Origin: Helianthus annuus
Lineage: Eukaryota; Streptophyta; Magnoliopsida; Asterales; Asteraceae
Direction of reading: 5' to 3'
NCBI RefSeq assembly: GCF_002127325.2
Contig: NC_035436.2
Span: forward strand, 29,353,163-29,417,162
DNA: 64,000 nt
Every line of letters begins with the position of its first letter. Position 1 is the first letter of the stretch. The notes under the pieces were generated by a model. The model saw only the letters and a list, made by a program, of their open reading frames with translations, searched no databases and was not told the DNA's origin. Positions 1 through 64,000 of this stretch are shown here, in pieces. The translations under genes and the position numbers were made by a program.

Positions 1-1784
1 TCAGCATCCACTTTAATCTCAAATTCAGGAACTTCTTTCACTGTTCTGCCTGAATTTAAAAAATGAGATCTTCTTAATTTTTCAGCTTTCGCTTCTTCCT
101 TCAATCTCTCTTCCTCTTCAGCCTCCTCTTGAATCTTTCTTCGTCTCTCTTCAGCAGCTTCCATGACTTTTCTGCATCTTTCTGCACATTTTAGATCATA
201 AGCATTAGCAAAGAAAGCATGAGAAGTATTTTTGGCCATAAAGTCTTGATCTGTACAGAAATCATCCCAAATAAATTCTTCAGCCAACTTCTCGTCATTT
301 TGTTCAGCTACACACACTTTGCTTTCTTTCGGAAGATACCTTTCCCAGGTAAAATTATCATATTTTCCCTGACTAACAACACATGCCTTTTTATCAACGA
401 CATCTCTCCCATGAGCTGTTTGTGCCTGATGCTGCTGTGCTGGTTGTGTGATTTGATGATAAATGGCCTTCTTGTGATAATCATTGTTTCTGAAAGGATT
501 CTGGGCACCGGTAGCTTCACGGTTTTTGCATTCCCTCTTGAAATGCCCCTTCTCCCTGCAACGAAAACATGTAACTTTAGATTTATCAAAACCTAAAGTT
601 GAAACGTTTGCATCTCGAAAGTCATCACGGCCGGTAATTTGTTTGAACTTTTCAGCACGTCTCATCACACTCGCCATACACCATTTTATATCCATCAATT
701 CCATTTCTTCAGCATCAATTTGATCGTAATTCTCTTTCGTAAGCATTGGATTTCTGATCTTTCCTGCAACAAAACAACTATAAGATTCTAAAATCATCCC
801 TAACAAAGACATTTGATTCTTAGCAATATCTTCAGTGTAGTCTTGATCATTTTCAAGGCTCAACACTATATTACACTGAAGTTTTCTACCACTCTTTGTT
901 ACAGAGATGTTAGGATCAAAAGTTGAAAATCTTGTGCTGCTGCTTGATCCCTGGGGTGTTGTCTTCTCAGTAGAATCTTTGACACTGTAAGCAGTTTCAA
1001 TCTTAGGAGAAAACTTTGTTGAATCAGTAGCACCATGCTTGTAGTACAGACTGATATCCTGCTCTCCATCGTAGTTCTTCATCCTAGCGATCTTTCTCTG
1101 CTCCATCTCTTGAGCTTCCAAATGCTTTATGAAGTCCCCGAGTTTCATCTTTTTGTATTCCACTTTGTTAGACTTCAGCATCATCAAGAATGTTCCCCAG
1201 ATTTCATATGGAAGTGCATCTGCAAGTTTTTCAATTAATTCATCAGTATCTTTCTTAACACCTAACTTTGTCATATTTCTCACCAAATTACAGTATCGAT
1301 CAATAATTTGTTTGGTGGTTTCATTTTTCAATCCCCGGAACAAATCAAATTCCTTTTTCATGAGAGACATTTTGTTCTTTAACATATCGTCACTTCCTGT
1401 AAACTTGGCTTCCAATTCTGTCCAAATCGAATATGCAGTTCCATCGTGTTGAAGCAAAATCAAGATATCTTCTTTTATCGCTTGCTGAAGTAGACTGACC
1501 ATTAATTTCTCATCTCGATACTTCTTTTTCTCATCTGTACTCATCTCTCGAAGTGTTAGTTGCACACCATTTTTAACTGGTTTAACATATGGTTCCTCGG
1601 TGTGTTCCCATGCATCAAGATGATAAGCTTCAACCCAATTTCCGAATCGTTCTGACCACACGTTGTAATCATCAATATCCATGAGTTTCGGTGGCTTCTG
1701 AGACGTTCCGGTTTCATTTTCTATCAAAGCACTTTGAGTAATCGAGGTTGGGGTAGCAAAAGCGTTATAAAATTCAATATCCAT
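1..1784 (-). CDS. gag: Copia gag polyprotein, partial at window edge
   Basis: This is the capsid/nucleocapsid precursor that would assemble the cytoplasmic virus-like particle. The ATG is at 1784-1782 (protein starts MDIEFYNAF), and I read about 594 codons to position 1 with no stop. The N-terminal half is the UBN2/DUF4219-type copia gag domain, with 'DDYNVWSERFGNWVEAY' near residue 40 and 'LADALPYEIWG' further on. A CCHC zinc knuckle (CFRCREKGHFKREC) lies at about residues 406-419. The C-terminal part becomes a highly charged Glu/Arg/Lys helix, probably coiled coil, around residues 540-580. It is similar in layout to gag of element F (49859-52214) but clearly a different family. Protease and pol must lie off the window. 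No frameshift or stop was found. Confidence 0.9.
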   Translation of the reverse strand, partial: MDIEFYNAFATPTSITQSALIENETGTSQKPPKLMDIDDYNVWSERFGNWVEAYHLDAWEHTEEPYVKPVKNGVQLTLREMSTDEKKKYRDEKLMVSLLQQAIKEDILILLQHDGTAYSIWTELEAKFTGSDDMLKNKMSLMKKEFDLFRGLKNETTKQIIDRYCNLVRNMTKLGVKKDTDELIEKLADALPYEIWGTFLMMLKSNKVEYKKMKLGDFIKHLEAQEMEQRKIARMKNYDGEQDISLYYKHGATDSTKFSPKIETAYSVKDSTEKTTPQGSSSSTRFSTFDPNISVTKSGRKLQCNIVLSLENDQDYTEDIAKNQMSLLGMILESYSCFVAGKIRNPMLTKENYDQIDAEEMELMDIKWCMASVMRRAEKFKQITGRDDFRDANVSTLGFDKSKVTCFRCREKGHFKRECKNREATGAQNPFRNNDYHKKAIYHQITQPAQQHQAQTAHGRDVVDKKACVVSQGKYDNFTWERYLPKESKVCVAEQNDEKLAEEFIWDDFCTDQDFMAKNTSHAFFANAYDLKCAERCRKVMEAAEERRRKIQEEAEEEERLKEEAKAEKLRRSHFLNSGRTVKEVPEFEIKVDA

Positions 1785-1949
1785 TGTTCAAATTTTCCAC
1801 AAATTCACAACAATTTTCAAATTCTTGGAATTAGCCCCTTGTAGAAATCCCTTGAATCACTGTGAAAATGGGCGGCAATCACACTTAGATCAATGTTTGT
1901 GGTGGGCTTGGATTGGACCTCAAATGAGTCACTTAGATCAGAACCTCAC

Positions 1950-2165
1950 GTGAAGACGATGACTAAAAGCGACCCACACTTGTCTTAAAAGCGATCCAGG
2001 GAAAAGACTAATGAGCGGCCCCCAATCCTTTTGAGCGGACCACAAATGACTAAAAAGCGATTCAAAAGTTGACCTATGAGCGGTTCAACTTGTTCGAAAA
2101 AGCGATTCACACAACTAATTTTGAGCGGTTCACATCTGTTCGAATAAGCGACCCACACCTTTTTG
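1950..2165 (-). repeat. Leader motif array of element A
   Basis: Between the PBS and gag lie about ten degenerate copies of an 8-10 bp motif. On the plus strand it alternates between AAGCGA(T/C)(T/C)CA and GAGCGG(T/A)(T/C)CA, spaced 15-35 bp apart. The AGCGGTCC core also recurs in the LTR upstream of the TATA box (2641-2815). The region is untranslated. Function is unknown. Confidence 0.75.
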
Positions 2166-2378
2166 ACGAAAAACCGAACCGAAAATCTGCGATTACTCCT
2201 AAACGGCTTGGAGTTTCAAGCTGAAACTTGGTAGGGTTTTAGATCATGTATACGCGCACCACATATCCAAAAATCAGCCAAAACGGACCGTGAAATCTTG
2301 GTCTGACGTAAGAAAGAAGGTGTAGAAGAAGAAAATGTGACTAAATCCAGCAAATTTCAATAGAACTCCTCCTCCTGA

Positions 2379-2390
2379 GCTCTGATACCA
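2379..2390 (-). promoter_or_regulatory. Primer binding site of element A (tRNA-iMet)
   Basis: The minus strand reads TGGTATCAGAGC, the standard plant complement to the 3' end of initiator Met-tRNA, two bases inside the LTR. It fixes the orientation of the element and the inner LTR border. Confidence 0.93.
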
Positions 2391-2627
2391 CTTGTAGGAT
2401 CGAATACCGACCTGTTTGAGTCGTTCAGAGAAGTTTGTATCCGTTAAGAGGCGGAAACTAATAATTCGGTGCACTTGACGCTGAATTCACTTTAATCTTG
2501 CTGTTGTATTGCTATTGAACTCGATTACAATGTTTTACAGCACTTCGGCAGCACTTCGTGGCTTACCGGAACAATTCACCTCTAACTATGTGTCTTGAAC
2601 TATATGTTTGGAACCACTCTTATGACC

Positions 2628-2637
2628 TATTTATATA
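2628..2637 (-). promoter_or_regulatory. TATA box of element A LTR
   Basis: The minus strand reads TATATAAATA within CTATATAAATAGG. The motif array at 2641-2815 lies directly upstream, as expected for U3 enhancer repeats. This places U3 at about 2660-2941 and R-U5 towards 2393. Confidence 0.75.
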
Positions 2638-2640
2638 GTT

Positions 2641-2815
2641 CTGGAACCGCTTATACGGCATGTCCGTATGAGTGGTTCACCAACTTGCCGTAAAAGAGGT
2701 CCAAGATCACGACACAAAAGGGGTCCATGATCATGACATAAGAGTGGTCCTAGACGTGTACATAAAAGCGGTCCTAGACTAGATATGACACAAAAGCGGT
2801 CCTAGATCATGTAAA
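2641..2815 (-). repeat. U3 tandem motif array of element A
   Basis: Five or six copies of a roughly 28-bp unit are seen. On the plus strand the unit is (A/G)(A/G)G(A/T/C)GGTCC(A/T)(A/T)GA followed by TCAtGACAtAA-like spacers. The best copies contain AAAAGCGGTCCTAGA. The array lies directly upstream of the TATA box on the transcribed strand, which suggests enhancer repeats. The same core recurs in the leader. Confidence 0.75.
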
Positions 2816-3319
2816 CATAAACAATCCTATACAAATCACTATATCTAGGATTCCGTGCCATTTCTGATCTGTTCAGCTTCAAGACTCGATGGAAGACGTA
2901 GTCAGCAGACGTAGGTGCACTAACATACACCATCTCCTACACCTGAATAATGAACAACGTACCTCAAATATTTTTAAGTGTATCGAGAATCTGTTGCAAA
3001 TCACGCATAACCTTTTTGATATCCATCCTTTGTGTTGGGGAATCCACAGAGCATGCGACTCCAATCTTAATTGTTAGAGTCAAACATTCCTCTATTTTCA
3101 TGGCATTTTCTTCATTGTACTCTTGATACAGGTTTAGAATGTTAACATCAATGATATCAATTACATTGTCTAGCAAGGCCATTGAAGCAAATTTATGAAG
3201 GCAAAGGTCTTCATTAAAGATGTCATCAGTTGGGTGTTTCCCGGTCATTGCCTCTAGAACTATTATTCCAAGACTGTAGATATCCCCATTACTTGTCATC
3301 TCACTCTCGAGACCATACT

Positions 3320-3392
3320 CTGCAAGTTACAAGCAATTACATTATAAAAAAAGGTAATAATGTCAGTAAGTAAATATGAAAGCTTATTTTAC
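3320..3392 (-). other. Intron of the receptor kinase gene (73 bp)
   Basis: On the minus strand the donor is G|GTAAAATAAG after codon GYIAP and the acceptor is ACTTGCAG|AGTATGG. Joining the exons makes GAG (Glu) of the APE motif, and the frame then runs into 3299-2964. LRR-XII kinases typically have one intron at this point, so the position supports the model. Confidence 0.92.
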
Positions 3393-5339
3393 CTGGAGCA
3401 ATATAACCCACTGTACCGCGAATCCCAGTTGAGTTGTTTTGGTATGAAGTTCCAAGAAATCGAGCCAAACCGAAATCTCCAACATGAGCCACCATATCAT
3501 TATCGAGTAGAATGTTACTAGGCTTCAGGTCACCATGAATAATGGTTGGTAGACAGTGATTATGAATATAATCAAGTGCATATGCTACATCCATAAGAAT
3601 TTTTATCATTTGAAGAAGGTTTAGCCTTGATGTATTTCCACTTGAATGCAACCAATCATGCAAACTCCCATTGGGCATGAACTCGTATACCAAAGCTTTG
3701 AATGGATTTCCTTGAAAGTCAATACTTGAACATGAAGTTATAAACTTCAACAAATTCCTATGTCGAAGGTTCCGCCATGCTTCACATTCCCTCGTAAAGC
3801 TTTTTTGAGCTCCACGATTTTGAAGATGTAGAACTTTGATTGCAACAAATGTGTCATTATCTTCAAAAAGGATTCCCTTATAAACAGAACTATAACCACC
3901 AGTTCCAATCAAATTGGATTCGGAGAACCCATTGGTAGCCTTTAGAAGTTGACTATATGAAACTTTTAGGTATCGTTTGCTTGTTGACGATTGTGAAAGA
4001 TGACTCTTTCTTTTCTTCTTACACCAAGCATATGTTAAACATGTTGCGGTGAAAAGTGCGGATGCGATCAATGTGACTATTAAATAGAGATGAAGCTTCT
4101 TTGTAAATTTACTTGTCTCCTTGCATTTGGGTAACCCAAGTTCAATAATGCCACCACAAAGCCTTCTATTCCCCAAAACAGAGAATGCACTTTCATTAGC
4201 GAACACTCCTACCATTGGAACTTCACCCTCAAAATCATTATATGACAGGTTCAAATATTCTAACTTAAACTTTTCGAAAAATCTAGGAATATGCCCCGAA
4301 AAGTTGTTATGAGAAATATCGAGTTCCACCAATCCTTTCAAGGAATTTAATTTAATGATAATGGTATTATACCTTGAAATAAATTGCCTTTGAGGGATAA
4401 CCGTAATAAACTACTACAACCACCAAGGCTACTAGGAATGTTACCAGAAAAGTTATTATCAGATAAATTCAAAGTAGTCAACATGTTGAGGTTTCCAACC
4501 TCAATTGGAAGTGAACCAAACAGGTTATTTTGAGAAAGATCCAATGTTATGGAGAGACTTGAAAGTTGAAGCAGTCGTATAGGCATTTTCCCATTAAGTT
4601 TATTGTCATTAAGGTACAACTCTAATAGATGATGACAATTTCCTAGACTTGATGGAATAACCCCTTCTAACATGTTTGAAGATAAATAAAGTGTTATCAA
4701 CAATGATAAGTTCCCCATGGAATCCGGAATCTGCCCTGAAAAGTGGTTTTCATCTAAATAAAGACCTTCTAAGTTTTGAAGGTTACCAATGGTTGAAGGG
4801 ATGTTTCCCGTGAATTGGTTTCCTCCTAATGACAACTTATTCAAGCCAACAAGATTACCAATTGAACTAGGGAGGTTTCCATTTAACTCATTATTACTAA
4901 ATACTAACTCCTGGAGTTGATTAGAAAGATTACCAATTGATCTAGGAAGAACTCCTTGAAACCTGCAATTACCAAAAGCCAACCTCTTTAATCTCGTGCA
5001 GTTTTTCAAAGAATCAATAAACTTCGTTTCATCTGCTTCTTTGCTTCCAAAGGGGTTTCCACCAATGTTTATAAAATGTATATTCGTTAGTTTTGAAAAC
5101 TCGATTGTCAAGCGTCCACTAAACATGTTCTGTTGGAGTTCTAGAAGTTTTAAGCTCGTACAATTTGAAATGGATGCCGGAAGAGGTCCACTTAGTTGGT
5201 TACCCCATAATTGAAACCAAACAAGATTAGGAAGCGTTGCACCTACGGCTGAATAAAGACCACCTGTCAACTGATTATCAACCAAGCTAATATCAGCTAG
5301 GAGTGAAAGGTTATAAAGAGAATTAGGGATGGTTCCTTT

Positions 5340-6209
5340 TAAACTACAACTACCTAAGTAAATTTCTTTTAAACCTTTCATAAGGCCTAAGGTGTCTGGA
5401 ATGGTCCCACCCAACGGATTTTCTATTAAAGCGAACACTTCCAATGATGTCATATTCCCTAAGTATGGCGGGATTCCACCAGTAAACTTATTGTTATCAA
5501 GTGAAAGAAATGTAAGTTTGGTGAGGGAACTGAACTCCTTGGGTATGCTTCCAACTAGCTCGTTAGTTGCAAGATTGAGGACCGTCAACCTGGAGAGATG
5601 ACCTATTTCATGGGGGATGGTTCCGTGTAAGTTACAACCGTTACGGTAAAACTCTCTTAAATTCTTCCACTGGCTTAAGATGTCTGGAATGGTCCCACCC
5701 AAGGGATTTCCAGCAACAGAAAACAATTCCAATGATGTAATATTTCCCAAGATGGTTGGGATTCCACCTGTAATCTTATTATTAAAAAGTGAAAGAACAG
5801 TAAGTTTGGAGAGGGTACTGATCATCTTGGGTATGCTTCCAACTAGCTCGTTATCGGAAAGATAAAGCTCTTCAAGGTTTGAACAACCGGATATGTTAGA
5901 TGGAATTACCCCACAGAACTTGTTAGTTGCAAGACTGAGGACCATCAACCTGGAGAGATGACCGACTTCATGAGGGATGGTTCCGTGTAAGTTACAACCT
6001 GTAGCGTAAAACTCTCTTAAATTCCTCCACTGGCTTAAGATGTTTGGGATGCTCCCACCCAAGGGATTTCCACTAACAGAAAACGATTCCATTGATGTTA
6101 TATTTCCCAAGATGGTTGGGATTCCACCAGTAAACGTATTATTACAAAGTGAAAGAAAAGTAAGTTTGCTGAGGGAACTGATCTCCTTGGGTATGCTTCC
6201 AACTAGCTC
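5340..6209 (-). repeat. Higher-order LRR duplication inside the receptor
   Basis: Residues 181-300 and 301-396 of the first frame, followed by a third copy from 397, share the block ELVGSIPK..ISSLSKLTFLSL..GNPLGG.IP..LSQW.NLREFY..GCNLHGTIPHE.GHLSRL. The first period is 120 residues (five LRRs, 360 bp) and the second is 96 (four LRRs, 288 bp). Equal spacing of the DNA blocks at about 6040, 5680 and 5392 confirms this. Confidence 0.88.
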
Positions 6210-6749
6210 GTTATTGGAAAGAGCAATCACTTCAAGGTTAAAACAACCAGATATGTTAGTTGGAATGACCTCGTTGAATTTGTTTAGGTACAAATACAGT
6301 TGACGTAGCCTAGAAAGACGACCAAGTTCTTGAGGGATGGCTCCATGAAAGCTGTTGTTATAAAGAAAAAGCAAGCGTAGGAAGCTCAGGTTCCCCACAT
6401 GAGGAGACAATGAGCCTTCTAGACCTTGCGATGACAAGTCTATATAAGTCACTCTTCTATACCGCTTCCCACAATAAACATGACTCCAGTCACATAAATG
6501 AAGAGAATCGTTCCATGAGGTTAGAGCTCCATATGGATCTCGAGTGATCAATGACTTGATCTTCAGCAAAGCCTCATGATCTGTCTCAATTCCACCACAT
6601 ATGACGGTGGAAGAGAGAGATATAACAAGAGAATAAAAGAGGAAATGAATAGAAGAGAAGGATGATAAGTTAACCATTGGGTACTTTGAGTTCATTTTTG
6701 TAAAAGAACTTATGATCACAAAGGATAATCGTTGGCCTTTTGTAGCCAC

Positions 6750-7014
6750 AATACAAGGAATTTAAGATTGCTAGCTGGTGGAAGTTAGAAATATAATCCA
6801 AGATAAAGTCGTGATTGGTTGGCTTACATTCATTCTACATGCAGATATTTTCTAGGAAAGAATATTAGGATAATGTCAGAAAGTAGCAGAATAACGCTCA
6901 ATATGTTATAAGTAAACACTACCACTCATTTGTTCAGGATGCATTAGTGATCTTATCTTTTAATTTAGTTGAAAAAAAAAGTTTCAATTACTCGTTTGGC
7001 TAGATCTCATATAT
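6750..7014. other. Upstream flank of the receptor kinase, no gene seen
   Basis: This is AT-rich non-coding DNA 5' of the receptor kinase on its strand. It probably includes its promoter. No clear TATA box could be assigned and no other gene or repeat is visible. Confidence 0.5.
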
Positions 7015-7132
7015 ATTCACGTTCGTTAGCTGAATTTAAAATTGGAAAATTAACGACAAAAGTATAGTTGCTCATTCACGTTCGTTTGATGGATTTAAAA
7101 TTGGAAAATTAAGACAAAAGGATAGTTTGTCA
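7015..7132. repeat. Tandem direct repeat, two 59-bp copies
   Basis: Two imperfect copies start at 7015 and 7074. Each opens ATTCACGTTCGTT and continues ATTTAAAATTGGAAAATTAA. Nothing suggests a function. Confidence 0.75.
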
Positions 7133-7150
7133 ACTTATTATCAAAATAAA

Positions 7151-7380
7151 CAATGCAGACTAGAGGTGCACAAATCGGGTTAGGGTTTCAATCCGAACTG
7201 GTTTCAAACCGGGTTGGGGTTAGGATGAAACTATTCAAACCGGGTTGGCACTCAAGCCCGGTTGGGTTCTAACCGGGTTATGAGGCAAGAGAACCGAACC
7301 CTATGAAACCCATTCGGGTTGGGTTGGGATCGGGTTAGGTTATCAAACCGGGTTCAACCCTATTGACGGACGAATGCCTG
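7151..7380. repeat. AACCGGGTT-rich degenerate repeat
   Basis: About ten degenerate copies of AAACCGGGTTGGG / GGGTT(A/G)GG on both strands follow TAGAGGTGCACAAATCGGG. An opening of this form is seen at the ends of some plant hAT-type non-autonomous elements, but I find no matching inverted terminus, so the assignment is only a possibility. The stretch from 7381 to 7604 shows nothing recognisable. Confidence 0.55.
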
Positions 7381-7604
7381 CTATTCCATAGCGCTTTGGG
7401 AGCGTTTATTATTTTTGCGCTTTTTGTGTGTTTTGATTTAACCAACACCTTTAATACATATGTATGCTAACGTTTTCGATGAAAAAAGTCCAAGAAATCA
7501 ACATCAATGTACTATAACGATCACAAAGCCGTTAAATAGCCATTGGGTAATTGTTGACTTAATAAAGTCAAATTACTATTTTACCCTCTAATTATTCTGT
7601 TTAT

Positions 7605-7718
7605 TGTTAGTTAGGAAGTTAGAGAACGGTTAGTCATTTAGTGTTTGTCTGTATATAATTAGGGCTTGTATCATTTTGGGGATAATTCAATTCAAGCTTT
7701 TCATTCTCTCAATTTACA
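7605..7718 (+). repeat. Probable 5' LTR of element B (left border uncertain)
   Basis: The right border is set by CAATTTACA|TGGTATC, where TGGTATC (7719) resembles the first half of an iMet-tRNA primer site, with the rest diverged. The left border may be TGTTAGTTAGG at 7605 or TGTTGACTTAA at 7552. A TATA-like TATATAATTAG lies at about 7651. No second LTR is in the window for comparison. Confidence 0.5.
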
Positions 7719-7832
7719 TGGTATCCTCCTGGTTCGATTCTGTTTTTTTTTTTTTTCGTTTCAGCGATCAATTTCTTGGTGATTTCTTCAGTTTCTTCGT
7801 TCATTTTTGTTCTTTTTGCTCTGTTTTTCATC

Positions 7833-9059
7833 ATGCCTGAATCGATTCCGTCTTCTAGTGCGATTGATTCTTCCAATCCTTTGTTCTTACATCCTTCTAA
7901 TCATCCTGGGATGCTTCTTGTTTCCAAACCGTTTGATGGCTCGGGATTTGGTGCGTGGAAACATGCCATGACGATTGCCCTATCTGCGAAGAACAAATTG
8001 CTGTTTGTCAATGGTGAATTTGCTTCTCCTATTCATTCTTCTCAACTTTCTCTCTGGAATCATTGCAATGACATGGTGATTTCTTGGATCTTAAACACAT
8101 TATCTTGAGAAATCAGTGGAAGTGTTCTTTATGTTGCGTCTGCTCGACAATTATGGCTTGAACTCAACGATCGATATGGTCAAGACAATGGTGCCAAGTA
8201 TTATCAATTGCAAAAGAGTTTAACTGATCTTGTTCAAGGTAATTCTGATTTTGCTTCTTATTTTACGAGACTCAAGACTGTTTGGGATGAGTTAATGTCA
8301 ATTAACACCATTCCAATATGCACCTGTGGTACTGCTAATCTTCTGGCTAAGAGAGATGAAGATCAGCTTTTTAGGCAGTTCTTGATGGGTTTAAACCCCT
8401 GTCATGATACGGTCAGAGGTAATATTCTTATGATGAAACCGTTACCTACTATCAATCAAGCTTATGCTCTTGTTGTTCAAGATGAGAAACAAAGGGAGAT
8501 TCATTCTTTATCTCCTTTTCCTTCTGAATCTGCATCTGTGAATGTTAATACTCAGCTTTCTTATGGGAATTCTAATAATAAGAAGGTGCAAGTTTGTTCT
8601 CATTGCAAGAAATCTGGACATCATGTCAGTAAATGTTACAGAATCATTGATTTTCCCAAAGACCTTAAGTTCACAAAGTCAAAACGTGGAACTGCTAACA
8701 ATGTGGAACTTGAATCTGACTTGCCTTTTCAACAGTCAACAAATCCTTTTGTTAATAGCACTTCTCCTGAATCTTCAAATGGTTCATCATTTATCTCAGT
8801 TACACAATACAATGAGTTGATAAAATTGTTGCAGCATCACAATTTTGCAAAAGAAACTCAATCACAGCCTACTTCTTCGATTCATGCTACTAATTTTGCA
8901 GGTATTATGGCCTGTAATTCCACTAATGTTCACACAAAATGGATCATTGACACTAGAGCCAGTTATCACGTTATCACATGTGTAATGATCCAAATCTATT
9001 TTCCAATCTTCACTACATTTCAACTCCGTTTTTGATTGGTCTTCCTAATGGCCATGTTA
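7833..9059 (+). pseudogene. gag: Element B gag and N-terminal protease, broken
   Basis: This is copia gag starting MPESIPSSSAIDSSN. It has the gag_pre motif region KPFDGSGFGAWKHAM, an LTR-copia gag domain, and a zinc knuckle with CSHCKKSGHHVSKC near 8596-8637. It then reaches the protease active-site region WIIDTRASYHV, where most copia proteins have D-S/T-G-A, so the catalytic glycine is lost. An in-frame TGA stands at 8106-8108, and a frameshift follows the protease motif near 8970, after which the other frame (CNDPNLFSNLHYIS) carries on to the insertion point. An upstream in-frame ATG at 7776 exists, but homology begins at 7833. Element C interrupts the frame at 9059. Confidence 0.88.
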
Positions 9060-12000
9060 TGTCACACCCCGATTTTCGGTTTAGGCGGAAGCGTATGGCG
9101 AGGTGTGACGAGAGCGGCAATCGTTACAATCAATCGAGTAAACAACATATTTGAAACATAAAAGATGTTCATCCATACATTTGATTCAAAACCATAATTT
9201 ACATTACATACGTCTTGTTTGAAACTTGAAACAACAACAACTTTAACTACATTATTCAAAGTTCAAAACATAACACTAAAAACGGATGACATCACAAAAG
9301 CTTGCGTTCTTGATAACCATTTGAACATATTTTTCCATAGCCGTCCACTAATCTCCTGTAATACATGTTAATTTTGAAAACATCAACAAAAGTTGAGTGA
9401 ATTCATGTTATTTTGTTTCCGCATCAAATGAGTCTCCAAAACATTTGAAGTAATAAAATTCGTTTTTGTATAGTATGATAAAAAAAATTGTATGATCATT
9501 AGTGTGTTGCAAGGACACTAATATGTATGCCGAATAGGAGGCAACCAAACCTTGACAATTTATCGTGTGTGTCAACGACACTAGTTTGGACACAAAGGCA
9601 CTCTTGACGATCGTGGTTATCGTTGTCGTTAAGAGTGGGGCTTGCCAAAACCCAAATAGATCTATCCGTTTGTTCCTCGGTACTTGTTTATTCATTAATG
9701 GCCCCTTTATTTTAACACCTATCCGCATGTGATCAAAATAGTTTCATTGTATTATCATACTATTTGTAACATGTATACATCCCCGAAAGTTTAAAACTAT
9801 AAACATTCGGAAAACATGAACTCACAGATTTGCGTTCCGTGCAAATCTCTATTCGATTCCTTGTTCGCGGTTCGTTTCTCGACCTACAAGTGTTCTAATT
9901 TAGTTAGACACTTAGGTTTGTTTTTGTGTATGGTACAAATATTCTATCTTGTATTTTGTTTTTGTGTTTTCATATATATATATAACTTCCTTGTATATAC
10001 ACATTTATTTTATTTTATTTGTGTTTGAATGGGCTTAATTTATGTTTTAGAATTTAAGTCCATTTTGGGTATTTGGTGCTTATGGGCCTAGCCCAAATAA
10101 CTTTGTTTAAAGATATGGGTCAAGCCCAAATTAATTTATAGGAGTGGGCCTTAGCCCAAAACATTTTATAAATGTAGGCCTAGCCCAATTTAGTTTATAG
10201 TTGTGGACTTAGCCCAAATAACTTGGGTAAGAATGGGCCTAGCTCAAATTGTTTTCTAAAATATATCTAGTCCATAATAATTTGTAAATATTGGGTTTTT
10301 AGCCCAAGTATTTTGTAAAGTGGGCTTTAGCCCAATTTTGACTAAAAATACATTTTAGTCCATTGTTTTGTAAAAGTGGGCCTAGCCCAAATTTTGTTTA
10401 TGAGAAATGGGCATTAGCCCAATTTTAATTTATGGACCACTTTTTAAACTACATAATTTTTGGGCTAGTAAATAAAATAAAAAAAAATAATAATAATAGT
10501 AATACTTGTATTTTTATAAAAATCTAATTTTTTATAAAAATTGTTACTTATGCCATAGTTGAACATTTTAGTGCATAAACTTGTGTGACGGTTCGTATTT
10601 TATTCTAGTCATTTACTACTTGTCGGTTTTATTTATTCGTATCATTTATCCCGTTTGTGTTGTCCGTCATGTTTTACCATTTGCTTTGTTTGTGCCATTT
10701 TTGTTTGTCCAAAAGTCCATATAGTCCAATAGTGTCCGAATTTGTCCATTTGTGTTTTCGTGTCCAAGGATGGACATTTTATTTCGTTTTCAAGTTTATA
10801 TATATATTTTGTAATTTTTATGGATGTGTAACAATTTTGCATTTGTTCCTACTAGAACTAACATATGATGTACACATCAAAATATATAAACTTATGATAC
10901 TTGATGAATACTTTTGTAAGTACACATTTTATCCAAAAATATATACTTGTCATTTTTATTTAGAAATCTTTTTATAAAACATGGATTTATGACTTTCTCC
11001 AAAATTTGTTTAACCATGTTTAAAGACTCCAAATAATTGTTTTAGTAACAAACTTCTTTGTTTAACAACTTTTAACACATCACAAAATTTATAAAAATTT
11101 TGCCATAGTTTTGTTTGAAATATGGATTTTCCCCAAGTTTATACAAAACTTGTTTTCAAATTATTTCAATACAAAACATCATCAAGTATCAATATCAATC
11201 AAAATTTGTCAACAAAAGTAGCATGAACATGATATTGTTCTTATCTTTCCCAAAAAGGAAACTTTATTCCTTATTTTTGCCAAAAAATTGTAGAAAGAGA
11301 TTTTATGAAAAACTCTTGTTTTAGATGTCTTACAAAGTCATTTGAAGCATAAACACGTATTCAAAATGTTTACTACTAACATATTTCTTGCTTTTGATTC
11401 TTTCCAGAAATGGAAACTTTATTCAATAAATTTTCCAAAAATTTATTTTCTTGTTTTTAAACGGTTTTTCACATTTTACTAGTATGCATGTTCATCAAAA
11501 ACTCATGTTGATCACTTTGTTGATGAATCTTGGTTGATCCTACATGCATGTATGTAGATCATATTTTTGAGTAAGAATAACAAAGATTCAAGTTTATTAG
11601 CCTAGATTTCTCCAAGTTCATCTCTTAATCATAGAAAAATCATGTTTAAAAATAATGATTTTTAGTTGTTTATTGTTATTTTTCAAGTGAGTTTATGATG
11701 AACTTGTAAAAGAAATCAAAAATAAAAGTGAAGCTAGTACGATGTTCTTACAAATTTTGCAAGGAAACAAAGATGATGATAAGAAATCTTGATGATTTTA
11801 GGCTTTAAGTTCCACCAAAAGAGCTCCAACTAGCTTTTCTAAACACCCTAGTAGTTTGATTCATCCATGGACCTCCATACTTGCAATAATCTCTAGTGTT
11901 TGAATTTTGAAAATGTGAAGATGGTGGTGTGCTTGGTTCAAACGATTTTAGAGAGAGAGAGTATAGGAAGTTGTAATGTTTGATGGGTTTGGGAAAAATG

Positions 12001-13016
12001 AATGTAAAGGTAGAGTGTAAGAAAAGATTTTCTTGGATACACTAATAATAACCTCCTTGTTCCAACACACCACTTTTGAGATGAGTGGGCTTAGGTGGGG
12101 GTCCCACATCAACAAAAATCAGCCAAAAGGGAAGAATTTTTGCTTTATTTTTTTATTAAAATCTTGTTTAATTTATAATCTTTAAGCATTTTTAGAACTT
12201 TGACATTTTTTATAAAAATATCTACAAGGTTTTAAGCTCTAATATTTGAATGTAGTGTGACACTAGGTAAAATTAGTTCACCAAAATTTTTAGTTTGTAA
12301 TTCGGGTGAAAAAGTCGGTTCGGGTCCTGTACCGGCTTAAATACTGACACCGTGTTTTGTTTAGATAAATACATAACAAAAGTTATTTTTGCACATGTTT
12401 TATTATCCAAATAACTAATCCAACTTTTTAGACTAAAAATTTTATTATTTTTGGCACGGTTCCGGTACCGGCTTTACTGACTGGCAGTTTACTGAACTAG
12501 CCGTACAACTTAACGCAATAAGATTCGATTGCGGATTTTGTGTCGTTTTTAATACCCATTATATTATTTATGTCAAATAATATTTATTTTTGGGTTTTCG
12601 GACAGTTACTGTTTTGTTCTGCGGAATGCTGTACACTTCCGCATGATTGCTGTATTTTTCTGCGGACTTGGACAATTTGGTTTTTAATTGCAATTTTGTA
12701 AATAATAAGGCACATATTATTTTTGGACAAAGCTTTTTATAGAATATTTGTGTAGACATATCCGTATGTCTTGTTTTTATCGTGTCAGACTGTACCGCGA
12801 CTAGTACTGACAAGTATTGTTTAATCGCGTTCCTATTGTTAGTCTAGGATATTGTTTCCAATCGCAACGGATTTATTATCATAATTTACTATGATTTTTG
12901 TAATTCCTAGACTCTCAAGACTTTAATTAATTAAAATCAAGTCGTATACGCGAAAATAAAAATTTAAATAGTTGTTCAGGTTGTACGGAATTACCGGAAT
13001 TTTGCCGATTATCACA
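9060..13016 (-). repeat. 3' LTR of element C (3957 bp)
   Basis: It matches 42970-47247 almost throughout, apart from a 308-bp MITE present only in the other copy. It starts TGTCACACC and ends TATCACA. It contains the TGGGC/GCCCA hairpin array (10028-10440). Long AT-rich stretches hold only short chance ORFs. Confidence 0.95.
10028..10440. repeat. TGGGC-N3/4-GCCCA hairpin array in LTR of C
   Basis: About twelve copies of a roughly 30-bp unit are present. The best are TGGGCCTAGCCCA, TGGGCCTTAGCCCA, TGGGCTTTAGCCCA and TGGGCATTAGCCCA: a constant 5-bp stem with a variable 3-4 base loop. Some copies have one mismatch or a wobble. The same array is present in the other LTR at about 43949-44360. Confidence 0.8.
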
Positions 13017-13029
13017 TTCTCCCCCTGTT
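13017..13029 (-). promoter_or_regulatory. Polypurine tract of element C
   Basis: The minus strand reads AACAGGGGGAGAA immediately before the 3' LTR (TGTGATAATCGG). It is the plus-strand DNA primer site in reverse transcription and confirms a leftward element. Confidence 0.9.
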
Positions 13030-13052
13030 AAAGAAAATTTCGTCCCGAAATT

Positions 13053-16000
13053 TTAGGTTGCGTTACTCTTCGTTGGGACTTTCTTAAACAAATGAGGGTA
13101 CTTCTTTTTGAATTTGTCTTCTCGTTCCCATGTGAACTCGAGTCCTCGTTTCGAGTTCCATCGGACTTTGAATAGTTTGATACGACTTCTCCTCGTTTTG
13201 TAAATCTTTGAAACCAGAACCTCAACAGGTTCTTCGATGAAATGGAGTTTGTCGTCTACATGGATTTCGTACAGGGGAATAATAAGTGATTCATCCGAAA
13301 GACACTTTTTTTTAAATTCGACACATGAAAAGTGTCATGAACGTTACCGAGTGATTCAGGCAGCTTTAACTTGTAGGCGACATTTTCAATCTTTTCCAAG
13401 ATCTCATAAGGTCCTATGTATCTCGGGCTAAGCTTCCCTTGCTTACCGAATCTAGCTACGCCTTTCCATGGCGAGACTTTTAACAACACCTTGTCTCCAA
13501 CTTCAAAAGACAACGGTTTGCGACGTCTATCCGCGTAGCTTTTCTGTCTGTCTCGAGCCGCCTTGATATGGTCTCGAATCTTGAATATTTTATCGGTAGT
13601 TTCTTGAACTAACTCAGGACCTAACATTTGTTTGTCGCCTAATTCTGCCCAGCATAGCGGAGATCGACACTTACGGCTATATAATGCTTCGAATGGTGCG
13701 GCTTTAATACTCGTGTGATAACTGTTATTGTATGAGAACTCCACTAGAGGCAAGTGAGTATCCCAATTTCCACCTAAGTCCATCACACAAGCACGCAACA
13801 TGTCTTCTAGAGTTTGAATTGTGCGTTCACCTTGGCCGTCTGTTTGGGGATGAAAGGCCGTGCTCAAATTTAATTAGGATCCAAAGGCCTTTTGAAAAGA
13901 CTGCCAAATCCTTGATATAAAACGACCGTCTCGGTCAGAGATTATCGACAAAGGTACACCATGTCTTGCTACAATTTCTCTGAGATAGATTTTAGCTAAC
14001 TTCTCAGTACTATCTTTCTCACGGATAGGCAAGAAGTGAGCTGACTTGGTTAATCGGTCGACGATTACCCAAATCATGTCGTGACCACGAGAAGTCCTGG
14101 GTAATTTAGTCACGAAATCCATAGAAATATGTTGCCATTTCCAATTAGGGATTTTGGGTTGTTGTAGCAATCCAGAAGGTTTTTGGTACTCGGCCTTAAC
14201 TTTAGCACATGTTAGACATTTTCCAACATATGTCGCAATATCACCTTTGATATTAGGCCACCAATAAAATTCCTTGAGATCGTGATACATCTTATCTGTT
14301 CCAGGATGTATCGAATACTTGGATTTATGAGCCTCGTCAAGTATTAGGCCTCGAAGACCACCAAAATGAGGAATCCATATTCTATTCATAAAATATAAGG
14401 CTCCGTTCTCTTTCGACTCTAATTGTTCTTCCATACCTCTAAGCATTTCTGCTTTGATATTTTCTGGTTTTAATGCTTCTTGCTGAGCATCAAGAATTCG
14501 AGAGGTAAGGTCGTTATGAATTGTTAGCCTTAAAGATCGCACACGCAAAGGTTTAACTCGTTCTTTTCGACTTAGAGCATCCGCGACAACGTTCGCTTTG
14601 CCCGGATGATATTTGATCTCACAATCGTAGTCATTCAACAATTCGACCATCGTCTTTGGCGAATATTTAACTCTTTCTAGTTAAATATATGTTGAAGACT
14701 CTTGTGATCCGTGAATATCGTGCATTTAGTACCATAAAGATAATGACGCCAAATTTTTAGTGCAAATACCACTGCACCTAACTCTAGGTCATGTGTGGTA
14801 TAGTTCCTTTCGTGAATCTTTAATTAGCGTGATGCATATGCAATAACTTTCTCCCTTTGCATCAACATGCATCCTAACCCTTGCCGTGAGGCGTCACAAT
14901 AGACTACGAAATCATTTGTACCATGTGGGGGTGACAGAATTGGAGCATTACAGAGTTTGTCTTTAAGTAGTTGAAAAGCTGCTTCTTGTTTCTCTCCCCA
15001 TTCAAATTTCTTATCCTTTTGAGTGAGAGAAGTGAGGGATTGTGCAATCTTTGAAAAGTTCTCAATGAACCTTCGATAATAACCGGCCAATCCTAGTAAT
15101 TGACGTATTTCAGTCGGTGTCTTTGTACTCCAATTCTTTTTGGCCTCATTTTTTGATGGATCAACATGTATGCCTTTCTCATTAACTACGTGTCCGAGAA
15201 ATTGAACTTCGCGAAGCCAAAATTCGCATTTGGAAAATTTCACATACAATTTTTCCTTTTTCAACAACTCAAGAATAATTTTAAGATGGTACTCGTGTTC
15301 ACTCTTGTTTCGTGAATATATCAATATATCATCGATAAACACTATCACGAATTTGTCAAGGTAAGGCTTGCACACGCGGTTCATTAAGTCCATGAACACC
15401 CCTGGTGCATTTGTTAAGCCAAAAGGCATAACAAGGAACTCGTAATGTCCGTAGCGAGTTCAGAATGCCGTTTTTGGAATACTTTCTTCTTGAACTCTGA
15501 GTTGATGGTATCCTAATCTCAAATCGATCTTCGAATAATAGCTCGATCCTTGAAGTTGATCGAATAGATCGTCAATCCTCGGTAATGGATACCGATTCTT
15601 GATTGTGAGTTTATTCAACTCCCGATAGTCTATGCACATCCTAAAACTTCCATCCTTCTTCTTCACGAACAGCACTGGAGCTCCCCAAGGTGAGTGGCTT
15701 GGTCTGATGAAACCCTTATCGAACAACTCTTGAAGTTGTGTGGATAATTCTTGCATTTCCGAAGGAGCTAATCGGTATGGAGACTTTGCCACAGGTGCGG
15801 CACCTGGAACTAAGTCTATTCGAAATTCTACTTGTCGTTGTGGAGGTATTCCCGGCAAGTCTTCTGGTAAGACTTCAGGGAATTCCTTCACAACAGGGAT
15901 TTCCTCAATTTTTAGCTCATTGGCCTTCTTGTCAACAATGTGCGCTAAAAATGCTATACATCCTTTTCGTAGGCACTTTCGGGTTTTCATACAGGAAATG

Positions 16001-17085
16001 ATTCGTAACGGCATTTCATTTTTCTCACCGTGAACAAGAAGTGTTTCGTTATTAGAAAGGGGAATTCGAATGATCTTGTCGTAACATACGACTTCAGCTT
16101 GGTTGGTAGATAACCAATCCATTCCAACTACAATATCAAAACTACCTAGTTGAATGGGCATTAGGTCAATTTTGAATTTTCGTCCTCCTAACTCTAAGGA
16201 GCATCCTTTAATAATGTTATTGGATTCAATCACCTTTCCATTCGCTAATTCGATAGTGAATGGAACATCTAGTTTAGTTGAATTTAGTCCAAGCATATCT
16301 TTAAATTCTAAAGATATAAAACTAAAATCTGCACCGGTATCAAATAAAATAGAAGTGAAATGATCGTTGACAGGAAACGTACCAGTGATTACGTTGGGAT
16401 CCTGTCGCGCTTCTTTGGCTCTAACCACAAAGGCTCGTCCGTGGCCTTTGATTTCTTTTGGACAGTCTTTCTTGAAGTGTCCCATATCACAGCAATTGAA
16501 ACAGCCTTGGTTTTGTCCTCGTTCATTATCGTTTCTGTTGCCTCCTTCTTTCTTAACTACCTTGTTGTTACCCCAACATTTTTCTGTGCGGTGACCCATT
16601 TTCCCGCATTTATCACACTTGGTGGCTTGGCATCCACCATAGTGGTGATAACCACACTGTTTACACTTAGGTGCATTTCCATTATATTTCTTACCACTCG
16701 TTTTCGTTGTGACAATGAATACCTTGGTTTTTCTTACCTGTAGGGGTTTTCTTATGTTTGTTGTTCGACATAGAATCTTTCTTGAAATATGAATACTTTC
16801 TCTTATTGTTACTCGAATTAGACTCCACATGCGTCTCCTTTTTCACCGCACCTTTATTCAGTTTTCCCATCCTTACTACATCCTCGTAAGACTTAAGGCA
16901 AGAGTTATAGCCTGAGCAATTCTCAATATGGTTCCTCTAGTTCCGCCATTGTTTGCAGTATGGTTTGCTTCATGTTGTACGATTGCTTCCGCAACTCACT
17001 GGTTCAGTAGAGCATCAAGCTCAGCTCGTGTCATAGGTAAGGGTTCCGTTTGGGCTTAAAAAGTGTTACTTCATTCTGGTGCCAT
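13053..17085 (-). pseudogene. gag-pol: Element C gag-pol, decayed
   Basis: Reading leftwards, the gag start is at 17085 (MAPE then TGA), followed by a remnant of about 45 residues. A large gag deletion precedes zinc knuckles ([28 protein letters not shown]) and the protease ([13 protein letters not shown]). RT ([20 protein letters not shown]), RNase H, integrase (HHCC with CLTC; D-D-E with IISDRDGRF) and a C-terminal chromodomain (VRWNSKRGLEFTWE..YPHLF) follow, ending at TAA 13053-13055. Lesions: TGA at 15460, TAA at 14824, TAG at 14677, a 1-base loss near 14650, a TAA near 13874 and an expanded A-run at 13307-13314. The RT type and chromodomain place it in the Tekay/Del group. Confidence 0.92.
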
Positions 17086-17499
17086 GATCTTCATATATAT
17101 ATAAAATATATATCGAAGAGATTAGACATGAACGAAAATAAAAACATATCGTCACGTACTATGATCATAAGGTCAAGATAGATCATAATGATACTTATGC
17201 AAATCTTTCGCACCATATTCATCACATCCTTGCAGGATGTAAAATAAATTACAACAGTGTGTCAATAAGAAAATACCAACTTATATATGCCATGTCACCT
17301 TTTTACAATTATTTTTGTGAAGAAAACAAAAATAATCTCGGAGTTACATCACTTCGGTCGATACAAGACATATAGTAATATATAAAATAAGGTGAAGTCT
17401 TTTCTTCACATTGTTCCTGATTGATATTAAGTCTCCAAATCTTCAACAGTCTTTAGTCTTTCACAAAATCAGGTATACTTCCCAAAAGTTAGTAATTGA
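17086..17499. other. Element C spacer between gag and upstream ORF remnant
   Basis: This is AT-rich non-coding DNA within element C. No gene, hairpin array or repeat is recognised. Confidence 0.5.
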
Positions 17500-17940
17500 A
17501 CATAACTATCGTGGTGTGGGATATGTAAGTGAAGACTTAGAAATTAGACCGTGAAGGCACGTAACCTCCTCCTCAAGACCAAAAATGTGCCTAATGGTGG
17601 CAGTCGAGTGGTTCTCAAGGGTATGAATGTGTTCCTCAAATGATAGAGGCGCTTTGTGGAATGTAGAGTGTGGAGGTACTGATAGGGGAAAAATGATAGT
17701 AATGGGCCATTCCGGGGGAGGTCGAGTAGCATAAATCTGAGTCTTAAGATCATGGACTCATCGAAAGGGAAAACTAAGATGAATCTTGGAAGATAAAACT
17801 CAGAGTTTATAATAGTAAGTGGAAAATGGCATGGAAGATAAGGATTAGATGGGCTCATGTCCGGTAGTGGAGGTTGAGAATGTGCATCGGAATAGTAAGG
17901 TGGAGAGTCGTGGGTGAGAGGATGTATGTGTTGTCCATAT
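17500..17940 (-). pseudogene. Decayed extra ORF upstream of gag in element C
   Basis: On the minus strand this Pro/Ser-rich stretch (PPYYSDAHSQPPLPDMSPSNPY) lies in the same place, relative to gag, as the extra ORF of element D. In the frame next to the 104-codon open frame (17544-17858), 17544-17700 reads a heptad-like segment containing SFEEHIHTLEN and IRHIFGLEEEV. This resembles in pattern the C-terminus of the D protein (ARLSTMEQQI). At least one frameshift separates the two parts, so it is a remnant. The link to D rests on position, composition and this short pattern only. Confidence 0.5.
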
Positions 17941-18649
17941 GCCTTAGCAGAACAACCATCTGTTTAGGAGGGGAAAACCAAGCAGTTACCTCTATCCTTA
18001 CAGTATGTATTCCATACTCTATGGACCTTGGTCGTCCAAAGTAAGGAAAGTCCTTCGTCGCATTAACTCATGTGACGAATACATTGGTATTGTTTGAGCT
18101 CAACGAATTCCAACAAAGTTGTTATGATTTCTATAGATGTCGAATGGAATATGGCTAGAGACTTGTGCCATGGCTCGTGCCATATTACCCTTTGAGACAA
18201 AACGAATGTCAAATAATGGATTTTATCGCAATAACTCCAATAAATATGATAAGGTGTTATAGGCACCGTGAGATTAACCCAAATGTTGGAGTTTTAGAAT
18301 GTTTGAGGGAAATCCTTCCTGGATGGTTTTCCTAATCTGTTTGCTTAGGTGACTTGTCTCAACTGACTTGTGATATAGATCGGATGCTAGGCACGAAATC
18401 AATACGTGTAGTTTTTAATGTGTTGTGGGGAATCATAGTAATCACCTTAGTTAGCGTTCTAAGAAATGGAAAAATTGAATTCTTAAGTAACAATTCAAGA
18501 ATTTTGAATAGGTAGTGATCATTAGTCTGACCCGCAGGGCCCACCAGGATTCCCATCCACTGCAAGTTATTATTACATGGGCCCCCGTAATAATAAATTG
18601 CCTTGTATGGTCACCCTAGCGTTCCCTCGTTCAAAACAGACGATCAGTC
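17941..18649. other. Element C leader, left part
   Basis: This is non-coding DNA of element C upstream of the ORF remnant, cut by element D at 18649 and continued at 42150. It may include decayed N-terminal sequence of the extra ORF, but I could not read any. One strong stem-loop lies at 18567-18596. Confidence 0.5.
18567..18596. other. Stem-loop with perfect 10-bp arms
   Basis: The arms are TTATTATTAC (18567-18576) and GTAATAATAA (18587-18596), with a 10-base loop ATGGGCCCCC. It lies in the non-coding leader of element C. Confidence 0.75.
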
Positions 18650-21600
18650 TGTGACAACCCTCACTAAACCAGGTATCCGTATGACTTAATTAACTATTAA
18701 TTGTTGCCTAATTACTGTGCTTAACTGAGATTTATGATAAACTGCTACTTGATTATTGATACTTGTACATATCTGCATCATACTTTGATTTTTCTGTCAC
18801 TACATTACTTATTTACTGAACTTTAGTGACAAACATGATGCACAAAAGCACAGTAGCATTTGAACGGATAACCTATGGAACATGCTGATATAGCCAGCAT
18901 CAGGCAAACACTGCCTCTAAAGGCCTGAATGAGCCAGAAGTATTCTACTACACCCATAGAGTGTGTAGGGATACAAGGGTTGTATAATTGCGTCTCTAGG
19001 AATAAGATACAGAGATTGGATGTGCCTAAAACGTACTCTAAGCACAAAACACAGCACTTTTATCAACACACTAGCTTCTAGTTAATTAATAAAGTGCCAA
19101 AACATGGGGAAATATTCCTGACACTTTGCAGAACAAATTGTGTCGCTAAAAATATTAATTACGACGCTTAAAGGATTACTTAAGCACTTTAACGGATTAC
19201 TATCCAACCAAACAACCGGACTATACCCGGAACATAAAAATATTGCCAGAAATATTATTGGTATTTTTCTGAACCAGTTAGGGTCCCTGATTACCCTAAC
19301 ACCCGCATTATAACGCATCAAACAACTAACGGGGTTAAACTCTAAAAGTAACCGACTTAACCAAATTAAACTCTAACTGAACGATCAAGATCCAACCGGG
19401 TGACCCCACCCCCCTTTGGGCCGGTTTGGTCCCTTTGTAACTAAGGGTACACCTTTTGATTATTATAATAGATTACGTGGATATCTAGACGACATAAACC
19501 GATGGACGATAGCACTTGAATTCTCTATAAAAACCCTCCACCACACACAAGACTTCTCACACTTTCCAACCAACACCTTGCTCTCTCTCTTGCTCCCTCT
19601 CTTCTCGGCCGAGAGCACCCACAAGCCATCCATCCATTTCGGTTTTTGATCTAGCCATTCCACACTCATACAAGGCATTCGGATCACGTACGAGGAAGCT
19701 TGAAACAAGCGGAAGTTGGAGGACCACGTTCATTTGCTTTTATCCACGCCATTTTCGCCAAAGATCTTCCCTAGCCCCGAGCTAGAGGTATAACATTTAA
19801 AACTTGTTCTTGATCGTATCTAAAGTGGTTAAAAGGATTTTTAACGGTTAAAAGTCGGAAACCCATCTTTTGAATCTATAAAGTCTACTAAAACTCGAAT
19901 ATCGTTGGTTAAAAGCATATAACGCGTGTAAAAGTCGTAGTATTCGAATATGTTGGTTATTGAGACCCGATCTACGATGTGGTGGCTCTTATCATCGTTT
20001 AACCCGACTTTGTTAAGATCCCGAATCTTGACATACACTTGTTTCTTTTGTACAAGGGTTAAAAGGTGAAACTCCACCACACGGGAAACATGAACTTGTG
20101 TAAAAGTGTTTTGACATGAAAAATAGTATTTAAAACGAGCCGATCTACGTATGTACAAGTGGTACATTCGTAGAACCAAGTGTCGAGAAAATCATGTTTT
20201 ATATAAGTTGGATAACATGTTAATGAATATGATTTTTACAAACTACAAGTGTGTAAACACTTGTGAAACGAAAGATCCGACAAAATAACAATTTTTATAA
20301 AAGTTGTCGGGAAGTTGTAAAGGATGATTTGTTCTAAAAACGGGGTTTTTACAGGACTAAACTATTTTATACATAGATCCACTAAAGATAACGAGATCTA
20401 CACAATAGTTTTAGAAAAATTACAAGTTCATGTGATAATGTGATTCTACATACTAGTCTACAAGTTTGAAGTGTTGAAACTTGTTTAATGTGTTGGAAAT
20501 TGATTGGTTGATTTAAAAGAAGTGTTGAAATGATTTTGTAAAAGAAAATGATACGCTTGAAGGCGTGGCCACCTCCAGTTACAGGGGAAACTCTGGCGAA
20601 ATTTTTCTAAAATCTAACACTTAGAATTATTTACAAGTGTTAGAGTTATTTTTGAAATGTTTACAAAATATATTTCGCCATGACTTTATCACAAATATTC
20701 GGAGGTGGGATTTTCACAAAAATAAACGTGATAAATATTTATTCGATAAATATATTTTCTCACAACACTGTTTATGATTATTTTGTGAAAATATATAAAT
20801 ATTATTTTTAGAGTAAAAATAATATTTACAAACTTTGTCGAACCCAAAATAATACCAACGCCTACACGACAAACATATAAGTTACAACGGTAATTACTAT
20901 TACCACTTAATCGCCAAAACGTAACTTACGCCTTATACGGAAATATTCACGAATGCGAATATTGTCAACGTATTATTTTGGAAAGTATTATGTAAAAAGA
21001 AAATATATTATTTTTGAGAAAAATAATTATATTTTGGAATGAGAAATAAAATATATTAAGTGAGACTTAATATTGTAAACACGCATGTATTAATTCCCCC
21101 ATCCTTGGGAAGGAAAGTAAATTACCAAGTATATACACGGAACGGTTGTCTAACCGTTTCCCAAAATTAAACTATAAAGCTGAAGCACGGCCATCCGTCT
21201 AATAGAATTAGCACATGTAGGTCGTTGCGCAGCAGTTGGATATTTGGATTACTTGGTATTGTGACGCACTCACTGTGAGTTCATGTCCCCCTTTTCTCTT
21301 AACTGTTTTCAGTTTTATAAACTGCGGGGGTGAAATACATGTTACTATGATTATGAATATGTTTATACATGGTATGGTTAGCGTAAGGAGGTTTACTACT
21401 TAGATCATGTGAGTGGGTAGGCACAACTTGAGGCCATTAATCCTCGTAGTAGGACCGAGGGACAGGAGCGGTAGATCTATCTGGGTGTAGCGAGCCCAGC
21501 CCCAGGTCCAGCATAACGGACCTCGGGGTGACTTAGTGCCCGACGCATAAATCCGCTAGGTTTGAGTCATCCCTACTTGCACTTCACACATATCAATGGC

Positions 21601-22046
21601 CTTGCAAACCATTGGTGATCTCTTTTTCCTTATTTGCTACATACCAGGTTTTTGATAAAGATAACGGTTTGTTTACTCACTATCGCATGAACTCGCTCAA
21701 CATTATTGTTGATTTTTCAACTTACATGTATTTCAGGAAATTAACGATCTGGCGCGGTATGGCTTGTTTTCCGCTGCATTAGGCCCGAGGTCATCCAGGG
21801 TTCGAGGCTTGTGACTCTTTCCTGGACAAGTCACAGTCCTTGGATCATGTTTATGTTAAGTTTATATTTGTAATGTTTAGACAAATTATGGTTGTTGGGT
21901 GTTAACCCGTTAAGACAATGTTTTGGTATTTTTATTTTAATGGGTGATCTTGCATATTTTTAATTCATATAGCTTGTTATGATTAAGCTATGGTATTAAG
22001 AAGTCACACCAAATTAACCACGCTTCCGCAAAGCCAGGGTGTGACA
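18650..22046 (+). repeat. 5' LTR of element D (3397 bp)
   Basis: It is near-identical to 29498-32671 plus 41922-42144. It has TG..CA ends and a TATA box at 19525. Transcription from there would leave about 2.5 kb of R-U5, an unusually long untranslated segment. Short open frames inside (for example 18823-19047 and 19841-20179) occur in both LTRs and look like chance frames. Confidence 0.95.
19525..19533 (+). promoter_or_regulatory. TATA box of element D LTR
   Basis: CTATAAAAA is followed by a C-rich initiator-like stretch and CT repeats, as at plant transcription starts. The same site in the 3' LTR is at 30373. Start of transcription is inferred at about 19555-19560. Confidence 0.7.
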
Positions 22047-22049
22047 GCT

Positions 22050-22061
22050 TGGTATCAGAGC
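22050..22061 (+). promoter_or_regulatory. Primer binding site of element D (tRNA-iMet)
   Basis: TGGTATCAGAGC lies three bases after the 5' LTR end GTGTGACA. It sets the plus-strand orientation. Confidence 0.94.
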
Positions 22062-22210
22062 TCTGATCATAGCGAACTAGGATTCCTTCTCGAGTCTAGA
22101 CTATGATCACTAGGGCTCTCACGAAAACATTTTTTTTCTGCATACCACTTAAGTCCAGATTCAAAACGTTTTTATAAACAAATGTTGAGCATATTTTATT
22201 TAATTTTAGG

Positions 22211-22577
22211 CTCAGTCTGGGAGGCTGAGGTTCGGTCTGGGAGACTGAGGCTCAGTCTGGGAGGCCGAGGCTCGATCTAATGGATCGAGGTAGTTGTCTA
22301 GTGGGACTAGGGAGTCAGTCTGGGAGGCTGGGAGAATTTGCTAGTGGGACTAGGGAGTCAGTCTGGGAGGCTGGGAGAATTTGCTAGTGGGACTAGGGAG
22401 TCAGTCTGGGAGGCTGGGAGAGTTTGCTAGTGGGACTAGGGAGTCAGTCTGGGAGGCTGGGAAAGCTTGATAGTGGGACTAGGGAGTCAGTCTGGGAGGC
22501 TGGGAAAGTTGGCTAGTGGGACTAGGAAGGACAGTCTGGGAGGCTGGGAGGCTAGTGGGACTAGGAGGATTATGTGA
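22211..22577 (+). repeat. GGG-loop hairpin array in the leader of element D
   Basis: Two tandem systems are adjacent. First come four 20-bp units (22211-22290): CTCAGTCTGGGAGGCTGAG, TTCGGTCTGGGAGACTGAG, CTCAGTCTGGGAGGCCGAG and CTCGATCTAATGGATCGAG, each an 8-bp stem with a 3-base loop. Then come about six 43-bp units (from 22303), each with CTAGT-GGG-ACTAG and CAGTCT-GGG-AGGCTG. This makes 17 hairpins in all, 16 of them with a GGG loop. Base changes are often paired across the stem: the fourth unit swaps A4-T16/G5-C15 for G4-C16/A5-T15. This indicates selection on, or amplification of, an RNA structure in the untranslated leader, where packaging or dimerisation signals would be expected. Confidence 0.88.
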
Positions 22578-22651
22578 TTATTATTTGGTAACTTATGTGA
22601 TTACCTGATTTACTGATTATTTGTGCATACTTGTGATTGTGTTACAGACAC

Positions 22652-24331
22652 ATGGATACATCAGGCACCGGAGACTCAGATACCACTGGACCTCTACCCA
22701 TAGTGTCGGATGACATTGTGTCATCGGAGCATGAGGTGCATACCTCAGACTACACGAGTACGGATGATGTTGACTTCCAGCCGTTCGCTCTACCCGACGG
22801 CGCTGATGAGCATACTGCTGACTCCTTGCCCTTCGCTTTACCCGAGGGTGCCTATGAGCCTATTGATGGCGATCCTGCTGAGTATCTTCCCCTTGTTGTG
22901 ATTCCAGCTCCGATTCCTCTTGCTTCTTACCCAGCACACGAGCTATTACCAGACGCCGAGGCTGACGGCGACATTGACCTCTACGAGGACGAGCCTTTTG
23001 AGGACGAGGTTCCTGATGCAGCCCCTTTACCCGCTGGCGGTCTCTTGATGATTGCTGATGCCCCAGCTGGAGACTCGCCCGTCCACTCACCAGTCCCAGA
23101 CTCTTTTGAGTCTGTGGCATCTGCTCCGTCTCACGTGGTGAGCACGCAGCATTTTGTTCATGACTCGGACCCCGATCAGGCATCTTCTGCCGCCCCCATT
23201 CCGAGCTTTGTGTTCGAGCACGACGATATTGAGGATTCCGATCCCGTTTTTCCTCCAGGATTTGATCCTGACCGCGATATTGAGTATATTCCTATGGACC
23301 AGCATATAGAGGACCCTGTCGATCCTGTTGATCCCGTCGATCCTATCGATCCCTTTGATCCAGAGTTTGATTTTGACATGGCTTTTGATGACCCGGAGCC
23401 TGCCGTAGCCCCAGAGCAGGCAGCTGCTTTCGATCCTGTGCATGAGCATGACTTGGTACATGCCGACGTACCTGTTGAGCCCGTTTTGGCTGACCCGCCA
23501 GTTGGCGATCTTCCTATTGATGATGTCCCTTTGTTAGTTGCTGATCATGCTGTTGATCCTTTTGTTGACCCACCTTTGATTGCTGACGTCCCTGTTGACC
23601 ATCATGTTGATCATGTTGATCCTGTCATTGCTCCTTTTGATCCTGTACCCATTGAGCCGGAGCACGCTCTGTTTGCAGAGCATATGGATCCACCTGACGA
23701 GGAGGCTCAGCACGGTTGGATACCGGCTGACGAGGATGTTCCACCGCTTCCACCACATCACGCTGATGCACATCATACTGATTTTTCATTTCAGATCCCA
23801 CCGTTTGTACCTCCAGCAGGGCCTGGAGAGGGCTCTTCAGCCCACCCTTTTGGTCACATACCGATGCCTATGCCTTTCGTACCTCAGATGACACCTGTTC
23901 CATCTTCTGTTCATGTAGCACCGTTCGATCCCACCAGCACGCCACTGCTTTGGTCATCTTCCTCTCCGATACCACCCACTGATCCATATCATCCATTCCA
24001 TATGGGACATACCATAGAGGACGTCTTGATGTCCTTTGTCCATCAGCATGATTCCCATACACAGCGACTCCAGGAGCTCGAGAGAGCTCAGCTATCACTA
24101 GGTCCATACCATGGTCAGACATCCTCATCTTTTCAGCCTTTTCGATCATTACCCCCGGACTTTGCTGCCCGACTTTCGACTATGGAGCAGCAGATTGCAT
24201 CTGTTATTCGCACTCAGCAGCGATGGAGGAGGACTGGCTTCATTTACGCCGCTTGCTTTACGCTCACTTTCCCCCTCCTCCACCCCCATCCGCTTAGAGC
24301 TCATCGGTGCCATAGTGGTAGACGATGGTGA
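22652..24331 (+). CDS. Extra acidic Pro/Asp-rich ORF upstream of gag
   Basis: An open frame of 559 codons begins MDTSGTGDSDTTG (ATG at 22652; the in-frame codon at 22637 is TTG). The protein is very acidic and rich in Asp, Pro, Val and His, with short repeats such as DPVDPVDPVDPIDPFDP (residues about 222-238). It has no predicted membrane span or known domain. Near the C-terminus is a heptad-like stretch (QRLQELERAQL; FAARLSTMEQQIASVI). The last 36 codons look like the wrong frame. From 24223 another frame reads MEEDWLHLRRLLYAHFPPPPPPSA and stops at 24297, so a 1-base indel near 24221 is likely. It lies between the PBS and gag, flanked by hairpin arrays, and is coded on the genomic strand. 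I recall similar N-terminal segments in sunflower-family retroelement proteins but cannot check. Function is unknown. Confidence 0.75.
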   Translation: MDTSGTGDSDTTGPLPIVSDDIVSSEHEVHTSDYTSTDDVDFQPFALPDGADEHTADSLPFALPEGAYEPIDGDPAEYLPLVVIPAPIPLASYPAHELLPDAEADGDIDLYEDEPFEDEVPDAAPLPAGGLLMIADAPAGDSPVHSPVPDSFESVASAPSHVVSTQHFVHDSDPDQASSAAPIPSFVFEHDDIEDSDPVFPPGFDPDRDIEYIPMDQHIEDPVDPVDPVDPIDPFDPEFDFDMAFDDPEPAVAPEQAAAFDPVHEHDLVHADVPVEPVLADPPVGDLPIDDVPLLVADHAVDPFVDPPLIADVPVDHHVDHVDPVIAPFDPVPIEPEHALFAEHMDPPDEEAQHGWIPADEDVPPLPPHHADAHHTDFSFQIPPFVPPAGPGEGSSAHPFGHIPMPMPFVPQMTPVPSSVHVAPFDPTSTPLLWSSSSPIPPTDPYHPFHMGHTIEDVLMSFVHQHDSHTQRLQELERAQLSLGPYHGQTSSSFQPFRSLPPDFAARLSTMEQQIASVIRTQQRWRRTGFIYAACFTLTFPLLHPHPLRAHRCHSGRRW

Positions 24332-24590
24332 GACGACCGCGATTGTGACTGCACAGCCTTTTGGAGACCATCTGACGATACTGATTTTTGTTGATATTTG
24401 TTGATGTACTGGATGTATGTGACACTGATGTGATATTGTTTTTGACAAGGGTGATGTAGCCCCTATTTGATTTGTGATTGTATGATACAGTGACGTACTG
24501 ATACCCTTACCACATTATGGTCTCGATATATATAACAATCGCCGTATTCTCACCATATCTGATTCACTTGATTGCTTATTTATGTTTTGT
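24332..24590. other. Spacer after the extra ORF of element D
   Basis: This is non-coding, T- and A-rich DNA between the extra ORF and the second hairpin array. Nothing is recognised in it. Confidence 0.5.
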
Positions 24591-24728
24591 GACATGGGAT
24601 GTTGTATGTATGATATTTGCAACATGGGATGTTGGGACATGGGATGTTGTGTATATGATATTTGTGACATGGGATGTTGGGACATGGGATGTTGAGTGTG
24701 ATATATTGATAACATGAGATGTTATATG
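24591..24728 (+). repeat. Second GGG-loop hairpin array of element D
   Basis: Six copies of ACAT-GGG-ATGT are present, with longer stems in some: CAACAT-GGG-ATGTTG and, with a GAG loop, ATAACAT-GAG-ATGTTAT. They are separated by 1 to 16 bp, including the spacer TATATGATATTTG. The constant loop with changing stem is the same design as in 22211-22577, although the stems are unrelated. The array ends about 60 bp before the gag ATG. Confidence 0.82.
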
Positions 24729-24790
24729 CTATTACTATTACTATATACGTATGTTTATTATGGCCTAATCGACGTACGCATCTTTAGAAG

Positions 24791-27700
24791 ATGGCACCAA
24801 GACGACAACCTCAGCCGATGCCTACTACTCAGGACGAACTACAGCAAGTTATTGCTGCCGCCATTGCTCAATATGCTGCCTCGCAAGGAGGACCAAGCGG
24901 AAGTAGCTCGAACATTAACGGCAACCAAAATCCTCCTCATGGTAACCCTAAGTCATTAAGACATACCATGGCCTAAACGGATTCCTTTAGCAGATGCTAA
25001 TGCCGTTCCTATGATGTAATGTATGTGCAGGGTGCACCTACAAACAATTCTTGGACTGTAAGCCCATAAACTTTGACGGCACAGGTGGTGCTGTTGCTTT
25101 CGTCCGCTGGGCAGAGAAGACCGAGTCCGTACTTCGCATGAGCAAGTGCGCATTGGATCAGCAAGTCACCTACATCTCAGGGCTATTTGTGGAGGGAGCC
25201 CTATCCTGGTGGAATCTACAGGTCCAGACCCTTGGCGAAGCCGCAGCTTACGCACTGACCTGGACAGAGTTGAAAGAGCTTATGCGCAAGAAGTTTATGC
25301 GCAAGAAGTACTGTTCTCGCGCGGAAATTCAGAGGTTAGAGACCGAATTCTGGCACCTGAAGATGGAAGGTTCCAAGATAGCTGAGTATGTTCAGAGATT
25401 CCACGATTTGTCGCATGTGGTACCCTACATGGTTACACCGGAGTTCAAGAGAATTGAACGCTTCATTTGGGGATTGGCTCCTCAAATAATCACCATGGTG
25501 ACCTCTTCCAAACCAGCAACAATCACAGAAGCCATTGATCTGAGTGTGGCTCTCACCGAAGAGGCGATTCGGTGGAACAAGTTTGATGAGGTTGAGCCCA
25601 AGAAGAAGGAGACTCATGTGGAGTCATCTGGTGGTAATAAGCGAAAGTTTTCGAGTTTCAAGCAAAGCACCGGGATGGTGGTTAAAAAGGGAGAATCGAA
25701 TGCGCCAGCTCAAGATTCAGCTGGTGGTAGAAAGAAAGGGAAGGGATACATGGGTGCACACCCCAAGTGCAACTCATGCCAAAAACATCACTCTGGTCGT
25801 TGCAGCCTGAGAGTTTGTGAATCATGTGGGAAGACTGGTCATACGAAGGATTTCTGCTGGGCTAATGCTGGCCGGGGAGGCCAAGGAGGAAATGGGAATA
25901 GGAACAACCGTGGTGGTAATGGGAACCGCCCACAAGGAAATCAGGGAGGTGATGGAAACCGTGCCAATAATGCTAACCAAGCAGGCACCATGAATCGGAA
26001 CCAGGGAAACCATCAAGCTGGAAACAATGGTGGAAACGGACAGAGGCCTGGATGTTTCAACTGTGGAGATCAGGGGCATTACAAGAAGAATTGCCCAGAG
26101 TTAAACCAGGCACACGGAAGAGTGTTTAACATGGAAGCCAGGGAAGCGCGCCAGGATCCCAACGTTGTCACTGGTACGTTCCCTGTAAACCAACGCTATG
26201 CATCCGTTTTGTTTGATACTGGTGCCGATTATAGCTTCGTATCACTAGAATTTAAGAATATGCTTGGTTTAGCCGCTAGTAAGTTAGATATTCCATACTC
26301 GATCGAATTAGCGAATGGGAAGTTAGTGGAAGCTAACGAGGTGATTCGAGGTTGTGTAATCGAATTGGGAGAGCGTGAGTTCGCTCTAGATCTACTACCC
26401 GTCCAGTTGGGAAGCTTCGACGTGGTAGTAGGGATGGATTGGTTATCGAGTAACAAGGCAGAGGTAGTTTGTCACGAGAAGATTATTCGTATCCCGACCA
26501 ATGATGGTGAGACCATTGTTGTTCATGGGGAGAAGCGTGAGACGCCGTTGAGGATGATTAGCTGCCTGAAAGCGAGAAAGTGTTTGAAGAAAGGATGTGT
26601 TGCTTTTCTAGCACACATTGTGGATAAGAAGGCTGCTGAGCCGAAGATCGAAGACATCCCTGTCGTGAGGGAATACCCAGAAGTCTTTCCAGAAGACTTG
26701 CCTGGCTTGCCACCTCAAAGGCAAGTGGAGTTTCGCATCGACTTAGTTCCGGGCGCTGCGCCTGTGGCTAAGGCACCCTACAGACTTGCTCCGTCTGAGA
26801 TGCAGGAACTGTCGACACAACTTCAAGAGTTGTTAGACAAGGGTTTTATCCGACCAAGCTTCTCGCCTTGGGGAGCTCCAGTTTTGTTTGTGAAGAAGAA
26901 GGACGGTAGTTTCCGCATGTGTATTGATTACAGAGAGTTGAACAAGCTGACGATCAAGAATAGGTATCCTTTGCCAAGGATTGATGATCTATTCGACCAA
27001 CTTCAAGGTTCAAGTTTCTACTCAAAGATCGATCTTCGATCTGGATACCATCAGCTACGGATACAGGAGGAGAGTATCCCGAAAACAGCCTTCAGAACTC
27101 GATATGGACACTACGAGTTTCTCGTTATGCCGTTTGGTTTGACAAACGCACCTGCAGTGTTCATGGATTTGATGAACCGAGTTTGTAAGCCATACTTGGA
27201 TAAGTTCGTGATCGTATTCATCGATGATATTTTGATTTATTCAAAGACGAAGGCTGAGCACGAGCAGCACCTTAGAGCCATTCTGGAGCTACTAAAGAAG
27301 GAACAATTGTACGCCAAGTTCTCTAAGTGTGAGTTTTGGCTACGTGAGGTGCAATTCCTTGGGCACGTGGTGAATGGAGATGGAATCCACGTGGATCCAA
27401 CCAAGATCGAGGCGATCAAAGATTGGGAAACGCCAAAGACGCCAACCGAGATTCGGCAATTCTTGGGTTTGGCTGGCTATTATCGAAGGTTCATCGAGAA
27501 CTTTTCTAAGATCGCTCAACCGTTAACGCTCCTCACGCAAAAGGATAAGAAGTTTGATTGGGGAATCAAACAGGATGAAGCCTTTCAGACATTGAAGGAT
27601 AAGCTTTGCAACGCGCCAATCTTAGCTCTCCCGGAAGGTACCGACGATTTTGTGGTATACTGCGACGCATCGCGTCAAGGATTGGGTTGTGTGTTGATGC

Positions 27701-27945
27701 AACGCCAAAAGGTTATCGCCTATGCATCACGCCAGCTGAAGGTGCATGAAAAGAACTATACCACTCATGATTTGGAGCTAGGCGCAGTGGTTTTCGCTTT
27801 GAAGATCTGGAGACACTACCTTTATGGTACAAAGTGCACAATTTTCACAGATCACAAGAGCCTCCAGCATATATTCAACCAGAAGGAGTTGAACATGAGA
27901 TCAAGTATCATCCAGGGAAGGCGAATGTGGTCGCTGATGCCCTAA
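24791..27945 (+). pseudogene. gag-pol: Element D gag-PR-RT-RNase H polyprotein (3' end frameshifted)
   Basis: Gag starts at ATG 24791 (MAPRRQPQPMPTTQDEL..). After an apparent 89-bp intron it continues from 25031 in one frame. Domains, counted from codon 25051: Retrotrans_gag about 1-180, knuckles [14 protein letters not shown] (about 256) and [14 protein letters not shown] (about 335), protease [10 protein letters not shown] (about 386), RT with [11 protein letters not shown] and active site [11 protein letters not shown] (about 722), RNase H with [10 protein letters not shown] (about 870). No stop is found before 27943. The RNase H end is lost: after FNQKELNMR the frame shifts, because about 43 bp present in the related elements C and E are missing at 27899. 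The repeat TGAG at the junction suggests a microhomology deletion. Apart from this the polyprotein reads as functional. Confidence 0.93.
24942..25030 (+). other. Putative spliceosomal intron in gag of element D (89 bp)
   Basis: The donor is CATG|GTAACC and the acceptor GTATGTGCAG|GGTGC. The unspliced frame stops at 24974-24976. Splicing (phase 1) joins ..NPPHG to [12 protein letters not shown], in frame with the rest of gag. GCTYK is what I remember at this place in related gag proteins. There is no alternative frame link without splicing or a frameshift. Confidence 0.65.
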
Positions 27946-29462
27946 GTCGTAAAGAGAGAATCAAGCCCATAAGGGTTAGGGCTATGGAAATGATAATTCA
28001 AACCGACCTTTCCTCGCGCGTTCGTGCAGCACAGCAGGAAGCTCTCAAGGAGGGAAACCTTGAGGAAGAATATCTCCGTGGGATGGAGAAGATTTTGGTG
28101 CCAAACAGGGAAGGAACGTTGTGTTTTGAGAAAAGGATTTGGGTTCCTCTGTTTGGTGGTTTAAGAGAAGTTATCTTTGATGAAGCTCACAAGTCGCGGT
28201 ACTCTATCCACCCTGGAGCGGATAAGATGTACCAGGATCTTAAAGATTATTACTGGTGGCCTAGGATGAAGGGCGATGTTGCTATTTACGTGAGCAAATG
28301 TTTAACTTGCGCCAAGGTTAAGGCGGAATACCAGAAGCCTTCGGGACTTCTGCAGCAACCAAAAATTCCCCAGTGGAAGTGGGAAGAAATCTCCATGGAT
28401 TTTATTACGAAGTTGCCAAGAACGCCAAAAGGCCATGACACTATCTGGGTGATAGTGGATCGCTTAACGAAGTCAGCACACTTCTTACCTATCCGCGAGA
28501 AGGATAATACAAGCAAATTGGCTGAAATCTACATGAGAGAGATTGTTACACGCCATGGAGTACCTCTCTCGATTATTTCTGATAGAGACGGGATGTTCGT
28601 ATCGAGGATATGGCAATCCTTCCAGGAAGCTTTTGGCTCAAAGCTGAATATGAGCACAGCTTTTCACCCGCAGACCGACGGCCAAAGTGAGCGGACGATT
28701 CAGACGTTGGAGGACATGCTGAGAGCATGTGTGATGGATTTAGGCGGTAGCTGGGATAAGCATTTACCTCTGGTTGAATTTTCATACAACAACAACTACC
28801 ACACCAGTATTGGTGTCGCGCCATTCGAAGCGTTATATGGGCGCAAATGTAGGTCGCCGCTCTGTTGGTCTGACGCAGGTGATAGACAATTGGTAGGTCT
28901 CGATGTAGTTCAGGAAACTACAGATAAGATCGCGCAAATCCGAGATCGCATTAGTGCGGCTCGTGACCGTCAGAAGACCTACGCAGATCTGAAAAGGAAA
29001 CCTCAGGAGTTTGAGGTTGGGGATATGGTTTTATTGAAGGTATCACCCTGGAAGGGTGTGGCACGCTTTGGGAAACGTGGGAAGTTGAATCCACGCTACA
29101 TTGGTCCTTTCAAGGTTTTGGAAAGAATTGGGACCGTAGCATACAAGTTGGATCCACCTGTAGAACTGAATAATGTTCACGATACATTTCATGTATCCAA
29201 TCTGAAGAGGAGTCCAACTCAAGTTAACGTTGCCATTCCTACCGAGGAAATTCATATTGATGACACACTCCACTTCGTTGAAGAACCTGTCGAGGTCACG
29301 GATTGGAAAGTAAACAAGACCCGCCGGAGCAGTGTCAAGCTCGTCAAAGTTCGTTGGAATGCTAGACATGGTCCTGAGTTCACCTGGGAGCGTAAAGACC
29401 GAATGAAGGAGAAATACCCCCACTTATTTCCTGAGAACCCTGCTTCTACAAGTAGAATTTAA
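27897..29462 (+). pseudogene. pol: Element D integrase and chromodomain
   Basis: This is the continuation of pol in a new frame after the small deletion: [19 protein letters not shown] (end of RNase H), then the integrase zinc domain ([25 protein letters not shown]), the catalytic core ([50 protein letters not shown]), the GPY-type region ([28 protein letters not shown]) and a C-terminal chromodomain ([27 protein letters not shown]). It ends at TAA 29460-29462. This half has no internal stop. Chromodomains steer integration into heterochromatin in this clade, which fits the nesting. Confidence 0.93.
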
Positions 29463-29484
29463 AATTTCGGGACGAAATTTATTT

Positions 29485-29497
29485 AACGGGGGGAGAA
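29485..29497 (+). promoter_or_regulatory. Polypurine tract of element D
   Basis: AACGGGGGGAGAA stands directly before the 3' LTR (TGTGACAACC at 29498). Confidence 0.92.
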
Positions 29498-32400
29498 TGT
29501 GACAACCCTCACTAAACCAGGTATCCGTACGACTTAATTAACTATTAATTGTTGCCTAATTACTGTGCTTAACTGAGATTTATGATAAACTGCTACTTGA
29601 TTATTGATACTTGTACATATCTGCATCATACTTTGATTTTTCCGTCACTACATTACTTATTTACTGAACTTTAGTGACAAACATGATGCACAAAAGCACA
29701 GTAGCATTTGAACGGATAACCTATGGAACATGCTGATATAGCCAGCATCAGGCAAACACTGCCTCTAAAGGCCTGAATGAGCCAGAAGTATTCTACTACA
29801 CCCATAGAGTGTGTAGGGATACAAGGGTTGTATAATTGCATCTCTAGGAATATGATACAGAGATTGGATGTGCCTAAAACGTACTCTAAGCACAAAACAC
29901 AGCACTTTTATCAACACACTAGCTTCTAGTTAATTAATAAAGTGCCAAAACATGGGGAAATATTCCTGACACTTTGCAGAACAAATTGTGTCGCTAAAAA
30001 TATTAATTACGACGCTTAAAGGATTACTTAAGCACTTTAACGGATTACTATCCAACCAAACAACCGGACTATACCCGGAACATAAAAATATTGCCAGAAA
30101 TATTATTGGTATTTTTCTGAGCCAGTTAGGGTCCCTGATTACCCTAACACCCGCATTATAACGCATCAAACAACTAACGGGGTTAAACTCTAAAAGTAAC
30201 CGACTTAACCAAATTAAACTCTAACTGAACGATCAAGATCCAACCGGGTGACCCCACCCCCCTTTGGGCCGGTTTGGTCCCTTTGTAACTAAGGGTACAC
30301 CTTTTGATTATTATAATAGATTACGTGGATATCTAGACGACATAAACCGATGGACGATAGCACTTGAATTCTCTATAAAAACCCTCCACCACACACAAGA
30401 CTTCTCACACTTTCCAACCAACACCTTGCTCTCTCTCTTGCTCCCTCTCTTCTCGGCCGAGAGCACCCACAAGCCATCCATCCATTTCGGTTTTTGATCT
30501 AGCCATTCCACACTCATACAAGGCATTCGGATCACGTACGAGGAAGCTTGAAACAAGCGGAAGTTGGAGGACCACGTTCATTTGCTTTTATCCACGCCAT
30601 TTTCGCCAAAGATCTTCCCTAGCCCCGAGCTAGAGGTATAACATTTAAAACTTGTTCTTGATCGTATCAAAAGTGGTTAAAAGGATTTTTAACGGTTAAA
30701 AGTCGGAAACCCATCTTTTGAATCTATAAAGTCTACTAAAACTCGAATATTGTTGGTTAAAAGCATATAACGCGTGTAAAAGTCGTAGTATTCGAATATG
30801 TTGGTTATTGAGACCCGATCTACGATGTGGTGGCTCTTATCATCGTTTAACCCGACTTTGTTAAGATCCCGAATCTTGACATACACTTGTTTCTTTTGTA
30901 CAAGGGTTAAAAGGTGAAACTCCACCACACGGGAAACATGAACTTGTGTAAAAGTGTTTTGACATGAAAAATAGTATTTAAAACGAGCCGATCTACGTAT
31001 GTACAAGTGGTACATTCGTAGAACCAAGTGTCGAGAAAATCATGTTTTATATAAGTTGGATAACATGTTAATGAATATGATTTTTACAAACTACAAGTGT
31101 GTAAACACTTGTGAAACGAAAGATCCGACAAAATAACAATTTTTATAAAAGTTGTCGGGAAGTTGTAAAGGATGATTTTTTCTAAAAACGGGGTTTTTAC
31201 AGGACTAAACTATTTTATACATAGATCCACTAAAGATAACGAGATCTACACAATAGTTTTAGAAAAATTACAAGTTCATGTGATAATGTGATTCTACATA
31301 CTAGTCTACAAGTTTGAAGTGTTGAAACTTGTTTAATGTGTTGGAAATTGATTGGTTGATTTAAAAGAAGTGTTGAAATGATTTTGTAAAAGAAAATGAT
31401 ACGCTTGAAGGCGTGGCCACCTCCAGTTACAGGGGAAACTCTGGCGAAATTTTTCTAAAATCTAACACTTAGAATTATTTACAAGTGTTAGAGTTATTTT
31501 TGAAATGTTTACAAAATATATTTCGCCATGACTTTATCACAAATATTCGGAGGTGGGATTTTCACAAAAATAAACGTGATAAATATTTATTCGATAAATA
31601 TATTTTTTCACAACACTGTTTATGATTATTTTGTGAAAATATATAAATATTATTTTTAGAGTAAAAATAATATTTACAAACTTTGTCGAACCCAAAATAA
31701 TACCAACGCCTACACGACAAACATATAAGTTACAACGGTAATTACTATTACCACTTAATCGCCAAAACGTAACTTACGCCTTATACGGAAATATTCACGA
31801 ATGCGAATATTGTCAACGTATTATTTTGGAAAGTATTATGTAAAAAGAAAATATATTATTTTTGAGAAAAATAATTATATTTTGGAATGAGAAATAAAAT
31901 ATATTAAGTGAGACTTAATATTGTAAACACGCATGTATTAATTCCCCCATCCTTGGGAAGGAAAGTAAATTACCAAGTATATACACGGAACGGTTGTCTA
32001 ACCGTTTCCCAAAATTAAACTATAAAGCTGAAGCACGGCCATCCGTCTAATAGAATTAGCACATGTAGGTCGTTGCGCAGCAGTTGGATATTTGGATTAC
32101 TTGGTATTGTGACGCACTCACTGTGAGTTCATGTCCCCCTTTTCTCTTAACTGTTTTCAGTTTTATAAACTGCGGGGGTGAAATACATGTTACTATGATT
32201 ATGAATATGTTTATACATGGTATGGTTAGCGTAAGGAGGTTTACTACTTAGATCATGTGAGTGGGTAGGCACAACTTGAGGCCATTAATCCTCGTAGTAG
32301 GACCGAGGGACAGGAGCGGTAGATCTATCTGGGTGTAGCGAGCCCAGCCCCAGGTCCAGCATAACGGACCTCGGGGTGACTTAGTGCCCGACGCATAAAT

Positions 32401-32671
32401 CCGCTAGGTTTGAGTCATCCCTACTTGCACTTCACACATATCAATGGCCTTGCAAACCATTGGTGATCTCTTTTTCCTTATTTGCTACATACCAGGTTTT
32501 TGATAAAGATAACGGTTTGTTTACTCACTATCGCATGAACTCACTCAACATTATTGTTGATTTTTCAACTTACATGTATTTCAGTAAATTAACGATCTGG
32601 CGCGGTATGGCTTGTTTTCCGCTGCATTAGGCCCGAGGTCATCCAGGGTTCGAGGCTTGTGACTCTTTCCT
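29498..32671 (+). repeat. 3' LTR of element D, first part
   Basis: These are the first 3174 bp of the 3' LTR, aligned to 18650-21823. Differences from the 5' copy are single substitutions, for example GTATCCGTATGAC versus GTATCCGTACGAC. It is cut by element E after TTCCT (32667-32671) and resumes at 41922. Confidence 0.95.
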
Positions 32672-33108
32672 TGTCACACCCCCAAAATCCCACACGCGGA
32701 GTACTACCGCTTGGAGGCGTGACATGACCAGGATCAAGCCATCAATCACATCAAACATAGTATTTAATAATCAAAAGTAGCTAATACAATTCATAAAGAT
32801 ATGACTGATGTTTCAAAACCAAACATTGTTTAAGTAGCGGAAGCATAGTAATAAAACTCTCAAATGTAGTTATGAGTTCAATTAACGTTCGCGATCCAAT
32901 TCCCACAACGACCTGCCCCCTCCTTGTGCAAGCTCCAATATGTACCTAAGGTCCTGCAAGGCATGCAGCAGATAATCAACAAACTAGTTGAGCGAGTTCA
33001 CAGTTAATAGTTTAGTTTGGGTAATAGTGCGTTTGTTCAATTAAGTTTCATATCGTATCAGTTCCATCGCGGCCTCACAGGCATGTGTGCGAAGATTAGG
33101 TTCGTTAG

Positions 33109-33261
33109 TTCGCGACCGTAGTCTTTACCGACCAGGGTGTGTGCGAAGGCAATTGATCAGTTCGCGACCATAGTCTTTACCGACCAGGGTGTGTGCGAAG
33201 GCAGTTGAGTAGTTCGTTCGCGACCATAGTCTTTACCAACCAGGGTGTGTGCGAAGGCAGT
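33109..33261. repeat. Three-copy tandem repeat in LTR of E
   Basis: Units start at 33109, 33161 and 33217 (periods 52 and 56). Each runs TTCGCGACC.TAGTCTTTACC, then ACCAGGGTGTGTGCGAAGGCA. The same array lies at 39709-39861 in the other LTR. Confidence 0.9.
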
Positions 33262-33864
33262 TCGACAAGTATCATTTAAGCATGCACAAATAATCATCCA
33301 ACCCATTCCCACCCTGGGAACCCATGCCTTGGCTGTGTGAACTCACCTTGGTTTTGCTCGGTATGCTACGTTATGCACTCACAAGTAATCAGTCAAGTCC
33401 TATTGTGTGCACGTGTAATAAATCAGTTCATGTTCGTATTAATACACAGGTAATCTATATCATAAAGCATATCACAGTCAACATCATGTATCACATACGA
33501 TAGAGTTCTTGGTTAATACGAACATGGTTATTCAGTAACACAGTTAACAAGGTCGTCATGTTTAACGAGATCAGCATGCTTAACAATATAAACATGTTTC
33601 CGCAGAACAAAACCCTAACCATGGGTACTACTTAGCACTGTTAACATAAGCACTTAACAATACTAGTCAATTGTCCGATTAAACAAACAGTTAGGGTTTA
33701 CAACTTAGCAACTTAACAACAGCTTACCTGTTTACAAATTACATACTCATGCATGCGATATTACAGTCAACAACTTATAAAACTGTCATGCACTGTGTTT
33801 GCTAAATGAATAAATGCTAGACATGCTTACATTAAATATCGGACAAGATATGGCCAATCACAAA

Positions 33865-34085
33865 AATTCGGACAAGGGAGGTTGTCCTTTACAACCTCGG
33901 ACCTAAGCTCAAATAAAAGGTCGAGCAGCCCCTCCTTAGCAAACTCGGGCCATAACACAACCCAAGAAACTCGGACCATTAAGAAGAGGGTTAGAAAATT
34001 CGGACTAGGGGTATGGGGGGGGTTAAAGCTCGGACCTGATTGTAGTTATATGAAACTCGGACCTCAGTAAGTATTAAACTCGGCA
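33865..34085. repeat. AACTCGGACC motif array in LTR of E
   Basis: Eight or so copies of (A)A(C/T)TCGGACC or close variants are spaced 20-45 bp apart. It is repeated at about 40465-40685 in the other LTR. An element-specific short motif array of this kind is also seen in elements A, F and G. Confidence 0.7.
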
Positions 34086-35316
34086 ATATTAAGGTTTTTA
34101 ATAATAATGTCGGTAGACACTAAAGTGCCATTGGGCCGATCCCTCATCCAATGGTCTTCATGGACCGTCCATACCCACCAATCAACATGGAACTTTCTTA
34201 GACACAAAAGAATGAATTCATTATTTACACATCAGATCCCCACATGCAAGTTATAGACTTGTGCTTGTAGCCTGTACATTACTAAGCCACCATTTTTATA
34301 AATCGGTTCCCTAGCATTGGGCCAATAAGGTGACCAATACCCCCTTTGAGCCGCCCTATCCCACCAATCGGAAAAATTACAAGAGCCGCCCACTACTACC
34401 GATTTCTACAAGTTAAAGAATTATTGCTTATTCACACAAAACAATTAATACAAAGGCCTACATCAAGTCAAACATGATGGCCGACATGCAGAACACCTCA
34501 AGATATCATTGGACCACATTGATAGTACCCTTGACTTTCAAATGACATCATTGAACTACATGGACCCCTAAAGCTACTGCAAATGCATTAACCTATTTAT
34601 AATAATATCATGTCATCCTTAATAATCAGTAACACATTCCAATGATCAACCCTCCATTAATTTATAATTATTGTACACAAATCACATATGAGCACACAAT
34701 CATGAACGTCGAGCGGTCAACTGCATAATAATACTCATACTTACCGAATACAAGAGGATCAATGGGGAGAGGGGACTTCGCTAAAGGGTTGCCGTCGTCG
34801 TTCGAGGGAGAGAGAGAAGGAGAGAACTAGGGTTTTTCTTATTTTTCACATTCAGTCATCTTATGAGGTAAAGAGGGTGTGCGAGACATATAATGTTTCG
34901 GGCCAGGTCTTCGGGCTTTATTTGGGCTGCGAAATAAATCATACGGTGGGGGTTCAGGCCATAGTCCATGTGTAAAACGAAGGCTCACAAGTGTGCGGTT
35001 GTGTAAAGGGGTGTGTGACTAAATATGCAAGCTCATCGCCTAGCATGTACAACCTTACATCATGCAATAAATACAACCTCTAATAATTAATTTATGATTA
35101 ACATAGCACACACACACGGTTTAAATACGTGACATGAAACGTAGTTATACAAGTTAAGGAATAAGAAGTCACGAAATGCTAACCAACGTTAACCATGGAA
35201 GTCCGGGTTGTCACATTATCCCCGACTAATTAGAAATTTCGTCCCGAAATTTGGTTTGCACTCACTGAGGAAGCTAAGTAAGTTCAATCGTTCACTAGTT
35301 TTCCTGGGGTGTCACA

Positions 35317-35330
35317 TCCTCCCCCCGTTG
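35317..35330 (-). promoter_or_regulatory. Polypurine tract of element E
   Basis: The minus strand reads CAACGGGGGGAGGA directly before the 3' LTR (TGTGACACCCC). Confidence 0.9.
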
Positions 35331-35402
35331 ATCTGGAATTTCGTCCCGAAATTCCGCAGTAGTAGCTTCAGCCTCAGTAGTGGTTGCATTGGTTCCGAAT
35401 AA

Positions 35403-38230
35403 CTAGGGGTACTTTTCTATCATCTGGTCTTCGCGTTCCCAGGTGTACTCTGGGCCACGTTTGGAGTTCCAACGAACTCGGACAAGAGGGATTCTCTTGT
35501 GTTTGAGGACCTTAACATCCCGGTTCGTGATTTCAACTGGTTCCTCGACGAACTGCAACCGCTCGTCGATAGTGAGTTCCTTAAAAGGAGTGATGAAGGT
35601 CTAATTTGACAGGCACTTCTTCAGATTCGACACGTGAAATACGTTGTGAACTGCACCGAGTTCAGCTGGTAGGTTCAGTCTGTAGGCTACTGGGCCTATT
35701 CTTTCAGTGATTTCGAACGGTCCAACATATCGTGGATTGAGTTTGCCTCGTTTACCTAAACGAACCACACCCTTCCAGGGTGAGACTTTTAATAAAACCC
35801 GGTCCCCGACCTGAAATTCCAATGGTCTCTTACGCTTATCCGCGTAGGCTTTCTGACGGTCGCGTGCTGCCGCCATGCGTTGTCGTATCTGCGCAATCTT
35901 TTCTGTGGCGTCCACTACAATCTCTGGACCCGTAATTTGACTATCTCCCACCTCTGCCCAACAGAGAGGTGACCGGCATTTACGTCCTTACAATGCCTCG
36001 AATGGAGCGGCTTGAATGCTGGTATGATAGCTGTTATTGTAAGAAAACTCCACTAATGGGAGGTGCTTTTCCCAGCCGTTGCCGAAATCAATAACACACG
36101 CTCGAAGCATGTCTTCTAGAGTTTGGATAGTGCGCTCAGACTGCCCATCCGTCTGAGGATGATATGCTGTGCTCATGTCTAATCGTGAGCCAAAGGATTT
36201 GTGCATCGCTTGCCATAGCTCTGACGTAAACCGTGCATCGCGGTCTGAAATGATAGAGATGGGCACTCCGTGCCTTGAAACAACTTCTTTCATGAAGATG
36301 TCTGCTAGGGTAGAAGCTTATCCGTTTCTTTGATAGCCAAGAAGTGAGCAGACTTTGTGAGTCGATCAACGATCGCCCAGATAGTGTCATTCCCACGCTG
36401 GGATCTAGGAAGGCCAGTAACAAAATCCATGGAAATTGCTCCCATTTCCATTGTGGTATCTTAGGCTGCTGAAGTAGACCAGCTGGTTTCTGGTGCTCTG
36501 TCTTGACTCTCGCACAAGTCAAACATTTGTCGACGTAGGTTGTAACGTGGGCCTTCATGCTAGGCCACCAATATGTAGTTCTGATATCGTGGTACATTTT
36601 ATCCGAACCTGGATGTACCGTGTAGCGAGACTTATGAGCTTCATTCAACACAAGTTCCCGTAAGCCGTCATATAGTGGGACCCAAATACGTCCTGTCACA
36701 TAGTAGGCGTCGTCTTCCCTTTGTTCTAATCGTTGCCGTGATCCGCGTAAGGCTTCAGCCTTGACGTTTTCGGGCTTCAGTGCTTCTGTCTGAGCAGCTC
36801 GTATCTGTGCAGGAAGGCTAGACTGAATCGCAAGCTGTAGCGCTCGCACGCGCCGAGGTAAAGTGTCCTTTCGACTGAGGGCATCAGCCACAACATTGGC
36901 CTTGCTTGGATGATACTTGATGGCGCATTCGTAGTCGTTCAGTAGTTCAACCCATCTCCGTTGGCGCGTGTTCAAATCCTCCTGCTTAAGGATATGCTCG
37001 AGACTCCTGTGATCGGTGTAAATCGTGCACCTGGTACCGTACAGGTAGTGTCGCCATATCTTAAGCGCGAAAACAACAGCTCCCAGCTCCAAATCGTGCG
37101 TCGTATAATTCCGTTCATGAACCTTGAGTTGCCGAGAGGCGTATGCAATAACTTTATCCCGCTGCATCAATACGCAACCAAGCCCCTGTATCGATGCGTC
37201 ACAATAAACCACGAAGTCATCCGTGCCCTCTGGCAATGAGAGAATTGGTGCGCTGCAAAGCCTATCCTTTAAGTACTGAAAAGCGGTCTCTTGCGTATTA
37301 CCCCATCTGTAAACGACACCTTTCTGTGTTAGCATAGTAAGTGGCTGCGCGATCTTGGAGAAGTCTTTAATAAATCGCCTGTAGTACCCCGCCAAACCCA
37401 ATATTTGGCGTATTTCTGTCGGTGTGCGCGGTGCAGGCCAGTTCCTGATCGAATCTACCTTGGATGGATCAACATGAATCCCATCCCTGTTCACCACATG
37501 GCCTAAGAAGTGGACTTCATGAAGCCAGAAGTCGCATTTTGAAAACTTGGCGTACAATTGTTCCTTTCGAAGAAGTTCCAAGATAAGACGTAAGTGCTGC
37601 TCGTGTTCCTCCTGACTCTTGGAGTAGATCAGAATGGCGTCGATGAAGGCAATGACGAACTTGTCTAGATAGGGTTTACACACCCTGTTCATAAGATCCA
37701 TGAAGACTGCAGGCGCGTTCGTAAGCCCGAATGGCATGACAAGAAACTCGTAGTGACCGTAACGAGTTCTGAAAGCGGTTTTGGAGACGTCCTCATCCCG
37801 GACTCTCAGCTGATGATAACCTGACCTTAAATCAATCTTGGAATAGTAACACGACCCTTGCAGCTGGTCGAATAAGTCATCTATACGCGGAAGAGGATAA
37901 CGGTTCTTCACCGTCACCTTGTTGAGTTCACGGTAGTCGATGCACATTCTGAACGTACCGTCTTTCTTCTTCACAAATAACACTGGAGCTCCCCAAGGCG
38001 AAGAGCTAGGTCGGATAAATCCCTTATCCAAGATTCCTGGTAGCTGCGTCGATAGTTCTTCCGATTCTGGTGGAGTTAAGCGATACGGTGCTCGAGCTAT
38101 GGGTGCTGCTCCTGGAGCGAGCTCGATTTGAAATTCGTCCTGATGATGCGGCGGTAGACCAGGTAAATCTTTAGGAAACACCTGAGTAAAGTCGCATACA
38201 ACTGGATGATCTTCCAACTTCTTTTCTTTC
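35403..38230 (-). pseudogene. pol: Element E pol (RT active site altered)
   Basis: Leftward pol starts within [26 protein letters not shown] and holds RT, RNase H, integrase and a chromodomain. The RT has [11 protein letters not shown] and [12 protein letters not shown], but the catalytic motif reads [10 protein letters not shown]: the second Asp of the IDD pair is replaced by Ala (GCC near 37637). RNase H ([16 protein letters not shown]) is complete. In the integrase a frameshift after WKWEQ (about 36450) leads into nonsense, and the correct frame resumes at [22 protein letters not shown] (36293). Further stops are a TAA at about 35988, a TAG at about 35598, and a TAG at 35403-35405 in YP.LF of the chromodomain. 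No protease precedes it. Confidence 0.92.
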
Positions 38231-38950
38231 GCTGCTGCTGTGCTTGAGACCGAACGGTAGTTGAACTCTTGCTGAAATACCCATCCCTTTCCCGCTTGTT
38301 GTCATTAGGAGTAGCGGGAGTAGCAGAAGTGATAGCGGTAGTAATAGTGCTGATACAACTAGGCAGCCTGTTCTGTTCCACTGCCTGATCCGTGAATGTC
38401 TGGGGCATTATCGAGGTTAGCCGATGTAGCATGGCTCTGAACTTCTGAGGCTAGACCCTTGAGGTACAATTCGATACGCTTGTTTGGAGGGTCCACCATG
38501 GTTGGACACAAGATGGCCAGTTCGTCCGACCGTTTCGTATATGCATCAACTTCTGACCCCGTCATTTTCAAATGGTAAGGCTCCACTTCCAACTAGTATC
38601 TGTACTTGCGCGTTCCACCTGGTTAGCGCGATTCCTACCAAAGTACCAGTGGCGTACTTGACCCTGCGAGCCTCAGGGCGTTCACACATGAAGTTCTTGA
38701 ATGTGCCACTGAATGTGCTTGGACGACAGTCCATGATGTTCTGGAATGTGTGCGTTCTGACCCGTTGCGCGAGAAAGATAGATCAAGGTTAAGCGCGAAA
38801 GTTGGGTCACGAGAGTAGGATCTAACATCCTAGAATAGGTCTGGGATAGCAGGTTATACCTCCTGCTTGTGCGGCTGCAAGTGCCGCAGCAACTTGTTCG
38901 TTAATGAGAGCCGTCAACTGGGCTTGAGTCATGTCAACACGTCCAGACAT
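38231..38950 (-). pseudogene. gag: Element E gag, internally deleted
   Basis: It starts at ATG 38950 (MSGRVDMTQAQLTALINEQVAAALAAAQAGG). An intron-like gap (donor GGTATAACC near 38859, acceptor GGGTCAG near 38757) leads to TFQNIMDCRPSTFSGT. Pieces of gag follow in changing frames: CERPEARRVKYATGTL..IALTRWNAQVQIL, then YHLKMTGSEVDAYTKRSDELAILCPTMVDPP, then [26 protein letters not shown]. The zinc knuckle and the whole protease are missing, and the remnant joins pol directly at ..[12 protein letters not shown]. By comparison with gag of D, at least three deletions are present. Product unlikely to form a capsid. Confidence 0.85.
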
Positions 38951-39256
38951 GATCGAACAGTAAAGGTAGCATAAGTAAGAATGGTTCACGAATAGTGCGA
39001 TGACAGAAGAGTGTAAGCACGTATGTATTCTCATGCAATGACAAGTAGTGAGCAAAGTAATGTAAGCATACTACGAGCAAAGTTCTATGCAAATTCTAGC
39101 ATGTAGGCAATAAACATAAACCTTATTACCTAGGATGTCGAGTCTTGCACGTGGAGCGAAGCGTCGCTGTGGATCGTTGAGAGCACTGTTCTGGTTATAG
39201 TCTGGTTTTAATAAAAACGTTTTCCCATATTAAAACCAAGTTCTCTATAACCAATG
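38951..39256. other. Leader of element E
   Basis: About 300 bp lie between the PBS and gag on the minus strand. There is no extra ORF and no hairpin array, unlike element D. Confidence 0.7.
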
Positions 39257-39268
39257 GCTCTGATACCA
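39257..39268 (-). promoter_or_regulatory. Primer binding site of element E (tRNA-iMet)
   Basis: The minus strand reads TGGTATCAGAGC, three bases inside the 5' LTR (39272). Confidence 0.93.
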
Positions 39269-39271
39269 ATC

Positions 39272-41916
39272 TGTCACACCCCCAAAATCCCACACGCGGA
39301 GTACTACCGCTTGGAGGCGTGACATGACCAGGATCAAGCCATCAATCACATCAAACATAGTATTTAATAATCAAAAGTAGCTAATACAATTCATAAAGAT
39401 ATGACTGATGTTTCAAAACCAAACATTGTTTAAGTAGCGGAAGCATAGTAATAAAACTCTCAAATGTAGTTATGAGTTCAATTAACGTTCGCGATCCAAT
39501 TCCCACAACGACCTGCCCCCTCCTTGTGCAAGCTCCAATATGTACCTAAGGTCCTGCAAGGCATGCAGCAGATAATCAACAAACTAGTTGAGCGAGTTCA
39601 CAGTTAATAGTTTAGTTTGGGTAATAGTGCGTTTGTTCAATTAAGTTTCATATCGTATCAGTTCCATCGCGGCCTCACAGGCATGTGTGCGAAGATTAGG
39701 TTCGTTAGTTCGCGACCGTAGTCTTTACCGACCAGGGTGTGTGCGAAGGCAATTGATCAGTTCGCGACCATAGTCTTTACCGACCAGGGTGTGTGCGAAG
39801 GCAGTTGAGTAGTTCGTTCGCGACCATAGTCTTTACCAACCAGGGTGTGTGCGAAGGCAGTTCGACAAGTATCATTTAAGCATGCACAAATAATCATCCA
39901 ACCCATTCCCACCCTGGGAACCCATGCCTTGGCTGTGTGAACTCACCTTGGTTTTGCTCGGTATGCTACGTTATGCACTCACAAGTAATCAGTCAAGTCC
40001 TATTGTGTGCACGTGTAATAAATCAGTTCATGTTCGTATTAATACACAGGTAATCTATATCATAAAGCATATCACAGTCAACATCATGTATCACATACGA
40101 TAGAGTTCTTGGTTAATACGAACATGGTTATTCAGTAACACAGTTAACAAGGTCGTCATGTTTAACGAGATCAGCATGCTTAACAATATAAACATGTTTC
40201 CGCAGAACAAAACCCTAACCATGGGTACTACTTAGCACTGTTAACATAAGCACTTAACAATACTAGTCAATTGTCCGATTAAACAAACAGTTAGGGTTTA
40301 CAACTTAGCAACTTAACAACAGCTTACCTGTTTACAAATTACATACTCATGCATGCGATATTACAGTCAACAACTTATAAAACTGTCATGCACTGTGTTT
40401 GCTAAATGAATAAATGCTAGACATGCTTACATTAAATATCGGACAAGATATGGCCAATCACAAAAATTCGGACAAGGGAGGTTGTCCTTTACAACCTCGG
40501 ACCTAAGCTCAAATAAAAGGTCGAGCAGCCCCTCCTTAGCAAACTCGGGCCATAACACAACCCAAGAAACTCGGACCATTAAGAAGAGGGTTAGAAAATT
40601 CGGACTAGGGGTATGGGGGGGGTTAAAGCTCGGACCTGATTGTAGTTATATGAAACTCGGACCTCAGTAAGTATTAAACTCGGCAATATTAAGGTTTTTA
40701 ATAATAATGTCGGTAGACACTAAAGTGCCATTGGGCCGATCCCTCATCCAATGGTCTTCATGGACCGTCCATACCCACCAATCAACATGGAACTTTCTTA
40801 GACACAAAAGAATGAATTCATTATTTACACATCAGATCCCCACATGCAAGTTATAGACTTGTGCTTGTAGCCTGTACATTACTAAGCCACCATTTTTATA
40901 AATCGGTTCCCTAGCATTGGGCCAATAAGGTGACCAATACCCCCTTTGAGCCGCCCTATCCCACCAATCGGAAAAATTACAAGAGCCGCCCACTACTACC
41001 GATTTCTACAAGTTAAAGAATTATTGCTTATTCACACAAAACAATTAATACAAAGGCCTACATCAAGTCAAACATGATGGCCGACATGCAGAACACCTCA
41101 AGATATCATTGGACCACATTGATAGTACCCTTGACTTTCAAATGACATCATTGAACTACATGGACCCCTAAAGCTACTGCAAATGCATTAACCTATTTAT
41201 AATAATATCATGTCATCCTTAATAATCAGTAACACATTCCAATGATCAACCCTCCATTAATTTATAATTATTGTACACAAATCACATATGAGCACACAAT
41301 CATGAACGTCGAGCGGTCAACTGCATAATAATACTCATACTTACCGAATACAAGAGGATCAATGGGGAGAGGGGACTTCGCTAAAGGGTTGCCGTCGTCG
41401 TTCGAGGGAGAGAGAGAAGGAGAGAACTAGGGTTTTTCTTATTTTTCACATTCAGTCATCTTATGAGGTAAAGAGGGTGTGCGAGACATATAATGTTTCG
41501 GGCCAGGTCTTCGGGCTTTATTTGGGCTGCGAAATAAATCATACGGTGGGGGTTCAGGCCATAGTCCATGTGTAAAACGAAGGCTCACAAGTGTGCGGTT
41601 GTGTAAAGGGGTGTGTGACTAAATATGCAAGCTCATCGCCTAGCATGTACAACCTTACATCATGCAATAAATACAACCTCTAATAATTAATTTATGATTA
41701 ACATAGCACACACACACGGTTTAAATACGTGACATGAAACGTAGTTATACAAGTTAAGGAATAAGAAGTCACGAAATGCTAACCAACGTTAACCATGGAA
41801 GTCCGGGTTGTCACATTATCCCCGACTAATTAGAAATTTCGTCCCGAAATTTGGTTTGCACTCACTGAGGAAGCTAAGTAAGTTCAATCGTTCACTAGTT
41901 TTCCTGGGGTGTCACA
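39272..41916 (-). repeat. 5' LTR of element E (2645 bp)
   Basis: This is an apparently perfect copy of 32672-35316. On the minus strand, near 41430, there is a promoter/leader-like stretch: AAACCCTAGTTCTCTCC followed by CT-rich DNA. Confidence 0.95.
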
Positions 41917-41921
41917 TTCCT

Positions 41922-42144
41922 GGACAAGTCACAGTCCTTGGATCATGTTTATGTTAAGTTTATATTTGTAATGTTTAGACAAATTATGGTTGTTGGGTGT
42001 TAACCCGTTAAGACAATGTTTTGGTATTTTTATTTTAATGGATGATCTTGCATATTTTTAATTCATATAGCTTGTTATGATTAAGCTATGGTATTAAGAA
42101 GTCACACCAAATTAACCACGCTTCCGCAAAGCCAGGGTGTGACA
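41922..42144 (+). repeat. 3' LTR of element D, last part
   Basis: The last 223 bp of the LTR resume after the second TTCCT and end GCCAGGGTGTGACA. It matches 21824-22046 with one substitution seen (GGGTGATC versus GGATGATC). Confidence 0.95.
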
Positions 42145-42149
42145 CAGTC

Positions 42150-42953
42150 GGAGAGGGGGACATGATTGTCTAATTACCTTTAACATAGAATGGACCTTCA
42201 TGATGGTCCACGCGTTAATACTTGTAGCCATTGCTCGCGGAATGGCACGAAGTTAAGAAATAGAACTAAGAGGATTCATAACAATAATGGTTGAATGGTT
42301 ACCTTCAAGATGAGTGTTTCATCTTCCTTGTCTTGACAAGAATGTCACCAATCATGATTTATATGAACCATAGGGACCTCGTTCCTACTAATAGAGTATT
42401 CATCCAAGGCTACCACCTCCACCTAATTGTCATCTTCGAGGTCAGGCATTTTCCGTATCTGAGGGAAAACAACCATCTTTTATGGAATGTCGACCTCAGG
42501 GTTTCACTTAGGGACTACGCCCTACCATCAGCTCATCAACAGATGCGAGGTCAATACGCTTGTTATGAGAGTCCAGAATAATAATAGAATTTGAATACTA
42601 AGATATCATGGTCGTGGCAAAATAATCCGTACAACATACACATGTGAACAACTTATAAATAATCGATTTTTGGACAATTGTACTTTTGTTTTCATCATTG
42701 TTTATATCGTATATCGTTTCCAGTTCGACTTATTGTTATCGTGTCTAAACCCCATAGACTTGTACCAAATAAACTAGTCTTTTGGTATCATCGTTTCGAA
42801 CTATCATTTAATACTATCACATAGTATCCTTGCATTATCGTTTTGTATTAGTGGACGCTTTGTAAAAATATAATATAGAACGCTTGTTGTAAAGAACTTC
42901 GTTTTGAAATTGTAGACTAGACTCAAAAAGAATCTTAGTTCACTACAATTGAT
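42150..42953 (-). other. Element C leader, right part
   Basis: This is the continuation of the C internal region beyond element D, between it and the PBS. It contains no convincing gene. A 96-codon frame at 42291 on the plus strand runs against the element and has no homology I recognise. Confidence 0.6.
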
Positions 42954-42965
42954 GCTCTGATACCA
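42954..42965 (-). promoter_or_regulatory. Primer binding site of element C (tRNA-iMet)
   Basis: The minus strand reads TGGTATCAGAGC, four bases inside the 5' LTR that starts at 42970. Confidence 0.93.
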
Positions 42966-42969
42966 GGTC

Positions 42970-45900
42970 TGTCACACCCCGATTTTCGGTTTATGCGGAA
43001 GCGTATGGCGAGGTGTGACGAGAGCGGCAATCGTTACAATCAATCGAGTAAACAACATATTTGAAACATAAAAGATGTTCATCCATACATTTGATTCAAA
43101 ACCATAATTTACATTACATACGTCTTGTTTGAAACTTGAAACAACAACAACTTTAACTACATTATTCAAAGTTCAAAACATAACACTAAAAACGGATGAC
43201 ATCACAAAAGCTTGCGTTCTTGATAACCATTTGAACATATTTTTCCATAGCCGTCCACTAATCTCCTGTAATACATGTTAATTTTGAAAACATCAACAAA
43301 AGTTGAGTGAATTCATGTTATTTTGTTTTCGCATCAAATGAGTCTCCAAAACATTTGAAGTAATAAAATTCGTTTTTGTATAGTATGATAAAAAAAAATT
43401 GTATGATCATTAGTGTGTTGCAAGGACACTAATATGTATGCCGAATAGGAGGCAACCAAACCTTGACAATTTATCGTGTGTGTCAACGACACTAGTTTGG
43501 ACACAAAGGCACTCTTGACGATCGTGGTTATCGTTGTCGTTAAGAGTGGGGCTTGCCAAAACCCAAATAGATCTATCCGTTTGTTTCTCGGTACTTGTTT
43601 ATTCATTAATGGCCCCTTTATTTTAACACCTATCCGCATGTGATCAAAATAGTTTCATTGTATTATCATACTATTTGTAACATGTATACATCCCCGAAAG
43701 TTTAAAACTATAAACATTCAAAGTAAAAGGGGAAAACATGAACTCACAGATTTGCGTTCCGTGCAAATCTCTATTCGATTCCTTGTTCGCGGTTCGTTTC
43801 TCGACCTACAAGTGTTCTAATTTAGTTAGACACTTAGGTTTGTTTTTGTGTATGGTACAAATATTCTATCTTGTATTTTGTTTTTGTGTTTTCATATATA
43901 TATAACTTCCTTGTATATACACATTTATTTTATTTTATTTGTGTTTGAATGGGCTTAATTTATGTTTTAGAATTTAAGTCCATTTTGGGTATTTGGTGCT
44001 TATGGGCCTAGCCCAAATAACTTTGTTTAAAGATATGGGTCAAGCCCAAATTAATTTATAGGAGTGGGCCTTAGCCCAAAACATTTTATAAAGGTAGGCC
44101 TAGCCCAATTTAGTTTATAGTTGTGGACTTAGCCCAAATAACTTGTGTAAGAATGGGCCTAGCTCAAATTGTTTTCTAAAATATATCTAGTCCATAATAA
44201 TTTGTAAATATTGGGTTTTTAGCCCAAGTATTTTGTAAAGTGGGCTTTAGCCCAATTTTGACTAAAAATACATTTTAGTCCATTGTTTTGTAAAAGTGGG
44301 CCTAGCCCAAATTTTGTTTATGAGAAATGGGCATTAGCCCAATTTTAATTTATGGACCACTTTTTAAACTACATAATTTTTGGGCTAGTAAATAAAATAA
44401 AAAAAAATAATAATAATAGTAATACTTGTATTTTTATAAAAATCTAATTTTTATAAAAATTGTTACTTATGCCATAGTTGAACATTTTAGTGCATAAACT
44501 TGTGTAACGGTTCGTATTTTATTCTAGTCATTTACTACTTGTCGGTTTTATTTATTCGTATCATTTATCCCGTTTGTGTTGTCCGTCACGTTTTACCATT
44601 TGCTTTGTTTGTGCCATTTTTGTTTGTCCAAAAGTCCATATAGTCCAATAGTGTCCGAATTTGTCCATTTGTGTTTTCGTGTCCAAGGATGGACATTTTA
44701 TTTCGTTTTCAAGTTTATATATATATTTTGTAATTTTTATGGATGTGTAACAATTTTGCGTTTGTTCCTAGTAGAACTAACATATGATGTACACATCAAA
44801 ATATATAAACTTATGATACTTGATGAATACTTTTGTAAGTACACATTTTATCCAAAAATATATACTTGTCATTTTTATTTAGAAATCTTTTTATAAAACA
44901 TGGATTTATGACTTTGTCCAAAATTTGTTTAACCATGTTTAAAGACTCCAAATAATTGTTTTAGTAACAAACTTCTTTGTTTAACAACTTTTAACACATC
45001 ACAAAATTTATAAAAATTTTGCCATAGTTTTGTTTGAAATATGGATTTTCCCCAAGTTTATACAAAACTTGTTTTCAAATTATTTCAATACAAAACATCA
45101 TCAAGTATCAATATCTATCAAAATTTGTCAACAAAAGTAGCATGAACATGATATTGTTCTTATCTTTCCCAAAAAGGAAACTTTATTCCTTATTTTTGCC
45201 AAAAAATTGTAGAAAGAGATTTTATGAAAAACTCTTGTTTTAGATGTCTTACAAAGTCATTTGAAGCATAAACAGGTATTCAAAATGTTTACTACTAACA
45301 TATTTCTTGCTTTTGATTCTTTCCAGAAATGGAAACTTTATTCAATAAATTTTCCAAAAATTTATTTTCTTGTTTTTAAACGGTTTTTCACATTTTACTA
45401 GTATGCATGTTCATCAAAAACTCATGTTCATCACTTTGTTGATTAATCTTGGTTGATCCTACATGCATGTATGTAGATCATATTTTTGAGTAAGAATAAC
45501 CAAGATTCAAGTTTATTAGCCTAGATTTCTCCAAGTTCATCTCTTAATCATAGAAAAATCATGTTTAAAAATAATGATTTTTAGTTGTTTCTTGTTATTT
45601 TTCAAGTGGGTTTATGATGAACTTGTAAAAGAAATCAAAAATAAAGGTGAAGCTAGTACGATGTTCTTACAAATTTTGCAAGGAAACAAAGATGATGATA
45701 AGAAATCTTGATGATTTTAGGCTTTAAGTTCCACCAAAAGAGCTCCAACTAGCTTTTCTAAACACCCTAGTAGTTTGATTCATCCATGGACCTCCATACT
45801 TGCAATAATCTCTAGTGTTTGAATTTTGAAAATGTGAAGATGGTGGTGTGCTTGGTTCAAACGATTTTAGAGAGAGAGAGTATAGGAAGTTGTAATGTTT

Positions 45901-47247
45901 GATGGGTTTGGGAAAAATGAATGTAAAGGTAGAGTGTAAGAGCATTCACATCCAATCCACTAAAAATATACATACATTTCACTAAAAACAACTCCTATAT
46001 CAGTATATTTCCACTAAAAACAAATATTTTTTCTCTCTCCTTTTCAATATATATTATATTTTTCTCTCTCTTTCACTCACAACCACTTTTAATATATATT
46101 AAAAAATTATAGTGGGTGAACAGTGTCCCCCCAAATATACAGATGAACAGTAATATTTTCTCTCTCCTCCCCTCACAATCACTTTTTATACTCTTTACAT
46201 TTTAAAAACCTCACACACTACATATGATGGACTGGAAGGGAATGCTCTAAGAAAAGATTTTCTTGGATACACTAATAATAACCTCCTTGTTCCAACACAC
46301 CACTTTTGAGATGAGTGGGCTTAGGTGGGGGTCCCACATCAACGAAAATCAGCCAAAAGGGAAGAATTTTTGCTTTATTTTTTTATTAAAATCTTGTTTA
46401 ATTTATAATCTTTAAGCATTTTTAGAACTTTGACATTTTTTTATAAAAATATCTACAAGGTTTTAAGCTCTAATATTTGAATGTAGTGTGACACTAGGTA
46501 AAATTAGTTCACCAAAATTTTTAGTTTGTAATTCGGGTGAAAAAGTCGGTTCGGGTCCTGTACCGGCTTAAATACTGACACCGTGTTTTGTTTAGATAAA
46601 TACATAACAAAAGTTATTTTTGCACATGTTTTATTATCCAAATAATTAATCCAACTTTTTAGACTAAAAATTTTATTATTTTTGGCACGGTTCCGGTACC
46701 GGCTTTACTGACTGGCAGTTTACTGAACTAGCCGTACAACTTAACGCAATAAGATTCGATTGCGGATTTTGTGTCGTTTTTAATACCCATTATATTATTT
46801 ATGTCAAATAATATTTATTTTTGGGTTTTCGGACAGTTACTGTTTTGTTCTGCGGAATGCTGTACACTTCCGCATGATTGCTGTATTTTTCTGCGGACTT
46901 GGACAATTTGGTTTTTAATTGCAATTTTGTAAATAATAAGGCACATATTATTTTTGGACAAAGCTTTTTATAGAATATTTGTGTAGACATATCCGTATGT
47001 CTTGTTTTTATCGTGTCAGACTGTACCACGACTAGTACTGACAAGTATTGTTTAATCGCGTTCCTATTGTTAGTCTAGGATATTGTTTCCAATCGCAACG
47101 GATTTATTATCATAATTTACTATGATTTTTGTAATTCCTAGACTCTCAAGACTTTAATTAATTAAAATCAAGTCGTATACGCGAAAATAAAAATTTAAAT
47201 AGTTGTTCAGGTTGTACGGAATTACCGGAATTTTGCCGATTATCACA
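42970..47247 (-). repeat. 5' LTR of element C (4278 bp with MITE)
   Basis: It pairs with 9060-13016. It is longer because of a 308-bp MITE with its 3-bp duplication (45940-46250) and an 11-bp insertion near 43724. It also carries the TGGGC/GCCCA hairpin array (43949-44360). The strong matches over both copies mark this as an LTR pair and not a chromosomal duplication. Confidence 0.95.
45940..46247. mobile_element. Tourist-like MITE (308 bp)
   Basis: The terminal inverted repeat is GAGCATTC..GAATGCTC, flanked by TAA on both sides (45937-45939, 46248-46250). The other LTR of C has the empty site with a single TAA. A 3-bp TAA/TTA duplication is typical of the PIF/Harbinger superfamily. It has no coding capacity and is AT-rich with CT-rich stretches (TTTCTCTCTC). 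Confidence 0.88.
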
Positions 47248-47252
47248 TGTTA

Positions 47253-48487
47253 TAACAGTTCATCAGGTTGGAACTGTTATACTTCATTCTGATCTGATTG
47301 TTCATAATGTTCTTTTTGTTCCTGAATTCAAGCATAATCTGCTTTCTGTTTCTAAATTGTGTCATGATAATCAAGGCATTGTTTACTTTTCTAATAAAAG
47401 TTGTTTGTTGTAGGCCTCATCAATGAAGAGGCCCCTGGGTCTTGGTGATCACCTAGATGGGCTCTACATTCTCAAAGCAAACACTCCTTTTCATTGTTTC
47501 AACACTTCTTTGTTTACCACTTCTACTTGTAATTCTACTGTTTCAAGTACTATATGGCATCATAGGCTTGGACATTTCCCAACCTATAAAATGAAACAAT
47601 TATATGTCATTTCTAATAAAAATTTGCATGTTCTTGATCATTGTTCAATCTGTCCTGAAGCTAGGCAACATTGCTTGCCTTTTCCCACTAGAACACGTTC
47701 CACTAAGGCTATTTTTGATTTATTGCATGTTGATGTTTGGGGACCATATAAAACAACCACTTATAACGGCTGTAAATACTTTTTGACAATCGTGGATGAT
47801 TTTAGTCGAACCACTTGGACCCATTTACTCGCAACTAAAGGCAATGCTTTTGTTGTTTTGCAAGCTTTTATTGAAATGGTTAAAAGACAATTTACTATCA
47901 AAGTAAAATGCATAAGATCAGATAATGCATTTGAATTGGGCAGTAGTATAGAACGTGCTACTTATCTCAGATCTAAAGGCATTCTTCATCAAACCATTTG
48001 CCCTCATGTTGACCAGTAGAACGGGGTGGTTGAGAGAAAACATAAACACCTTTTGGAAACCTCAAGGGCTTTATTGTTTCAATCTAATCTTCCTTTAATA
48101 TTATGTGGAGATTGTGTTTTAACGGCTACTCATTTAATCAATCTTTATCCTACACCTTTACTCGATAACAAAACTCCTTTTGAAGTTCTAACACAAAAGC
48201 CTGCTTCATACTCACATCTTAAAGCTTTTGGATGTTTGTGTTATGCTTCAACCTTTAAACAAGGAAGAGACAAGTTTCAACCTCGAGCTACACCTTGTTT
48301 ATTCATCGGCTATCCCATTGCAAAGAAAGGTTACAAGTTGTATAACCTAGACACTGATACTACATTTGTTTCAAGAGATGTGGTATTTTTTGAACACTTG
48401 TTTCCTTCTTTGCACAATCCTTAACAATGCTTCAGTCTTTCCTCCTCTTTCAATTGAACATTTCAACTCTTTCTTTGATGATTCATC
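47253..48487 (+). pseudogene. pol: Element B protease end and integrase, broken
   Basis: It resumes directly after element C with ITVHQVGTVILHSDLIVHNVLFVPEFKHNLLSVSKLC, the end of the copia protease. GAG-pre-integrase (IWHHRLGHFPTYKMKQL..CSICPEARQ), the integrase core (LLHVDVWGPYKT; FLTIVDDFSRTTW; IRSDNAFE; NGVVERKHKHLLE) and the C-terminal IN region (FGCLCYAST..FIGYPIAKKGYKLYNLDT) follow. Stops are TAG at 47411-47413 and at 48017-48019 (before NGVVERKH), and a frameshift lies after 48420. Element F then cuts the frame in a Ser-rich linker (DDSS). Confidence 0.9.
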
Positions 48488-49129
48488 TGTTGGTGCACTT
48501 GTGTCTGTACTTTGTCTGTATTCGGTCAATATGTAAAACGATGTCCTTGATAGTCCTGTAAGTTTGACCAAGTCAACCATCCTCCTAGTTTGACTTGGCC
48601 AAACAGTTAGTATATGAGATGTCTGAGTCGAAGGATTGCTCATCGAAGGATAGTTTAGATCCTTCGATGAACTCGCAAGATAAACCTTCGATGGATGATT
48701 GATAGACCTCGATAGATCATCCTTCGAGGTCCCTGTGAATCCTTCGATAACAGTCTAATTGAAAGATGAACCTTCGATCAGTAATTCTGATCCTTCGACC
48801 AGACTTCCTGTGTTTGGGTATAAATACCCATGCAGTGTGTTCATTTGATATAGAGATGCACACAGAAAGATAGACTCGAGAGATAGAGAGTGCATTCTGT
48901 CAAGAACACACACACACTTAGAGAGTTTGCAAAACTGATTTGTAAACATTGTGCTTGTAACTGGAACCTTTCATACGCATTAATACAAGTGGTGTTAATC
49001 GGTGAACCTTGTGTGTCTTGTGTTTGTGATTGTCTCAACTCGGTTGCACTCTAGCTTGGATTCCGCACTTGCTAGTTTGTTAACATAACAAGGTTAAGGT
49101 TGAACCTCATCCTCCGAGAGGGACCTACA
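48488..49129 (+). repeat. 5' LTR of element F (642 bp)
   Basis: It has TG..CA ends. Upstream of the TATA box (TATAAATA at 48819-48826, inside the palindrome TGGGTA-TAAA-TACCCA) lies an array of about ten (A)TCCTTCGA / TCGAAGGAT motifs (48635-48800). The PBS follows the LTR by two bases. Confidence 0.95.
48819..48826 (+). promoter_or_regulatory. TATA box of element F LTR
   Basis: TATAAATA is centred in an inverted repeat GGGTA/TACCC. The same site in the 3' LTR is at about 59132. The motif array lies directly upstream. Confidence 0.8.
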
Positions 49130-49131
49130 AG

Positions 49132-49143
49132 TGGTATCAGAGC
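49132..49143 (+). promoter_or_regulatory. Primer binding site of element F (tRNA-iMet)
   Basis: TGGTATCAGAGC follows the LTR end CCTACA after two bases. Confidence 0.94.
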
Positions 49144-49504
49144 CAAGGCTCTTTCCCTTGTTAAAAACCGAGTTTTCTACAAGTTCTTTGGTGTGTTTGG
49201 ACACTTGGTTTAGCACCCGTTTTTGGTGGTTTTCTTGCATTTTTAAACATAAAAACGTGTTCTAAACTAACCGGGTGTGTTCAAGATTGGGTTGGGTAAC
49301 TTAAAACTTGTTTTTAAGAAACTTGGTAATTTCCGGCCAAAATTCCGGCTTATCTCCGGTGACCGGGTTCTGGATAAGATTTTCCATTTTGGGAATATTT
49401 TATTAGTCAAATCCTGTTTGGTGAAAAGGTAAGGTCTGACCATACCCTTTTGCCGAAAGTTGACCACCAACCCATCACCTTTTTCACCAACCTGTTTTCT
49501 CAGT

Positions 49505-49805
49505 GTCAGTTGTGTCAGTTCCATTCGAAAGATATCCTTCGAAGTCGAAAGATTATCTTTCGATCAAAGGAGGTTCGACAGATAACCATCCTTCGAACAA
49601 TCTTTCGAAGTCTGTGATCTATCTTTCGAGCCAAGGAATCTTTTCGAAGGATATATATTCGAAAGATAAGGATCTTTCAATTGTGAATCTTTCGAAATCT
49701 TTGGAAGTCATTGTTCGAAATTCAACAGTGATCTTTCGAACACTGTTGATCCTTCGAACAAGTGTTGATCCTTCGAACAAATTGTATCTTTCGATTATTG
49801 TCTGT
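49505..49805 (+). repeat. Leader TTCGAA-type motif array of element F
   Basis: Roughly twenty copies of TTCGAA(A/G)GAT, ATCTTTCGA or ATCCTTCGAAC occur in both orientations within 300 bp, between the PBS and gag. The core TTCGAA is a palindrome. The same motif fills the U3 of the LTR. The stretch from 49144 to 49504 shows nothing else. Confidence 0.85.
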
Positions 49806-49858
49806 TTGAATTTAACAAGTTTGTGTTTGTGAAGGTCTTTTATTAGTATCTCATCAAA

Positions 49859-52214
49859 ATGAGTTGTACAAGTCCTTGGGACTGGAGTATTGACTCACAA
49901 TCTAGTCAAGAACTAACCTCTGCTGCAGCTTGGGTGAAAAGTATGTTTCCATTGCCATCAATCAGTCCAAGTCAATGGGCATTGGTATCCAATCAAAGTC
50001 AAAGCATTCAAAATCTTCTGATTAGTGAGAGCGAAACGGGCAGCAACAATCGTCCACCAAAGTTGAACCATATGAACGACTTTCCATCATGGAAAAGCCG
50101 CTTTCACACGTATGTTCAAGGGCAAAGCACCGATCTTTGGACGTGTTTTATCAATGCATTCAATGATAATCTTGAAGTTGCAGCGTCCACTTCAGAAGGT
50201 TAAGGCTTTTGCTACACTTACACAAGCACTCAACAAAGATATCTATCATCAGTTCTCCTACTGCAAGAACACGAAAACATTGTGGGATGCCTTAGTTGCT
50301 AGAGGAGGAGGCAATGCAGCTACTCGAAAGTCTCGTCATGATTTGTTGAAGAAAGAGTTTGAATCGTTTCAGTTTTTGGAAAACAAAACTCTAAATGATA
50401 TGACAACACGTTTCTATCATCTGATTAGTGAAATGTGTGCTTATGGGGTTGTCTCTACTCAACAAGACATGGTGAATAAGTTTGCTGACGCCTTACCTCC
50501 AAAGTGGAGTTCTTTTATTGAGTTGTTGAAGCATACTGGAACTCTAGACACGGTTAACATCTATGAGTTCATTCAGAAGCTAGAACATAAAAATGATGAA
50601 GAAATCAGGAAAGCAAAGCGAGCTCCTGCTCCTCAGAATACAGAAATGTACTTTCCAGGCTTCGATGCTTTGGCAAGATCCGCTGCAGCTCAGCAACCTA
50701 AACTGCAAACTGCATTTGTGTCCAACACAAGTTCCTTTCCGTTTCCTCAAACAACTGCAGCTCCTGTTTTTGATCCAAGATCATATGTTCCAACACCTCA
50801 GGTTAACCCGGCACAACCCCAATTTGATCCAAGATCTTACATCCCAGTTCCATCACAGCCACAAGTTCAACCACCACAACAAGCTCATTTCTCAAACAAT
50901 CCTCAACCCTCAAACCCTAACACTGTTCGTGTTGACACTTCAAACCTTTCCCAAGTTAGTATTGAAGTAGCAAAGGAGCATGTAGAACTTATCAATACTA
51001 TGGTCAGTGCTTACTGCGGGTTAGTTGCGGGTCATATTGGAAACATCAACATGACCCATGAAGATTACCAACAGATTGACAAGGATGAAATGGAGTTGAT
51101 GGATATTAAGTGGGCTTTTGCTAGTGCAGTTAGAAGGGCCAAAGACTTCATGGCTCGTACTGGTAAAACTTCGTTGGAAGGAAAGAAAGACACGAAGTAT
51201 GGGTTTGATATTAATGCTGTCACATGCTTTAATTGTGGCAAGAAAGGGCACTTCAAATGTGAGTGCACTCGACCAACAAAACAAGGCAATCATAACCCTT
51301 TTAGAGACCAGACGAGGACTTCGAATGTGAATGCCCAACAAGATAACCAAGACAGGAGGATTGTGGCAGTCAACAACAATCAGAATCAGTCTGGACCATC
51401 AAATCCCAATCGGGCTTTGACAGTTCAAGCTGATGAAGGATGTGACTGGTCTGTGCAATTTAGAGAAGGTGATCAGGGTGGTGGAATAGCTTGTTATGCA
51501 AAGATTATCAATCACATCAAGCATGTTCATAAGGAAGAATTTTCTGAGAGTGATGACAGCTCCGGTTACTCTGGTAGTTCTGATGAAGAAGGCTCTGTTT
51601 CTGGGGATAATCAATCTGAACCTGATGTCAAGGAGGTAGGAGGTGTTGATATTCAAGATCTACTGAATGAAGCTGATGAGCTTAAATGTCAGAAATCAAT
51701 TCTGATTAGGAGGGCTGCTACTGCATCAAAGGAAATGGAGAAGTTCTTTTCTGAAGATGGAGCTTTTTCTTTTCAAACTGCCTTTATGGCAAACGTCTCA
51801 GCCTCTTCGAGTCAGGTAAATTCTGAGCCTCCTGCTCCTAGTGTTTGTAAATCATGTGCTGATATGAAGCTTGAATCAGAAAAGCTTCATAGTCATAATC
51901 AGAATTTGGTTATTGAACTGTCGAAATGCAAAGAGGCGAACATGGCTTTAACTCGGAATGAAAAAGAATTTAAATCTGTAATAGAAACATTAAAGAAAAG
52001 TGTGTCCGAGGTTAACAAAGTGGTTTACCATAAACAGATAAGTATAAATGAATACATAAATCTTGTTGAGGAAACCAAGAAGCAGCTAGCCATTGCCAAA
52101 TGTGAGCATGATGCGATCAAACGGAAATTGGAAAGTTATTCTAACTCCCGATTTGTGCTTGATCACATCATCGATGTTCAACAACTGAAGGGAGATCAAA
52201 AGGGCATAGGATAA
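49859..52214 (+). pseudogene. gag: Element F gag, one frameshift
   Basis: ATG at 49859 (MSCTSPWDWSIDSQSSQ). The first 110 residues include LNHMNDFPSWKSRFHTYV, then an indel near 50195 moves the reading into the frame with AFATLTQALNKDIYHQFSYCKNTKTLWDALV (the UBN2-type gag domain). A Pro/Gln-rich linker (50700-50930), a second capsid-like part and a zinc knuckle (CFNCGKKGHFKCEC near 51228) follow. After this come an acidic Ser-rich stretch (ESDDSSGYSGSSDEEGS) and a long coiled-coil-like tail (ELSKCKEANMALTRNEKEFKSVIETLKK). The frame stops at TAA 52212, but similar sequence continues in the same frame beyond. Confidence 0.88.
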
Positions 52215-53606
52215 AAGAAATGCCCGCCCCCTTTGAGGCATAACTATACCAAGATGCCCGATGAGGAAGATATGCCACGGTATGAACCCAGTGTGCCTCT
52301 GAACTTTGAGGAATTTTCTACTGGCCTAGGGTTCAAACCGGACAATTCTTCAAACACATTCGCAAAGCAGCAAGAAGTTTCAACATCCATGAAGCAAGGT
52401 CCTCCAATTATCGAGGACTATGAGTCATCGGATGATGAATCTGAATTGGATGTAATTGATCAGGATAAATCACTTGGCAAGATGAAAGGAGTAGTCATTC
52501 CCCTTGAGAATCACATCCTGTGTGATCCTGATACTCCTGCTGTTTCATCAGTCGAGAAACAAGTGATAGATCCTGTTAAGGTTGAAAAGAAGTCTGTGTC
52601 TACTGTTAAAAGCAGCAATGTGTTTTACACATTGGTTGGTGGTGATAAAATTTACTCAGATCATGATTTCCCAATTGAAAATGTTAATCAGTCCTTGATT
52701 GATAAAGTTTTTGAAGATAATACAAACAAATTTTTGGGAAAAACTCTTCCGGGAATTGTAGTAACACAGTGTGATCCAATTCCTAAGGATGAGATAAGAA
52801 AACAGTTTGGTAATCAAAAATCACCAACCACTCAACAACAACCCAGTGCTTCTAAGATTAGACAACCAATCAAACGAGCTCAAAAGCCTTCATGTCTCTC
52901 AAATGAAATCTGAAACAAAAGGAGCTCGAGTTCAAAATAAAGCAAAAGATGTCAAGTTCGTGTCATCCAAGGGTACTGATAAGATTGAAACTTTTGAGAA
53001 CAAATCGAACACTGATTTTGTAAAACAAGTAACAATCTTAAAACGTAACAATGATAACAATTACACTCAACATACAAATGGGTGTGATGAAAAGGCTAGT
53101 ACCTCTGGTTCCACAAGCTCGACATCCCATGGTCAATCAAGTTCTCCCAAATTTGTTGAAAGGAGAACATGCTTTAAATGTGGGGAATTTGGGCATATCA
53201 TTAAAAATTGCCCAAATGCTCCAAAAGAAAAATTTGTTGAGAAAACTCCACCTGAAAAGGTTCACCCTCAACGTCAGTCAGTTTCACCAAAACGTGATAA
53301 ACGAACTATTAAAGAACAAGAATTGAAACTACGACGTAAGAATGTAAAAACTGTTGAAAAAGCTTTAAAACCTGAAGATAAAACAGGTAAAAGGGAACCA
53401 AGTGTGTCACAGCCGTAAAAGCCAGAGTCTTCAAAAACAATTTACAATACTCAATCTGGTAGGCAAAAAGAAACTTGGAGACCTAAAACGGGTGATAGTT
53501 TAGGGGGAGTTAATGTGTTTGAGAATCATCAACAGATCGAGATCACGTTTCGTGATGCTCAGGGACGACCCAAGACCACTACGGCTTGGGTCCCCATTCT
53601 CAACTG
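52215..53606 (+). pseudogene. Element F region between gag and pol, second zinc knuckle
   Basis: The frame continues from gag (KKCPPPLRHNYTKMPDEEDMPRYEPSVPLNFEEF) to a frameshift near 52900, then in another frame through a second CCHC knuckle (CFKCGEFGHIIKNC, about 53170-53211), a Lys-rich tail, a TAA at 53416-53418, and ..TTTAWVPILN up to 53606. A second knuckle about 1.9 kb after the first is unusual for a plain copia gag. A purine run TAGGGGGAG at 53501-53509 may be a central polypurine tract. Confidence 0.78.
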
Positions 53607-56600
53607 ATCTTTGAACGACATGTGCAGGGTGTTCCAGGAGGAACTATTAATAGTCATTGGATTGTTGATAGTGGAGCATCCAGGCACATGACTGGCGACT
53701 TACGGCTTCTGTACGACGTGAGAAATATTAGAGGAGGCTATGTCGCATTTGCGGGAGACAAAGGCGGATATATCACTGGAGAGGGAAGTATCTCCAATGG
53801 TATTGTATGCTTCGATAAGATCAATTATGTTAAGCAAATTGATCATAATCTTCTGAGCGTGTCGCAAATTTGCGATAAAAGGTTCACCGTGCATTTTGAC
53901 GATGCCGGCTGTTATGTGCTAAAACCCGGATTCAAAATTCCACAAGAATGGATTCTCTTATCGGCTCCGAGAGTTAATGACCTTTACATTCTCGACATGA
54001 GCCAGGCGATTACTACATCTGCACAAGTCACTTGCTTTTTCTCAAAAGCCACAGAAAAGGAGTCTATATCTTGGCACAGAAGAATGGGACACATTCACTT
54101 GAGGAAAATGAACCATCTGGTGAAGAATAATCTTGTGAATGGTGTTCCCGTGAGAAGTTTTCATTTACAAGATATCTGTGTATCGTGTCAGAAGGGGAAG
54201 CAAACGAAGAAATCCCATCCTTTAAAGAAAATCAACACGGTCAGCATGCTGCTCGAACGTCTTCATATGGACCTTTTTGGACCTATGAAGCACAAGACAA
54301 TGTTCCGTGATGCCTATTGTCTAGTAGTTACTGATGACTACTCTAGATTTTCTTGGGTATCCTTCATGGCACACAAGAGTGAAACTCCTGGCATCCTCAA
54401 GGATCTTCTTACAATGTTGGAGAATCTCTATTCTTTGAAAGTGAAGAGGATCTGAAGCGACAATGGAACCGAATTCAAGAATCAATTTATGGATGAGTTT
54501 TGTACTTCTAAAGGCATTCTTCATGAGTACAGTTCTCGTTATACTCCACAACAAAATGGTGTCGCGGAGAGGAAGAATCGAACGATAATTGAAATTGCAA
54601 GAACAATGTTAGTAGAGTCGGAACTCCCTATTCAATTCTGGGGGGAGGCTGTGTCGACTGCGTGCTACACATTGAACAGAGTTCTTACAGTAAAGAGACA
54701 TGGCAAAACTTGCTTCGAACTCCTTCAGAAAAGGAAACCGGATCTTTCTTACCTAGAACCGTTTGGTGCTCCATGTACTATGATTGAGCCGGATGGAAAG
54801 TTTGGAGCTAAAGCTATCGAGGGTTTCTTCCTTGGATATGCTACTCCGAATTTTCGTGTTTGGAATCTGAATACCAAAAAGATTGAGCTATGGAGTGAGG
54901 TAAGGGTTCAAAGGTACACGAGTCCTGTTAGGGCTCCGGGTGATCCGTGGATGTTCGATTATGATGGACTATTTGACTCTTTCAATCTGCCAACCTTTGA
55001 TGAAGAGTCAGCAGCGGCTTTAATGTTGTTTGAAAGTGACAACGCTACTGTCTCGCCATTGGTTAGACCTGTTCTTGTTAATCCACAAAGTTCTTCATCG
55101 GTTAACAATACAGTTCAAAATGAGGTATATGAAGATGCTGCTGATTACAATGAGTCTTCAGAAGATGATGAATATCATGATGCAGCAGAAGGATCTTCAG
55201 CTCCAGTTGCTCCTGTTCAAGGTGCTTCTGTTGATACACCTCATGTGTAGAATGAGGACACTGCTGAAGGGAATGCATCCACCTCTACACACATCCCAGG
55301 TGTGGAGTTGGTTGTTGATCTTAATTTTAACAATTTGGGTATCAATGCTCGTGTGCCAGATAATCCTGAAATGAGGATTCATGATACCCATCCCCAGCAG
55401 AACATAATAGGAGATGTCCATCGCGGTGTGCAGACGCGTAATCAGCTGAGAAACAACCAGAATGCTGGTTTGTATTCAGCTATAAGAGAATCTGGGCAAC
55501 AAAATGATTGGTCCTTCGCGTGTTACGTATCACAAGAAGAACCAAAATCGTGGAAAGAAGCGTTGAAAGACAGTGCTTGGGTTGAAGCCATGCAGGAAGA
55601 ATTGCAGCAATTTCAAAAGCTTGGTGTTTGGAAGCTTGTTGAAAAACCCGAGAACTACAAGAAAATTGGCACTCGATGGGTTTTCAAATGCAAGAAGGAC
55701 GACCGTGGAGTGGTTATTCGAAACAAAGCACGTTTAGTCGTTCAAGGTTTTCGACAGATAGAAGGGATCGACTACAACGAAGTCTATGCACCAGTTGCAC
55801 GTCTTGAAGCAATTCGAATCTTTCTAGCCTATGCATCTTTCAAAGGATTCAAGGTTTATCAAATGGACGTGAAAAGTGCATTCTTACATGGTGTGGTTGA
55901 AGAAGAGGTGTACGTCGAACAGCCTCCAGGTTTTGAAGATCCTATCCATCCCGATCGGGTTTGGTTGCTCAACAAAGCTCTCTATGGTCTTCATCAAGCA
56001 CCGCGAGCTTGGTATGCAACCTTATCTAACTATCTACTGGAGAACGGTTTTCAAAGAGGTCTTATCGATTGTACTCTCTTCATCAAAGAACAAGATGGAG
56101 ATCTTCTTCTGGTACAGGTATATGTTGATGATATTATTTTTGGTTCTACTAATGATGTCTTGTGTAGGAATTTCGAGCGCATTATGCAGGATAAATTCGA
56201 GATGAGTGCTATGGGGGAAATGACCTTCTTCTTGGGCCTACAAGTGCAACAAACGGAGTCTGGGATATTCATCCGTTAGACTAAATATGTTGGTGACATC
56301 TTGAGCCGGTTCCAGATGTCTGATGGAACGCCCATTGGTACCCCATTGGCGATAAATCACGGAATTACTCCAGATTTGAAGGGAGAAGCTGTTAGCCCCT
56401 CATATTATCGCGCTATGATCGGATCTCTTATGTACCTCACAGCATCAAGACCAGACATAATGTACCCAACGTGCCTGCTTGCCAGATATCAAGTCAATCC
56501 GAAGGACTCACATCTTGCAGCTGTAAAAAGGATTTTTCGTTATTTGAAGGGTTACCCAGACACCGGTCTATGGTACCCTAGGGATAATAACTTTGACTTG

Positions 56601-57067
56601 GTCGCATTCAGTGATTCTGATTTTGGCGGATGCAAAATCGACGGCAAATCCACATCGGCTGGATGTCAGTTTTAGGAAATCGCCTAGTCACATGGCAGTG
56701 CAAGAAGCAGACGTGTGTCGCTACATCAACATGTGAAGCTGAATACATTGCTGCCTCAAGTTGTTGCTCCCAAGTTCTGTGGATCCAACAACAATTGCGG
56801 GACTATGGTTTTGAATTCCAAACTACTCCTATTTACGTTGATAATTCTGTTGCATTACAGATCACTAGAAATCCTGTGCAGCATTCAAAGACCAAACACA
56901 TCGAAATCAAATATCACTTCATACGTGATTGCTTTGAGAAAAGGCTAATTGATGTTGTTAAGGTCCACACCGATGACCAACGTGCCGACCTTTTTACCAA
57001 AGCATTTAACAAATCAAGATTTGACTTTTTATTATTGGTAAACGGCATTAAGGTCAAGCCAGAGTAA
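53586..57067 (+). pseudogene. pol: Element F pol (PR-IN-RT-RH) with stops
   Basis: One frame holds the protease (HWIVDSGASRHMTGD), GAG-pre-integrase (SWHRRMGHIHLRKMNHL..CVSCQKGKQ), integrase (LHMDLFGPMK; VTDDYSRFSW; NGVAERKNRTIIEIARTML), a long acidic linker (55090-55460), RT ([43 protein letters not shown]) and RNase H. Nonsense codons are TGA 54453, TAG 55248 and TAG 56277. A frameshift near 56670 leads to the RNase H end (CKKQTCVATSTCEAEYIAAS; TKHIEIKYHFIRD; TKAF), stopping at 57067. The RT catalytic YVDD is intact. Domain order PR-IN-RT-RH is diagnostic of copia. Confidence 0.93.
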
Positions 57068-58781
57068 TATCAACATCGGAAAATCATTTTTGTAAATACC
57101 TTTGTGTTTTAAATTTGTCTTAGTTTATTGATTTTAGGGGGAGTAAATCCAAAAATCCAAAATTCTGAAAATCCAAAAACATCGAAAAATTTCAAAAACA
57201 CAAAAACAATAGAAAATCAAAAATGAGTTTCCTGGCGAGCAAAAGAGAAAGTGATAGTACAACAGTGGTCTATCCAAGCCTCTTTAAACCTTAAATGAAA
57301 AACGATAAGCAGCTCTATATAAGATGTATCGGTAGGCTCACAATCATTTTAAAGTGTGCAGGGTGATATAAATCTAAACCGACTGAAGACCAGGTGGGAA
57401 CCATTCATTGGCATATGGTCTTAGTACCGAAATTTCGTTTGATAGATTGCCGAGGTTCTGAGATATTCGGTCTTTATGCTGCTTATCATCTGGGTATCAT
57501 GGTTGTATCTTTTACCGAAAAATAACGGGGACGCAAGTCTAGATCTTCCATGATACTATACATACGTGTACATATTGCATACGACCTCAATAAGTGATGA
57601 ACAATCACATGTCCAAACAAATAAGTGATAAAATATCACATTTATCCGGGAATCAAGTTCGTCTCTCTGCTGTACGGAAGTACTGACCTGTTCACGGACT
57701 TGCTCCTGTGCCCTCATGCATATGAAAATCAAGTTCCTCATCAATAAGTGATTCTATCACATAGGGCTTGTTTTCAAATCAAAATAAGTGAGAATCTCAC
57801 ATCATATACGGTCAAACAGATGATAATCGGTATACTCACCGGTAAGATGAACCCTCGTGCATACCTTGATACGGGAATGTGTCGTGATGTGGATGATCAC
57901 CGGTCGGTAAGTATAAATCATACCTTAATGTATCTCCTAAACATGATTACATCTGATAAGTTGAGCTTATGTGGACAACAATACCGATAATTGTTATAGG
58001 ATGCTTATCTTAATGTTAACTAATTGAACAACAAGAGCGTTTTGGCATGACCGTACACTGATATGATTCTCTTACCCTCGAAACTCGCAAAAAGAATGTC
58101 TGTATATATTTATTTACTGCTTTCAGTCTTTACATTTAAAAAAATTCAAAAATTCCAAAAAGATTTTATTTCTACTTTATTTTCGATCGTACGATGTTGG
58201 AACTCGAGTCTTCGTTGCCTGAAACCTGAACGAAACCTGAATTGACTAAATCTTCATAAACGGTCGAAATTTGCAAGTTTTGAAAGTTGAAAACTAAAAT
58301 TGATAATTTTATTAAACTTTCAAACTGTCGGACGGTGTTTGATTGAAACATGGTCATACGTGTGTCATTGTTTATACTAACTATATTCCAAGCAGTTGTT
58401 CTCATTACGTGTTTAGATTTCTTGCATGTGCAGATTCTAAAGGCAAGGAGAACATGGTCGATGACAAAGCTTCGGAATGAAGACACGACGTGAAGGAGCT
58501 CAAGTGATGAAAATGATCGAGTTGCCGCTGGCCATCATCAACACCACAAGGATCTCAATTCATGAAGATCAAGTCATTCACGAGCATAACTCAAGGGGGA
58601 GCTTATGTTAAGGGGGAGTTTGTCTACACACTTCCTACATGATACGGGTAGTTTGTTGATACACTCTCTGCTTTCAAGACGTGAAGACTTTGAAGATCCT
58701 CCGACATTGAAGACTTGAAAGGACATTAGAGTCTTGAAGACTTGAAGATCAAAGGTGATCAAGATCGAGACAAAGCTACAG
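57068..58781 (+). other. Long 3' spacer of element F, no ORF
   Basis: About 1.7 kb lie between pol and the PPT. Envelope-like ORFs sit here in some related lineages, but the longest frames here (about 80-100 codons, both strands) show no signal peptide, membrane span or homology. It contains a four-hairpin array (57590-57802), a purine run near 57135 and two PPT-like runs near 58593 and 58610. Confidence 0.7.
57590..57802 (+). repeat. AATAAGTGAT..ATCACAT hairpin array in element F
   Basis: Four hairpins each follow AATAA and end in CACAT or CACAtc: GTGAT-gaaca-ATCAC (57594), GTGAT-aaaat-ATCAC (57625), GTGAT-tct-ATCAC (57748) and GTGAG-aat-CTCAC (57788). The last has a compensating change in both arms (T to G and A to C). 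It is untranslated RNA near the 3' end. Confidence 0.82.
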
Positions 58782-58794
58782 CCAAGGGGGAGTT
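58782..58794 (+). promoter_or_regulatory. Polypurine tract of element F
   Basis: CCAAGGGGGAGTT lies directly before the 3' LTR (TGTTGG at 58795). Two similar runs, AAGGGGGAG, lie 185-200 bp upstream. Confidence 0.9.
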
Positions 58795-59442
58795 TGTTGG
58801 TGCACTTGTGTCTGTACTTTGTCTGTATTCGGTCAATATGTAAAACGATGTCCTTGATAGTCCTGTAAGTTTGACCAAGTCAACCATCCTCCTGGTTTGA
58901 CTTGGCCAAAAAGTTAGTATATGATTGTAAGATGTCTGAGTCGAAGGATTGCTCATCGAAGGATAGTTTAGATCCTTCGATGAACTCGAAAGATAAACCT
59001 TCGATGGATGATTGATAGACCTCGATAGATCATCCTTCGAGGTCCCTGTGAATCCTTCGATAACAGTCTGATCGAAAGATGAACCTTCGATCAGTAATTC
59101 TGATCCTTCGACCAGACTTGCTGTGTTTGGGTATAAATACCCATGCAGTGTGTTCATTTGATATAGAGATGCACACAGAAAGATAGACTCGAGAGATAGA
59201 GAGTGCATTTTGTCAAGAACACACACACACTTAGAGAGTTTGCAAAACTGATTTGTAAACATTGTGCTTGTAACCGGAACCTTTCATACGCATAAATACA
59301 AGTGGTGTTAATCGGTGAACCTTGTGTGTCTTATGTTTGTGATTGTCTCAACTCGGTTGCACTCTAGCTTGGATTCCGCACTTGCTAGTGTGTTAACATA
59401 ACAAGGTTAAGGTTGAACCTCATCCTCCGAGAGGGACCTACA
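58795..59442 (+). repeat. 3' LTR of element F (648 bp)
   Basis: It pairs with 48488-49129. It has an extra 6 bp (ATTGTA-like) near 58925 and about 12 substitutions. It carries the same TCCTTCGA array and TATA box. Confidence 0.95.
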
Positions 59443-59447
59443 TCATC

Positions 59448-60551
59448 TTCTTCAATTTCTGATTCTCTTCCATCAGATTCTCCTTCTCCTAATCTGGCTT
59501 CTAATCCTCCTCCTCCTGTTAGAAGGTCCACAAGATCTTCTAATCCTCCATCATATTTACATGATTATGTATGTAGTCATGTTCATACTTATGATTCACA
59601 TGTTCATTGCTATCATACCATCACTAATGAATGTTTGCCGACTGCTTCTGCCGATTCTGTTGGTCTTTCTAAATCCAGTCAGCTTATTGCTCATCATCTT
59701 GATATTTTGCACGAGCCTACTTCATATAAACAGGTTGCACAATTTCCATCTTGGCAGGAAGCAATGGACAAAGAGTTTACTTCTCTTCAAAACAATAACA
59801 CTTGGTCTATAGTTGATCTTCCTCCTGGAAAGAAACCCATTAAGTGTAAGTGGGTTTATAAAATCAAGTATCATGCTACGGGTCCGTTGAAAGATGCAAG
59901 GCCCGTTTGGTTGTCAGGGGGGACACTAAAAAACATGGCATTGATTATAGTGAAACTTTCTCTCCAGTAGTTAAGATGACTACTATTAGATCTCTCATTG
60001 CTATTGCAACAAAACTGAAATGGCCAATGTTTCAGCTTGATGTGAACAATGCGTTTCTCCATGGTGATTTAGATGAAGACATTTATATGTCTCCTCCTCC
60101 TGGTATGACTTTACCATCTAATCATGTTCTTAAACCTCAAAAATCACTCTATGGCTTAAAACAAACATCAAGGCAATGGTATGGCAAACTTTCAACTGTC
60201 TTAAAATCAAAAGGTTATATGCTATCTGCCAATGATCATTCTTTATTTACCAAGTCAATGGGATCATCTACGGTTCATGTAGCATTCTATGTGGACAATA
60301 TCTTCGTAAAGGAGAATAATCCTGAGGAGAGAACTGCTCTTAAAGCTTTTTTGCATGATGATTTTCAAATAAAAGATTTGGGGTCTTTGAATTGTTTTCT
60401 TGGCATAGAGGTTCATGCTCACTCGAATGGGATTATCTTGTCACAAAGAAAGTTTGCCAAAGATTTACTAGCCGAGTTTGATTTATCAGACCTGGATATT
60501 CAAAATTCTCCTTTACCATCTCATTTACAATCGAAGTTAAAAGATGGTGAT
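59448..60551 (+). pseudogene. pol: Element B reverse transcriptase, broken
   Basis: It resumes after element F in the Ser-rich linker (SSISDSLPSDSPSPN). It then has the region before RT (RSTRSSNPPSYLHDYVC; PSWQEAMDKEFTSLQNNNTW) and the RT (KWVYKIKYHATG; ARLVVRGDTKKHGIDYSETFSPVVKMTTIRSL; QLDVNNAFLHGDLDEDIYM; SLYGLKQTSRQWY). The catalytic motif reads YVDNI where copia has YVDDI or YVDDL, so an active-site Asp is lost. A frameshift near 59893 splits it. The frame continues to IQNSPLPSHLQSKLKDGD, where element G cuts in. RNase H would lie beyond G. Confidence 0.9.
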
Positions 60552-61793
60552 TGTCACGGCCCCCGGCCCGGTGTGACCCGGTCCAGGAGCCGCTGGACAG
60601 AAACCCGTGGTATTTGATTATTTAATTTGGCAGCGGAAATAATTGACAGGATCTTTTAAACTAAAAATGCCCAATTATTTTATTTCACAATTTGGGACGA
60701 ACCCCGTAATTTACAATAAAGGAAATTTCACGAGGAAATCCATGGTTTTATAAAACAAATTTATTTATTTTATTGAACCACTTCCTCAAGCTTGTAATGC
60801 TACATAGCACTTTTTCCATGATCATAGCAGATCACCTGAAACATGTTTTAAAAAGGTTTTGTCAGCGGGGAAATACTGGCGAGTCATTCAATTTGCACGA
60901 AAGACACATTGTTATAAATTTATAGCATTAAGGGTTTCTATATTTGCCCCTATCATATAATTTATAATTAACTGGTTCAGCTGTCACTCGACCGAATCTA
61001 TGACTGTGGACATATCACTAATTAGGCTCGCCAACCTAACAGTGATAAATCGTTAGTAGTAATGTGCACAAAACCCCCACATACTGCCAGTAACTAAAGA
61101 TTAGCAAAGACTTAATCACTACAAAATATAACTTGAATACATTTAGGGTTTTGATAAGTAATTTGATAAAAAGAGAATGACTCACATTGCAGGTTTAATC
61201 GGACAGAACCTTGCCTACTGATTTAATCTTGTAACCTAATTTAAATAACAATGCATACGAAATCAAAACCCCCACGACAAATGACAAAGTATAGCCCGAA
61301 TTCGGCAGCACTTAAACATCCATCGGATTGGTTTCGATCAATCGGATATTGTATCGTAGCAGTGATCGAGTTAATACCCTGTAATCGTAGCAGCGTTTCC
61401 CTACTTAGAATTACGATTTTGAGCTAATAAAGTTTTTGAACAAAATTTTCGAACACAAATGAACTACTCATACCCTAGCAATTTATAGCAACTTTTTGGG
61501 TTTTACGCAGCCCGCGTAAACCCTTAAAAGAACTTACGCGGCCCGCGAGGGCCACCTAGTCTACAACTAGGGCTACCGTGTCACGTATAGGCCCGCCACT
61601 TGTGCGACACGTGGCCTGTTCACTTATCCGGTGAACTTTAAGTTGTCGCGGCCGCGTAGCCTTACCTTATGGCTTACGCGGCCCGCGTGGAAACCAATTT
61701 TCTTGTTTTCTTGATTTTGCATGCACATTAGGGTTTTAGGGGTCCTGGTTTTCACTTACGAGTCGTTTTGGGACATTTTTGCAGGTCCTTACA
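60552..61793 (-). repeat. 3' LTR of element G (1242 bp)
   Basis: Plus-strand ends are TGTCACGGCCCCCGG and GTCCTTACA. On the minus strand a TATA box (TGCTATAAAT, about 61481-61490) follows a palindromic GC-rich motif array (61504-61690). The partner LTR is off the window. Confidence 0.85.
61504..61690. repeat. ACGCGGCCCGCG palindromic array in U3 of G
   Basis: Four copies are seen: TACGCAGCCCGCGTAA, TTACGCGGCCCGCGAG, GTCGCGGCCGCGTAG and TTACGCGGCCCGCGTGG. Each is a near-palindrome, and all lie within 190 bp upstream of the TATA box on the transcribed strand. They are CpG-rich in an AT-rich neighbourhood. Confidence 0.8.
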
Positions 61794-61804
61794 TCCTCCC
61801 CACC
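61794..61804 (-). promoter_or_regulatory. Polypurine tract of element G
   Basis: The minus strand reads GGTGGGGAGGA directly before the LTR (TGTAAGGACC). Confidence 0.85.
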
Positions 61805-61829
61805 TTATTTAGAATCTCTTCCTTGAGAT

Positions 61830-64000
61830 TTACTGAAATAAGTGAGGATACTTTCGCTTCATTTCCAATTCTAGCTCCCATGTATACTCGGGTCCTCTTT
61901 TCGAATCCCACTTGACTTTGACAAGTACCAATCTTTTGTGCTTGAGAAACTTGACCTTCATGTCTTCTATTTGAAGTGGTTTCTCAACAAATTTTAGCTT
62001 TTCATTCACCTCTGTATCTTGAAGAGGTACTACCAGGGATTCGTCAGATAGACATTTCTTAAGGTTAGATACATGAAATACGTCATGTACTCCGGCTAAC
62101 TCTTCTAGTAGTTGTAGGCGATAAGCAACTGGTCCTATCCGCTGAATTACTGGGAATGGTCCTACGTACCTTGGACTTAGCTTTCCTTTCTTACCAAAGA
62201 AGACTACCCCTTACCAAGGAGAAACTTTTAGGAGTACCTTGTCTCCAACTTGAAATTCCAGTGGCTTGCGTCGATTGTCTGCATAACTTTTCTGGCGATC
62301 TTGAGCCGTTTTCAATCTTTCCTTAATTTGAGTGATCTTGTCAGTGATTTCTTACACAATTTCGGGACCTGATAATTGACTTTCTCCTGTTTCTACCCAA
62401 CAAACTGGAGTTCTACACTTTCATCCATACAGTGCTTCGAATGGGGTCGCTTCGATACTTGCATGATAACTATTGTTATAGGAGAATTCAATTAAGGGTA
62501 GGTGGTTATCCCAATTTCCACCGAAATCTATTACACATGCCCTGAGCATGTCTTCCAGGGTTTGGATCGTCCTTTCACTTTGTCCGTTTGTTTGGGGATC
62601 GTAAGCAGTGCTTAAGTTCAGCCTAGTTCCCATGGCTTCTTGGAAACTTGTTCAAAAATGCGAAGTAAAACGACTATCTCTATCTGATACAATAGAGAGT
62701 GGGACTCCATGTAAGGATACTACTTCGTCTACGTATAACTTGGCTAATCTTTCCATGCTAAAGGTTTCTTTTATGGGTAGAAAATGATCTGATTTGGTTA
62801 ATCGATCCACAATTACCCAAATCGCATCATTACCTTTTTCTGGTTTTGGGTAACTTAGTAACAAAGTCCATGGTTATTAGTTCCCATTTCCAAACAGGCA
62901 TTTCTAATTGTTGGAGTAACCCTGAAGGTTTCTGTTGCTCTGCCTTAACTTGTGAACAAGTTAGACACTTAGATACATATCTAGCTATATCCTTTTTCAT
63001 TCCTATCCACCAGAAATTATTCCTTAAATCTTGGTACATCTTGTTGTTTCCAGGGTGCATGGTATATCTAGATTTATGGGCTTCCTCTAGAATCTTATCT
63101 CTTAAATTTCCTTGCTTAGGTACCCAAATCCTTTTCTTATGTAATCTCCAAATTCCATCGGTTCCTTGCTCTAATTCCTTTATCTTTCCCTTCATTCCTT
63201 CAGCATCATCCTTGATTGCTATGGCTTGAACATTCTTCAGTTGTTCCATTAAAATATAATTGTAGATTTAATCTAAGAGCACGAACTCGCTTTTTCTTTT
63301 CATGATATTTACGGCTTAGGGCATCTGCGACTACATTTGCTTTTCCTTCGTGATATTGAATATCACAGTCGTAATCACTTAGAATTTCCATCCATCTCCG
63401 TTGTCTCTTGTTTAATTCTTTTTGCCCAAATATATATATCTTAAACTCTTATGATCTGTATAAATTGTAAACTTACTTCCATACAGATAGTGCCTCCAAA
63501 TCTTAAGGGCAAAAACTATAGCTCCTAACTCTAAATCGTGGGTTGTATAATGTTCCTCGTGCTTTTTCAATGGTCTTGAGGCATACGCAATTACCTTTTT
63601 ACGTTGCATTAGCACACATCCTAATCCTAACTTAGAAGCATCACAGTAAGCTTCAAAATTCCCTGTTCCTTCGGGTAATGCTAGAATTGGGGCGTTTGTT
63701 AACTTTTGCTTTAAAACCTTAAAAGCCTCTTCTTTCCTAGGTCCTCATTCAAACTTCACTGCTTTACAGGGTAGCTTAGTTAATGGCACAGCTATCTTAG
63801 AAAAATCTTTAATGAACCATCTATAGTACCCATCTAATCCTTGAAAACTTCTAACTTCTGTGGCTGACTGCGGAACCTTCCATTTGGTGATTGCTTCTAT
63901 TTTGGAGGGATCTACGTGAATACCTTCGTGATTCACCATATGTCCTAAAAATAGCACCTCCTGAAACCAAAATTCACACTTTGAGAATTTGGCGTAAAGC
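61830..64000 (-). pseudogene. pol: Element G pol, decayed and partial
   Basis: Leftward from the edge: the end of RT ([23 protein letters not shown]), RNase H ([43 protein letters not shown]), the integrase zinc domain (HKSRYTMHPGNNKMYQDLR..CLTCSQVKAEQQ), catalytic core ([48 protein letters not shown]) and a chromodomain ([21 protein letters not shown]) ending at TAA 61830-61832. At least five frameshifts or stops are present (near 62390, 62640, 62850, 63230 and 63400). It shows Tekay-like sequence but is distinct from C, D and E. Confidence 0.9.

What the first reader, a model, noticed from the sequence alone, without database searches (positions are those of the whole stretch)
22211..22577. 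Array of about 17 small hairpins with constant GGG loops in the untranslated leader of element D
Seen directly: four 20-bp units and about six 43-bp units fold as stem-GGG-stem. Three unrelated stems (CTCAGTCT/AGGCTGAG, CTAGT/ACTAG, CAGTCT/AGGCTG) share the same triloop. Within the 20-bp units stem changes are paired (A-T/G-C against G-C/A-T at positions 4-16 and 5-15; T-G against T-A at 6-14), which preserves structure over sequence. It lies 150 bp after the primer site, where retroelement packaging and dimerisation signals are found. Inference: a multivalent binding array for nucleocapsid, or an internal structure that acts on translation of the ORF that follows.
Basis: partly seen in the sequence, partly recalled or inferred. 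Interest (0 to 1): 0.86.

Follow-up and report, generated by a model that had tools for sequence, protein, structure and literature searches.

The report
Covarying hairpin array in retrotransposon leader
The untranslated leader of a sunflower retrotransposon family carries a row of small RNA hairpins whose sequences change while their shape is kept, which points to a selected RNA device, possibly one that gathers the element's own protein onto its RNA.

Summary
At 22211-22564 lie 17 small palindromes, starting 149 bp after the primer site of a young Tekay-type Ty3/gypsy element; 16 have a GGG triloop. The array is not private: I read 78 leaders of four subfamilies in the same genome, each with 6 or more recognised hairpins in the same place; 40 of the 78 were found with the array itself as query, and 2 further loci lack it. 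In diverged subfamilies the usual loops are TAG, GAG, TGG, AGG, and stems carry compensatory changes: 21 doubly changed cells against 5.9 expected, 0 of 500 shuffles as high. Shared unit types hold 34 G-U but 3 A-C pairs, which favours plus-strand RNA; minus-strand folding scores do not. In the window's subfamily stems vary 11-fold less than linkers. So: a selected RNA hairpin array, likely. A Gag-binding/dimerisation role is inference; a translation role is the main rival, since a similar hairpin stands before gag.

The parts
18650..22046 (+). 5' LTR of element D (TGTGACA...TGTGACA); 5-bp target duplication CAGTC at 18645-18649 and 42145-42149
   Evidence: self-BLAST: 99.65% over 3174 bp to the 3' LTR; boundaries read from sequence
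22050..22061 (+). primer-binding site TGGTATCAGAGC (complement of the 3' end of initiator tRNA-Met, recalled)
   Evidence: sequence; 0 minority letters of 520 across 40 copies for 22049-22061
22065..22108 (+). hairpin next to the PBS, stem GATCATAG/CTATGATC, with the palindrome CTCGAG inside
   Evidence: fold of 22049-22150 z -3.96; two other elements of the window have different but complementary stems at the same place (read)
22211..22289 (+). four 20-bp hairpin units (22211-22229, 22231-22249, 22251-22269 with GGG loop; 22271-22289 with AAT loop)
22298..22564 (+). 43-bp tandem units: hairpins CTAGT-GGG-ACTAG starting at 22298, 22341, 22384, 22427, 22470, 22513, 22552 (13 nt each) and CAGTCT-GGG-AGGCTG starting at 22316, 22359, 22402, 22445, 22488, 22532 (15 nt each)
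   Evidence: over the whole array stems have 44 minority letters of 8226, linkers 244 of 4143, across 40 copies
22572..22651 (+). 3' part of the leader, with a splice-acceptor-like TGTTACAG (ending 22647) just before the ATG
   Evidence: acceptor-like motif found in 69 of 78 leader slices, within a few bases of an ATG in 50 of 78; use as a splice site not tested
22652..24331 (+). ORF1: additional 5' ORF, 559 aa, looks acidic and proline-rich by eye, no Pfam family
   Evidence: all named hits among the 120 listed are Helianthus
24587..24723 (+). second GGG-loop hairpin array (CAACAT-GGG-ATGTTG and variants, last unit TAACAT-GAG-ATGTTA) before gag
   Evidence: 3-15 CATGGGATG copies in 20 other copies; a single hairpin at this site in 26 of 30 loci of a diverged subfamily
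24791..25050 (+). start of gag (MAPRRQPQ...), frame broken in this copy before 25051
   Evidence: six-frame reading and protein matches
25051..27945 (+). gag (CCHC zinc knuckle), protease, reverse transcriptase, RNase H
   Evidence: Pfam
27834..29462 (+). integrase and Tf2-1-like SH3 domain
   Evidence: Pfam
29498..32671 (+). 3' LTR, first part; its end lies at 41909-42144 behind a nested insertion

Best explanation
The leader of this Tekay-type group carries a tandem array of about 6 to 18 short hairpins (stem 5-8 bp, mostly a triloop ending in G, in one group also GGG-led loops of 4-5) separated by short purine-rich linkers. Shown by comparison: the array is found in four subfamilies, unit sequences and copy number turn over, and base pairing is kept through compensatory and G-U changes. 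Concluded from this: a folded nucleic acid is what is preserved, most likely the plus-strand RNA. Inferred, not shown: it works as a multivalent landing site for the element's own Gag nucleocapsid (zinc-knuckle) domain and/or as a self-complementary zipper that pairs two genomic RNAs, so that many weak, interchangeable modules between primer site and first ORF mark the genomic RNA for packaging. Redundancy of modules would explain why copy number drifts while each module stays foldable. The number below is for the array as described with this function as its leading reading.
For: Array in 40 of 40 scored copies and in 28 of 30, 9 of 9 and 10 of 10 loci fetched from three other groups. Covariation on 38 recurrent units: 93.4% of cells paired vs 88.4 sd 0.7 shuffled (0/500), 21 cells changed on both sides vs 5.9 sd 2.1 (0/500), score 0.386 vs 0.278 sd 0.016 (0/500), slid versions 0.07-0.16; double changes at four stem positions. 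Permutation over the 46 types shared by two or more of 78 leaders: Watson-Crick 142 vs 110.3 sd 4.0 (max 126 of 5000), A-C 3 vs 17.8 sd 1.9 (min 10), G-U 34 vs 50.9; 3 A-C of 37 against the permuted share, binomial 0.006. Minority letters: stems 44/8226, linkers 244/4143, 3' flank 140/2898, 5' flank 74/5191. Loops end in G in 611 of 617 occurrences, linkers are 79-87% purine. The Gag of a retrovirus, MMTV, needs single-stranded purines (GGAG and AG) in its leader (PMC8096270, passages). Gag has a CCHC knuckle. A two-unit RNA is predicted at -58.5 as dimer against -26.1 for each monomer.
Against: No binding or packaging datum. In the close set of 40 there is no double change among 4108 pair cells; 26 single changes break a pair, 13 give G-U, 1 stays Watson-Crick. 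In one search two of five measures do not stand out (pairs with a change on both sides 54/500; further pair types 351/500). Strand: in the six diverged leaders tested the minus strand has the more extreme local-fold z (for example -6.3 against -3.8 in L108), although its absolute energy is weaker; G-U to A-C in shared types (34:3) does not differ significantly from types seen once (52:15, Fisher p 0.10). In 13 of 15 leaders fewer than half the pairs of the unconstrained fold are local. Units within an array are paralogues, so events are fewer than cells. A hairpin of the same style stands before gag, which a leader packaging signal alone does not predict. The 818-nt leader part of another LTR element in the window has no array (local z -1.0).
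Confidence: 0.43

Rival explanations
1. The hairpins control translation (or splicing) of the two ORFs: a structured stretch before ORF1 and a similar one before gag slow, shunt or admit ribosomes, or set the ratio of spliced to unspliced RNA.
For: Hairpins of the same style stand before both start codons: the leader array, and a hairpin 92-101 nt (start to start) before the gag ATG in the 15 loci where both were recognised, present in 26 of 30 loci of a diverged subfamily and multiplied to 3-15 copies in this one. An acceptor-like TTACAG lies within a few bases of an ATG in 50 of 78 leaders.
Against: No initiation or splicing signal was tested; a donor-like motif fits only 42 of 78 leaders; the inter-ORF array of this copy is not unusually stable (z -0.9 for the window at 24575).
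Confidence: 0.25
2. DNA-level minisatellite: palindromes arise and are made perfect by templated correction or template switching during reverse transcription or replication, with no function.
For: Arrays are tandem and vary in copy number; tandem repeats in non-coding parts of plant LTR elements are known (PMC6317226, passages). The minus strand also folds better than its shuffles. G-U to A-C in shared against single types is not significantly different.
Against: Correction should treat G-T and A-C alike, but shared types hold 34 G-U to 3 A-C where permutation expects 50.9 and 17.8; a T-G pair is kept in nearly all CAGTCT units of this subfamily although perfecting would remove it; stems vary less than linkers and flanks.
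Confidence: 0.15
3. G-quadruplex array: the repeated GGG tracts, not the stems, are selected.
For: 27 runs of three or more G in the array and 5 motifs if loops up to 12 are allowed; quadruplex motifs are known in plant LTR elements (PMC3902901, abstract and passages).
Against: No motif with loops of 1-7 in the window's array and at most one in each of four diverged leaders. GGG loops are replaced by TAG in one subfamily while stems are kept.
Confidence: 0.04
4. Processing or silencing decoy: the structured array feeds or blocks host small-RNA enzymes.
For: Dense hairpins in the leader; no direct evidence.
Against: Stems of 5-8 bp are far shorter than known plant Dicer substrates (recalled); nothing tested here.
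Confidence: 0.04

Closest known systems
Retroviral leader packaging/dimerisation domain (psi, DIS; MMTV single-stranded purines, HIV-1 SL1-SL4)
   Same: Place between PBS and first ORF; hairpins with exposed purines; a palindrome-bearing hairpin next to the PBS.
   Different: Psi is described as four stem-loops SL1 to SL4 (PMC3902901, passage); here 6-18 related modules in tandem with turnover. Binding untested.
BARE1/BARE2 RNA with dimerisation and packaging signals (barley, Ty1/copia)
   Same: Plant LTR element for which conserved dimerisation and packaging signals are stated (PMC3735527, passages).
   Different: Copia superfamily; no hairpin array in the passages seen.
Tekay (Del) chromoviruses of sunflower with a 5' additional ORF (PMC11728184)
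   Same: Same host genus and a 5' ORF before gag (passages).
   Different: That paper reports a 402-aa 5' ORF in its group 2; ORF1 here is 559 aa and whether they are the same was not tested. 'UTR' and 'hairpin' occur 0 times in its main text.
Tandem repeats in non-coding regions of plant Ty3/gypsy elements (PMC6317226)
   Same: Tandem, non-coding, in LTR elements (passage).
   Different: Here the unit folds and covaries; that paper's passages do not speak of folding.
Ty1/Ty3 genomic RNA packaging (PMC4974528)
   Same: Cis signals near the 5' end of Ty1 RNA; one CCHC finger in Ty3 nucleocapsid (passages).
   Different: Packaging sequences are called not precisely defined there and the structure of Ty3 RNA uncharacterised.

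Membership tests
Tekay/Del-type Ty3/gypsy chromovirus | 5-bp target duplication, TG...CA LTRs, tRNA-Met-type PBS | tested here: met
   tRNA assignment recalled
Tekay/Del-type Ty3/gypsy chromovirus | gag-PR-RT-RH-INT order of Ty3/gypsy | tested here: met
   Pfam
Tekay/Del-type Ty3/gypsy chromovirus | C-terminal chromodomain | tested here: inconclusive
   No Pfam chromodomain hit in P0002; sunflower Tekay chromodomains differ from those of other species (PMC11728184)
Tekay/Del-type Ty3/gypsy chromovirus | position in an RT/INT tree | not tested
   the lineage name rests on organisation, host and recall
Leader packaging/dimerisation domain | lies between PBS and first ORF of the genomic RNA | tested here: met
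   that the stretch is transcribed follows from its place, not tested
Leader packaging/dimerisation domain | conserved secondary structure | tested here: met
Leader packaging/dimerisation domain | binds cognate Gag/nucleocapsid | not testable with these tools
   needs protein and RNA
Leader packaging/dimerisation domain | needed for packaging or dimer formation | not testable with these tools
   needs particles
G-quadruplex array | four G3 tracts with loops 1-7 | tested here: not met
   none in the window array
Neutral minisatellite | tandem units with copy-number variation | tested here: met
Neutral minisatellite | no constraint on particular positions | tested here: not met
   stems 0.53%, linkers 5.9% minority letters; covariation
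A described Rfam family | match at gathering score | tested here: not met
   21800-25100: one sub-threshold match, sR30, 16.5 bits against 38, inside ORF1

The most novel reading that the evidence does not exclude
A new kind of RNA recognition domain: a birth-and-death array of interchangeable hairpin modules whose type (GGG, TAG or GAG loop, own stem) diverges with the subfamily and serves as a self-recognition code, so that each family's Gag or RNA dimer prefers its own RNA among many co-resident related elements; the hairpins before gag extend the same code.
Probability: 0.2. Interest if true: 0.86.

Novelty: new variant of a known kind. Interest (0 to 1): 0.66.

Why it matters
How plant LTR retrotransposons select and pair their genomic RNA is little known; even for yeast Ty elements the packaging sequences are described as not precisely defined (PMC4974528, passage). 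A covarying, redundant hairpin array gives a compact, testable cis-element in an element group with thousands of first-look candidates in a 3-Gb crop genome (3979 to 14145 per search; not confirmed copies), and a natural library of module variants for binding studies. It would also be a tandem repeat kept by selection on RNA structure rather than by drift.

Tried and rejected
Virus collections: pattern CAGTCTGGGAGGCTG gave 43 stretches with one match each, which I did not examine further and take as chance; no relative of the gag-pol piece was confirmed. Rfam: nothing at threshold. Thermodynamic z-scores as proof: rejected, since an LTR window scores lower. G-quadruplex: rejected as main reading. 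My first back-translation of the N-terminus of P0120 was wrong in detail; the genome gave TAG loops. Constant GGG loop as the conserved feature: rejected. Selection of rows: one search scored 40 of 3979 first-look candidates with a query that contains the array, so that set favours copies with an array of like length; (81, 78 and 78 candidates scored) 30, 9 and 10 loci were fetched. 11 of the 30 P0120-group loci were not extracted by the script and are not in the pooled counts; 9 of these 11 have the array, L124 and L126 have none and no primer-site match upstream (two loci with an array, L105 and L121, also fail that primer-site pattern). Hairpins with loops of 4-5 and CTAGT-type units are not in the covariation tests, which are anchored on YCTNNNAGR. 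An earlier test also held off-register sites: 254 of 340 pairs against 216.6 sd 5.2, and 187 of 250 against 156.6 sd 5.4. Counts may be lower bounds for L092 and L099, whose fetched stretch seems to end inside the array.

Full report
What is there. The window comes from a 3.01-Gb genome; the closest listed relatives of the element's proteins are from Helianthus annuus and other Helianthus. Element D has a 5' LTR at 18650-22046, a 5-bp target duplication CAGTC, a primer site TGGTATCAGAGC at 22050-22061, ORF1 at 22652-24331 (no Pfam family), a gag that starts at 24791 and is broken in this copy, and pol to 29462; its 3' LTR is split by a nested insertion. The LTRs are 99.65% identical over 3174 bp, so the copy is young. 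Ty3/gypsy by Pfam; 'Tekay-type' from organisation, host and recall, no tree was made.

The array. Seventeen palindromes lie at 22211-22564: four of the 20-bp type, seven CTAGT-GGG-ACTAG and six CAGTCT-GGG-AGGCTG. The minimum-energy fold is largely a rod across units (-145.8 kcal/mol); with local pairs only it is -100.3 against -67.1 sd 6.7 for shuffles. Folding energy is not unique within the element.

Family-wide. A search of the own genome with the leader scored 40 copies of 3979 candidates; all 40 match along the array, with 5-7 CTAGTGGGACTAG and 5-8 AGTCTGGGAG each. Minority letters: stems 44 of 8226, loops 21 of 2036, linkers 244 of 4143, 5' flank 74 of 5191, 3' flank 140 of 2898, primer site 0 of 520. 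The stems are thus the most constant part outside the primer site, while linkers drift. In this close set there is no double change; the single changes look mostly like decay after insertion (inference).

Diverged subfamilies. P0120, whose best alignment to ORF1 of D is 40% identical, led to 30 fetched loci. Their leaders carry an array in the same place with loop TAG or GAG: for example CAGTCT-TAG-AGACTG, CAGCCT-TAG-AGGCTG, CAATCT-TAG-AGATTG, TTGGTCT-TAG-AGACCAG; 28 of 30 have at least six paired units. Nine leaders of the P0025 group and ten of the P0062 group carry mosaics of further types; in the P0062 group some hairpins have GGG-led loops of 4 or 5. Counting A-type, CTAGT-type and GGG-led hairpins, each of the 78 leaders holds at least six. 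Unit type and number change; foldability stays.

Tests. Units were found by the anchor YCTNNNAGR, which fixes the two inner pairs and limits the third, and the outer pairs were tested. On 38 recurrent units the tool gives 93.4% of cells paired (shuffled 88.4 sd 0.7), 21 cells changed on both sides (5.9 sd 2.1) and covariation 0.386 (0.278 sd 0.016), each reached by 0 of 500 shuffles; two other measures do not stand out (54/500 and 351/500); sliding the partner drops the score to 0.07-0.16. Over 78 leaders (40 D, 19 P0120, 9 P0025, 10 P0062), 617 occurrences and 123 distinct units, the 46 types found in two or more leaders hold 142 Watson-Crick, 34 G-U, 3 A-C and 5 other pairs at positions 4-7; permutation expects 110.3, 50.9, 17.8 and 5. 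The 77 types found in one leader hold 211, 52, 15 and 30. Units are paralogues, so this is strong but not a phylogenetic test.

Which strand. The lack of A-C against G-U (binomial 0.006 against the permuted share) favours the plus strand, that is, the RNA. Two results do not: the contrast between shared and single types is not significant (Fisher p 0.10), and the local-fold z of the six diverged leaders tested is more extreme on the minus strand, where shuffles fold poorly; absolute energies are lower on the plus strand.

Loops and linkers. Of 617 occurrences the loops are GGG 380, TAG 145, GAG 59, AAG 9, AGG 9, TGG 6, others 9; 611 end in G. The many close D copies dominate the GGG count. Linkers are short and 79-87% purine. 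Unpaired purines with G are what the MMTV Gag needs (PMC8096270, passages).

A second site. Before gag lies another GGG-loop array (24587-24723), with 3-15 CATGGGATG copies in 20 other copies. In the diverged subfamily a single hairpin stands there in 26 of 30 loci, in 23 of them exactly ATAACAT-GNG-ATGTTAT, 92-101 nt (start to start) before the gag ATG in the 15 loci where both were recognised. This fits a signal in unspliced RNA, but also a translation role, and is the main reason for not raising the packaging reading further.

Mechanism. Shown: an inherited, structure-preserving array in the leader. Inferred: multivalent Gag binding and RNA pairing. Because each module is self-complementary, the same covariation would arise from pairing within one RNA or between two copies of it; a two-unit RNA is predicted at -58.5 as dimer against -26.1 for each monomer. 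In 13 of 15 leaders fewer than half the pairs of the unconstrained fold are local; but a cross-unit rod would not by itself require each module's own arms to match in arrays of unlike modules, so local hairpins or module-to-module dimers are favoured as the selected form (inference).

Literature. Nine paper searches listed, by title and start of abstract, no description of such an array; only the held open library was searched. Papers were seen as passages: PMC6317226, PMC11728184, PMC3902901, PMC3735527, PMC10578108, PMC4974528, PMC8096270. PMC11728184 reports the 5' ORF of sunflower Tekay elements but has no 'UTR' or 'hairpin' in its main text.

Noticed in passing
window 22065-22108 (+), near 42965 (-), near 39268 (-): Right after the PBS, three elements of the window have a hairpin with different but complementary 8-bp stems: GATCATAG/CTATGATC, AATTGTAG/CTACAATT, GGTTATAG/CTATAACC (read). 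In D it holds the palindrome CTCGAG, present in 60 of 78 leaders: a candidate dimer initiation site.
   Followed up: partly
window 24587-24723: Second GGG-loop hairpin array before gag, 3 to 15 copies in 20 other elements, a single hairpin in 26 of 30 loci of a diverged subfamily.
   Followed up: partly
window 22588-22647: Donor-like GTAACT and acceptor-like TGTTACAG frame 60 nt just before the ORF1 ATG. Acceptor-like motif in 69 of 78 leader slices, near an ATG in 50; donor-like motif in 42 of 78. Possible short leader intron.
   Followed up: partly
proteins P0007, P0012, P0243-P0247: A sunflower gene model named as a sterol transport protein (NPC2) runs into the end of the hairpin array and ORF1; P0012 and P0243-P0247 contain translated hairpin arrays.
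   Followed up: partly
window 9060-12505 and 42970-46736: D seems to be inserted into the internal region of another LTR element on the minus strand (repeat pairs, PBS near 42965); the 818-nt leader part tested has no hairpin array (local fold z -1.0).
   Followed up: partly
window about 32672-41908: The 3' LTR of D is interrupted by a nested insertion with its own PBS on the minus strand (near 39268).
   Followed up: no
window 19175-19324: The strongest local folding found in element D (z -5.0, plus strand) lies in the LTR; not explained.
   Followed up: no
window 24791-25051: The gag frame of this copy is broken between its start and 25051; ORF1 is open.
   Followed up: no
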